NCBI GenBank assembly: GCA_947260005.1
Contig: CAMYOL010000044.1
Coordinates: forward strand, 1 to 40,246
Source: an uncultured Ectothiorhodospiraceae bacterium
GTDB lineage: Bacteria; Pseudomonadota; Gammaproteobacteria; UBA6429; Thiohalophilaceae
Direction of reading: 5' to 3'
DNA: 40,246 nt
Shown here: positions 1-40,246 of the stretch, one piece after another
Layout of the letters: the number at the start of each line of letters is the position of its first letter
How positions within the stretch are numbered: position 1 is the stretch's first letter
The notes under the pieces: model-generated
Database searches by the model: none
What the model saw: the letters and a program-made list of their open reading frames with translations, nothing else
What the model was told of the DNA's origin: nothing
Position numbers and translations under genes: made by a program

Positions 1-18
1 TTTGCCTAGAGAACTTTA

Positions 19-297
19 TTGCCAACAAATCGCAGTCATATTGCTGAAGAATCAAAAACACTAAAAAAACTGGATGAAGTATTAAAGAATCCAGATTTCA
101 GTGGATTCCATGACCTCGATATGTTGATAGAACTAGAAATCGTCTACGACCTTATCATCGTCCAGCCCCATGTTCGTACTGTGTTATATAGCACTGTCAA
201 AGAATGCAAATGTGTCAGGATTAAGGATGCAGAGGAACTTATGCACCAACAAAGCAAGCTGCTATTTAAAAAAAGTTGCAATACTTATACGCGATAA
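19..297 (+). CDS. Small hypothetical protein, doubtful
   Basis: An open frame of 92 codons that follows an in-frame TAG at 7-9, so it does not simply continue from the left edge. The only early start is a TTG at 19; an internal ATG at 121 is an alternative. No convincing ribosome-binding site precedes either. The predicted product is soluble and charged with no motif I recognise and no signal or membrane segment. It may be a real small gene, a degraded remnant, or chance. It sits alone to the left of the first tRNA-Glu fragment. Confidence 0.3.
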   Translation: MPTNRSHIAEESKTLKKLDEVLKNPDFSGFHDLDMLIELEIVYDLIIVQPHVRTVLYSTVKECKCVRIKDAEELMHQQSKLLFKKSCNTYTR

Positions 298-564
298 TAA
301 ACAACTTAGTGAGTAACAAAGAGGCTGAGGTTATTTTTAATGCGAAATCAAATAACACGGTGTTTGGTTTTATACAGTCATGGTCATAAAATCGTCATCC
401 AGGTAATTAAGGTGTTTTGTCCACTTACCTGGTCAGTCTCGTAATATACCCATAGCCTATATATCAGCTTCTATCAGACATAATTTAATCGAAGGAATCC
501 TTAGGCATACGGCTTCAACGAATTCCGTAGACAAAGAATGATGCACTCAATACTGCTAAAGTCT
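298..564. other. Intergenic, nothing recognised
   Basis: No open frame with coding character, RNA gene or strong hairpin is visible here. The stretch ends at the direct-repeat arm (565-584) of the first tRNA-Glu fragment. Confidence 0.5.
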
Positions 565-670
565 TAATAGCACAATTTAAGCACGCCCAGGAAAATAATA
601 CCAATAAATCATATGCTTAACCCGCCCTTTCACGGCGGTAACAGGGGTTCGACTCCCCTTGGGGACGCCA
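565..670 (+). repeat. tRNA-Glu 3'-half fragment with upstream arm, copy 1 (att-like)
   Basis: Positions 622-670 are the 3' half of a tRNA-Glu gene: anticodon stem CCGCC/GGCGG around loop CTTTCAC (anticodon TTC), variable region, T arm with loop TTCGACT, acceptor 3' strand TGGGGACG and encoded CCA. The 5' acceptor strand and D arm are absent, so this cannot fold as a tRNA. This copy keeps the complete anticodon stem. Upstream, 565-584 carries two AGCAC-type direct repeats (TAGCACA and TTAAGCAC) that recur before the other copies. The segment from anticodon loop to CCA is the usual attachment core of tyrosine-recombinase islands; calling it an att site is inference. Confidence 0.85.
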
Positions 671-676
671 ATTCTA

Positions 677-702
677 AAGGCTCGCTTTCGCGGGCCTTTT
701 AT
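677..702 (+). terminator. Rho-independent terminator after tRNA-Glu fragment 1
   Basis: GGCTCGC TTT CGCGGGCC followed by TTTT, seven bases after the CCA. One G:T pair. It would also serve, less well, the convergent nucleotidyltransferase gene that ends at 708. Its sequence is nearly the same as the hairpin after copy 5 (39203-39227). Confidence 0.75.
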
Positions 703-707
703 TTACC

Positions 708-1415
708 TTACTCTACTATCGTTTTTAACTTCTGCAATAGCTCTGGGAGTCTGGATTGACTCGCGGTGTCGCCAGGTAATTGACCTGGAAGTGAGTTAAT
801 GAATTCTTTTGTATTAAGGAGAGAGCTTATCTCGTTTACAATTGATTTTCTCAAATCGATATTTCCTGTTTTTATTTCATCAATAAGCTCGTCACGTCCA
901 TCGAACACAGTAATCAAGTCTTCAAGATCATGGCTGGCTAGAAAATCTTTTTTGCCGCGACCATGAAACGCTTCGAGTTTGGTTGCAATAAAGGCGGGTG
1001 CAGAAATTAGATTGATGATGGACTTATTCGGTAAACAAACTTTCTCAGCGGTTTTAACAGCAAGCGGGTACCATCGGTTATGAAAGCTCAATATGCCAGG
1101 CTCTGATGGCATGAGATCAAGCATGATGTCGTCTTTTAGCCAGCGACAGATAGGCGCATCATCAGAAATATCATGTTTAAAGCCTTTTTTAGCAACCTGT
1201 TTTTCTATCGCATGATAATCACCTAATGTGCTTACCTGTACGATAACATCCACATCACGTGTTGGACGGATCAATTCAGAACGTTCTGTGGTAAGTAATA
1301 AGCCAGTAGCACAACCACCAACGAATACCAGTGATTCACATAAGTCATCAAGAGAACGGATGATGGGGTAGAGAATATCTAAATTAGGATCGTCTCTGAA
1401 TCCAACAGTTTTCAT
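708..1415 (-). CDS. Nucleotidyltransferase, AbiEii-like putative toxin
   Basis: A 235-residue protein with a nucleotidyltransferase (NTase) core. It has a glycine-rich start, VGGCATGLLL (about residues 32-41), then RPTRDVDVIV with the two metal-binding aspartates, and a third acidic position in DIMLDLMP. This is the layout of AbiEii-type and related minimal NTases, whose known members transfer nucleotides to tRNA or other targets and act as toxins. The ATG at 1415 has GAGGA nine bases upstream and overlaps the stop of the winged-helix gene by 4 bases, so the two are translationally coupled. A truncated homologue lies at 10478. The NTase fold is well supported; the toxin role is inferred from the pairing. 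Confidence 0.8.
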   Translation of the reverse strand: MKTVGFRDDPNLDILYPIIRSLDDLCESLVFVGGCATGLLLTTERSELIRPTRDVDVIVQVSTLGDYHAIEKQVAKKGFKHDISDDAPICRWLKDDIMLDLMPSEPGILSFHNRWYPLAVKTAEKVCLPNKSIINLISAPAFIATKLEAFHGRGKKDFLASHDLEDLITVFDGRDELIDEIKTGNIDLRKSIVNEISSLLNTKEFINSLPGQLPGDTASQSRLPELLQKLKTIVE

Positions 1416-1963
1416 TTCAATCGTTCCTCTAAAAACTGTTTTGCCATTTGACGTTCACGTGCCTGCCCCATTCGCAACACATCAAACAACGCGAGTAATT
1501 CATAAAATAAATTATCTTCCAGCGCAGCCAATGGTAACTTCTCATAAAGTGGAAGCAAGCCAGGTCCACGTTTCTTTCCTTTCGGATGTGGCCATACAGG
1601 AATAGATTCTTTACTTGAATGCATCTTCTCTTTCATAGGGGAAACACCATGAGCGGTCGGCAAGCCAATAGTCATTTCAACGCGCACGGGTGGGTAGGCA
1701 AAGCATGCACCATTGATTACAAATTGGCGCAAGTTTTCGAGCATAGGTTGTGGTTTACCTTCCAGCACTATCAGTAATTTTGCTTGTAGCAGTCTTTGCA
1801 CCGCGGCATGAGCCTCAAATCGAGAGAGATATAATGCATTAGCAAGCTCGGCGTAGGGCAGCCACCGGTCATTTAAGGCAACAAGTTTTAGAGCAACAGC
1901 AAGATCCTGAGGTTTTAAGACCCATTGTTTATGGCTGGCACGTTGTATGGCGACTGAGGGCAT
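1412..1963 (-). CDS. Winged-helix protein, putative antitoxin/autoregulator of the NTase pair
   Basis: A 183-residue protein with a predicted winged helix-turn-helix at about residues 15-65 (VLKPQDLAVALKLVAL ... YAELANALYLSRFEAHAAVQRLL). The C-terminal half is basic and proline-rich in the middle, with no motif I can name. It starts at ATG 1963 with AGGAG seven bases upstream and overlaps the downstream NTase by 4 bases. Its homologue at 9958 has the same LKPQD start of the helix-turn-helix and the same neighbour, so the pair is an evolutionary unit. In AbiE systems the winged-helix partner represses its own promoter and neutralises the NTase; that role here is inferred. Palindromic sequence upstream (1978-2003, 2029-2062) could be its operator. 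Confidence 0.75.
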   Translation of the reverse strand: MPSVAIQRASHKQWVLKPQDLAVALKLVALNDRWLPYAELANALYLSRFEAHAAVQRLLQAKLLIVLEGKPQPMLENLRQFVINGACFAYPPVRVEMTIGLPTAHGVSPMKEKMHSSKESIPVWPHPKGKKRGPGLLPLYEKLPLAALEDNLFYELLALFDVLRMGQARERQMAKQFLEERLK

Positions 1964-1977
1964 GGATTTCTCCTATG

Positions 1978-2003
1978 TATGCAATATGCATATAGCATAT
2001 ATC
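1978..2003 (-). promoter_or_regulatory. Imperfect palindrome before the winged-helix gene
   Basis: TATGCATATAGCATA-type sequence with several nested ATGCAT/GCATAT half-sites directly upstream of the ribosome-binding site of the gene starting at 1963. A plausible operator or part of the promoter; not proven. Confidence 0.35.
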
Positions 2004-2028
2004 GACGGATAATGCCAGTTTTCTATTG

Positions 2029-2062
2029 GTTATACGCAGTTATTCAGAAAACTGCGTATAAC
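2029..2062. repeat. 13-bp perfect inverted repeat upstream of NTase operon
   Basis: GTTATACGCAGTT and its exact complement AACTGCGTATAAC are separated by 8 bases. It lies 66 bases upstream of the start at 1963 and just before the AGCACA arm of tRNA-Glu fragment 2. The same inverted repeat, one base pair longer, stands upstream of the lone NTase gene (9683-9716). No T-run follows, so it is not a typical terminator; an operator or a recombination-related structure is possible. Confidence 0.8.
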
Positions 2063-2066
2063 CCGG

Positions 2067-2171
2067 TTAGCACATTTTAAGCACACAGCAGGGTAAAATC
2101 TTCAATAAATCAATTGCTTGCCCAGCCCTTTCACGGCGGTAACAGGGGTTCGACTCCCCTTGGGGACGCCA
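2067..2171 (+). repeat. tRNA-Glu 3'-half fragment with upstream arm, copy 2 (att-like)
   Basis: Positions 2125-2171 match copy 1 from the anticodon loop to the CCA with no visible change; the 5' side of the anticodon stem is reduced to GCC. The arm at 2067-2085 is the clearest of the set: TTAGCACA and TTAAGCACA spaced by one helical turn, then about 40 bases including ATAAATC before the tRNA core. Confidence 0.85.
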
Positions 2172-2177
2172 TATAAC

Positions 2178-2220
2178 CAAAAAACCCGGATACGCGATTT
2201 TTGTGTATCCGGGTTTTTTG
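2178..2220 (+). terminator. Rho-independent terminator after tRNA-Glu fragment 2
   Basis: Long hairpin with CCCGGATAC pairing to GTATCCGGG, flanked by A-run and T-run, so it can work on both strands. Its stem sequence differs from those after the other copies although its position relative to the CCA is the same. Confidence 0.85.
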
Positions 2221-2249
2221 GTTATTGGGGTTTTAAATTTGGTTGAGTC

Positions 2250-2340
2250 GAACCCCAGTAGATTGGCTCGACTGATGTATAGGAAATACGAATGCCGCGG
2301 AGGCCAGGGAAGGCCGAGAGCGGCACCCTTGGGGGCGCCA
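2250..2340 (+). repeat. Secondary repeat (family B), copy 1
   Basis: About 90 bases beginning GAACCCCAGTAGATT, continuing through CGACTGATGTATAGGA, and ending GAGCGGCACCCTTGGGGGCGCCA. The end resembles the acceptor/CCA end of tRNA-Glu (CCCTTGGGGACGCCA), as if it were another decayed fragment. Related sequence occurs at 8353-8482, 21486-21556 and 21645-21848. Confidence 0.7.
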
Positions 2341-3035
2341 TCTTAAAGAGGGATGCATTTTCAACCCTTTTTTATTTTCTAAATATTAAAAATCTAATAG
2401 AACAATTTGTCACCCCCCTTTCCAAAAAAGATCAGCAATATCTTTACATAAATACTTAGAAGTGCAAGCGCGCGTCAGCGTTCACGTTTAGGAGTGAGAT
2501 TTGGTTAACGGATATGAGTGTTCGTAATTTACACCTTATCAGTATAATTTTTCAGTATTATATTAATAGTATTTCGTTGCCGCATCTTCATTGTATAAGG
2601 GAAAGCGTTCGTCAGAAGTGGACACCGCTGGTTAATTGTCGTTCAAAGCGCGCTGGACTTAATGGTCAGTTTCATTCAAAATTCGAAACAATTAGATGCA
2701 AGTTAAGCACACATAATAATATAAACTATTAAAAATACTTCTGGGGTTAGGGATACCATGTCGAGCATACAGACAGGAGTCAAAGTATTAATTGGGTTAT
2801 GAAACGCTTAAGAAAATGTATTAGAAATATTTTTATTTACATACTAAGCAATCAAATTCTACCTATCTTTTAACGTTACTGGTTTTATTGTAATTACAGG
2901 TAAAGCCATGAGTTTTTTCAAGTCTGATATTTTTTGGTAGCCTCTAAAAAGAGTTATGGTGTTTCTAATTTACAAGCTTATTTGACAGAACATTTTTGGG
3001 AGTGAGCGTGAAATCAAGGATAGAAACGGCTAGAT
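2341..3035. other. Long leader region before the STAND operon
   Basis: About 700 bases without a convincing gene. A 72-codon frame at 2514 has no ribosome-binding site or recognisable product. The AT-rich stretch 2820-3000 probably holds the promoter of the NTPase operon, but I cannot place -35/-10 elements with confidence. Confidence 0.4.
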
Positions 3036-6000
3036 ATGCTTGAAGCCTATTTAACAGGGATCGCATCTAGTCTCGCGTATGATGGGATAAAAGGGATAGG
3101 TAAAGTTGCATTTTCTCGCGTCTGGCGATCTGTTCCCGCTACATTTAATAACGAAACTCGTATAACTCTGCAACGCGGTATTTATCGTGCCATGTTGCGT
3201 TCTACTTTGTGTCACTTGGCGGAACTTAACGAAATAAAGCTAGCAGATATCGATTTAGAGGAAACTGATGTTCATATCCCTAGACCTGAAATACATTATA
3301 AGGCGCTGAACAGGCTTATATGCAAATTGCAACGTGGTATCGATCAATTAAATATTATTATCGATGCCCCCCAATCTACTAAATACCTCGAGCAACTTAC
3401 TAAATATCAGCATGTTATTACTGAGTTTAACATTGACTTACCTGATCAAAAGGTAGCCAATATCGCGAATGCATTTTTAGTTTCTAGTCAAGACTCAGAA
3501 CCGACTGATCATTATATAGATTGGCAATCGGCAATCGATACATCGCTTGGCGAATTTTCACATGCGATGGTGAAAATGATGGTTGTCATTGGAAAGTGGA
3601 AGCCCGATCGTATTAACGCAATTGAACAGTTCATGCTTGAAAACATGTTTTCTGCAAATGGGAATTGGTTTAAAACCTATGCATTGTGCTTTTTGGATGA
3701 GGTCAGCCAGGATAAAGTACTTTTTAGGCAAAATTCCACACTGAACTTTCTTAACTCTAACACCAACTCGCAGAAATTGCAGGGCTTGATTCGTGGACTA
3801 GAAGTTGGCGTTGATGCCAAATTGAAAGACATCGAATTGGTAATCAATCGTACTCACCAGGATGTTAAATCTGCTATAGACTTGCTTCGCAAAGAATTTA
3901 AACTCAATGACAGAATTGTTTTCGCCACTTTGGTGCCAAGTAATCAAACTGCGTATTCTGAAATGTACTTTGCCACTGAAAAAGACAAGTTCATTGGTCG
4001 AGAAGATACAATAGAGATAATTCAAGATGGCTTTTTATCTTATTCCGAGGATTCTCCTGATTTTAAATGGCTATCACTGGCAGGTGAAGCCGGCACTGGC
4101 AAGAGCCGTCTGGCATTGGAATTGATATCACGGTTTCGACAGCAATGGCGTGTTGCAGGTTTTGTGACAGCGAAATTTTTGAGGGAAGCTAAGCTAGAAT
4201 CGATTCACCCCTCGCATATTTCTTCTCCCACCTTATTTGTGATCGATTATGCCACGCGTTTTATTAACCAGACCGTAAATTTTCTTGCGCGCTGTGCGGA
4301 GCTCACCGGTAGCGTGGCATATCCTATTAGAGTGATTTTGATTATGCGACGACCCGATGAGCAACTGATTAATACACTCCAATTTGAAACCGATTATACC
4401 TGTGTTTATAACTATCGCTTCCCACAAAGTGACGATAATCCTGATCAACAAGACGGTATAATCACACTGGGTGAGTTAGGTGATGATCAAATATACCGAT
4501 TGATGCGAGCCAGATTAGGTCAGGAGAGAAAATCTATTGGCAAACAACAATTGATCAAATACCTGGAGCAATACGATCGGCGTAAACGCCCTTTGATTGC
4601 GGCCTTAGTTGCAGATGCGTTAAGAAACGATGCACTCCAAACCGAAGATGGTGATGATAATGAAACTAATCGATTAAGACTGTTTTATGAATACCTGAGT
4701 CGAAATTATATAAATCGCTGGAAGTACGTTGGTGAACAAAAATCTCCGGGTGAGCTAAGTACTGAGGGCGCTAAACAAATAGACAAACACATTGCGCTGA
4801 TGTTGCTTTCAACCATGGTAAGGGGAGTAACAGATAGCAGCCTGGATTTACTCTATGATTGCATGCCCGACGCCTGTATGCGCTTGCTTCCAAATAGACC
4901 TTGTTCGCCTATTCTACATAATGAGTGCATTGACCTGGATGAGGAAGGAATACTTGCAACATTGCTAGGTACTATTAGAGCGGAGGATGATCCCTACCCG
5001 CCACTAGAGCCTGATCTCGTTGGCGAAAGCATGGTGGTTCATTTTTTATTGGGTAAAACTAGTGGACTGCTTCCACCCAACAGTAAACTGAAGGGCAAAA
5101 ACCGGCAAATAATAACTGAGATGGCATGGCGTTGCAGTGCAGAAGCTACCGCATATTTTGCGTCAATGGTGGCACAGGATTTCCCTGATCATGCCGAGCG
5201 TTTGAATTGGTTACTTCCAGACAACAACGCTCTAGTAACACCATTTAGTCGCTCACTGCTGATACGAAATGTATTGGCAGGAATTATCGTTGAATGGCGT
5301 AGTAACCAGGTCAAGTTATCCACAATGATGCGACTGGAGAAACTGCTTAAATTGGTGCGTTTTGCTAAAACACATTCAAATTCAGCCAGGGAGAATACAG
5401 CGCAATCATTAGAGCAAATTTCGTTGCATTTAGCCAAGTTAGTTAATCAAAATGTCGTTTTACCTGAAAAAAGCCTGTCACAACTGGAGAACAGTGGTTC
5501 AGACAATTCAATCACTACTTTGAATAAACGTGAAGAAGAAATATTTAATCATGCTAGTAAAAGAAAAAACCTAACTATAAAGAAAGTTTCCTCTGTTACT
5601 GATTTCGCTGAGGTTAGCCCCAGTAAAGAACTAATTGGTAGAGAAGGTGACATCGAAGAAAAGTTTGAAAGCTCTAATAAAGAAATAGTGCAATTGGCAA
5701 TAAATCTCTTGGTTAAGTTATTTAAGATTGCTTCTAGACATTTATGGTCCGAACCTAATTTTCGCATTCGACGAAACTTAATTGATGCACTAGTTTACGT
5801 TTTGGTCAGTGCACTATGGAGCAAGCGACATTTACCCGAATATGGGGGTAATGCACAATTTGAGCTAAGCAAGGTGGATAAAAAATTAAGACACGATATT
5901 CTTATCCAATGCAATAAAATAATTAAATCGGATTGTAAAATAGAAGATCTGGCAACAGGGACAACTATAATAGCTAGACTTTTGTATGCGGATGAAAGCA

Positions 6001-7166
6001 TTGAATTGAGTATGCTTGATGAAATTTATGAAGTTATAAAAAAGAAAATAGCCGAAAATATGTCGAGTTATGATGGACTTGTTCTTCAAGGTATTCTTGA
6101 TTTCTTTAGCAACTATTTAGTTGTACAACGGAAGGCACTCGAAAATATTGAAAATAAAGAATCTTCACAATTTATATATCTGCTGAAAAATATAAAAGAA
6201 AGTATGTCTGTAGCACATAAATTATTTTGTCAGCTACATGATAAGGATTTGGATGTGAGGTCCTATCGATCTAGCGTCGCAGCCATAAGTAATTGCTATA
6301 TAAAAGTGGTTGGTTCGAATGAGATATATATGGATAAACAAAAATTAGACTTTACAGAAGAATGCTGGAACTTTATGTTCCCCTATCTATTAAATCAAGA
6401 TAAAGTAATTCTTTCCCAATCAGAAGTCCAATTAATTTTGGTGATAAATCAGCCTAGTAAGTTAGTCAGGAAAAAGAATTTTCATGCACAGCTATTAAAA
6501 ATATTTGAAACTATCAATTTTGATCAGTCTAGTCTATGTGTAGGCACAAATACAATCCGTGCTGAATTCATGGGCTGGTTAGTATTCGATTTTCAGGAAG
6601 AGTTCAATACGGCACTGAGAAAGTTTATTTTACAAGTGGGACTGCGTGCCGGGTCAGATCTATTAAAATTGATAGTCAAACGTGTTCCCAGCCACACAGT
6701 AAATGAAAAGCACGTTGATGGTCTGCTTTCTGTTCTATACGACCATGAAATCCAAAAGTCGATTGATCAGGAAAAATTGCATATATCTCTGCTTCATCTT
6801 TGGAGTCAATATCTGTTACTCGACAAAATGGATAAATTGGCAGGTGAAATCATGGCATTCTGGCCAGATGGGGAAGAAGTCAGTCATTATAAAGCTAGAG
6901 AGTTGGCCTTCGAAGGCGTTAGAATGCTTGCACGATGGACATCACCAGTTGATCAACTCATTCTTAGCTTTATACCGAAAATTGTTATAATACTAAAACA
7001 AGAAAATTTCGTTAAAACATTAGACTCGTCCATAACTGAACCTCACGTTCATGCCCATCATCTTTCACTAATTGAACTGATTTCTGACCTGGTTCGAATG
7101 GGCTTGAGCCGCAATGAAAATGTCGATCAATTTTTATATTTGAAGGAACAACTAAATGGAAAATAG
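3036..7166 (+). CDS. Giant STAND-type P-loop NTPase, candidate defence protein
   Basis: A 1376-residue cytosolic protein. Residues 1-310 form a helical N-terminal region of unknown type. An NTPase domain follows: IGRED (about 320-324), Walker A GEAGTGKS (350-357), Walker B TLFVIDYAT (399-407) and an arginine-containing LIMRRP strand near 430. The remaining 900 or so residues look alpha-helical and repeat-like. This layout (N-terminal effector or adaptor, NACHT/AAA-like switch, long C-terminal sensor) is that of STAND ATPases, which include the Avs antiphage sensors, MalT-like regulators and NLR-like proteins. I recognise no nuclease, protease, TIR or transmembrane effector. ATG 3036 has no strong ribosome-binding site. 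The 3' end overlaps the next gene by 11 bases. The operon fills a compartment bounded by tRNA-Glu fragments 2 and 3. A defence role is inference. Confidence 0.8.
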   Translation: MLEAYLTGIASSLAYDGIKGIGKVAFSRVWRSVPATFNNETRITLQRGIYRAMLRSTLCHLAELNEIKLADIDLEETDVHIPRPEIHYKALNRLICKLQRGIDQLNIIIDAPQSTKYLEQLTKYQHVITEFNIDLPDQKVANIANAFLVSSQDSEPTDHYIDWQSAIDTSLGEFSHAMVKMMVVIGKWKPDRINAIEQFMLENMFSANGNWFKTYALCFLDEVSQDKVLFRQNSTLNFLNSNTNSQKLQGLIRGLEVGVDAKLKDIELVINRTHQDVKSAIDLLRKEFKLNDRIVFATLVPSNQTAYSEMYFATEKDKFIGREDTIEIIQDGFLSYSEDSPDFKWLSLAGEAGTGKSRLALELISRFRQQWRVAGFVTAKFLREAKLESIHPSHISSPTLFVIDYATRFINQTVNFLARCAELTGSVAYPIRVILIMRRPDEQLINTLQFETDYTCVYNYRFPQSDDNPDQQDGIITLGELGDDQIYRLMRARLGQERKSIGKQQLIKYLEQYDRRKRPLIAALVADALRNDALQTEDGDDNETNRLRLFYEYLSRNYINRWKYVGEQKSPGELSTEGAKQIDKHIALMLLSTMVRGVTDSSLDLLYDCMPDACMRLLPNRPCSPILHNECIDLDEEGILATLLGTIRAEDDPYPPLEPDLVGESMVVHFLLGKTSGLLPPNSKLKGKNRQIITEMAWRCSAEATAYFASMVAQDFPDHAERLNWLLPDNNALVTPFSRSLLIRNVLAGIIVEWRSNQVKLSTMMRLEKLLKLVRFAKTHSNSARENTAQSLEQISLHLAKLVNQNVVLPEKSLSQLENSGSDNSITTLNKREEEIFNHASKRKNLTIKKVSSVTDFAEVSPSKELIGREGDIEEKFESSNKEIVQLAINLLVKLFKIASRHLWSEPNFRIRRNLIDALVYVLVSALWSKRHLPEYGGNAQFELSKVDKKLRHDILIQCNKIIKSDCKIEDLATGTTIIARLLYADESIELSMLDEIYEVIKKKIAENMSSYDGLVLQGILDFFSNYLVVQRKALENIENKESSQFIYLLKNIKESMSVAHKLFCQLHDKDLDVRSYRSSVAAISNCYIKVVGSNEIYMDKQKLDFTEECWNFMFPYLLNQDKVILSQSEVQLILVINQPSKLVRKKNFHAQLLKIFETINFDQSSLCVGTNTIRAEFMGWLVFDFQEEFNTALRKFILQVGLRAGSDLLKLIVKRVPSHTVNEKHVDGLLSVLYDHEIQKSIDQEKLHISLLHLWSQYLLLDKMDKLAGEIMAFWPDGEEVSHYKARELAFEGVRMLARWTSPVDQLILSFIPKIVIILKQENFVKTLDSSITEPHVHAHHLSLIELISDLVRMGLSRNENVDQFLYLKEQLNGK

Positions 7167-8118
7167 TTATCTAAGTCACCTTGATGCAATGCTTGCTGAT
7201 GCAACCTGGGAAATGATACGAGCGAACCAAAGCGACAAGTATCTTGTTATTGACTACATTCAGAAGTTTGAGAAATTGGCTAAAACAAACTCTAGGCTGG
7301 AAGGAAAACTGCGTGGTGCAATTCAATGGACACTGGAGAACGTTGAGTTCAACACAGACCAGACTACTAAACTAACCGAGCAGCTTGATGGTTTAGGTGG
7401 CCCTATCGCAAATCAGTTGCCTGCGGTTGAAAACACAGCACAAACAGAACAAGTGACAAGTAAGTTTGAAATTGTACCAACGACGGATATTGTATCAAAT
7501 GAAGTGTCGATTGGCTGGCGCAGGGTCTATGGCAGCGAGTTAGAAGAATTTCTAATGAAAATTACACCAATCGATGGAAAATATCGCGTATCATCATTGA
7601 CAACCGTTGTTGATTGGAGGCCACTGCCGTTTTATCAAAATACTGCTTTAATTCGAGTACATGACCCCATGTGGATTAACAACAAAATGGTAATTTACTA
7701 TCTTACAGATGAGGGTAATTTATTCAGATTAAATGGTACGTCACCGCCTATTCACGAAGTTAACAACAAAGCGCCTATTCACATAAATGAGGAAAATGTA
7801 CTCGATTATCTCCGATTTTTCTGTTTCTTTGTCCGTGGTGAACAAGGGCCATTCTATATATTGGAAAGTATGGATGATCCTTTGATTCCTGACACCGACT
7901 CACATACATCCCGGTCTGTGATCGAAGGAGCGGTGCATCCTGCTAAACTGAACGGCTTGGATGAAAATGGAAATTTTTTATGCCAGGCATTGGTTTTTTA
8001 CTCAAATGCGTTGTTTGAAGGTTCATTCCTGGTTCGACCTTCTGGAATGATTGATATGCTTAATGATGAACCCATCGCAGGCGATTTGGACTGTAAAATA
8101 GATGCCCCTATTAGTTAA
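7156..8118 (+). CDS. Unrecognised partner protein of the STAND NTPase
   Basis: A 320-residue protein whose ATG lies inside the end of the NTPase gene (11-base overlap), so the two are almost certainly co-translated and likely act together. Residues 1-75 look helical, 76-115 are a low-complexity linker, and about 116-320 form a mixed alpha/beta domain rich in aromatic residues, with a notable DYLRFFCFFVRGEQGPFYI segment (about residues 216-234). No signal peptide, membrane helix or catalytic motif is visible. It could be an effector, a cofactor or a regulator of the NTPase. I do not recognise the family. Confidence 0.75.
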   Translation: MENSYLSHLDAMLADATWEMIRANQSDKYLVIDYIQKFEKLAKTNSRLEGKLRGAIQWTLENVEFNTDQTTKLTEQLDGLGGPIANQLPAVENTAQTEQVTSKFEIVPTTDIVSNEVSIGWRRVYGSELEEFLMKITPIDGKYRVSSLTTVVDWRPLPFYQNTALIRVHDPMWINNKMVIYYLTDEGNLFRLNGTSPPIHEVNNKAPIHINEENVLDYLRFFCFFVRGEQGPFYILESMDDPLIPDTDSHTSRSVIEGAVHPAKLNGLDENGNFLCQALVFYSNALFEGSFLVRPSGMIDMLNDEPIAGDLDCKIDAPIS

Positions 8119-8149
8119 TTAAAGAACGCATGTGAATAATCTTCAATGA

Positions 8150-8254
8150 TTAAGCACATTATTAGCACATAAACCTAATTATCATTTTAAAATCAAGATG
8201 ATAACTCGCCCTTTCACGGCGGTAACAGGGGTTCGACTCCCCTTGGGGACGCCA
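8150..8254 (+). repeat. tRNA-Glu 3'-half fragment with upstream arm, copy 3 (att-like)
   Basis: Positions 8207-8254 repeat the tRNA-Glu sequence from the anticodon arm to the CCA without visible change. The arm at 8150-8169 reads TTAAGCACA then TTAGCACA, that is, the two half-sites in the opposite order to copies 1, 2 and 4. It begins 31 bases after the stop of the STAND partner gene. Confidence 0.85.
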
Positions 8255-8261
8255 TATAAAT

Positions 8262-8299
8262 AAAAAGGCGGGTTACGGTTTTCGTAGCCCGCCTTTTTT
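8262..8299 (+). terminator. Rho-independent terminator after tRNA-Glu fragment 3
   Basis: GGCGGGTTACG paired with CGTAGCCCGCC, followed by TTTTTT. Nearly the same hairpin follows copy 4 (21564-21602), unlike those after copies 1, 2 and 5. Confidence 0.85.
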
Positions 8300-8309
8300 A
8301 TTTGCTTCA

Positions 8310-8337
8310 CGTCATTCCCGCGAAGGCGGGAATCCAG
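8310..8337. repeat. REP-like palindrome
   Basis: GTCATTCCCGCGAAGGCGGG then AATCC: the widespread intergenic ATTCCCGC...GCGGGAAT palindrome. A second complete copy lies at 21607-21633 and a half copy at 39233-39246, each just after a tRNA-Glu-fragment terminator. Confidence 0.85.
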
Positions 8338-8352
8338 TTTATTAAAGATATT

Positions 8353-8482
8353 GAACCCCGATAGATTAGTTTCGACTGATGTATTGGATATACAAATACC
8401 GCGAAGGCCATGGAGGAGGTGAGACTGGAAGTCGAGATGCTGGCCTGGGCCACGGCCGTGAGCGGCACCCTTGGGGAGACGT
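8353..8482 (+). repeat. Secondary repeat (family B), copy 2
   Basis: Begins GAACCCCGATAGATTAG, continues with CGACTGATGTATTGGA, and ends GAGCGGCACCCTTGGGG-like at 8460-8476. Compared with the copy at 2250 it carries an extra internal block (about 8418-8456) with GACTGGAAGTCGAGATGCTG, which is also present near 21790 and inverted at 21440-21470. After 8482 an insertion with hairpins (AGCAGTC/GACTGCT) precedes a further CGCCA at 8535. Confidence 0.65.
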
Positions 8483-8546
8483 GCATGGATGCACTAATGT
8501 CGCGAGCAGTCATGGACGACTGCTTGCGAGCGACCGCCAATTAAAT

Positions 8547-8577
8547 AAAGGCTTAGAAGAAATTCTAAGCCTTTTTT
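8547..8577 (+). terminator. Rho-independent terminator after secondary repeat
   Basis: GGCTTAGA, loop, TCTAAGCC, then TTTTTT. It follows CGCCAATTAAATAAA at 8535-8549, the same kind of spacing that separates CCA and terminator in the primary tRNA-Glu fragments, so this may be the tail of a further decayed copy. Confidence 0.85.
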
Positions 8578-8633
8578 ATTTTTCCTACGAAAAATATACG
8601 GAAATTTCAAATAGGGATTGAGTAGTACAAACA

Positions 8634-9662
8634 CTAGTTTATGTAATCAAATAACTTGGTTCTTACATCCTTAGAGAGATTGTTTATACCCGATTGCATT
8701 TGTTGAACAAACTTATCTGGCATCTCCTGTGCTGCTTCGTAGGCGATTTGTATATCGCCGGGTCTATCTTCTAATAAGACAGTAAGTAACAATTCTGCCT
8801 GGTCATTATCTTTTAATGTCTTGGTCTGCATTGCGGGAGGGCGTCGAATTGATGAAACCAGTTTGTGCAGTGCATAACGTGCAGGTGAAGGGACATTAAC
8901 GAGTATACCTGCTTTGTTCACTATAACCGCTGGTTGTGTGTCCTGTAATAAATAGTCTAAAAAGCGCAGTGGTTCAGCGTAGGTATTTAGTGATTCAATT
9001 AATATTGGTTTAGAAGTAGGTTTTCCAATAAGTGGTGTCAGCACATCAACACTGAGTTGCTTACCTTGAATACGAAAGCTAGTTGAAGGCGATTTACGAT
9101 CTAAAGCGGGGACTTCGATGAAACCCATATCGGCATCAAGCAAGGTTTGTTTTAAATTGATGGGCTTATTACGAAGCGCGAGTGCGATATGCGTTTCACT
9201 CGCAATATCAACATCGTGCGTTTGAATCACTTTAGTGGGCCAGTTTATACCAAGCATATTTCCATAAAGACTAAATGCATGCGACCCTACGAGTACTCCA
9301 CCAACTAAAAATGCCCCAGCACGTTCAATGATCTCAAAGATTCGAGCTTCGGCACTACTGACAGCATGAGCGCCGCCGCTGACGAGCATAGTCACTAGTT
9401 GCTCACGGTTTTGACGATCGGGTTTCGCTTTTTCCCACAGTTGTTTTTCATTTTTTATTAAATTTTGTACAGCTTCTGAGTCCGGGCCAATATAATGTTG
9501 TGTTTTATTACTGCCGACAGTAAGTTGGAGATACCATTGAGTCGTGCCTTTGATGTCTTTTTTTACAAATGATAAGCCTCGCCCATTTGGAGCAGCTGCA
9601 TGCAGACATTGGCTGAGAAGCTGGGAGTAAAGAAGTCGTGTACTTTCAGATAAATAGTCCAT
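8634..9662 (-). CDS. Nucleotidyltransferase-domain protein, putative toxin-like
   Basis: A 342-residue protein. Residues about 1-110 form a separate N-terminal region. The NTase core follows, with LVGSHAFSLYGNMLG (about 122-136), THDVDIA carrying the paired aspartates, and SVDVLTPL as the probable third carboxylate. This is the GS-x-DxD plan of minimal nucleotidyltransferases. Unlike the two pairs in this window it has no winged-helix partner next to it, although it shares with the first pair the 13-14 bp inverted repeat upstream (9683-9716). ATG 9662 has no clear ribosome-binding site. The fold is well supported; substrate and role are unknown. Confidence 0.75.
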   Translation of the reverse strand: MDYLSESTRLLYSQLLSQCLHAAAPNGRGLSFVKKDIKGTTQWYLQLTVGSNKTQHYIGPDSEAVQNLIKNEKQLWEKAKPDRQNREQLVTMLVSGGAHAVSSAEARIFEIIERAGAFLVGGVLVGSHAFSLYGNMLGINWPTKVIQTHDVDIASETHIALALRNKPINLKQTLLDADMGFIEVPALDRKSPSTSFRIQGKQLSVDVLTPLIGKPTSKPILIESLNTYAEPLRFLDYLLQDTQPAVIVNKAGILVNVPSPARYALHKLVSSIRRPPAMQTKTLKDNDQAELLLTVLLEDRPGDIQIAYEAAQEMPDKFVQQMQSGINNLSKDVRTKLFDYIN

Positions 9663-9682
9663 ATTTCAATTAGATAGCGGCA

Positions 9683-9716
9683 GTTATACGCAGTTTAGAA
9701 TAAAACTGCGTATAAC
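9683..9716. repeat. 14-bp perfect inverted repeat upstream of lone NTase
   Basis: GTTATACGCAGTTT and its exact complement AAACTGCGTATAAC enclose a 6-base loop. The arm is the same as at 2029-2062 plus one base pair. It lies 20 bases upstream of ATG 9662. Confidence 0.8.
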
Positions 9717-9745
9717 GCTAGTTTTGGACATTGGCGCAATTGTAG

Positions 9746-9764
9746 TTAGTGCATTCAAAGCACA
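9746..9764 (+). repeat. Solitary AGCACA-type arm without a tRNA fragment
   Basis: TTAGTGCATTCAAAGCACA matches the arm TTAGCACATTTTAAGCACA found before the tRNA-Glu fragments, and like that of copy 2 it follows the GTTATACGCAGTT inverted repeat. No tRNA-Glu core is found in the next 100 bases. It may mark an attachment site whose core has been deleted. Confidence 0.5.
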
Positions 9765-9935
9765 TCAAAACAAATAACCTTTAAATACAGGATCTTGAGC
9801 TAATATCTAACTTACTGATATCAAAGAAAAATTATTACTTAAAACCGGTCGTTAAAGTGGCCAGAAACAAGCATTAGGCCCATGGAATTGGAACAGAGCC
9901 ACTTCTTGAGTTATTCTGTCTTTATGGTATTCTTT

Positions 9936-9945
9936 ATTCGCGAAT
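9936..9945 (+). promoter_or_regulatory. Palindrome before second winged-helix gene
   Basis: ATTCGCGAAT, a perfect 10-base palindrome 12 bases before ATG 9958. A possible operator for the winged-helix protein; weak on its own. Confidence 0.3.
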
Positions 9946-9957
9946 CGCAAATAACAA

Positions 9958-10506
9958 ATGGATATCATGTTAAAACCACAAGACATAGTTGTGCTACTGA
10001 AAGTCCTGGCCAGGCAGAAAAAAAACTGGTCGTACAATGAATTGGCTTTCGAACTAGACATGAGTGCGTCAGAAGTTCACGCGGCCATCAAGCGTGCTTT
10101 GGAGGCAGGTTTGGCGGTGAAACAGGGCGATGATATCTGGCCACAAAGTCGAAATCTGGAGGAATTTATTCTTCATGGATTGCAATATGTGTTTGTTCCA
10201 CGACGAGGTGAACTGACTCGTGGAGTAGCAACCTCATATGCCGCCGAACCATTAAATGAATATATTGTTGGCGATGATGAGCCACCGCCGATCTGGCCGG
10301 ACGCCGAGGGTGATGTACGCGGGATGTCTTTTTCCCCTCTGTATCGCTCGGTGCCTAATGCCGCAAAAAACGATCCTGAGTTATACGAGTGGTTAGCGTT
10401 GGTGGATGCGATACGTGGAGGACGTGTTAGGGAGAAACAAAAGGCAATACAGTTAATTAAAAGGAAGTTTAAGCACTATGATGCGATTAAAAAATCCAAA
10501 TCTTGA
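9958..10506 (+). CDS. Winged-helix protein, putative antitoxin (second pair)
   Basis: A 182-residue homologue of the protein at 1412-1963. The winged helix occupies about residues 4-55 (MLKPQDIVVLLKVLAR ... NELAFELDMSASEVHAAIKRAL), and the last 60 residues carry matching LYRSVP, LALVDAIRGGRVREKQ elements, so the homology runs over the whole length. Starts are possible at ATG 9958 and ATG 9967; neither has a strong ribosome-binding site, and 9967 matches the homologue's domain start better. It overlaps the following nucleotidyltransferase remnant by 29 bases. With its partner broken it may persist as an orphan antitoxin or DNA-binding protein. Confidence 0.75.
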   Translation: MDIMLKPQDIVVLLKVLARQKKNWSYNELAFELDMSASEVHAAIKRALEAGLAVKQGDDIWPQSRNLEEFILHGLQYVFVPRRGELTRGVATSYAAEPLNEYIVGDDEPPPIWPDAEGDVRGMSFSPLYRSVPNAAKNDPELYEWLALVDAIRGGRVREKQKAIQLIKRKFKHYDAIKKSKS

Positions 10507-10747
10507 GATTCTAATTCGTACTGTCGAACGTCTTGGAGAGTTAACAGATGAGATGGTATTTCTGGGTGGTTGTGCAACGGGGCTATTAATTACCGATAAG
10601 GCGGCGCCGCCTATTCGAATGACCAAAGATGTAGATGCGATTGTGCATGTAACTTCACTTATTGAGTACTATAAATTGTCAGATAAACTTCGTGCTGTCG
10701 GTTTTATAGCGTTCACGTCATCAAAATATCATCCATATGTAACGTAG
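10478..10747 (+). pseudogene. Truncated nucleotidyltransferase (second NTase pair)
   Basis: Eighty-nine residues that match the N-terminal part of the 235-residue NTase at 708-1415: FLGGCATGLLITD, then RMTKDVDAIVHV, then a helix ending LRAVGF. There the similarity stops and 13 unrelated residues lead to TAG. The homologue continues for about 140 residues, including the third catalytic carboxylate (DLMP), so this copy should be inactive. The break lies near 10708. The same frame stays open after the TAG to 10852 with a basic, proline-containing stretch that overlaps the PAP2 gene start, which may be a scrap of another gene. A deletion between defence cargo and the lipid genes is the likely cause. 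Confidence 0.8.
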
Positions 10748-10793
10748 TTGCCATATCCAGATCCAAAACTACCTGTTAAGAAACGCTTAATCG

Positions 10794-11348
10794 ATGAGAA
10801 CAGGATATATGTATCAGGACAAATCGACATTATTACTGCAGCGAGCGATTGAAAAAGAACTGAACTTTTGCCTACTGGTGAATCAGTCTCTCAGCGCTCC
10901 GGTCATTCAGCGCTTTTTTGCCATCATTAGCCGGCTAGGCGATGGTGTGTTCTGGTATAGCCTGATCGCCTGTTTACCATTTTATTTTGGTTCAGACGCA
11001 CTAAAAGTATCGGGTTTAATGGTCGTGGTTGGTGTTGCGAACCTGATCATTTACAAGTTGTTAAAAAATATTACCTGCCGCGAGCGTCCGTGTAATACCA
11101 ACCAACAGATTATTCCGGGAGCCCGCCTGCTGGATCACTACAGTTTCCCATCTGGTCATACCCTGCATGCCGTCGCTTTTACGATCATCGTTTTGAGCTT
11201 TTACCCGGTGCTGGGCTGGTTGTTGATTCCATTTGCATCCCTGGTTGCGATGTCAAGAGTTATTCTTGGTTTACATTATCCGACTGACGTTGTGGCGGGT
11301 GCCTTAATTGCGACGCTGACAACTACACTGGCACTGACGGTTATCTGA
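10794..11348 (+). CDS. PAP2-family membrane phosphatase
   Basis: A 184-residue integral membrane protein with about five hydrophobic segments and the complete PAP2/acid-phosphatase signature: KNITCRERP (K-x6-RP), FPSGH, and SRVILGLHYPTD (SR-x5-H-x3-D). Such enzymes dephosphorylate phosphatidic acid, phosphatidylglycerol phosphate or undecaprenyl diphosphate at the outer face of the inner membrane. ATG 10794 gives the longest form; ATG 10809 follows AGGA closely and gives a protein shorter by 5. It converges on agt, from which it is separated by one base, and its place beside plcP-agt suggests a role in supplying diacylglycerol or recovering phosphate. No PhoB box is seen directly before it. 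Confidence 0.85.
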   Translation: MRTGYMYQDKSTLLLQRAIEKELNFCLLVNQSLSAPVIQRFFAIISRLGDGVFWYSLIACLPFYFGSDALKVSGLMVVVGVANLIIYKLLKNITCRERPCNTNQQIIPGARLLDHYSFPSGHTLHAVAFTIIVLSFYPVLGWLLIPFASLVAMSRVILGLHYPTDVVAGALIATLTTTLALTVI

Positions 11349-11349
11349 A

Positions 11350-12402
11350 TTAACAGACTATATCATCGGCTGCAGTAGTCTCCACTATAGATGCATTATT
11401 TCGGGAAGGATTCTTTTCCAGGTGGCCATAAAACTGTTCTGAAGCGGCCATCCATGAGCGAGTTTCAGCAAAGGCCCTGGCGTCTTTCGGATCCAGTTCC
11501 AGTGCCTGCATGGTAGCAGTTTTAAGATCGTTATCCAGAACACCGGTAATTCCATTTTGTACGACATCCACGGGACCAGTAACGGGGTAGGCTGCCACGG
11601 GCAGGCCACAGGCCATCGCTTCGAGCATGACCAGACCAAATGTATCGGTCTTGCTAGGGAAAACAAAGACATCAGATGACTGAATAAGCTTTACAAGTTC
11701 TTCACCATATTTAAATCCAGTGAACATGACGTCGGGATATTTTTGCTTGAGCATTTCAAGATCCGGACCACCACCCACAACATATTTTGTTCCGGGGATG
11801 TCCATATCCAGAAAATCGTTAATATTTTTTTCAACTGCGACCCGTCCAAAATAAATACTGATCGGTCGAGCATCGTTCAAGTGGTTTTTATTACCAACGT
11901 GGAATAGTTCCGTGTCGACACCACGGGTCCAGATCACGACGTTTTTAAAGCCCCACTTAAGCAATTCCTGGCGTTGTGATTCCGTGGGTACCATGATGCG
12001 TTCTGAGCTACGGTGTAAGCGTCTTAAAAATGCATAAGAAACGGATATAGGTATCGGAACACGCATACGAACATAATATGGAAATTGCGTGTGATAAGCT
12101 GTGGTATGTTTAATTTTTCGTTTTTTACAATACTTTTTGGCCGCCATACCCAGCGTACCTTCCGTTGCAATGTGAATGCAGTTAGGTTCGAACTCATCCA
12201 GCAGTTTAAATACCTTATTGCTAGGGAATAAGGACAGGCGGATATCTGGATAGGTTGGCAATGGAATGGTTTTGAACATCTGTGGAGTGATGAACAGGAC
12301 CTCGTGGCTCATTTTTTCGAGACACTCTTTGGTGCGGGTTAAGGTGGTGACGACGCCATTGGTTTGTGGGTACCAGGCGTCTGTAATAACGGCTATCTTC
12401 AT
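11350..12402 (-). CDS. agt: GT4-family glycosyltransferase, probable Agt (diacylglycerol glycosyltransferase)
   Basis: A 350-residue GT-B glycosyltransferase. The N-terminal domain opens [20 protein letters not shown], and the C-terminal domain has the nucleotide-sugar motif SKTDTFGLVMLEAMACGLPV (E-x7-E type, about residues 252-271). No signal peptide; membrane-associated by family habit. It overlaps the plcP stop by 4 bases (ATGA). In marine and soil bacteria plcP and agt form an operon in which PlcP turns phospholipids into diacylglycerol and Agt adds a sugar to make mono-glycosyl diacylglycerols during phosphate starvation. The Agt assignment rests on that pairing; by sequence alone it could also be an alpha-mannosyltransferase. 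Sugar specificity cannot be read here. Confidence 0.8.
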   Translation of the reverse strand: MKIAVITDAWYPQTNGVVTTLTRTKECLEKMSHEVLFITPQMFKTIPLPTYPDIRLSLFPSNKVFKLLDEFEPNCIHIATEGTLGMAAKKYCKKRKIKHTTAYHTQFPYYVRMRVPIPISVSYAFLRRLHRSSERIMVPTESQRQELLKWGFKNVVIWTRGVDTELFHVGNKNHLNDARPISIYFGRVAVEKNINDFLDMDIPGTKYVVGGGPDLEMLKQKYPDVMFTGFKYGEELVKLIQSSDVFVFPSKTDTFGLVMLEAMACGLPVAAYPVTGPVDVVQNGITGVLDNDLKTATMQALELDPKDARAFAETRSWMAASEQFYGHLEKNPSRNNASIVETTAADDIVC

Positions 12403-13211
12403 GCGACCTGTGGAAATTCCGGTAAGGCCTCTGAATCGGATTTCACAGCATGTTGCTTGTCAGACCAGTGAATGAGTTCAATCGTGCCATCCAGTTGCTC
12501 AACCAGGGCAGTGCAATGTTCTATCCAGTCACCATCATTGCAATAGACGACACCATCTATTAAACGAATATCGGCATGATGGATATGCCCACATACCACC
12601 ATGTCATAGCCTCGTTTCTTTGCATCAGCCGCGACGATATTCTCAAACTTACGAATATGTGCCATCGCATTTTTGATATTGTTCTTCACATATTTGGCTA
12701 ATGACCAGAAGGGAAAACCCAGGCGACGACGTGCCTTATCCAGTAAGCGGTTAGCGTACAGGATGAAGTCATAGCTTAGATTACCAATGAACTCGATAAA
12801 TCGACTGCATTGCATCATGGAATCGTATTTATCCCCATGTAGCATGTGGATACGCCGGCCATCAAGTGATTCATATGTATATTCACTATGGATTTCGACG
12901 TTGCCAAAGACTATGCCGCTATAGGCTCTGAACTCTTCATCATGGTTACCCGGTATGTAAATGACCTTGGTGTTATGTTTGGCTTTGCCAAGGATCATAC
13001 GAATGACATTATTATGCGCCTGTGGCCAGAACATGGTTCGTTTCATTGACCAGATATCGATGATGTCACCTACCAGAAACAGATACTCTGTTTCGGTTGA
13101 GCGTAAGAAATCGAGTAGATACTCAGCTTTGCAGCCTTTATAACCTAGATGGACATCAGATATCCATATGGCTCGGTATTTCAAAGGTTTTGAGGACTTT
13201 TTGGGTGACAT
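12399..13211 (-). CDS. plcP: PlcP-type metallophosphoesterase (phosphate-starvation phospholipase C)
   Basis: A 270-residue calcineurin-like phosphoesterase with all metal-binding motifs in order: ISDVHLG (about 18-24), VGDIIDIW (47-54), GNHDE (90-94), HGDKYD (125-130) and GHIHHADI (209-216). It resembles LpxH but is longer and matches the PlcP group, which removes the phosphate-containing head group from phosphatidylcholine, phosphatidylglycerol and phosphatidylethanolamine. AAGG sits six bases before ATG 13211, inside the ugd remnant. The gene overlaps agt by 4 bases and lies downstream of a strong PhoB box (13401-13418), both of which favour PlcP over a second LpxH. Expected to act at the inner face of the inner membrane. 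Confidence 0.85.
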
Positions 13212-13330
13212 GATAAACCTTTCCAGTCGGCTGTTTTAATGTCAACACAGGTAACGTTGTGACCTGCATCTGCAAAAATTGCGGCCTGAACTAAGCCGAC
13301 ATAACCTGTTCCGAATACTGTTACTTTCAT
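13181..13330 (-). pseudogene. 5' remnant of a UDP-glucose 6-dehydrogenase gene
   Basis: From ATG 13330 a frame of 49 codons opens with [13 protein letters not shown] and goes on to a typical second Rossmann strand ending NVTCVD, the hallmark start of UDP-glucose/GDP-mannose dehydrogenases. Homology ends after about 30 residues. The frame then runs into the beginning of plcP in another frame and stops at 13181. More than 350 residues are missing, so no enzyme is made. It sits between the PhoB box and plcP and may now act only as a translated leader. An intact ancestor would have made UDP-glucuronate, the donor for glucuronosyl-diacylglycerol, which fits the Agt pathway. Confidence 0.75.
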
Positions 13331-13400
13331 AACTCAACATTAAGTCATTAAATATTTATGACAGTATGGTTGGGCCTTATTACAGATCTTGGTCAAACCA

Positions 13401-13418
13401 ATGACAATTTAGTGACAA
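13401..13418 (-). promoter_or_regulatory. PhoB box upstream of plcP-agt
   Basis: On the minus strand TTGTCACTAAATTGTCAT: two TGTCA half-sites in the 7-4-7 arrangement of the E. coli consensus CTGTCATAAATCTGTCAT. It lies 71 bases upstream of the ugd-remnant ATG and immediately after the arsJ stop. Confidence 0.8.
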
Positions 13419-13420
13419 CA

Positions 13421-14629
13421 TCAGGTAGCTATTTGATGCTTTGAATTAAGTTTTATAGATAATATGACAGTAAATAACACGAACAGACAAGTTGCCCAAA
13501 GGCATCCGGTTAAACCGTAATTCTGATAAAGCAAACCGGATAGTATGGTACCCGTTAGTCGACCGCCTGCATTGGCCATGTAATAAAATCCGACATTAGT
13601 GGCAACCTTTTCCTGGTCTGACCAGGCAACGATCAGGAAGGAGTGCACGGCAGAATTAATGGCAAATACCGCAGCAAAAATAATCAGGCCGACGATCAAG
13701 CTTACCCTGGGTTCAATGTTCAATTGCATAGCGATGGCCAGGCCGAAACAAACGAGTAATAAAATACCGGCCCATAACAAAGCCGTCATAGCCGTTGGTC
13801 CGCGACCAGCGTGGCTACGTTTGAGTAATCCGGGTGCGCTGGCCTGCACTATGCCGTAACCAATGATCCAGATCGCAAAAAAACTTCCTACTTCAGAAAA
13901 ACTCCAGCCAAAAACAGAATACAGAAATACGGGCAGGCCAACCACGAACCAGATATCGCGCGCACTGAACAGGAAAAACCGTGCAGCTGACAGCCAGTTG
14001 ATTTGCGGGGTTTGGGAGAATAACTGTTTGAATTTAGTTTTCGATTTTGACTGGCCGAGTTTTCCCGGTAATAGAATAAACGATAATATCAGGAACACGC
14101 TGAGAAACGCTGCAAGAAAAACCAGTGCGCCACGAAATTCAAGATATTGCAGTAAGGCGGCACCGATGAAAAATCCCGCACCTTTTAATGCGTTCTTGGA
14201 ACCGGTTAACACGGCAATCCATTTGAATAACCGGGAGTCAGAATGTTCAGGTAAAAAGGTTTTAACACTTGCTTTGGCTGACATTTTGTTCAGGTCTTTG
14301 GCGATTCCAGACAGGGCCTGAGCAAACATAACGTATGCGACGGATAGCCAGGGATCCGGAACGGTGAGCATAACTAAGGCACCTATCTGCAAGCCCATAC
14401 CAAGATGCATGGTCACATTTAATCCGACGCGAGAAGCAAGCCAGCCGCCAAAAAGGTTGGTGACAATGCCGAAAAATTCATAAAACAGGAAGAGTAATGC
14501 AACTTCAAATGGTGTATAGCCGAGAAGATGGAAATACAGCACAACCAGCATTCTGATCGCGCCATCAGTAATAGTGAAACCCCAGTAGCTGGCAGTCACA
14601 ATCAGATAATTTCTGAGTGAAGAATTCAT
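13421..14629 (-). CDS. arsJ: MFS transporter, probable ArsJ (organoarsenical efflux)
   Basis: A 402-residue protein with about twelve hydrophobic segments. Its N-terminus (NYLIVTASYWGFTITDGAIR, residues 7-26) and the following FYEFFGIVTNLFGGWLASR and GIAKDLNKMSAK segments are characteristic of ArsJ. ArsJ exports 1-arseno-3-phosphoglycerate made by glyceraldehyde-3-phosphate dehydrogenase when arsenate replaces phosphate. The usual neighbouring gapdh is not in this window. In a Pho-controlled region the gene makes sense because arsenate enters by the phosphate uptake systems induced in starvation. ATG 14629 has a weak ribosome-binding site. It lies downstream of the GDPD gene, beyond a terminator, so it probably has its own promoter. 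A generic MFS carrier remains possible. Confidence 0.7.
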   Translation of the reverse strand: MNSSLRNYLIVTASYWGFTITDGAIRMLVVLYFHLLGYTPFEVALLFLFYEFFGIVTNLFGGWLASRVGLNVTMHLGMGLQIGALVMLTVPDPWLSVAYVMFAQALSGIAKDLNKMSAKASVKTFLPEHSDSRLFKWIAVLTGSKNALKGAGFFIGAALLQYLEFRGALVFLAAFLSVFLILSFILLPGKLGQSKSKTKFKQLFSQTPQINWLSAARFFLFSARDIWFVVGLPVFLYSVFGWSFSEVGSFFAIWIIGYGIVQASAPGLLKRSHAGRGPTAMTALLWAGILLLVCFGLAIAMQLNIEPRVSLIVGLIIFAAVFAINSAVHSFLIVAWSDQEKVATNVGFYYMANAGGRLTGTILSGLLYQNYGLTGCLWATCLFVLFTVILSIKLNSKHQIAT

Positions 14630-14700
14630 TACATAATATTATCAAACTGGCGCCTCAAGAGTTAATAGGCGGCTTGAGAATAAATTGATTTTTGAGGAAT

Positions 14701-14728
14701 AAAAAAGGCCAGCTTTATTCAGCTGGCC
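14701..14728 (-). terminator. Rho-independent terminator of the GDPD gene
   Basis: On the minus strand GGCCAGC, 8-base loop, GCTGGCC, then TTTTTT, 36 bases after the stop at 14764. It separates the GDPD gene from arsJ. Confidence 0.85.
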
Positions 14729-14763
14729 AAGGTTTCTCAGGAGGATATGGTTATTGTTGTTAA

Positions 14764-16041
14764 TTACTTTAGTTTCATACAGTTGGCATAATAAGTAACC
14801 GTTGCTGGCCAGTCAGAAAATATACCTAAGATGCCCACATCCTGTGCTAATACGTCCAGAACCTGCATGGTGTCACCATCATTATTGATCGCGGCGGTTA
14901 CGGTTTGGTGATACCAGCCTCCACCGGATGTTAATAGACCAGAACGCTCAAGTGTCCAGGTAATGATGTCCAGTCCGGCTGCTTTAGCTGCGACTGCATA
15001 GTCTGATGGCACGATTTTGTCGCCATCGAGTTTTAACAGCATCCACATAGGTGGTGCGATGATCTTTACTCCTGATGCAGTCAAATCTTCCATGCTTGGT
15101 GACCATGTAGCAGGATTAGTATGATCGAAAGTTGCATCATCATAACGACCATCCAGATATACAGCTTGTTGGCCAAAAGCAGGGTTATTCTGAATCCAGT
15201 ACAGCACATCATTTACGTTGAATGACTGGGCAAACACATCGCCGGCCGGGACGCCTGCTTGTTTATACTCGTCAATCATTTGCTGCGCATAATCCTGTTG
15301 CGTGTACCCACCCTCAAATGGCATGGTCACGCTTGGTGACTTTAACTCAGGCGTCATTTTTACACCAAGCTTCTTAAATAACTCGATACTTTCTGCATGC
15401 GTCAACAAGCTGCCTTTCGCAGAATACAGATCAGTGCGGAATGATGATGTTGAATTTAGATATTCCTCAAGGGTTGCAGCATTAGCATTTCCCGCATCCA
15501 TTTTTCCTTGAAGAGTTTTGAATTCAGCAAGAGTAATATCACTGGTGCAACAGCGAACATTTGCAAAGGGGGTGGCACTACTGTAATCGGGAGGTACAGT
15601 ACATTTGTTTGCTAGAGGCGTTGCAAGAATATTCGTCGTGGTATGCAGATCACATTGTGAGTGGCGACAGACAAGTTCTCGGTCTTTAGTGAAAGTGACA
15701 TCACACTCAAGTATGCCAGCGCCCATTTTAGCTGCTGCCAGGTAGGATTCTTTGGTATGTTCAGGAAACTGAAGTGGCGCGCCGCGGTGACCAATTGAAA
15801 AGTCACTTCGCTTGAATGGTCCTTTTTTACAGGACTTAAGCTTTTTCTTTAATTTACCTTCATCCATATCCTGTACAAGAAAAAATGGGCGTGGCCCGAG
15901 CTGAACTACCTGGTTATTTCTGTTTTTCCATGAATGATCAGAATATTCGCGTTCATCGGCTAGAACAACCTGACTAAGCAGAACCATGATTAATGAGAGT
16001 AACAGAAAAAGTTTAACTAAATTCATTTTTACTGTGGACAT
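14764..16041 (-). CDS. Secreted glycerophosphodiester phosphodiesterase
   Basis: A 425-residue exported enzyme. A signal peptide covers about residues 1-28 (hydrophobic core [17 protein letters not shown], cleavage near ADE). The GDPD domain starts with IGHRGA (H85), then the EHTKESY segment and ECDVTFTKD (acidic metal ligands), and further down a second HSQCD block. The reaction splits glycerophosphodiesters, the deacylated heads of phospholipids, into glycerol 3-phosphate and an alcohol in the periplasm or outside. It is longer than GlpQ (about 350) and has several cysteines that may pair. ATG 16041 has GGGAG six to seven bases upstream. A PhoB-box-like sequence (16110-16127) and the neighbourhood suggest phosphate-starvation control. 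Confidence 0.85.
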
Positions 16042-16109
16042 TGTTTTCTCCCTGTAATGTATCCTTGAAATTAGAAGAAAGAAAATTAATTATCCTGTGT
16101 TTCCCTGTT

Positions 16110-16127
16110 ATGCCAGTTTGGTTACAT
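16110..16127 (-). promoter_or_regulatory. Possible PhoB box upstream of the GDPD gene
   Basis: Minus strand ATGTAACCAAACTGGCAT: 7-4-7 layout with a good first half-site and one mismatch in the second. A GATAAT at 16089-16094 could be the -10. Spacing to it is a little long, so this is tentative. Confidence 0.4.
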
Positions 16128-16252
16128 TTTGGTTAAGATTGATTGCGAATAAATTTTACCTGGACAGGTTCATATATCCTTAACCTGAAAGTCATTGTTC
16201 TTGAACATTTATACCATAGAATTTTAAGAAATCTATTATGGCAGGATTAATT

Positions 16253-16342
16253 ATGGAGTTAACAAGTAAACAATATAACTGGATGAGTGCAATAGCTGTT
16301 TCCGTGTTACTTGTTATATCGATTGCTACAAGTTTCATCTAG
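16253..16342 (+). CDS. Small single-span membrane protein
   Basis: Twenty-nine codons from ATG 16253 to TAG 16340-16342, with AGGA six bases before the start; an ATG at 16238 in frame would add five residues. The product is a short polar head (MELTSKQYNWM) followed by a single hydrophobic helix (SAIAVSVLLVISIATSFI), the usual form of bacterial small membrane proteins. It lies alone between the divergent GDPD and aminotransferase genes. Real translation is likely but not proven, and function is unknown. Confidence 0.5.
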   Translation: MELTSKQYNWMSAIAVSVLLVISIATSFI

Positions 16343-16561
16343 ATTCAATTTCCGCGCTTTCCCTGTCCTGCAGTGGAAACATCCTCCTGGGGCAGCATTA
16401 GATGCTCTTCGACTACTCTCGTGCTCATATTCAGAGCCGGCCTGATTGCGACTGATCTGGCCGGCCCTGAATCACCTGCATGCCGCTAAATATTCAGCTA
16501 TGTAACACAAATTAAACATGAATATGGTTTAAGTAGTCGTTGATTATTCATTGAAATTTTA
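16343..16561. other. Intergenic with a GC-rich hairpin
   Basis: GCCGGCC (16436-16442) pairs with GGCCGGC (16459-16465) around a 16-base loop. There is no T-run, so it is not a standard terminator. The rest holds no recognisable gene. Confidence 0.45.
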
Positions 16562-16579
16562 ATGTCATCTTTCTGTCAT
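16562..16579 (+). promoter_or_regulatory. PhoB box upstream of the aminotransferase
   Basis: ATGTCATCTTTCTGTCAT: two complete TGTCAT half-sites 11 bases apart, seventeen of eighteen positions compatible with consensus half-site rules. It ends 21 bases before ATG 16601, so the transcript leader is short or the box overlaps the core promoter. Confidence 0.85.
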
Positions 16580-16600
16580 AAAAAGATGAGAGGAAACATA

Positions 16601-18262
16601 ATGGAAACGACTCTTGGGCTATATTTTCTTTATCTTACAGGTGGATTGCTAGCCGTCAGGAAAATACAGACCCGCTTACGACTTTCAAAGGCGAAACACC
16701 CTTCTGTTCACGGCCATTCAAAAATGTCGCGCCGTCTGGCCACGCTTATGCCGTATTATGCATTTGATGAAAAGCAGTTTTTTAACAGCGATGGGGCACC
16801 TGATGAGATCGCCCAGCAACGCAGTCAGGGTTTTGAACGGCTTGAACAACATTTTCTGGCCAGGTCACCTAAATCGTTGCAACTTAGCGAAGAACTCGAA
16901 GACAGTATTTCCGACGTTCTGTTTACCAATGCCTACCGTGTACCGTTTCAATATCGTGACTATGTCAAAAAGCATTTGAGAATGGCTACCCTGGTCGATG
17001 CCACTGAAGCTAATAAAGTCAGAGACCTGGATGGAAACTGGTCCTATGACCTGACGGGTTCATATGGAGTAAATGTCTTTGGTTATGATTTTTATAAACA
17101 ATGTCTGGATGCTGGTATTGAAAAGGTCAAAGAACTTGGCCCTGTACTTGGTCCATATCATCCGTTGATCGCAGACAATGTCACAAAGCTGAAAAAAATC
17201 ACCGGGCTTGATGAAGTCTCCTTTCATATGTCGGGTACCGAGGCCGTCATGCAGGCCGTACGTCTGGCTCGCTATCACACAGGTAAAACTCACCTGGTTC
17301 GTTTTTGTGGTTCCTATCATGGCTGGTGGGATGGGGTGCAACCAGGCATTGGCAATGACCGTAAGGTCAACGATGTTTACACTCTGAAAGATATGGATAA
17401 GGATACCTTAAGGGTATTGCGTACACGTAAGGATATTGCCTGTATCCTGATCAACCCTCTGCAGGCATTACATCCCAATGCTAATGCACCTTCCGATGCA
17501 ACCCTGGTCAACAGTGGTCGCTCGGCACGTTATGACAAGCAGGCGTATGCAGACTGGTTACAGGAACTGCGTGATGTTTGCGATGAACGTGGCATCGTGA
17601 TGATCATTGATGATGTATTCATGGGCTTTCGGCTTGCCTATGGCGGGACACAGGAATATTTTAATGTGAAGGCGGATATGGTTACTCTGGGCAAGACGTT
17701 GGGCGGTGGCTTGCCGGTAGGTGTGGTGTGCGGTACACACAGGTTAATGAAGCGGTTCAGAGATGATCGCCCCAGCCGAATCTGCTTTGCACGTGGTACC
17801 TTTAATTCTCACCCCTATGTAATAGGGGCGATGAATGAGTTTTTAAGGCGCATAGAAACACCAGAAATCCAGCAATCCTATAAAAACATAGATGGATTGT
17901 GGAATCATCGAGTCGAACAGCTGAACCGTCGCCTTACTGAGGAAGATCTTCCCGTCAAGATATTTAATATGACCTCGGTATGGATGATTACCTATACAAG
18001 GCCCAGTCGTTACAACTGGATGTTCCAGTATTACCTGCGTGAGCAGGGGCTGGCCATCAGCTGGGTCGGTAGTGGTCGTGTGATTATGAGTCACGATTTC
18101 TCAGACGAGGCATATGAAGAGGTTATGCAGAAATTTGTTGACGCAGCAAAAGCTATGCAACTAGATGGCTGGTGGTGGCAAGCAGAAGGCTTGACGAATA
18201 AATCGATAAAGAAGCAAATCCTGAGGGAAATGCTTAGCGTCGTATTATCTAAAAAGAAATAA
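16601..18262 (+). CDS. Class III PLP-dependent aminotransferase, Pho-regulated, unknown substrate
   Basis: A 553-residue fold-type I enzyme of the glutamate-1-semialdehyde aminomutase/class III group. A hydrophobic segment and about 100 extra residues precede the catalytic domain. Cofactor features are visible: FHMSGTEAV (phosphate-binding turn), GSYHGWWDG, IIDDVFMGFR with the pyridine-nitrogen aspartate (about D337), and TLGKTLGGGLPVG with the Schiff-base lysine (about K365). ATG 16601 has GAGAGGA in good position; the earlier in-frame ATG at 16562 is the first base of the PhoB box and cannot be the normal start. HemL-type housekeeping is unlikely given the extension and phosphate control. 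Making an aminated lipid head or long-chain base is a guess from context. Confidence 0.8.
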   Translation: METTLGLYFLYLTGGLLAVRKIQTRLRLSKAKHPSVHGHSKMSRRLATLMPYYAFDEKQFFNSDGAPDEIAQQRSQGFERLEQHFLARSPKSLQLSEELEDSISDVLFTNAYRVPFQYRDYVKKHLRMATLVDATEANKVRDLDGNWSYDLTGSYGVNVFGYDFYKQCLDAGIEKVKELGPVLGPYHPLIADNVTKLKKITGLDEVSFHMSGTEAVMQAVRLARYHTGKTHLVRFCGSYHGWWDGVQPGIGNDRKVNDVYTLKDMDKDTLRVLRTRKDIACILINPLQALHPNANAPSDATLVNSGRSARYDKQAYADWLQELRDVCDERGIVMIIDDVFMGFRLAYGGTQEYFNVKADMVTLGKTLGGGLPVGVVCGTHRLMKRFRDDRPSRICFARGTFNSHPYVIGAMNEFLRRIETPEIQQSYKNIDGLWNHRVEQLNRRLTEEDLPVKIFNMTSVWMITYTRPSRYNWMFQYYLREQGLAISWVGSGRVIMSHDFSDEAYEEVMQKFVDAAKAMQLDGWWWQAEGLTNKSIKKQILREMLSVVLSKKK

Positions 18263-18280
18263 TTCTTTTCTAAATCATAT

Positions 18281-18306
18281 AAAAAAACCGCCCAAATAAC
18301 GGGCGG
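18281..18306 (-). terminator. Rho-independent terminator of the Mpo1-like gene
   Basis: Minus strand CCGCCC, 7-base loop, GGGCGG, then seven T. It lies between the convergent aminotransferase and Mpo1-like genes; only the minus direction has a T-run. Confidence 0.8.
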
Positions 18307-18330
18307 TAACTACAACTACATGTTTAACTG

Positions 18331-18933
18331 TTAAGACTTCACATGATGCATAGGATCCTGCAGCTCACCTTTTAATAGATAAAATGGTGATTTGTGGTAA
18401 ATCTTGATGTCATGAAATGGGTCAGTCAGAATCTTCGTTAGCCAGACCAGACCCGCCAGGACATCGTAAATGAAAAAAAGATGGATGGTACGGAATAAAA
18501 GTGCTCCACCGCCCAGGAACAACCAGAGCAGACTCAGGTTATAAAGATATTGCTCAGTACCAATGTAGGGTTCAAACACGCCGAAGAAAGTGGGTGAGAT
18601 CCATAAGGCAACGGGTAATAATATCCAGATGCTCAATAACACAACTTTTCGCTTCAGGTTATAACCTACTTTAATATCCTCTTTATGTTCAAAGGAAGCA
18701 TCATTAATATGATCATAACCTTTAGGCTCAAAGAAGAAATGTCCCGTCTGACGAGTCACCATGGCAACGACCCAGCCCAGGAAAGCGGACATAACAGGGT
18801 TTACGAACAACAGGGCATAGGCGCCTACAAAACTCATTGCACTTATTAAATGTAATGACTGGTTGATACGACTCTGATGATAATATCGATGATCATCCCA
18901 GCGCTGTTCTCTTAATTCGTCTAAAAATTTCAT
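18331..18933 (-). CDS. Mpo1/DUF962-like membrane protein
   Basis: A 200-residue membrane protein with about four hydrophobic segments. Residues 20-35 hold a histidine and asparagine set (YYHQSRINQSLH), and RQTGHFFFEPKGYDH follows near residue 62, as in the Mpo1 (DUF962) family, where histidines bind iron. Yeast Mpo1 is a 2-hydroxy-fatty-acid dioxygenase that removes one carbon in phytosphingosine breakdown; bacterial members are mostly uncharacterised. AAGGAA precedes ATG 18933 by about ten bases. It is convergent to the aminotransferase and follows psd on the same strand after 118 bases, so it may belong to the same lipid process. I see no good PhoB box of its own. Confidence 0.65.
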   Translation of the reverse strand: MKFLDELREQRWDDHRYYHQSRINQSLHLISAMSFVGAYALLFVNPVMSAFLGWVVAMVTRQTGHFFFEPKGYDHINDASFEHKEDIKVGYNLKRKVVLLSIWILLPVALWISPTFFGVFEPYIGTEQYLYNLSLLWLFLGGGALLFRTIHLFFIYDVLAGLVWLTKILTDPFHDIKIYHKSPFYLLKGELQDPMHHVKS

Positions 18934-19051
18934 AATGATAGAATTCCTTAAATATTTGTTTCAGACACCTTCTATTTTTATGTCATCAGTGTTTCAAAAT
19001 GGTTAAAAAGTGGAATTATTTTCAATTTTTAAATTAAATATGATCAAAAAG

Positions 19052-19948
19052 TCACGTATCGGGATTTATTTTCCTGAATAAAGGCTGACCCATCGTGATA
19101 TGTTCTCCAGTGGAAATACTTTCTAAAAGTTTGAATTGGTTATTCGCAAAAATGATAATGGTAGAACCATGCTGGAAATAACCCATTTCATCGCCTTTTG
19201 TGAACGTTTCATTACAATGCAGTTGATTTGGACCTTTATAACGCAAGTCCAGAACTTCTGGTAAACCATGTAGTTTTATTCCTGCGACTAAAATGGCGGC
19301 CACTGGCACAAGCGTTATATGAGATTCAGGTTCGTTTAGTTTTAGATCAATAACCGCGCGCTCATTTTTGCAATACAGTTTTTCAACGACTTTCAATGCG
19401 ACCGGATTGACATTCCAGCTATCGCCGGAAATATAAGTCACTTTTCCAACGTGACAATTGCAGGGCGCATGAAAACGGTGGTACATCGTTGCCTTTAAGC
19501 GCAAGGTGATATATATCCCATTCCGATATCGCTCAACCAACTCCTCATCAGGTAACAGCTCTTCGAGTTGGTAAGGAAAGCCTTTGGTCTGGAAAACTTC
19601 AGTATTATTTATTTTCCCATGCGCACCCATGATCGCATCGCAAGGGCTTGTGATGACGTTTATGTCAGGATTTACCCGCCGGGCACCGGGTTTAATTTGC
19701 CGTATAAAGCAATCATGCAGGCTATCAAATTTCGATTTCCTGGCTTCAGACAAATCGAGTTCTTTAGAGAAGGTTTTCCAGATAAATATAGAAAGAGAGC
19801 TAATCAAAGGGTTGCTAATCTTGCTAAACCAGCCCATCAATATCGTGGCATAACGCCTTGGTATCCGGTTAGTGATGAGAAAATTCAGCCGTTCAGAAAA
19901 TGACAGCCTGTCGGTTGATACCGGATTTGCAAACTTGTCTTTAATCAC
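19052..19948 (-). CDS. psd: Phosphatidylserine decarboxylase
   Basis: A 298-residue proenzyme. The self-cleavage site is present as FQHGSTIII near the C-terminus (cut between about G261 and S262 to give the pyruvoyl group); the usual residue before GST is leucine, here histidine. Other conserved parts are SPCDAIMGAHG (catalytic aspartate) and MYHRFHAPCNCHV (catalytic histidine). It converts phosphatidylserine to phosphatidylethanolamine at the inner membrane. The start is GTG 19948 with a weak ribosome-binding site. A PhoB box at 19993-20010 on the same strand places it under phosphate control, which is unusual for the housekeeping psd and suggests a second, specialised enzyme. Confidence 0.85.
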   Translation of the reverse strand: MIKDKFANPVSTDRLSFSERLNFLITNRIPRRYATILMGWFSKISNPLISSLSIFIWKTFSKELDLSEARKSKFDSLHDCFIRQIKPGARRVNPDINVITSPCDAIMGAHGKINNTEVFQTKGFPYQLEELLPDEELVERYRNGIYITLRLKATMYHRFHAPCNCHVGKVTYISGDSWNVNPVALKVVEKLYCKNERAVIDLKLNEPESHITLVPVAAILVAGIKLHGLPEVLDLRYKGPNQLHCNETFTKGDEMGYFQHGSTIIIFANNQFKLLESISTGEHITMGQPLFRKINPDT

Positions 19949-19992
19949 AAAATTTCTTTTCAGTAGAGTAGAGAATGACTGACTGAGAAATT

Positions 19993-20010
19993 ATGCGAAT
20001 TATATGACAG
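19993..20010 (-). promoter_or_regulatory. PhoB box upstream of psd
   Basis: Minus strand CTGTCATATAATTCGCAT: a perfect first half-site CTGTCAT, four-base spacer, and a degenerate second half TTCGCAT. It lies 44 bases upstream of GTG 19948. Confidence 0.7.
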
Positions 20011-20040
20011 ATGTGTTACGTGATGATTATAGTAATATGA

Positions 20041-20065
20041 CATCCCGGTAAGTTATACCGGGATG
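20041..20065 (-). terminator. Hairpin after the membrane-protein gene
   Basis: CATCCCGGTA pairs perfectly with TACCGGGATG around AGTTA, 12 bases after the stop of the gene ending at 20077. There is no clean T-run on the minus strand, so termination would be weak. Confidence 0.5.
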
Positions 20066-20076
20066 GTGTAAGATGG

Positions 20077-20856
20077 TCAGGCCTGAAAATTTATCATCAC
20101 CATTCCAATGCTCAACCAGACACCGAAAGTAAAGTAAGAAGTAATCCAGACTGCTTCTCTTTTCCAGATATTCCAGTCACTGGTTTGAACGCGGCGAGTC
20201 ATGGTATCCTTAATCCCTTTACCAATGCTCAGATAGCGCATTCCAGAAACTGAACCTTGTTTTTTTCTTGAAAAGTACATGGGGATATCGACAAAAAGCA
20301 TGATATAGGCGCTTCCGATGCAACCGAGCAAACCGATTGCCATGAGTACCTGATAAATGCCATCTAATGCCATATAGCCTGCCACAAAACAACCAGCGGC
20401 AAGTGCGATCATCAACACCCAGGCTACCTCTTCCATGCCGTGCCAGAAATGATCGAGTGTGATTGTTGCACGCCAGCAAAAAATCTGCGCAATGACAATA
20501 ATTGGAACGATAAAATAGGCGATCGTAACAATTGCTGTTGAACTCAACAGAATACCCAGGTCATAGATCAACAGCGCAATCTGAATACTAAAACAAACCT
20601 CAGCAATCGTCGCTGTAGTGCGGCCAAGAGCTACGGAGGAAATTGGCCTGTCGAACAGGCAGTAACGTTCAAGATCAATGCGTGGATAAAACGATCGAAA
20701 AGCGCAGGCCATGACATAAATCCCTGATAGAACAGGGTGCCAGTATGAAAAATCCTGCATGTCTGAACGCATCCAGATGGCAATCAGCCAGATGCCAATA
20801 TTAATAACTGCGATTACACAAAGGAATTTCCACCAGAGATAAGTCTTATTAATCAT
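20077..20856 (-). CDS. Multi-pass membrane protein of unknown function
   Basis: A 259-residue protein with about seven hydrophobic segments. Charged and aromatic residues lie within or beside them: FRSFYPRIDLERY (about 53-65), TTATIAEVCFSIQ, and DHFWHGMEEVAW. These might form a catalytic or binding site in the membrane. I do not recognise the family. It is on the same strand as psd, 128 bases upstream of it, and downstream of no other gene, so it probably starts its own transcript. Company with psd, the Mpo1-like protein and the aminotransferase suggests lipid metabolism or transport; that is inference only. Confidence 0.7.
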   Translation of the reverse strand: MINKTYLWWKFLCVIAVINIGIWLIAIWMRSDMQDFSYWHPVLSGIYVMACAFRSFYPRIDLERYCLFDRPISSVALGRTTATIAEVCFSIQIALLIYDLGILLSSTAIVTIAYFIVPIIVIAQIFCWRATITLDHFWHGMEEVAWVLMIALAAGCFVAGYMALDGIYQVLMAIGLLGCIGSAYIMLFVDIPMYFSRKKQGSVSGMRYLSIGKGIKDTMTRRVQTSDWNIWKREAVWITSYFTFGVWLSIGMVMINFQA

Positions 20857-20905
20857 ATCGCTTCATTAACCCAGGACTAAAATAATTAACAAATCTTTCA
20901 TGTCT

Positions 20906-20923
20906 ATGTCATGCATATGTAAT
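20906..20923 (+). promoter_or_regulatory. PhoB-box-like sequence on the plus strand
   Basis: ATGTCATGCATATGTAAT fits the 7-4-7 direct-repeat plan but points away from the membrane-protein gene, toward the small frame at 20968. It may be chance in AT-rich DNA. Confidence 0.35.
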
Positions 20924-20967
20924 ATTAGTCGAATATGCAGAATTTAAAAGTAGACATATTTAATTTA

Positions 20968-21111
20968 ATGATGAGGATCAATATTTTGCTTGACTTGATC
21001 TGTCAGAAAAGTATGCAAATTAACAAATTTTCAGACAGCGCCTTATTTGTTGTTGAGGGGGGGTATGCGGCAACTTATCCGCAGGGCCTGGATGACTTCC
21101 TGGAGCAGTAG
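20968..21111 (+). CDS. Small ORF or gene remnant
   Basis: Forty-seven codons from ATG 20968 (a second ATG follows at once) to TAG 21109-21111. The C-terminal half has a protein-like look (SALFVVEGGYAATYPQG), faintly similar to the LEGGY region of the histone-deacetylase/AcuC fold, which would make this the end of a lost gene. There is no ribosome-binding site. Low certainty. Confidence 0.3.
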   Translation: MMRINILLDLICQKSMQINKFSDSALFVVEGGYAATYPQGLDDFLEQ

Positions 21112-21303
21112 TTTAAACCGATTGATTAATAGTAAGGGCAGGGTATTCTATATATAGTGTCTTTCCGTTAATTAAGGGTTTAGTAAACAGCAAATCCGTT
21201 TTCGTTGTTTCATTGGCAACACTCCTTAGTTTCATGCTAAGTTTAATGTGTTGCAGCGACTGGTTGAATCCACAGCCATTAACAGACAGTTATCGAAGTA
21301 TTA
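21112..21303. other. Intergenic with nested inverted repeat
   Basis: GCAACAC (21216-21222) and GTGTTGC (21248-21254) enclose CTTAG/CTAAG, a structured 39-base element without T-run. No gene is seen. Confidence 0.4.
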
Positions 21304-21389
21304 TTAGCATATTTTAAGCACATGACGAGTGAAATTCTCATATAAATCGATTATTTGTCTAGCCCTTTTACGGCGGTAACAGGGGTTGA
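21304..21389 (+). repeat. tRNA-Glu 3'-half fragment, copy 4, 5' part (interrupted)
   Basis: Arm TTAGCATATTTTAAGCACA at 21304-21322, then tRNA-Glu sequence from 21362 to GGGGTTGA near 21389, where it breaks off in the T loop. The anticodon loop is CTTTTAC, a C-to-T change in the anticodon relative to the other copies. The acceptor tail resumes after about 150 bases at 21541-21556 (CCCCTTGGGGACGACA, with one changed base in the CCA region). Confidence 0.8.
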
Positions 21390-21540
21390 CTCGCTGCTAT
21401 CGCAGCTTACCCTTCGGGCAAACTGAAGTTCGTGACCCAGGCCAGCCTCTCGACTTCCAGTCTCACCTTCTCCCGCTTCGCGGTCGACTGATGTATAGGA
21501 TATACGAATGCCGCGAAGCACAGGGAAGTGCGAGAGCGGC
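21390..21540. repeat. Insertion in the T loop of tRNA-Glu fragment 4
   Basis: About 150 bases with small hairpins (GCTGC TATC GCAGC at 21393-21406; CCCTTCGGG). It then has an inverted copy of the GACTGGAAGTCGAGAGGCTG block (about 21440-21470), and finally family-B sequence CGACTGATGTATAGGATATA at 21485-21504. Its hairpin CTGCGATAGCAG (reverse strand) is shared with the insertion in copy 5. Confidence 0.65.
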
Positions 21541-21602
21541 CCCCTTGGGGACGACATATAAATAAAAAAAGCGGGTTACGGTTTTTGTAACCCGCTTTTT
21601 TA
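21541..21602 (+). terminator. tRNA-Glu acceptor tail of copy 4 and its terminator
   Basis: CCCCTTGGGGACGACA at 21541-21556, then AGCGGGTTACG (from 21570) pairing with TGTAACCCGCT and a T-run. The terminator is almost the same as that after copy 3. Confidence 0.8.
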
Positions 21603-21606
21603 TGCC

Positions 21607-21633
21607 CGTCATTCCCGCGCAGGCGGGAATCCA
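21607..21633. repeat. REP-like palindrome
   Basis: GTCATTCCCGCGCAGGCGGG then AATCC. Same family as 8310-8337, one loop base different, and in the same place relative to the terminator. Confidence 0.85.
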
Positions 21634-21644
21634 GTTTATTCAAG

Positions 21645-21848
21645 ATGTCGATCCCCGTAAAATCTGCTCGACTGATGTACATGACAAGGTGAAACCGGAG
21701 GTTGAGAAGGTGGCCTGAGCCAAGTACAAAGACCCAAAGCACTCGCTTCGATCATGGGGTGGGCTCTGCCGTTAAGGCCAAGCTGAAGGTGAGACTGGAA
21801 GTCGAGAGGCTGGCCTGGGCCACGGCCGAGAGCGGCACCCTTGGGGAC
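21645..21848 (+). repeat. Secondary repeat (family B), longest copy
   Basis: Begins GATCCCCGTAAAATCTGCT and CGACTGATGTACA, carries an expanded interior with the GACTGGAAGTCGAGAGGCTG block (about 21792-21811), and ends GAGCGGCACCCTTGGGGACG at 21829-21848. It abuts the end of the regulator gene. Confidence 0.65.
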
Positions 21849-21861
21849 GCTGAGAATACAA

Positions 21862-24800
21862 TTAGTCGATCAAATCCTGGGTTTGCTTTGCAGGAGCAAT
21901 ACCTAATTGTTCATTGAAGACAGTACAGCATTGTTGATAGGCTCTTACGGCCTCTGAATGTTGATCTAGCTTTTTATAACATCGAATTAAACCCTGATAA
22001 AAGGCTTCGACGAGATGATCCGTACTCAGTCCATTGTGGTAACACTCAACGGCAGCTGACCAGTTCTTTGCTTGCTCGTATTGCATCCCTAAATTAGCGG
22101 CGCCTGTAACAAATTTACGTCGCAGACGTTCGCGAGGAGCCAGTATCCAGTGTGCATCCTGTTCACTAGATAGAAAGTTATCGCTATAGTAGTCAAGGGC
22201 ATTTTTCAGATGTTCTATTGAACTATCGGAAGTTTCAAGCGCATGTTCATAGGCCCAAATATCGAGCCAGCAATACTGCGGATTTATACTAATCTTACCT
22301 TCATTGAGCAGTATGGACTCTTTAACTTTTAACAATTTCCTTAGGCGTCCGATATTGGTTTTTAAACTGTCAAGCGCAGCATCACCATCGGCATCAGGCC
22401 AAAGAGTTTCAGCCAGCCGAGTATCTCGAACTTCGCGGCCACCATAAGCAATTAAGGCTTTTAATAACTCCAGTGGTTTTTTTTGTGATTTTCCAGAAAA
22501 TGTGACTTCCTCATCATTTAAAAGTAATTGAAATCTCCCTAATGCGTATATCTTGATTGGGTAGGGCCAATTCGCTAAATCAGGAGGAATTAGTTCTTGA
22601 GTTATATTGTTTCTGGTGATTGCAGTTTTTACGTAGTCTGATTGAATCTTATTTCGTAATGCAAAAACATACAACTCTGTCATTTGTAATGGAATATAAA
22701 ATGGATGTCCAAAATAACCATTGCTTTTTGCTAGTTTAAATGCTTGATCAATATATCGTTTTGCGTCTTTGGTATTTGATGATTTAATGGAAATCCAGGC
22801 TGAAAGCAAGTCACACATATAATAATAAATATTCGATGGGGAGCTCTTTATGGAGTCTCGAATATTGTTTAACTCAATAAGGGCTTTACTTTTCTCTCCG
22901 TTAATAAACAAGGAAAGCGAATAACCATAACGTACTTTGTTAATTTGATAAACTGCACCATGAGATTCCATTAATGTTAATGACATTTTTATTTGTTCTT
23001 TTGCGTACATGGTGTCACCTTCTAATAACGAGTGCCAACCTATAAGTAAATGGTATTGAGCAATATCCAGTTTACTTTGAGTAAGAGTAGTGTGTTCACG
23101 CAGTTTTTTTAAATAACCACTAGCTATATCATAAGAACCAGTGCTGAGCAAATTATAAATTAAAATAGCAAGCAGCCAAGGCGTTAATGAAGAAATACCA
23201 TTTTCATTAGAAAAGTAGAGTCCAGCTTGAATGCTATTGATGCTTTTTGAGTAATCGCCAATAAAGAAGTATATAAACCCATCGTTAATGTTAACTAGCA
23301 ATAATGATAATGGCTCTAACTTATATTCTGCTATAAGGCTATGTGTTATCTCTTGTATAGAAGAGAGTTTTGGCATAAATCCATAAGCAAAAAGATAGAA
23401 GATCAATCCAGAAGCGAGCTGACATTGTAAGTGGTGGTCATTAATATTTTTAAGAAGATGTTCAGCGCGCTGAACGATCTTGTTAGCGTAATTAGGTTCG
23501 GTTTTTTCATAAAAATAGCAACGCAACACCGAAGCTAGGACAGTTGCTTCAATTTTATTTGGCAGATTATTTTTGGATTTGCTATATAAACATTCAAAAT
23601 AGGTAATCCATTTATTTATAGAGCGTAAATTTTCTTGTTGAAACCAAATTGCATCAAGTGCACCAGAAATGCTTAGATACATTCCGCGTAAATTGTTGTC
23701 TTTTTTAAAAATATTGTAGGAATTTGAGAAATGTAATTCAGATGATGCTGGATTTATGTATAAATAACATGAGGCTAACCAATATTGTAACCAAGGATCC
23801 TTGTCAAAAAACGGCTTCGGTAATGATAGCACCCAATTTATGATTAAATTGTATCTGCCTTGTTTTATAAGGGATTCTGCATTTTTTATTATAAGGTTGG
23901 GTAGTTTGTCCCAGCTATTAGCATTTATAAGCAAGTCAATGCCAGCCACTAGTTGTTTATCACTAATTAAAATGTCAGCAGTTTTTTTCATCAAATGAAG
24001 TCTAGCTTTTTTGCTTAACTCACTATGCGCAAGATTAGATAAGAAATCACGAAGAAGTGGATGGTATTCGAAGGCAGTGACACTACTATTCAATTGATAA
24101 GTGAAGAAATTATTATTAACCAGTGTATTTAGAATGCTGTGAGCATTACTGTTGCACGTTATTTGTTTAGCCGTTTCAATATTTATATTAGGTAAAAACG
24201 CCGTTTGTAATAAAAATTTCCTTATTTCATCGTCAGATTGTTCGAATAACTCGCTAGCAAAGTATTTGAATATCTCAGTTTGCGATTGTGACTGATTGAA
24301 TGGTTTAAAAGTGTCGTTTGTAATATGTTGTGTCAGATATAAGGTTAATCCGGCAGCCCAGCCTTGTGTCTGGGAGTGCAAACGAACGATATCATTATCA
24401 GACAAATTGGAACCATCAAACTTATTCTTAATTAGTTCACAGACTTCATCTTCAGAAAACTGTAAGGCTTGCCAATTTAAAGCCTGCACGTGCCCAGATG
24501 TGATTAAACGAGTCAGATTATCGGGAGTAGTGGTACGGCTTAAGGCTAAAACGTGGATGGTTGATGGTATTTCTTGTGCTGCAATCGGCAGTAATGCATC
24601 AATAGGGTTATCTTCACCGGCATCTTGATAGTTATCCAGTACAAAAACACTGTTGTTGGGCAATAGACTAAAAAACTGCCGAAAAAAGTTTCTAGCAAAC
24701 GTTTGCAGACCTTGTAGATATTCAGGTGTAAGTAAGGGTAATTGTTCTGCATCGGGGTTGATCTGCTGCCCTAGTAAACCAAGGTGATAAAAAAATGAGG

Positions 24801-25029
24801 CCAGGTCGTGATCGCCTTCATCGATTTGATACCAATAGGGGGTAAGTTTTTTAGATTGTAAATAGCTTATGGCAAGCGTTGTTTTTCCTGCGCCGGCTGG
24901 ACCCGAGATCCAGGTTACCGGGAAAGCCGCCATTGAATCCAATTGTTTAAATAATCGTGTACGTGATAAAACCTCACCGACTCTCGGCGCTGTGAGTTTG
25001 GCTAGTGGTAGTGGAGTGGTCTGATCCAT
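21862..25029 (-). CDS. MalT/SARP-like giant transcription regulator (STAND ATPase, TPR-like, OmpR-type wHTH, BTAD)
   Basis: A 1055-residue protein. The NTPase module has Walker A GPAGAGKT (43-50), Walker B VFVLD (128-132) and a MalT-like LHSQTQGWAAGL segment. A long helical TPR-like middle follows. The C-terminus has an OmpR-type DNA-binding domain (about 820-910, GKSQKKPLELLKALI and LWPDADGDAALDSLKTNIGR) and a bacterial transcriptional activation domain (BTAD, about 915-1055). Such proteins switch on transcription when ATP and an inducer are bound. ATG 25029 is preferred because AGGGA precedes it by seven bases; a TTG at 25044 is the longer option. It is divergent from the row of lipoprotein genes to its right and may activate them through the shared AATCTGTTACC element; that is inference. 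Confidence 0.85.
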   Translation of the reverse strand: MDQTTPLPLAKLTAPRVGEVLSRTRLFKQLDSMAAFPVTWISGPAGAGKTTLAISYLQSKKLTPYWYQIDEGDHDLASFFYHLGLLGQQINPDAEQLPLLTPEYLQGLQTFARNFFRQFFSLLPNNSVFVLDNYQDAGEDNPIDALLPIAAQEIPSTIHVLALSRTTTPDNLTRLITSGHVQALNWQALQFSEDEVCELIKNKFDGSNLSDNDIVRLHSQTQGWAAGLTLYLTQHITNDTFKPFNQSQSQTEIFKYFASELFEQSDDEIRKFLLQTAFLPNINIETAKQITCNSNAHSILNTLVNNNFFTYQLNSSVTAFEYHPLLRDFLSNLAHSELSKKARLHLMKKTADILISDKQLVAGIDLLINANSWDKLPNLIIKNAESLIKQGRYNLIINWVLSLPKPFFDKDPWLQYWLASCYLYINPASSELHFSNSYNIFKKDNNLRGMYLSISGALDAIWFQQENLRSINKWITYFECLYSKSKNNLPNKIEATVLASVLRCYFYEKTEPNYANKIVQRAEHLLKNINDHHLQCQLASGLIFYLFAYGFMPKLSSIQEITHSLIAEYKLEPLSLLLVNINDGFIYFFIGDYSKSINSIQAGLYFSNENGISSLTPWLLAILIYNLLSTGSYDIASGYLKKLREHTTLTQSKLDIAQYHLLIGWHSLLEGDTMYAKEQIKMSLTLMESHGAVYQINKVRYGYSLSLFINGEKSKALIELNNIRDSIKSSPSNIYYYMCDLLSAWISIKSSNTKDAKRYIDQAFKLAKSNGYFGHPFYIPLQMTELYVFALRNKIQSDYVKTAITRNNITQELIPPDLANWPYPIKIYALGRFQLLLNDEEVTFSGKSQKKPLELLKALIAYGGREVRDTRLAETLWPDADGDAALDSLKTNIGRLRKLLKVKESILLNEGKISINPQYCWLDIWAYEHALETSDSSIEHLKNALDYYSDNFLSSEQDAHWILAPRERLRRKFVTGAANLGMQYEQAKNWSAAVECYHNGLSTDHLVEAFYQGLIRCYKKLDQHSEAVRAYQQCCTVFNEQLGIAPAKQTQDLID

Positions 25030-25069
25030 GCAATTCCCTGGCAAAATAACTTCAAAATAAATAGGTTTT

Positions 25070-25092
25070 AACTTAACTTAACTTAACTTAAC
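25070..25092. repeat. AACTT pentanucleotide tandem repeat
   Basis: Four and a half perfect units of AACTT, ending in AACAT, 40 bases upstream of the regulator start. A five-base repeat in a promoter region can change length by slippage and alter expression. Confidence 0.75.
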
Positions 25093-25333
25093 ATAATTTG
25101 TGGTCGATAATGTTGTGAAGTCGAAGTTATACTAGTGGGGAGAAATTATATTCTGAATTAGGCACAGGTTAATGTCAAATTGCACACAATTTTCTTAATA
25201 CTATTTATACAATAAAGATCTGCATATTCTTATACTAGGTTTAAATGTCCGGCTAACGCACTACGGTTGCTACGAGCTACATAAACTAAGACGTTTGTAA
25301 GATTAATTCCCATTTAAGTCTCAACAAAGTCGG

Positions 25334-25359
25334 TTTTGTTCCCAATCTGTTACCTCTAA
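25334..25359 (+). promoter_or_regulatory. Shared AATCTGTTACC element, copy A
   Basis: TTTTGTTCCCAATCTGTTAC, then CTCTAA, ending 48 bases before ATG 25403. Fifteen or more bases match copy B at 31830. A small inverted repeat (AACAAA/TTTGTT) stands just before it. Confidence 0.7.
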
Positions 25360-25402
25360 GTTGCTATTTTCTCACCATATTCGGTTAGGGAAGGTGAGAA
25401 CA

Positions 25403-26902
25403 ATGCAATACAGGGGACTCCGACACGTTTTTTATTCAAGTTTTCTATTTATCAGTGCTTGCGGTGGTGGCGGGGATGGCGACACACCAACCACCAACCC
25501 AGGTGAATTAGAATTCACGAGCAGCCGTTATCAGGAATCAGAATCCGCAGGTGGAATTTCGTTCGTCGTGACGCGAACAGGGGGGGCGGACGGATTCGTC
25601 AGCGTGGATATTATTCCTAGTAATGGAACCGCGACCGCGGTAGACGATTTTAATGACGCAACCCTGACCGTATTTTTTGACGATGGTGACAGTGCACCAA
25701 AAAATGGCATGGTTAACGTTGTAAATGATTCGGATCCAGAATCGGATGAAACGATAAATCTTACGCTAAGCAATCCAACGGGTGGTGCAACACTCGGTGC
25801 AACAAACACTTCTGTAATCACCATTCTTGATAACGATACGGCACTATTACCAGGTGAACTCCAATTCAGTGCGGCGACCTATCAAGTTGGCGAAGCAGCG
25901 GGCAATGTATCGATTACTGTTACTCGAACGAACGGAACACTAGGTGCCGTCAGTGTGGATGTTGCTACAAGTGGCAACACGGCCACGGCAGATGTGGATT
26001 ATACGACGACTTCCGCCACCGTGAATTTCGCCGATGGTGATAGCACAGCACAAACCATCAATATACCTATTACGAATGACCCGGATCCGGAGTCCAGTGA
26101 AACATTTACCGTCACACTGTCGAATGTCACTGGCGGTGCCAGCATCGGAACACAATCAACATCAATTGTGACTATATTGGATGATGATAATCCAACAGCA
26201 ACGGGCTCGGTGTTAAACGATACGGGTGTGACGACCTGTTCTGATGCAACGGCGAACGGTCTTGCTTGTAATGATGCAACAGCTGGAACCGATCAATTTC
26301 CAGGACAAGATGCCGAACACGGTCGTGATGTCATAGATAATGATGACGGTGATGGTCGTGCTGGATTTTCATTTACCAAATTAGACAGTAACGGAGTGCC
26401 GCTTGCGGATCAAACTGCTGACTACGCAACTACGCCTTGGGATTGCGTGCGCGATAATGTGACGGGTTTGATCTGGGAAGTGAAAACCAATGACGACGGT
26501 CTGCGTGATAAAGACTGGAATTACAGCTGGTATCGCTCTGGTGGCATAACAGCGTTTTCTGGGCCAGGTGCGATAAATGGTGGCACTTGTGTCGATGACA
26601 GTAATTGCGATACCGAAAAATATGTTACCGAAGTGAATGTTTCAGGTATGTGCGGTGCCAATGACTGGCGTTTACCATCACGACATGAACTGTTTTCGCT
26701 GGTAGATTTTGGTGCGACGGCCACACCACTGATTGACACACAGTTTTTTCCAAACTCAATTAGTTCTATGTACTGGACTAGTTCAGAGTCAACGGAAAGT
26801 GGTGGTTCTGCATTTATTGATTTTACAGGTAACCCGTCTGGAAGTGCCATACGCAACATCGAGATGTCGGTTCGTTTAGTGAGAGGGGGGGAATTAAGAT
26901 GA
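25403..26902 (+). CDS. Lipoprotein with two Calx-beta domains and a DUF1566 (Lcl-type) domain
   Basis: A 499-residue exported lipoprotein. ATG 25403 is chosen because AAGGTGAG precedes it; it gives a lipoprotein signal ending in FISAC followed by GGGG. Two Calx-beta repeats cover about 30-140 and 148-250, each with the DPESxET and TILDxD signatures. A DUF1566 domain follows (about 270-499): GRDVIDNDDGDGRAGFSFTK, VTGLIWEVK, CGANDWRLPSRHEL, YWTSSES and a final RLVRG. Calx-beta domains bind calcium; DUF1566 is the C-type-lectin-like fold of Legionella Lcl, a glycosaminoglycan- and collagen-binding adhesin. A role in surface adhesion is likely. The gene overlaps the next by 4 bases. Confidence 0.85.
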   Translation: MQYRGLRHVFYSSFLFISACGGGGDGDTPTTNPGELEFTSSRYQESESAGGISFVVTRTGGADGFVSVDIIPSNGTATAVDDFNDATLTVFFDDGDSAPKNGMVNVVNDSDPESDETINLTLSNPTGGATLGATNTSVITILDNDTALLPGELQFSAATYQVGEAAGNVSITVTRTNGTLGAVSVDVATSGNTATADVDYTTTSATVNFADGDSTAQTINIPITNDPDPESSETFTVTLSNVTGGASIGTQSTSIVTILDDDNPTATGSVLNDTGVTTCSDATANGLACNDATAGTDQFPGQDAEHGRDVIDNDDGDGRAGFSFTKLDSNGVPLADQTADYATTPWDCVRDNVTGLIWEVKTNDDGLRDKDWNYSWYRSGGITAFSGPGAINGGTCVDDSNCDTEKYVTEVNVSGMCGANDWRLPSRHELFSLVDFGATATPLIDTQFFPNSISSMYWTSSESTESGGSAFIDFTGNPSGSAIRNIEMSVRLVRGGELR

Positions 26903-29886
26903 GTTTAATCAATAAATTCAGTTATACCATGATAATGGTGAGCTGCCTGACTATTTCGAAATGGACAAATGCAGATGGGCAAACAAGATCGTTCTCTGCT
27001 TCTAATTTGTTTACGGGGACATTTTCACGAATAATTGGTGTTGAAGACATATTTCAGCATGAACAAAACTTAGGTGGATTTAGAGATGATTTCGGTTTTC
27101 CACCTTATCCAATCGATGTGCAATCGACAATTCCATGGGATCACCCCGGCTTCAGTATAACTACGAGAGAACAAGAACAACAAAATTCTTATGTTTATTC
27201 TGATGAAACTGGGCGAGTTCGTACGCGCGCTCGTACGGGTCTTGATCCTGAGAGTAATTCGAATGCAGCAAATCAATCACTATTTTGGAATGGGGTATTC
27301 GTTCGTGATTCATCAGATTTACCCAGCTTTATATTAAACCGAAGTTGGATTGAACTTCAGGCGACTGCTGGTGGTGAACGTCGGCAACTTAAAAAGGTAT
27401 CGAATATAGGAAATAATCTTTTAAATAATAATAATGTTGAAGCGTTTTCTCCACCTTATGCAGGTATGGAGATTACCGTGGATGTATACAAACTTAACCC
27501 TGATGGTTCTCCATACCGAAGCTTAATACATACCATTCCATATGTCTTTAAACATCGATCTGAAGTAAGTGGTATGATTGGGCACCCATTAAAATCTCAT
27601 AGATTAAAATTACCAGAAACTGAAACAGATGGGTTTGCTTCAGAACTCTTACTCTTGGATCTTTTTGGTAACGTCATGTCAACTTCCGTACATCCTGCAG
27701 TTATAGATGTTCGGCCGCAATACTTGTATACGCGAGGCACCTGTTCTCGCGCTAAAGATAGAAACTGTATAGAATGGCGCGATGGTCGTTTTTATGGCCT
27801 TCGTTATGAGATCCCTTCGTATACTGAAAAATTACCGCTCAATTTCTTAGGAATAAGACAAGGAAATATCTATTCGGTATGGTATGACCTCATGTCGACT
27901 GTAGGTGAGGATTCGGCTGAGCAATTTGCCGAATCCGTACTTGGTGATCCATTGGATAACTCCATAGGTGGTTTTGAGCTGGCAACGCTTGACACACCTG
28001 CTGATAGCACAACACAGGTTTGTAACAAGTTACCCGATGTTTCTCGATTTGTGGTGAATTCGGATGGGACGGCAACAGACATGCATACCGGTTTAATGTG
28101 GCAACGTTGTCCGGTTGGGTTTCTATTAGATGAGAATGGGACGCCATCAACATTAGAGGATGATAGATGTAATCCTGACTCAACAACGGATTATATTTGG
28201 CAAACATCGCTGCAAACGGCAAATACGGATTCTTTTGCCGGGTTTAACGACTGGTATTTGCCAAACATTAAAGAATTGGAATCCATATCACTGGTTTCTT
28301 GTCAAACACCATCGATTAACCGTTATGCATTTCCTGATACCGGTTTTGTCCCTTATTGGTCTTCTACATCAGTTTTAAATGGTCAAGATGCATGGCAAGT
28401 TAATTTTACAAATGGCGTAGTATTCAACTCAGACAAGTCAAGTCAGGCTAAAGTAAGATTAGCACGGCAAAGTGGGATTTCTCCCGTTCGACCTACACCA
28501 GGATTGATTGTACAGGCGGCACAAATTACAGAGCCAGAGAGTGGTACAGAGGATATGAAGTTTGTGCTTACAATAAGCCGACCTGCATTAACTGATGTCG
28601 TCGTTAATTATGATGTTCGAGGTTTAACTGGGACAGAAAATATTGACTTCACTCCTGACTCGAGCTCGATCACCATACCTTCTGGTCAAGTTACGGGTGT
28701 AATTAATGTCCCGGTCAATGCCGACAACGATGTTGAACCAGCAGAGAGTATTGAGCTAGAAATAAGCAATCTATCCGGTGATGCGTATCTTGCCATGCCT
28801 TCTGTGTTAGGTGTGATATTGGATAATGAACCACATGTTTACTTCAGACAGTATCGGGAAGAAGTACAGGAGCGACTAAGTGGTTCGCAATTAACAAATA
28901 TCCTGGTGCAGCTGGATAGACCTGCTACTAATACTGTAACTGTGGACTATAGTACGGCGAACGGTAGTGCCAATAGCGGTTCGGATTACTCAGCCAGCAC
29001 AGGTACGGTTACCTTTAATACCGGGCAACAAGAGGCAGTGATTTCGATTCCGATTAACGGCGATATTGATCCTGAGAATGATGAAACCTTTACCGTCACG
29101 CTTTCAAATCCGGTCGGGGTGCATTTACTTGATTCACTAACGACAGCAACAGTTACGATCATGGATGACGATAGTCCATTTACCTTGTTTGCATTGAATG
29201 ATACCGGTGCGACACGTTGTGCAGATTCTGTTACGGCAGGGTTAACTTGCCCACAAACTGATCACCCAGGTCAAGATGCTGAGTTTGGTCGTGATGTCAC
29301 TGACAATGATCCCAATGATGGTGAGGTAGGCTTTGTCTTTACCAAACTGGATAATTCAGGTAACCCGTTACCACGCAGTGCCAACAGTTGGGATTGTGTG
29401 CGTGATGAAGTCACGGGTCTAATCTGGGAAACCAAGAAACGTGATGTGAATGATTTGCGTCATTATCTCTGGACATACTCCTGGTATAACAGTACAGGTA
29501 TCAATGATGGTGGAGCAGTTGGTACAGAAAATGGTGGTACCTGTCTCGATACCGCTAATTGCGATACTGAAAAATATGTTGCCGCAATTAATACCATGAA
29601 CCTTTGCGGTTTCAATGATTGGCGCCTACCAACGGTGGATGAAGCTTTATCGCTTGGTTACATTGATTGGACATCAAATATAAATCTGCATGGGATTGAT
29701 GCAATTTACTTTCCTAACGTTACCTCTGATCCAGATGGACCACGTACGTGGACGAATACTCCTGATGCGTCAGATACCACCCGTGCCTGGAATGTGGAAC
29801 TGGCATTACCTAATCCAAGTACGGTGCTTGGCGATAAAGCGGCTGATATGACTGTCCGACTTGTACGCGGTGTGCCTGCTCCATAG
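26899..29886 (+). CDS. Large secreted protein with DUF1566 and Calx-beta domains
   Basis: A 995-residue protein, translationally coupled to the preceding lipoprotein (ATGA overlap). A short signal peptide (about 1-26) is followed by a unique region of about 350 residues. A first DUF1566 domain comes next (about 380-530, MHTGLMWQRCPVG, WYLPNIKELESI, YWSSTS), then two Calx-beta domains (about 545-650 and 655-755), and a second DUF1566 domain at the C-terminus (GRDVTDNDPNDG, VTGLIWETKKRD, CGFNDWRLPTVDE). The last domain is closely related to the C-terminal domain of the upstream gene, and the first resembles the protein at 29908, so domains have been duplicated and shuffled inside this operon. 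Probably an extracellular or outer-membrane-associated adhesin. Confidence 0.85.
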   Translation: MSLINKFSYTMIMVSCLTISKWTNADGQTRSFSASNLFTGTFSRIIGVEDIFQHEQNLGGFRDDFGFPPYPIDVQSTIPWDHPGFSITTREQEQQNSYVYSDETGRVRTRARTGLDPESNSNAANQSLFWNGVFVRDSSDLPSFILNRSWIELQATAGGERRQLKKVSNIGNNLLNNNNVEAFSPPYAGMEITVDVYKLNPDGSPYRSLIHTIPYVFKHRSEVSGMIGHPLKSHRLKLPETETDGFASELLLLDLFGNVMSTSVHPAVIDVRPQYLYTRGTCSRAKDRNCIEWRDGRFYGLRYEIPSYTEKLPLNFLGIRQGNIYSVWYDLMSTVGEDSAEQFAESVLGDPLDNSIGGFELATLDTPADSTTQVCNKLPDVSRFVVNSDGTATDMHTGLMWQRCPVGFLLDENGTPSTLEDDRCNPDSTTDYIWQTSLQTANTDSFAGFNDWYLPNIKELESISLVSCQTPSINRYAFPDTGFVPYWSSTSVLNGQDAWQVNFTNGVVFNSDKSSQAKVRLARQSGISPVRPTPGLIVQAAQITEPESGTEDMKFVLTISRPALTDVVVNYDVRGLTGTENIDFTPDSSSITIPSGQVTGVINVPVNADNDVEPAESIELEISNLSGDAYLAMPSVLGVILDNEPHVYFRQYREEVQERLSGSQLTNILVQLDRPATNTVTVDYSTANGSANSGSDYSASTGTVTFNTGQQEAVISIPINGDIDPENDETFTVTLSNPVGVHLLDSLTTATVTIMDDDSPFTLFALNDTGATRCADSVTAGLTCPQTDHPGQDAEFGRDVTDNDPNDGEVGFVFTKLDNSGNPLPRSANSWDCVRDEVTGLIWETKKRDVNDLRHYLWTYSWYNSTGINDGGAVGTENGGTCLDTANCDTEKYVAAINTMNLCGFNDWRLPTVDEALSLGYIDWTSNINLHGIDAIYFPNVTSDPDGPRTWTNTPDASDTTRAWNVELALPNPSTVLGDKAADMTVRLVRGVPAP

Positions 29887-29907
29887 AGAATTCATGAGGA
29901 TAAAACA

Positions 29908-30459
29908 ATGATGAAACGAGTAATAACTTATTTGGTTTTTATGTTGGCCGTAGGTGTTTGTCAGGCGGAACAAGTTTGTAATACACAAATTATTGCAACA
30001 AACCCTACCTATCAATATACCGCATCAGCAGACGGAACGGTGTTTGATAGCCGAACGGGATTAACATGGCAGCGTTGTCCTTTAGGTTATGTGATAAACG
30101 ACAGCGGTACAGCAGATATTTTTGACGATGACGTCTGCATTGAGATCGGAGTAGTTAAATTCGAATGGCAGGGAGCATTGCAGGCTGCTGAGTCTCAGAA
30201 TAATGCCGGCGGTTTTGCAGGGTTTACAGATTGGCGTATTCCTAATATTAAAGAACTAGCTTCGACTATTGAACATAAGTGCTTTTCGCCGGCGATCAAC
30301 CTAAAGGCCTTTCCTTTTGTTGATGGTGACAAGTTTTGGTCCTCGACGATTTATGCGATTACTGATGTTGCAGGAATAGTTAACTTTCGGTTTGGTCGCA
30401 TCGACCTGAGTAGGAAGGTTACCACCATACCAGAGCAATTAGTGAGATTGGTGAGATAA
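29908..30459 (+). CDS. Secreted single-domain DUF1566 protein
   Basis: A 183-residue exported protein. The signal peptide is residues 1-20 (MMKRVITYLVFMLAVGVCQA). The rest is one DUF1566 domain: SRTGLTWQRCPLGY, WRIPNIKELAST, FWSSTIYAI, and a closing LVRLVR. It resembles the first DUF1566 domain of the 995-residue protein. GAGGAT precedes ATG 29908 by eight bases, and the gene follows the large secreted protein after 21 bases, so it is the third gene of the same operon. Confidence 0.85.
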   Translation: MMKRVITYLVFMLAVGVCQAEQVCNTQIIATNPTYQYTASADGTVFDSRTGLTWQRCPLGYVINDSGTADIFDDDVCIEIGVVKFEWQGALQAAESQNNAGGFAGFTDWRIPNIKELASTIEHKCFSPAINLKAFPFVDGDKFWSSTIYAITDVAGIVNFRFGRIDLSRKVTTIPEQLVRLVR

Positions 30460-30515
30460 AATTAGCAATAACTTAAAGTCGTTTCCTTACTGTTATTTTA
30501 GTAAATATATAATGA

Positions 30516-30902
30516 CTTTCAGTTAGTTTAGGTACATTAGGCCCGGTACAAGAAATCACGACTGGTGCTTCGCATACATGTGCATTATTAAGTAATGGCA
30601 CTGTTAAGTGTTGGGGTAATAATCTTACAGGACAGCTTGGGTTAGGTGATATAAATGATCGAGGAGATGAGCCAGGTGAGATGGGTTTCTTTTTACCTGC
30701 TGTTGACTTAGGAACAAGAAGGACAGCCTTGTCGATAAGTGCGGGTTTTAATCATACTTGTGCGTTGCTGGATGACGGAGCTGTGAAATGCTGGGGACAT
30801 AATTCTTCAGGTCAATTTGGCCAGGAGCATACGCTTACTGTCGGTAACAATGTTATTCAAATGGGTGATGCATTACCGGTTATAGATCTTGGTAGTCCAT
30901 AG
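30516..30902 (+). pseudogene. RCC1-repeat protein remnant
   Basis: An open frame of 128 codons after a TGA at 30513-30515. It encodes two RCC1-type propeller repeats: ITTGASHTCALLSNGTVKCW with GNNLTGQLGLGD, and ISAGFNHTCALLDDGAVKCW with GHNSSGQFG. It ends at a normal TAG. There is no start codon or signal peptide before the first repeat; the first ATG (30681) lies in the middle. A full RCC1 propeller has seven repeats, so this is the C-terminal scrap of a larger secreted protein. Confidence 0.7.
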
Positions 30903-31035
30903 AGGTTGCTTGCAGGTTTTCTCCGTAGTTTAAACTTGTAGCATATGTCTTGAGTAAAACTTTACTCCAGGCAATCTAAAGTAAATTACGCATTGTAAAT
31001 AAATAGAAGATTATAGAGTTAAGTAGGTAGAGATT

Positions 31036-31194
31036 ATGAATGTCACTAAAATTTTATCGATTCTAAGTTTGTTAATATTAGTAACTGCCTGTGGTGGCGG
31101 AGGCGGTGGTGGTGACACACCGGCCGTGACTTTGGATTCAATTAGTATATCTCCTGCAACACCGGTTACTGAAGAAGGCACTAGTCAGCCTTAG
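31036..31194 (+). pseudogene. Truncated lipoprotein (N-terminal scrap)
   Basis: Fifty-two codons from ATG 31036: a perfect lipoprotein signal (SLLILVTAC then a glycine run) followed by LDSISISPATPVTEEGTSQ, the usual opening of a bacterial Ig-like (BIG2) domain, and then TAG. The rest of the protein is missing. Proteins of this kind often continue into Ig and RCC1 repeats, so it could be the displaced head of the RCC1 remnant next door. It may still be translated and lipidated. Confidence 0.6.
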
Positions 31195-31260
31195 AGATGA
31201 GGTTTAGGTGTTTAAGCTTACAGACGTTCTCCGTACATACTCGTCACTCGTCTGTTTTTT

Positions 31261-31295
31261 AGCAGGAGATAGCTGTCTATCTCCTGCTAATTTTT
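31261..31295 (+). terminator. Strong rho-independent terminator
   Basis: AGCAGGAGATAG, 4-base loop, CTATCTCCTGCT, then AATTTTT. It ends only 14 bases before the GNAT start codon, so it may act as an attenuator for that gene as well as end the preceding transcript. Confidence 0.9.
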
Positions 31296-31309
31296 AAAGG
31301 AAAATAACA

Positions 31310-31768
31310 ATGGGTGACTTACGTTTAAGAATGACTTCGATTGAGGATCTTAGGCAGACTCTGGATCTTATTGAGATGTTTCATCAGGAAGAAGACCTTA
31401 CGTATGTAGAAGAGACGACCCGGATAGGAGTATGCGCCTTATTAGGTACCAGTTCCTTTGGACGTATCTGGTTGGTTACGCTTGATAATAAAACAATTGG
31501 CTATGTCGCTATCTGTTTTAGTTATTCAATCGAGTATATCGGGCGGGACGCGATTCTAGGCGAGTTTTATATTCAGCCGGAGTATCGGGGTAATGGGATT
31601 GGTTTAAAGATATTATCTATCGTTAAAGCAGAGTTGGAAATCCTGGGGTTTAAAGCATTGCATGCTGAAGTTAACAAATTTAATGATTCAGCTCGTTCAG
31701 TTTATGAGTTATCAGGTTTTAACCTGCGAGAACATTACCATCATATGTCTGCTCAGTTGGGAAAATAA
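31310..31768 (+). CDS. GNAT-family N-acetyltransferase
   Basis: A 152-residue single-domain acetyltransferase. The acetyl-CoA pyrophosphate-binding motif is EFYIQPEYRGNGIGLKIL (about 83-100, with RGNGIG), and a C-terminal VNKFNDSARSVYELSGF segment is typical for the family. It transfers acetyl from acetyl-CoA to an amine; the substrate cannot be told. AAAGGA precedes ATG 31310. It is monocistronic between a strong terminator and the next promoter and seems unrelated in function to the lipoproteins around it. Confidence 0.85.
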   Translation: MGDLRLRMTSIEDLRQTLDLIEMFHQEEDLTYVEETTRIGVCALLGTSSFGRIWLVTLDNKTIGYVAICFSYSIEYIGRDAILGEFYIQPEYRGNGIGLKILSIVKAELEILGFKALHAEVNKFNDSARSVYELSGFNLREHYHHMSAQLGK

Positions 31769-31829
31769 TGATGTAATAATAGTTATGTGTCAAAAGTAAG
31801 AGGGTAATATTTCTTAAGTCAAAATATTA

Positions 31830-31855
31830 TTTTGTTCCCAATCTGTTACCGCTAA
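31830..31855 (+). promoter_or_regulatory. Shared AATCTGTTACC element, copy B
   Basis: TTTTGTTCCCAATCTGTTAC, then CGCTAA, ending 46 bases before ATG 31897. Nearly the same as copy A; preceded by a small inverted repeat (CAAAAT/ATTTTG). Confidence 0.7.
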
Positions 31856-31896
31856 TAGCATAAAGTACAAGAAACTTGTCAATGTAGGTAGTGAGT

Positions 31897-34014
31897 ATGA
31901 AAAATTGGGGCTTTTTTATTACATATAGTATTGCTTTTGTGCTGACTGCATGCGGAGGAGGTGGCGGTACAGGAAATACTCCAGGGACTAGCTGTACAAC
32001 TCCTTCCCAAGAGATGTGGATAACTAATGATGAAGTGCAAGCCATGGTTGTGTCGGAGGATGGCTGCACGGTTTATCTTGGTGGTGGTTTCACTCAAATA
32101 GGTCCACGTACAGGATTTGGCGTACCCATCAATTCATCAACCGGAGATCTGGAGCCAAACTATCCAATAATCAATGGTGAAGTACGAACCGTACTATCCG
32201 ATGGAAACGATGGTTGGTATGTCGGCGGTGACTTCACTAAGGTAGGTCAGCTATCCCGAAACAACCTTGTGCATCTATTTTCGGACGGCAGTGTTGACAC
32301 AAATTTTGTATTCGACGTGGATAATGCCGTTAATACCATGGCACTCTCTGGAAATATACTATACATAGGCGGTGCATTTAGAAATATAGATAGTAATGAA
32401 CAAAATCACATAGCGGCTATCGATCTAAATACCGACTCATTGACAGGATGGAATCCTGGTGCTAATTCAACCGTTAGTACGATTCAAGTTGGCGTGTCGA
32501 CGGTTTATGTTGGTGGTAGTTTTACCAACATTGGTGAACAGAATCGTAATTATATTGCTGAGTTAGATATATCCACCGGGTTAGCGACCAGTTGGGATCC
32601 AAGTGCAAGTCGATCAGTTAAAACTTTAGCCCTGGATGGTTTAATTATTTTTGCCGGAGGAGGGTTTGCAAACATTGGTGGACAAACACGCAGATTTCTT
32701 GCTGCACTGGATGTGAACACGGGGTTGGCAACTTCTTGGGATCCTAATCCAAACTCAACAATAAATAAACTTATTGTGGCAGGTACAAGTTTATATATTG
32801 GTGGTGATTTTAGACTGATTGGTGGTCAAGGACGAAATTATATTGCAGAGGTAGATACTACAACAGGTGGGTTAACTTCTTGGGATCCTTCGGCAGATAA
32901 TTCTGTTACTGAACTGTCTGGTGATAATAACTTAATCTATGCAGGTGGACGTTTTAATGTAATTGGTGTTGAAGATCGTAATCACCTTGCGGCTATTGAT
33001 AGAGTAACTGGGTTGGTTTCTGACTGGAACCCGAATCCTAATAATAGAGTTTTTGCTCTTGCAGTTTCAAATTCCACCGTTTTCGCAGGGGGGCGGTTTT
33101 CTTCGATAGATGGTGTTTCTCGTAATTATCTTGCTGCCGTTGATATCACTACAGGCCAGCCGACGACATGGAATCCAAATGCGAATGACTGGGTGTATTC
33201 AATCGTTATCGATGGTCAATCAATTTATGTGGCCGGTGATTTTACACAGGTAAATAGTGTTGATCGTAACTATATTGCTGCAGTCGATAGTGTAGATGGA
33301 CAAATTACATCTTGGGATCCAAATGCAAATAACACCGTTAATGTGTTGGCTAAGTCAGATTCAAATATCTATGCGGGTGGTTTTTTTACTTCGATTGGAA
33401 GCGATACTCGTAATCGACTGGCTGCACTCGACAAGACAACAGCTATAGCTACAGCCTGGGACCCAAATGCAAATGGGCTTGTTAATTCATTGTTTGTAAC
33501 AGACGTCAGTGTATATACCGTTGGTAATTTTACCAATATAGGTGGAATGGATCGCAACTATATCGCTGAAATTGATCGTGTGACGGGCATAGCAACAACT
33601 TGGGATCCAAGTGCCGACTCCATGATTAGTGATATCGATGTTTTAGAATCAACCATTTATGTGGGTGGTTTGTTTACCACTATTGGTGGTTTAAATCGAA
33701 GTTTTATAGCTGAGCTGGATAGGGCAACCGGTATTGCCACGGCATGGGATCCTTCTGTCGATGATGGCGTTTTCGTACTTAAAGTGACCGATAGTGTTGT
33801 TTATGCGGGTGGCGACTTTCAGAACATTGGAGCAGAGAGCAGGAGCTATCTTGCTGCTATTGATAGAACAACTGGTTTAGCCACGGCATGGAATCCAAAT
33901 CCAAATAACACGATTGAAACGCTGGTTACTTTTGATGGAAATATATTATTCGGAGGAGACTTCACAACTGTAAATGATGAAGTCCGAGAGGGGTATGCGG
34001 TTATTTCGGAATAA
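31897..34014 (+). CDS. Lipoprotein beta-propeller with about twelve DUF5122-like repeats
   Basis: A 705-residue lipoprotein. ATG 31897 is chosen over GTG 31891 because AGG lies eight bases before it; it gives the signal MKNWGFFITY ... FVLTAC followed by glycines. The rest is about twelve repeats of 48 residues with the pattern YVGGxFTxIGGxxRNYIA-xLDxxTGxATxWDPxAN, as in DUF5122-type propeller proteins. The repeats are strongly alike, a sign of recent internal duplication. No catalytic site is seen. It is likely a surface-exposed binding protein. The shared element at 31830-31855 stands before it. Confidence 0.8.
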   Translation: MKNWGFFITYSIAFVLTACGGGGGTGNTPGTSCTTPSQEMWITNDEVQAMVVSEDGCTVYLGGGFTQIGPRTGFGVPINSSTGDLEPNYPIINGEVRTVLSDGNDGWYVGGDFTKVGQLSRNNLVHLFSDGSVDTNFVFDVDNAVNTMALSGNILYIGGAFRNIDSNEQNHIAAIDLNTDSLTGWNPGANSTVSTIQVGVSTVYVGGSFTNIGEQNRNYIAELDISTGLATSWDPSASRSVKTLALDGLIIFAGGGFANIGGQTRRFLAALDVNTGLATSWDPNPNSTINKLIVAGTSLYIGGDFRLIGGQGRNYIAEVDTTTGGLTSWDPSADNSVTELSGDNNLIYAGGRFNVIGVEDRNHLAAIDRVTGLVSDWNPNPNNRVFALAVSNSTVFAGGRFSSIDGVSRNYLAAVDITTGQPTTWNPNANDWVYSIVIDGQSIYVAGDFTQVNSVDRNYIAAVDSVDGQITSWDPNANNTVNVLAKSDSNIYAGGFFTSIGSDTRNRLAALDKTTAIATAWDPNANGLVNSLFVTDVSVYTVGNFTNIGGMDRNYIAEIDRVTGIATTWDPSADSMISDIDVLESTIYVGGLFTTIGGLNRSFIAELDRATGIATAWDPSVDDGVFVLKVTDSVVYAGGDFQNIGAESRSYLAAIDRTTGLATAWNPNPNNTIETLVTFDGNILFGGDFTTVNDEVREGYAVISE

Positions 34015-34030
34015 ACGTAAATTATTGCTA

Positions 34031-34066
34031 AACATCGTGTCGATGTTTTTAATCTGTTACCAGTAG
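34031..34066 (+). promoter_or_regulatory. Terminator-like hairpin and shared AATCTGTTACC element, copy C
   Basis: AACATCG TGT CGATGTT then TTT (34031-34050), a small terminator for the preceding gene, runs directly into AATCTGTTACC (34051-34061). The element ends 46 bases before ATG 34108, the same spacing as in copies A and B. Confidence 0.6.
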
Positions 34067-34107
34067 ATATATATGATTAATAAAAATTGTTAGGGTAGGT
34101 GTTTATT

Positions 34108-36783
34108 ATGAAAAATATGAGAATTATCTTTATAATAGGTTTTATTGTTTCTATAGTGTCTTGTGGTGGAAGTGGGGGCTCTGCGCAACCTTCTAGCGAG
34201 GAAGATGCATATCAGATCGGAGGTTCTGTTTCTGGGTTAAGTGGTAGTGGCTTAACAATTCAGAATAATTTGGGGGACTCACTGGTTATTAGTAACAACG
34301 GTCCGTTTACCTTTTCAGCAGAGCTGGTTGAAGGGGATGGCTATGATGTTTCAATACTAACTAATCCAACTCTCCGATCGCAAACGTGCACAGTCAGTAA
34401 TGCAACAGGAACAGTATCAGATTTTAATATTTCGGATGTTGATATTGTATGTGTCACGAATCAATATGACGTTAGCTTAACTGTTTCTGGGTTAAGTGGT
34501 GAAGGTTTGGTTTTGCAGAACAATGGTTTTGATGATTTACCGATCGCAAATGACGGTGGTTACACATTTTCTCGTTCTGTATTAAGTGGAGAAGAATTTT
34601 CCGTCTCAATCTTGTCTGACCCGACAGGACCGATCCAGGACTGCTCAGTTAATAATGCCAATGGAACAATTACCGATGACGATGCTCAAGTGGCTGTAAC
34701 CTGTGTTTCTCGGTTAGGCAGATTTGCCTATGTATTGAATAATAGAAATGGCAGAAATAGTAATATCTCAATGTACACCTTTGCTAATAATACGGAGCAA
34801 TTACGCCATAACGGGTATGTCCTAACAGGAGGAAATAATTCAATTAAAATATCAGCAGACGGTAGAGGATTATTTGTCTATACACTAAACCGAGATGGTA
34901 GTGTTGGTGAAAGCTCAATTTCAGCTTTTGCCATTGACCAAACAAATGGCAAGCTAAATTCATTAGTCGATGTCCCCTATGATACGAGAGGTCTTGATTC
35001 CAGTGATTTTGCCATAAGTCCATTAGGTCGGCATCTATACACGGTTAATCAAGCATCAGATGATATTTCTATATTCTTACTTGAAGAAAGTCGTGGTGAT
35101 TTGACGTATGTTGGAAGCATTCAATCTGGTGGGGACGACCCGATAAATATTGAAATAGATCCAAGCGGTCGATATGTTTATGTCGCCAATACAAATTCCA
35201 GTGATATTTCTGCTTTTTTAGTCGAAGCTGACGGTACATTATCTCCAATCGATGCGGATGCAAATACTCAAGGTATGCAAAATACTATTGCGATCGAGGG
35301 GGGAGGAGTAAGCTCTTTGACAATCGATAAATCGGGTAGAAACTTATACGCCGTTGACATAGACACGAGAACGATTACTACATTTTTAGTCAATAACAGT
35401 ACAGGCTCATTGGTTCAGGTAGATTCGTTTGCGACAAGGCTGTCGGCTCCATTTGAGTTAACTATAGACAATAGTAGTGAATATGCATATATAAGTTTTT
35501 CTAGCTCGGATATGGTTAATGCATATAGCATAGATCAATTTTCAGGTGTGTTGTCACCGATTGGTAGGCCTTTAGATACGAATGATGAACCTATATCAGT
35601 CAATATCGATCCTAGTGGGCAGTATCTCTATGTAACCAATGCCCTAGCGAATGACATTTCAATATTTGACGTGAATAATCAGAATGGAAGATTGTCTTCG
35701 CTTGGTTTAGTCAATACAAGAGAAACTCCAATAGATATGGTCATTACTCAAGGAAATGATGTTGTACAATATTCATCTGATTATGCATATATTACTAGTG
35801 AAGGAACAAATTCAATTGAAAAATTGACTATAGATTCCGATACGGGAGAATTATCGGTATCAACTAATCAGTTCCGAACCGATGCTGGACCGGTGGCAAT
35901 GGCTATCGATTCATTAAAACGATTTGCCTATGTTGCGCACCGTGGCAATAACACTATTTCACAGTTCGCTATTGATACAGCCGGAGATTTAACGCGACTT
36001 TCCGTTCCATCCATTAGCACTAATTATAATGCTATTGATATTAAGATCGAAGCGTCTGCGCGATTTGTCTATGCCTTAACTGGCAACGCTATAACGGGAG
36101 ATAGTTTTGTAGTACCGTATAGAATTAACCAGAATAGCGGTGAACTTGCGATAATAAGCCCACCTATAAATGCGGGTTCATTTTCACTTGGTTTAACAAT
36201 CGATCCGACCGGTCGTTTTATATATGTATCAAACTTAAATGGCGGAATCTCTCAGTTCAGGATTGATTTAGCTGGCGGTCTAATTCAACCAATTGGAAAT
36301 CTAGTTGGTGCAGGTTACTTATTTGTTTCATCAGAAATTGACCCTAATGGTCAATTTTTATATGCGATAGACAGAGGTAGTGACAGCATTGTTAGTTATT
36401 CAATCGATAATATTACTGGAGAATTAACGGAAATTGGAACGCCAGTCAGTGGATCTGGTAGTAACATGATCGATCTTACGATCGAACCCTCTGGTCGATA
36501 TCTGTATGCCGCAAATGAAGGTTCAGATGATGTTTTGACTTTTTCTATTGATCAGGTGACGGGTATGCTTAATGAAGAGGGTGCGCCGACAGCAGCAAAT
36601 GTCAACCCCGTATCAATAACTACTGATCTATCAGGCCGCTATGGCTACGTTGTAAATAAAAATTCCAACGATCTTACTACCTTTGGCATTAATTTAAACA
36701 CGGGCGAGCTTTCAGAAATAGGAACGGAGGTTCTGCTTAACTCAACACCTTCAGCAATAGCGATAACTGGCTCATTAAACTGA
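34108..36783 (+). CDS. Lipoprotein with tandem Ig-like N-terminal repeats and a YncE/lactonase-like beta-propeller
   Basis: An 891-residue lipoprotein. ATG 34108 gives a signal ending VSIVSC followed by GGSGGS. Two copies of an 80-residue domain come next (about 27-110 and 115-200), each with SGLSGxGLxxQNN, ISNNGPFTF-like and CTVSNATGTVSD segments. The remainder is a beta-propeller with repeats of about 50 residues (PSGRYVYVANTNSSDISAF, FSIDQVTGML), as in the lactonase/YncE group. With roughly twelve such blades' worth of sequence, there may be two propellers. No lactonase catalytic residues can be asserted. It is probably surface-anchored. Regulation through the element at 34051-34061 is inferred. 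Confidence 0.8.
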   Translation: MKNMRIIFIIGFIVSIVSCGGSGGSAQPSSEEDAYQIGGSVSGLSGSGLTIQNNLGDSLVISNNGPFTFSAELVEGDGYDVSILTNPTLRSQTCTVSNATGTVSDFNISDVDIVCVTNQYDVSLTVSGLSGEGLVLQNNGFDDLPIANDGGYTFSRSVLSGEEFSVSILSDPTGPIQDCSVNNANGTITDDDAQVAVTCVSRLGRFAYVLNNRNGRNSNISMYTFANNTEQLRHNGYVLTGGNNSIKISADGRGLFVYTLNRDGSVGESSISAFAIDQTNGKLNSLVDVPYDTRGLDSSDFAISPLGRHLYTVNQASDDISIFLLEESRGDLTYVGSIQSGGDDPINIEIDPSGRYVYVANTNSSDISAFLVEADGTLSPIDADANTQGMQNTIAIEGGGVSSLTIDKSGRNLYAVDIDTRTITTFLVNNSTGSLVQVDSFATRLSAPFELTIDNSSEYAYISFSSSDMVNAYSIDQFSGVLSPIGRPLDTNDEPISVNIDPSGQYLYVTNALANDISIFDVNNQNGRLSSLGLVNTRETPIDMVITQGNDVVQYSSDYAYITSEGTNSIEKLTIDSDTGELSVSTNQFRTDAGPVAMAIDSLKRFAYVAHRGNNTISQFAIDTAGDLTRLSVPSISTNYNAIDIKIEASARFVYALTGNAITGDSFVVPYRINQNSGELAIISPPINAGSFSLGLTIDPTGRFIYVSNLNGGISQFRIDLAGGLIQPIGNLVGAGYLFVSSEIDPNGQFLYAIDRGSDSIVSYSIDNITGELTEIGTPVSGSGSNMIDLTIEPSGRYLYAANEGSDDVLTFSIDQVTGMLNEEGAPTAANVNPVSITTDLSGRYGYVVNKNSNDLTTFGINLNTGELSEIGTEVLLNSTPSAIAITGSLN

Positions 36784-36849
36784 TGTTAAATATGATAAAA
36801 CTAAAAGTTGTATGGTTCGGTAAATTATATAGTTATAAGGAATGCTAGT

Positions 36850-38082
36850 GTGAAAATAAAAATTCAATTATTAATTCTTTCAGTTCTATTTGGGGTTTGT
36901 GTAGTCATGTTGTTTGTTCCTTCAGTATTCGCAATGAGCTACCAGGAAAAGAAAGATAGAGATGGGTTAGCTACGATGAAGAGGGCATTAACGCGTGTGC
37001 CATTGGATAAAAATATCTTTGAGGGGAAACGTATTGTAGCAGGGACAAATCCCGTTCAGGTTCGACTATATTTTGATGCTTTGAATGTACAGCTTAAATC
37101 TGCACAATCGGCGTGGCGAAATATCTCGACCAAAGGACGCGCAACCCAAAAAGGGAGAGAATTGGTTGGGCAGTATAATGCGTATCAAGCATACGTCAAA
37201 GAATTATCAAATTCATATCCAAATTACAATCCACAACAGCAAGTCTTAAAGCCAAAAGAGGCATGCAGAAGGGAGGCTATAAAGTCCAATATCGATACTA
37301 TTAAGAAAAACACTCTAGAACAGATATGTGAAAAGTTTCGTGGTCAGATTTCATCATTGGATAAAAAACGAATGCGTTGGCTTGTTGATCTGAGTAATGG
37401 TCAGGACCTGTTTGTACAGGAAACAAATGAGATTAAACAATATCGGGAAAGCATGCAAAAAGTAAACGCAGTTTGTTCTAATCCGGAATTTAATAATATA
37501 CAAGAATCCTGTCAGGCCATGACTTCAGTCAGCACGGATCGCGAGGGTGCGTATTGTGATGCTGTAAAAAAAGGTAATGAGCTTCTTACAAAGGCTGTAA
37601 CTAATTATGCAGCTTTCTTGTCGCAGCAGAAGGGCTCAAATGCAACCGTTTCAACGCAATCTCTAAAACAGCAAAAAGGCTGGGTTAAATTAGAAGGTGC
37701 TGTGAATAGGTCGAGTCTTTCTAAAGGAGGAAGACTATCAGATGTTATCTTAAAACGCTTGCAGCCAATGTTTGCAGAAGTTGGCTTAAAAGCTGCGAAT
37801 AGTTCAGCCGTGTTTAAGAAGTTAAACAGTCGATCTAATCAGCTTCGTAAAGCCATTAAGGAATTAGCACTTGGTTGGGATGTGCCAGGTTCAACTTGTG
37901 AAGGTGCTCCATGTTCGATTGCTAACGATACATTCGAACGATGGTACCCCAAGAGTAAAATTCTTAAAGTTACCCAAAAAGATGGAAGTTGGAAAATTCG
38001 CCATAACAAGGTAAGGAACCTCCCCATTGAACGGTACCTTGCAGGTTGGACTTTACTACAAGTTCCTGACGAACCGTTCTGA
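36850..38082 (+). CDS. Secreted protein of unknown function, C-terminus disrupted
   Basis: A 410-residue protein starting at GTG 36850 (AAGGAA seven bases upstream); an upstream TTG at 36808 lacks a ribosome-binding site. The signal peptide is about residues 1-29, ending VPSVFA. The mature part is basic, helical and carries six or more cysteines (for example EQICEKF, NAVCSN, QESCQAM, STCEGAPCS), likely paired in the periplasm. Near the end the sequence has signs of two frameshifts: the reading frame stops with TGA TAA at 38080-38085, but coding-like sequence continues to 38187. I do not recognise the family. Confidence 0.75.
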   Translation: MKIKIQLLILSVLFGVCVVMLFVPSVFAMSYQEKKDRDGLATMKRALTRVPLDKNIFEGKRIVAGTNPVQVRLYFDALNVQLKSAQSAWRNISTKGRATQKGRELVGQYNAYQAYVKELSNSYPNYNPQQQVLKPKEACRREAIKSNIDTIKKNTLEQICEKFRGQISSLDKKRMRWLVDLSNGQDLFVQETNEIKQYRESMQKVNAVCSNPEFNNIQESCQAMTSVSTDREGAYCDAVKKGNELLTKAVTNYAAFLSQQKGSNATVSTQSLKQQKGWVKLEGAVNRSSLSKGGRLSDVILKRLQPMFAEVGLKAANSSAVFKKLNSRSNQLRKAIKELALGWDVPGSTCEGAPCSIANDTFERWYPKSKILKVTQKDGSWKIRHNKVRNLPIERYLAGWTLLQVPDEPF

Positions 38083-38187
38083 TAACTTCGCTTGTGGACA
38101 GTTTATGAAAAATATAAAGGTGGTGGTGATTACCAGAAAAGTAGTAAGGCCCAAATAGGATATGTCCGTTGGCAGGAATGCGGCTGA
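38083..38187 (+). pseudogene. Detached C-terminal coding sequence of the preceding gene
   Basis: In the same frame as the preceding gene, after TGA TAA, a stretch encodes WTVYEKYKGGGDYQKSSKAQ and then IGYVRWQECG before a TGA at 38185-38187. Between about 38050 and 38100 a neighbouring frame reads GLYYKFLTNRSDNFACG, also protein-like. The simplest reading is one base lost or gained near 38047 and a compensating change near 38100, moving a true C-terminus out of frame. Confidence 0.5.
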
Positions 38188-38257
38188 TTAAAACTTAAAG
38201 TGAAAGGGCATGTGAGTCTTATGTGCCCTGTAAAAAAGAAAAAATCCGAGGTTACAA

Positions 38258-38443
38258 ATGAGCATGCAAAGCTATGTTATTCGAATATATCGATACAAGG
38301 AAAATAGACCAGATAAGCTTGTGGGTACAATAGAAGGAGAAGGGTATGATGTACCAGCCTCATTTACTAATATTGAAGAGCTATGGTCTGCCCTAAATAA
38401 TAATCATACAATTTTAACGGATTCAGAAAGTGTCTCAGAATGA
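38258..38443 (+). CDS. Small conserved-type cytosolic protein
   Basis: Sixty-one residues from ATG 38258 (GAGG upstream; a second ATG six bases on). The sequence YVIRIYRYKENRPDKLVG, then a FTNIEELWSAL helix, matches a compact beta-beta-alpha plan seen in small bacterial proteins whose function I do not know. It overlaps the following receiver gene by 14 bases, which suggests the two are made together. Confidence 0.6.
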   Translation: MSMQSYVIRIYRYKENRPDKLVGTIEGEGYDVPASFTNIEELWSALNNNHTILTDSESVSE

Positions 38444-38849
38444 TGTAAAGATTTATCAGTTTAAGCAAAAAGCGATGGTGGTCGATGATGATGCCGTTTC
38501 GAGACAACTTGTATCCTGTTTACTAAAGAAGCATGGATACACAACACTCGAAACAAGCCGGTACGAAGAGGCTATACGGAGCTATATTGCTTTAAAACCT
38601 AGGCTAATCATTTTAGATCAGAATCTGGAATCATTAAGTGGTCTGGAGGTTGCCTTTTTTATCCGAAGAGTTACGGGTGGTAATCATTGCAGTATTTATC
38701 TACATACTACTCAAAATGAAACCGAATTAATTGATAATATAAATTATAAATACATAGATGGGTATGTACAAAAAGGAGATATTGAGAAATTGTGTCACAT
38801 ACTAAAGAATTATAGAGGAATTCGAGAAGTTACCACGATGCGTGACTAA
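38430..38849 (+). CDS. Stand-alone response-regulator receiver domain
   Basis: A 139-residue single-domain receiver. The acidic pocket is AMVVDDDAVS (about 15-24), the phospho-accepting aspartate is in LIILDQNLESLSG (about D63), a threonine lies in HTTQNE, and the lysine is in YVQKGD (about K114). There is no output domain, so it would signal by protein contact, as CheY-like proteins do. The start is taken as GTG 38430; ATG 38475 is too late for the fold. No histidine kinase is in the window. Confidence 0.8.
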   Translation: MSQNDVKIYQFKQKAMVVDDDAVSRQLVSCLLKKHGYTTLETSRYEEAIRSYIALKPRLIILDQNLESLSGLEVAFFIRRVTGGNHCSIYLHTTQNETELIDNINYKYIDGYVQKGDIEKLCHILKNYRGIREVTTMRD

Positions 38850-38946
38850 GTCATTTTATGATCAAATTAAAAGTATATGATTTCACTTATATAGATAAAA
38901 AAGGTAGCTATTTGAACGAAGTGATAGTTATAAGTTTTATTAAACC
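38850..38946. other. Intergenic, nothing recognised
   Basis: AT-rich spacer between the receiver gene and the arm of tRNA-Glu fragment 5; no clear terminator. Confidence 0.4.
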
Positions 38947-39030
38947 TTAGCAAATTGTGAGCACAACATTGGTAAAAAACATGTGATATCAATCGGTTAA
39001 CGCGCCCTTTCACGGCGGTAACAGGGGTTG
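38947..39030 (+). repeat. tRNA-Glu 3'-half fragment, copy 5, 5' part (interrupted)
   Basis: Arm TTAGCAAATTGTGAGCACA at 38947-38965, then tRNA-Glu sequence from 39003 to GGGGTTG at 39030, broken at the same T-loop position as copy 4. The acceptor tail resumes at 39178-39196 (ACTCCCCTTGGTGACGCCA, one G-to-T change). Confidence 0.8.
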
Positions 39031-39177
39031 ATGAAGACCGTCCATGGCCTTCACCCTACAGGTGCGCTGACGCGCATCCAAAATTGCTCCAGGCAATTTT
39101 GTGATTCGTTGCGCGTAGGCGCAACTCACCCTATGGGCGGACTTCGTCCGTCTCATTCTGCGATAGCAGAATGTCCT
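39031..39177. repeat. Hairpin-rich insertion in tRNA-Glu fragment 5
   Basis: About 147 bases made of small hairpins in a row: AAAATTGC/GCAATTTT (39080-39101), GTTGCGC/GCGCAAC, CGGAC/GTCCG and ATTCTGC/GCAGAAT. The last shares CTGCGATAGCAG with the insertion in copy 4. Any open frame here is a by-product of the repeats. Confidence 0.7.
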
Positions 39178-39202
39178 ACTCCCCTTGGTGACGCCAATTT
39201 AA

Positions 39203-39227
39203 AAGGCTCGCATTCGCGAGCCTTTTT
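39203..39227 (+). terminator. Rho-independent terminator after tRNA-Glu fragment 5
   Basis: AGGCTCGC ATT CGCGAGCCT then TTTT, with a perfect stem. It matches the hairpin after copy 1 except for few bases; a half REP (GTCATTCCCGC, 39235-39245) follows. Confidence 0.85.
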
Positions 39228-39230
39228 CAT

Positions 39231-39450
39231 TTCCGTCATTCCCGCATCACCCTCTATTAACAGTCCCTGTGTTTGTCACCGAAATTAAATTTACAAGATT
39301 AAAAGTTGTGATGAACCAAATTGCTAAGCATTTTCTTCGGAAGTGTTTTAGAAAAATGTGTGCTTCAGGATAGTTCTGATTCCAGGTGTCTGTGTATCAC
39401 CAGGCAATCCTGTAAATCTCGCACCGAGATGATAAGATATTCATAAACAA
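39231..39450. other. Intergenic with a half REP and a small hairpin
   Basis: Apart from the half REP, ATCTCG CAC CGAGAT (39416-39430) stands 20 bases after the stop of the sigma-54 activator. No T-run follows on the minus strand, so termination is uncertain. No gene is seen. Confidence 0.4.
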
Positions 39451-40246
39451 CTATGTTTCTATAGTAATTTTATTGCTGGATTTGTATTGCCTGGGATTTA
39501 TCTGATATTTTTTTATTTTCGATGATAATGTTGTTGGTTTTAACCCTAATATTTCTGCGGCGCCATTATATCCAAACACTTTTCCATGGCATTTTACTAA
39601 TGCTGTAATGATGTTGTTTTTTTCATGCTGTTTCATATCATGACTGGTCATGATGGGTGCTTTGCTAAAATGAATTTGACTATTTTGTTGCTCTTTTTTT
39701 ATGGCGAGCGCATCAAAACGAACCATGTCACCTCGTGTGAGAATGACCTGGCGTTCAATAACATTTTCTAATTCGCGTATATTTCCCGGCCAGTGATAGG
39801 CTTTAAGTTTCTCAATTTCACTCATAGAAACTTTCAAATTTGGTTTGTTTGCGCGAATAGATGCTTTTTTGAGAAAGTGTTGAGTTAATAGTGCGATATC
39901 ATCAAGTCGATAACGTAACGGTACAGACTCAATGGGAAAAACATTGAGTCTAAAATATAGATCCTCCCTGAAGTTGCCTGACTCGACCTGTTGTTTTAAA
40001 TCACAATTCGTTGCGGCAATAATACGTACATCAACATGACGAGTTTTTGATTCTCCGACACGTTCAAACTGTTGTTCCTGTAGTACTCTTAATAATTTAC
40101 CCTGCAAGTGTAATGGGATTTCAGCTACTTCGTCCAGGAACAGGGTCCCGCCATCCGCAACTTCGAATCGCCCTGGGCGATTATCCGTTGCGCCTGTGAA
40201 AGAACCTTTCGCGTGACCGAAAAACTCACTTTCAAACAAATCTTCC
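39451..40246 (-). CDS. Sigma-54-dependent activator, C-terminal part (cut by window edge)
   Basis: About 265 residues of an NtrC-type activator whose N-terminus lies beyond the right edge. The frame is open through 40246. It begins inside the AAA+ domain at [17 protein letters not shown] (the GAFTGA loop, here GSFTGA, which contacts sigma-54), then [12 protein letters not shown] (Walker B), [14 protein letters not shown] with the sensor arginines, and [14 protein letters not shown] Fis-type helix-turn-helix closes the protein ([20 protein letters not shown]). The missing part would hold Walker A and any receiver, GAF or PAS domain. It is separated from the islands by tRNA-Glu fragment 5 and may belong to the core chromosome. 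Confidence 0.9.

Follow-up and report, generated by a model that had tools for sequence, protein, structure and literature searches.

The window, by which we mean the whole analysed stretch of 40,246 nucleotides, contains a gene for a large regulator and, next to it, three lipoprotein genes (A, B, and C), each preceded by a copy of the element studied here. The features are as follows.

21862 to 25044, reverse strand: regulator, 1060 aa from a TTG start (ATG at 25029)
25334 to 25355, forward strand: box A, direct repeats 25334-25344 and 25345-25355, PWM score 19.3 against a threshold of 13.9
25365 to 25370, forward strand: predicted -10 of A, TATTTT, at offset +20 as in relatives
25403 to 26902, forward strand: lipoprotein gene A, two Calx-beta stretches and Lcl_C (DUF1566-like)
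26899 to 29886, forward strand: Lcl_C/Calx-beta gene, its start overlapping the end of A (26899-26902)
29908 to 30459, forward strand: Lcl_C gene
31830 to 31851, forward strand: box B, direct repeats 31830-31840 and 31841-31851, PWM score 16.3
31861 to 31866, forward strand: predicted -10 of B, TAAAGT
31897 to 34014, forward strand: lipoprotein gene B, DUF5122 / beta-propeller
34041 to 34062, forward strand: box C, good second half-site (34052-34062), poor first half-site (34041-34051)
34072 to 34077, forward strand: predicted -10 of C, TATGAT
34108 to 36783, forward strand: lipoprotein gene C, lactonase-type beta-propeller
38258 to 38443, forward strand: conserved small protein of the YIVRIYRR family, 61 aa

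The exact 11-mer AATCTGTTACC was found three times in the window, always on the forward strand (25344-25354, 31840-31850, and 34051-34061), and its copies end 48, 46, and 46 nt before the ATG codons at 25403, 31897, and 34108, respectively. The original prediction, made from sequence alone, had reported these positions and this spacing before three lipoprotein start codons, and both held; a plausible lipobox was seen by eye at the N-terminus of all three proteins. It had also noted TTTTGTTCCC upstream of copies A and B, which held as well, and TTTTGTTCCCAATCTGTTACCNCTAA was present at A and B only when 40 genomes were searched with up to three mismatches. Its small inverted repeat ahead of every copy was only partly upheld, since the repeats are uneven: a terminator-like hairpin and T run near C, an AT-rich 8-bp stem at B, and no more than a 6-bp stem near A. 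We infer that the hairpins at B and C probably mark where the preceding genes end and do not belong to the element. The 11-mer itself proved too short a description, because the full site comprises a pair of 11-bp direct repeats followed by a -10. At A and B the repeat of 11-bp period reads TTTTGTTCCCA + ATCTGTTACC, with half-sites equal at 7 of 10 aligned bases; the form in the window is TTTTGTTCCCA + ATCTGTTACCn, and the wider consensus is ATCTGTnAnnn twice. In the first half-site of C little is left beyond TGTT, it overlaps the 3' arm of the terminator-like hairpin (34030-34048), and box C was absent from the PWM hits above 9. Counted from the start of the second half-site, the -10 hexamer begins 20 bases downstream and the ATG lies 58, 56, and 56 nt away at A, B, and C. 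The constant distance to the ATG therefore results from a fixed box-to--10 spacing and a leader of only some 25 nt. An RNA leader element (riboswitch) was considered and rejected, as Rfam gave 0 matches at the gathering threshold in the window and the box is located upstream of the predicted -10.

The adjoining regulator comprises a MalT-like STAND ATPase, a middle region, and a C-terminal winged helix plus BTAD (the SARP domain). Pfam recognised BTAD (51.5 bits, cut-off 22.1) and Trans_reg_C (27.0, cut-off 26.2), with weak, sub-threshold NACHT/AAA matches in the N-terminal part, and the NCBIfam MalT model matched residues 15-791 at 9.8e-49 (166 bits, under the family cut-off of 537). The SARP domains occupy residues 855-1058 of 1060. 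Searching this part by sequence against solved structures returned mostly designed TPR proteins and TPR domains, with AfsR at merely E 0.051, so that a fold search was needed. The AlphaFold model of the C-terminal 252 aa (pLDDT 91.9) matched AfsR and EmbR with TMq of 0.68-0.72, and all six Foldseek hits at E<=0.001 were one of these two proteins. A SARP is expected to show an OmpR-like winged helix followed by BTAD, and this was met by both Pfam matches and by the model; the N-terminal position of the SARP domain in small and large SARPs (PMC10972967) was not. The LuxR-type HTH that should end a MalT/LAL protein was also missing, the C-terminus being Trans_reg_C plus BTAD.

Within its own genome (3.71 Mb) the bare 11-mer was not enriched, with 6 occurrences on the two strands together, compared with 5 for its reversed control sequence. 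All three copies outside the window fell within ORFs, and this outside rate (3 in about 3.67 Mb) leads to about 0.03 expected in a window-sized stretch, with the caveat that the window was chosen post hoc. The composite AATCTGTTACC-N10-TANNNT, at zero mismatch, occurred in the whole genome only at A, B, and C. The original prediction would have been refuted by a motif equally frequent within genes or free of spacing bias, which applies to the bare 11-mer only and not to the composite element. When up to three mismatches were allowed, the composite gave 467 hits in the genome against 429 for the control, no clear excess, so only its exact matches are informative. When the regions ahead of 863 ORFs were screened for 11-bp direct repeats of whatever sequence, no clear period-11 peak emerged, and the signal was visible only when the motif was specified.

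Homologues of the regulator provided the comparative evidence. The best 80 of 437 relatives, from several phyla, were examined with their surroundings (1.25 Mb, both strands); some of these loci (L121/L122, L109/L133, and L147/L155) share an assembly or derive from nearly identical ones, so the counts are loci and not independent events. ATCTGT (with its complement) was the commonest hexamer repeated at 11 bp. ATCTGT-N5-ATCTGT occurred 24 times where about 0.10 were expected, while other spacings from 0 to 17 gave 0-2 each and the reversed hexamer 0; TA stood at +20 in 15 of the 24. A leave-one-locus-out PWM built from the repeats only gave 85 hits, merged to 80, in 58 of the 80 loci, against 5.0 in shuffled sequence and 6 with the reversed PWM (the full-PWM threshold was chosen to leave 2 shuffled hits, by construction); the other 22 loci had no hit. 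Across the 80 merged boxes the +20 offset carried TA in 51 and TANNNT in 37, the next-best offset reaching 11 and 7. Most hits (46/80) were within 500 bp of the regulator gene, a zone making up 6% of the bases. Loci sharing this operator grammar were titled Gamma-, Beta-, and Deltaproteobacteria and Nitrospirae. In 20 further homologue loci, several of them short contigs, 9 were above threshold and 11 were not; L086 was excluded, having been retrieved by the pattern itself. The cultured relative Thiothrix fructosivorans (L134) has both the regulator and the small protein described below, but none of its boxes reached the threshold. By a homologue in another genus (G014), AATCTGTTCCCAATCTGTCACG-N10-TAGTTT lies about 200 nt before a lipoprotein gene, and beside a third (G022) there are two divergent boxes, one 156 nt before a lipoprotein gene and the other ahead of a short ORF that looks lipoprotein-like on visual inspection. 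Two features expected of a SARP operator were thus met, namely direct repeats with an 11-bp period and a box over the -35 at a fixed distance from the -10 (51/80 boxes together with A, B, and C).

These data bear on the possibility of recent duplication, in which one promoter was copied with its gene and has not yet diverged, the element being unselected. In its favour, A and B are identical over 21 bp plus CTAA, and lipoprotein arrays grow by duplication. Against it, the flanks outside the element are little alike, no significant homology was detected between proteins A and B (best E 6.6) or B and C (0.06; the A/C pair was not included), and the same architecture exists in other phyla. We consider it very unlikely. 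It is still possible that only the promoter was copied and that selection acted afterwards, a scenario compatible with our main reading.

The association between box and regulator was also evaluated in 369 genomes (one draw), 44 of which possess the regulator. Pattern hits with at most one mismatch occurred in 5 genomes, all 5 with the regulator (Fisher 2e-5), and the exact family consensus in 6, again all with it (Fisher 2e-6). Both counts include the discovery genome (G000), and other sources of the consensus may also be among the 369, since G025 appears to equal L119; relaxed matches were also found in 17 of the 325 genomes that lack a strong hit to the regulator. Half-site positions 6-8 covary within a box, and over positions 6-9 there were 216 matches against 150 +/- 6.9 in shuffles, none of 5000 being as high. 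Identity of the winged helix predicted box identity after removal of STAND and middle-region identity (partial r 0.22, 1/2000; raw r 0.16), whereas BTAD gave no prediction and the STAND correlation was negative. The box sequence thus weakly tracks the winged-helix domain; this partial Mantel correlation is small, and it is one of five tests, uncorrected.

An alternative sigma promoter (e.g., ECF-type), with the 11-mer as its -35 and no SARP protein involved, would likewise show fixed distances from the element to the -10 and to the start codon. However, the unit is doubled at 11 bp with covarying half-sites, the -10 is of the sigma70-like TANNNT form with extended TGn in 22 of 51 sites, and the boxes adjoin a SARP-domain regulator whose winged helix their sequence weakly tracks. 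An ECF-type promoter should have a single -35 motif and a non-sigma70 -10, which was not met, and this rival is very improbable. At the same 51 sites the -35 matches TTGACA at no more than 3 of 6 positions.

The genome contains five SARP-like matches. Three clusters in it bear boxes, each with its own dialect: TGTTnCC in the window, TTTGTGACyG on contig C26, and ATCTGTCAGy/TGACAG on C65. A second array has 11 boxes by a short SARP gene, all with TA at +20 and mostly preceding secreted-protein genes. In an array on another contig, the spacing to the start codon resembles the 58, 56, and 56 nt of the window: it is 53-59 nt from the second half-site in the 7 of 8 examined boxes for which a start was assigned, several start codons having been chosen among alternatives. 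No box was found in the 19-kb stretch around a short BTAD regulator on contig C22. It could be argued that the boxes serve another regulator, such as the short SARP on C65 or an unlinked factor, and that adjacency is incidental; the five SARP-like matches and the core TGT common to boxes of different clusters speak for this. Against it stand the separate dialects of the three clusters and the concentration of boxes next to the regulator gene across the 80 loci, and we find this explanation very hard to support.

Downstream of the 80 boxes, the commonest recognised target (28/80) was a conserved protein of about 65 aa and unknown function, a frequent companion of these regulators, which is represented in the window by the gene at 38258 to 38443, although no box lies directly upstream of it there. 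This small protein had no Pfam or NCBIfam match, its model had no PDB fold match at E<=0.001, and a PHROGs search gave only 0.053, for the L115 protein. A crude signal-peptide classifier assigned 16 targets as lipoproteins and 13 as signal/TM (background 13.6% and 35.5%), and given these counts we do not claim secreted-target enrichment in the 80 loci. The remaining targets were other or unclear (20), the regulator itself (2), or at a contig end (1).

Computation establishes the repeats and their spacings, shows that they are conserved beside homologues of the regulator, and identifies the fold of the domain. Binding by the regulator, activation, the sigma factor used, and the signal are inferred, there being no binding or transcription data. 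With this reservation, boxes A, B, and C are likely activator operators of the adjoining SARP-domain regulator, and the comparative evidence supports the original suggestion of a common promoter or activator site for this BTAD protein. In this view, each element would combine an activator operator with a promoter: the paired 11-bp repeats, one helical turn apart, would cover the position of the -35, and the sigma70-like -10 (TANNNT) follows at exactly +20, counted from the start of the second repeat. Because the -35 is poor, RNA polymerase would need help. SARPs are expected to activate transcription as dimers in contact with sigma region 4; by analogy, two C-terminal SARP domains may sit side by side on the repeats and keep RNA polymerase at the promoter, as AfsR does, and the N-terminal MalT-like part would switch activation on upon an unknown signal. 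The proposed targets are the surface lipoproteins A, B, and C, and the two Lcl_C genes that follow A (26899 to 29886 and 29908 to 30459) are likely on the same transcript as A. Activation is not certain, as GSU1771 is reported to repress some of its targets.

A bolder reading, which we think may equally well be right or wrong, is that the locus is one copy of a control module that is widespread in Gram-negative bacteria but has no name yet. In such a module, the SARP domain at the C-terminus of a MalT-like STAND ATPase would recognise a box dialect of its own, surface-protein genes would stand in arrays with a promoter for each, and a companion protein of about 65 aa, specific to the system, might feed back on the regulator. 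One genome could then carry several such modules, insulated from one another and differing in dialect. The box motif could predict the regulons of many such regulators (437 relatives), the natural dialects offer material for studying SARP-DNA specificity, and the small-protein family is a candidate to test.

SARP activators and boxes of 11-bp repeats are known mainly from actinomycete antibiotic clusters, and in one survey most proteobacterial hits of its SARP profile were without HTH or BTAD domains (PMC7040171). In the open-access literature searched, nothing described an ATCTGTnAnnn-type box or a STAND regulator with C-terminal SARP domain. The closest operator is the afs box at the afsS promoter of Streptomyces coelicolor (PMC10936776), a 22-bp site of two 11-bp direct repeats over a poor -35, and AfsR, a large protein with NOD/TPR parts, shares the winged helix and BTAD fold (Foldseek 8k60 and 8hvr). 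However, its SARP domain is N-terminal and that of the window regulator C-terminal, the targets here are surface lipoproteins, the repeat is ATCTGTnAnnn, and the box is inferred to be centred near -32.5, if the -10 is assumed to start at -12, compared with -29.5 for afs. PimR-type SARP-LAL proteins (PMC5930380) also read direct repeats of 11-bp period (heptamers with 4-bp spacers, at least two being needed) and join SARP to a LAL-like ATPase part; they differ in domain order, bacteria, and targets, and the main operator of PimR is built from three heptamers without -35 overlap, unlike the boxes here. GSU1771 of Geobacter sulfurreducens (PMC10599522) is the nearest characterised Gram-negative SARP that we found in the literature searched. 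Its SARP region is C-terminal, it binds several promoters by EMSA, and it is reported as both repressor and activator; its N-terminus is a receiver domain and not a STAND ATPase, and no operator motif is given in the relevant sections of that paper. The N-terminal STAND ATPase and helical region resemble those of MalT, the maltose activator of E. coli. MalT ends in a LuxR-type HTH, and the window regulator ends in a SARP domain instead. The operator grammar of SARPs recurs here outside actinomycetes, mostly at the same distance from the -10, with the STAND sensor fused the other way round.

The three exact 11-mers of the original prediction were found at the positions it had listed, all on the forward strand, and their distances to the ATG codons (48, 46 and 46 nt) were also confirmed. 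The bare 11-mer is not notable by itself: the discovery genome (3,712,427 bases in 81 contigs) contained 6 copies against 5 for the reversed control, and the 3 copies outside the window each lay inside an ORF. A second constant was found at these sites (A, B and C), where TANNNT begins exactly 10 nt past each 11-mer, and zero-mismatch matches to AATCTGTTACC-N10-TANNNT in the whole genome were A, B and C only. Considering that the 11-mer is too common to stand alone, the distinctive feature of the three sites is this constant TANNNT spacing. The -10 candidates, which predict leaders of about 25 nt, were as follows:
25365, + strand, predicted -10 of A, TATTTT
31861, + strand, predicted -10 of B, TAAAGT
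34072, + strand, predicted -10 of C, TATGAT
An inverted repeat, TTCTCACC/GGTGAGAA (25369-25376 / 25393-25400), spans the point where transcript A is predicted to begin as well as its ribosome-binding site.

The further upstream sequence that A and B had been predicted to share was confirmed, and among 40 genomes TTTTGTTCCCAATCTGTTACCNCTAA occurred at A and B only. Both boxes read TTTTGTTCCCA followed by ATCTGTTACC, a TnTGTTnCC unit repeated at 11 bp. Box C keeps the second unit, and its first unit, which runs into the 3' arm of a hairpin (34030-34048) resembling a terminator, retains little beyond TGTT; box C is a weak site. Proteins A, B and C all carried lipoboxes, as judged by eye. The flanks beyond the element showed little similarity on comparison, and no significant protein homology was detected between A and B or between B and C, the only pairs compared. 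Thus, the element is not simply a copied gene. By eye only, a fragment resembling an RCC1-type repeat remnant (30540-30900) and an apparent truncated lipoprotein gene (31037-31195; signal peptide and glycine run, then a stop) lie between A and B.

Relatives of the neighbouring regulator (1060 aa) numbered 437 in a scan of genome contigs, and boxes were sought in the best 80 loci (1.25 Mb), whose titles included Gamma-, Beta- and Deltaproteobacteria, Nitrospirae, a Deferribacteres bacterium, Thiothrix and Nitrosomonas. ATCTGT, with its complement, was the commonest hexamer repeated at 11 bp: ATCTGT-N5-ATCTGT occurred 24 times versus about 0.10 expected from hexamer frequency, other spacings from 0 to 17 gave 0-2 pairs each, and the reversed hexamer gave none in these loci. 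The full PWM, its threshold chosen to leave 2 matches in shuffled loci, found 86 matches in 60 loci (reversed PWM, 1). A fairer test was a leave-one-locus-out scan with the repeats only, the -10 excluded and a cut-off above 14 bits. It returned 85 matches, or 80 once overlaps were merged, in 58 of the 80 loci (shuffled control 5.0, reversed 6) and no match in the other 22. TA stood at +20 from the first base of the second half-site in 51 of the 80 merged boxes (next-best offset 11), and TANNNT in 37 (next-best 7). Of these 80 boxes, 46 were no more than 500 bp from the regulator gene, an interval that makes up 6% of the bases. The loci are not independent. Among 20 further homologue loci, 9 exceeded the PWM threshold and 11, several of them short, did not; 3 of the 9 seem identical to places in the 80. 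A crude classification did not reveal an excess of secreted targets over the background of these loci.

Boxes also adjoin homologues (34-35% identity) in other genera of the same family. In G014, AATCTGTTCCCAATCTGTCACG-N10-TAGTTT lies about 200 nt ahead of a lipoprotein gene. In G022, two divergent boxes adjoin the homologue, one 156 nt ahead of a lipoprotein gene and the other upstream of a short lipoprotein-like ORF on the opposite side. Three loci of one genus (L087, L088 and L089, from G060, G207 and G314) have boxes at a seemingly orthologous spot, not adjoining the regulator genes found in the 369-genome scan described next.

The regulator was present at E<=1e-60 in 44 of 369 genomes, one draw from the class. 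ATCTGTNCNCNATCTGTNAC-N11-TA with at most one mismatch was found in 5 genomes, all among the 44 (Fisher p 2e-5), and exact ATCTGTNANNNATCTGTNA-N12-TA in 6, again all among them (p 2e-6). With one mismatch allowed, the latter reached 28 genomes, of which 11 belong to the 44 and 17 do not (p 1e-4); its reversed control, counted by hand from the table, gave 8 matches. The discovery genome is included in all three counts, which become 4/4, 5/5 and 10/27 without it.

The same genome contains a second array (contig C65, 16.9-46.4 kb) adjoining a 336-aa SARP without the STAND part. Its 11 boxes of ATCTGTCAGYTATCTGTGACAGC type are all on the + strand and all have TA at +20; nine of them differ from the core at no more than 2 positions and two at 3; no box was found on the - strand of this region at up to 2 mismatches. 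For seven boxes, a gene start was assigned 53-59 nt past the second half-site, and by eye these genes look secreted or lipoprotein. The others were:
28130, + strand, box with no ORF above 60 aa downstream
34270, + strand, box with an ORF start about 200 nt downstream
46004, + strand, box ahead of the small protein described below
46372, + strand, box with no assigned target
Relaxed matches at 23036 and 40985 (3 mismatches each) lacked TA at +20 and were left out. The 27-mer CATCTGTTACTCCATTTCGTTTATACT occurs at both array ends in opposite orientation, 15385 (-) and 47074 (+), near ORFs (15560-16611) that look transposase-like by eye; the array might be bounded by insertion-sequence ends. A third regulator, on C26, has its own box dialect, ACTTTGTGACTGGTTTGTGACC, ahead of its small-protein gene (PWM score 14.6, barely over threshold). 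No box was found across the 19-kb stretch of the C22 SARP.

The small protein (about 65 aa; consensus YIVRIYRR...VG.VE.VG...F.N..EL..IL) was found in 37 of the 80 homologue loci, with a box upstream in 28, and in 17 of the 369 genomes, including 10 of the 44 that bear the regulator. The discovery genome has three copies, one per SARP cluster with boxes, and none accompanies the remaining SARP-like matches, those on contigs C22 and C51. Copies include:
38258-38443, + strand, window copy, no box directly upstream
3793-4008, - strand, copy in L073
about 12782-12997, + strand, copy in L204
No Pfam or NCBIfam family matched the two members searched (window and L115). The model, a beta hairpin and helix (pLDDT 78.5), had no fold match at E<=0.001. 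Its role is unknown, and a feedback element or partner is only a guess.

Which domain reads the box was approached through covariation. Bases at half-site positions 6, 7 and 8 were equal within 66, 54 and 58 of the 80 boxes (shuffled means 47.1, 39.9 and 31.0), and positions 6-9 jointly gave 216 matches versus 150 +/- 6.9, reached in 0 of 5000 shuffles. Covariation at positions 6-8 is as expected from identical subunits reading both halves. When the 56 regulators having a box no farther than 2 kb away were compared, identity in the winged helix correlated with box identity (raw r 0.16; partial r 0.22 with STAND and middle-region identity removed, 1/2000 permutations), BTAD identity did not (partial r 0.03), and STAND identity correlated negatively. 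The winged-helix effect is small, and is one of five tests, uncorrected.

The window regulator is encoded on the strand opposite to the boxes. Its N-terminal NACHT/AAA matches are weak; the C-terminus carries Trans_reg_C (27.0 bits, cut-off 26.2) and BTAD (51.5 bits, cut-off 22.1). In NCBIfam, MalT aligns over residues 15-791 and AfsR over residues 843-923, and neither reaches its family cut-off. The model of its last 252 residues (45-sequence alignment, pLDDT 91.9) gave six fold matches at E<=0.001, all AfsR or EmbR chains. Upstream of the gene lies a TTAAC tandem array (5.8 copies, 25068-25096), 24-52 bp from its TTG and 39-67 bp from its ATG. Such 5-bp units could alter promoter spacing and so phase-vary the regulator, a possibility as yet untested.

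The afs box comprises two 11-bp repeats centred at -29.5 and overlapping a poor -35, where two adjacent SARP domains bind, touching sigma region 4 and core polymerase (PMC10936776). The boxes here are centred at about -32.5 (-10 taken as -12 to -7) rather than -29.5, and at 51 sites the -35 position matched TTGACA in at most 3 of 6 bases. Based on the AfsR mechanism, this box centre and the poor -35, SARP-type activation is therefore proposed: the C-terminal SARP head would activate promoters in SARP fashion and the MalT-like part would gate it. The regulator is thus likely a SARP-type activator acting at the boxes, with binding, activation and signal all inferred and none shown. The nearest Gram-negative relative found that has been characterised, Geobacter GSU1771, represses some of its targets (PMC10599522), so the sign of control by the window regulator could differ.
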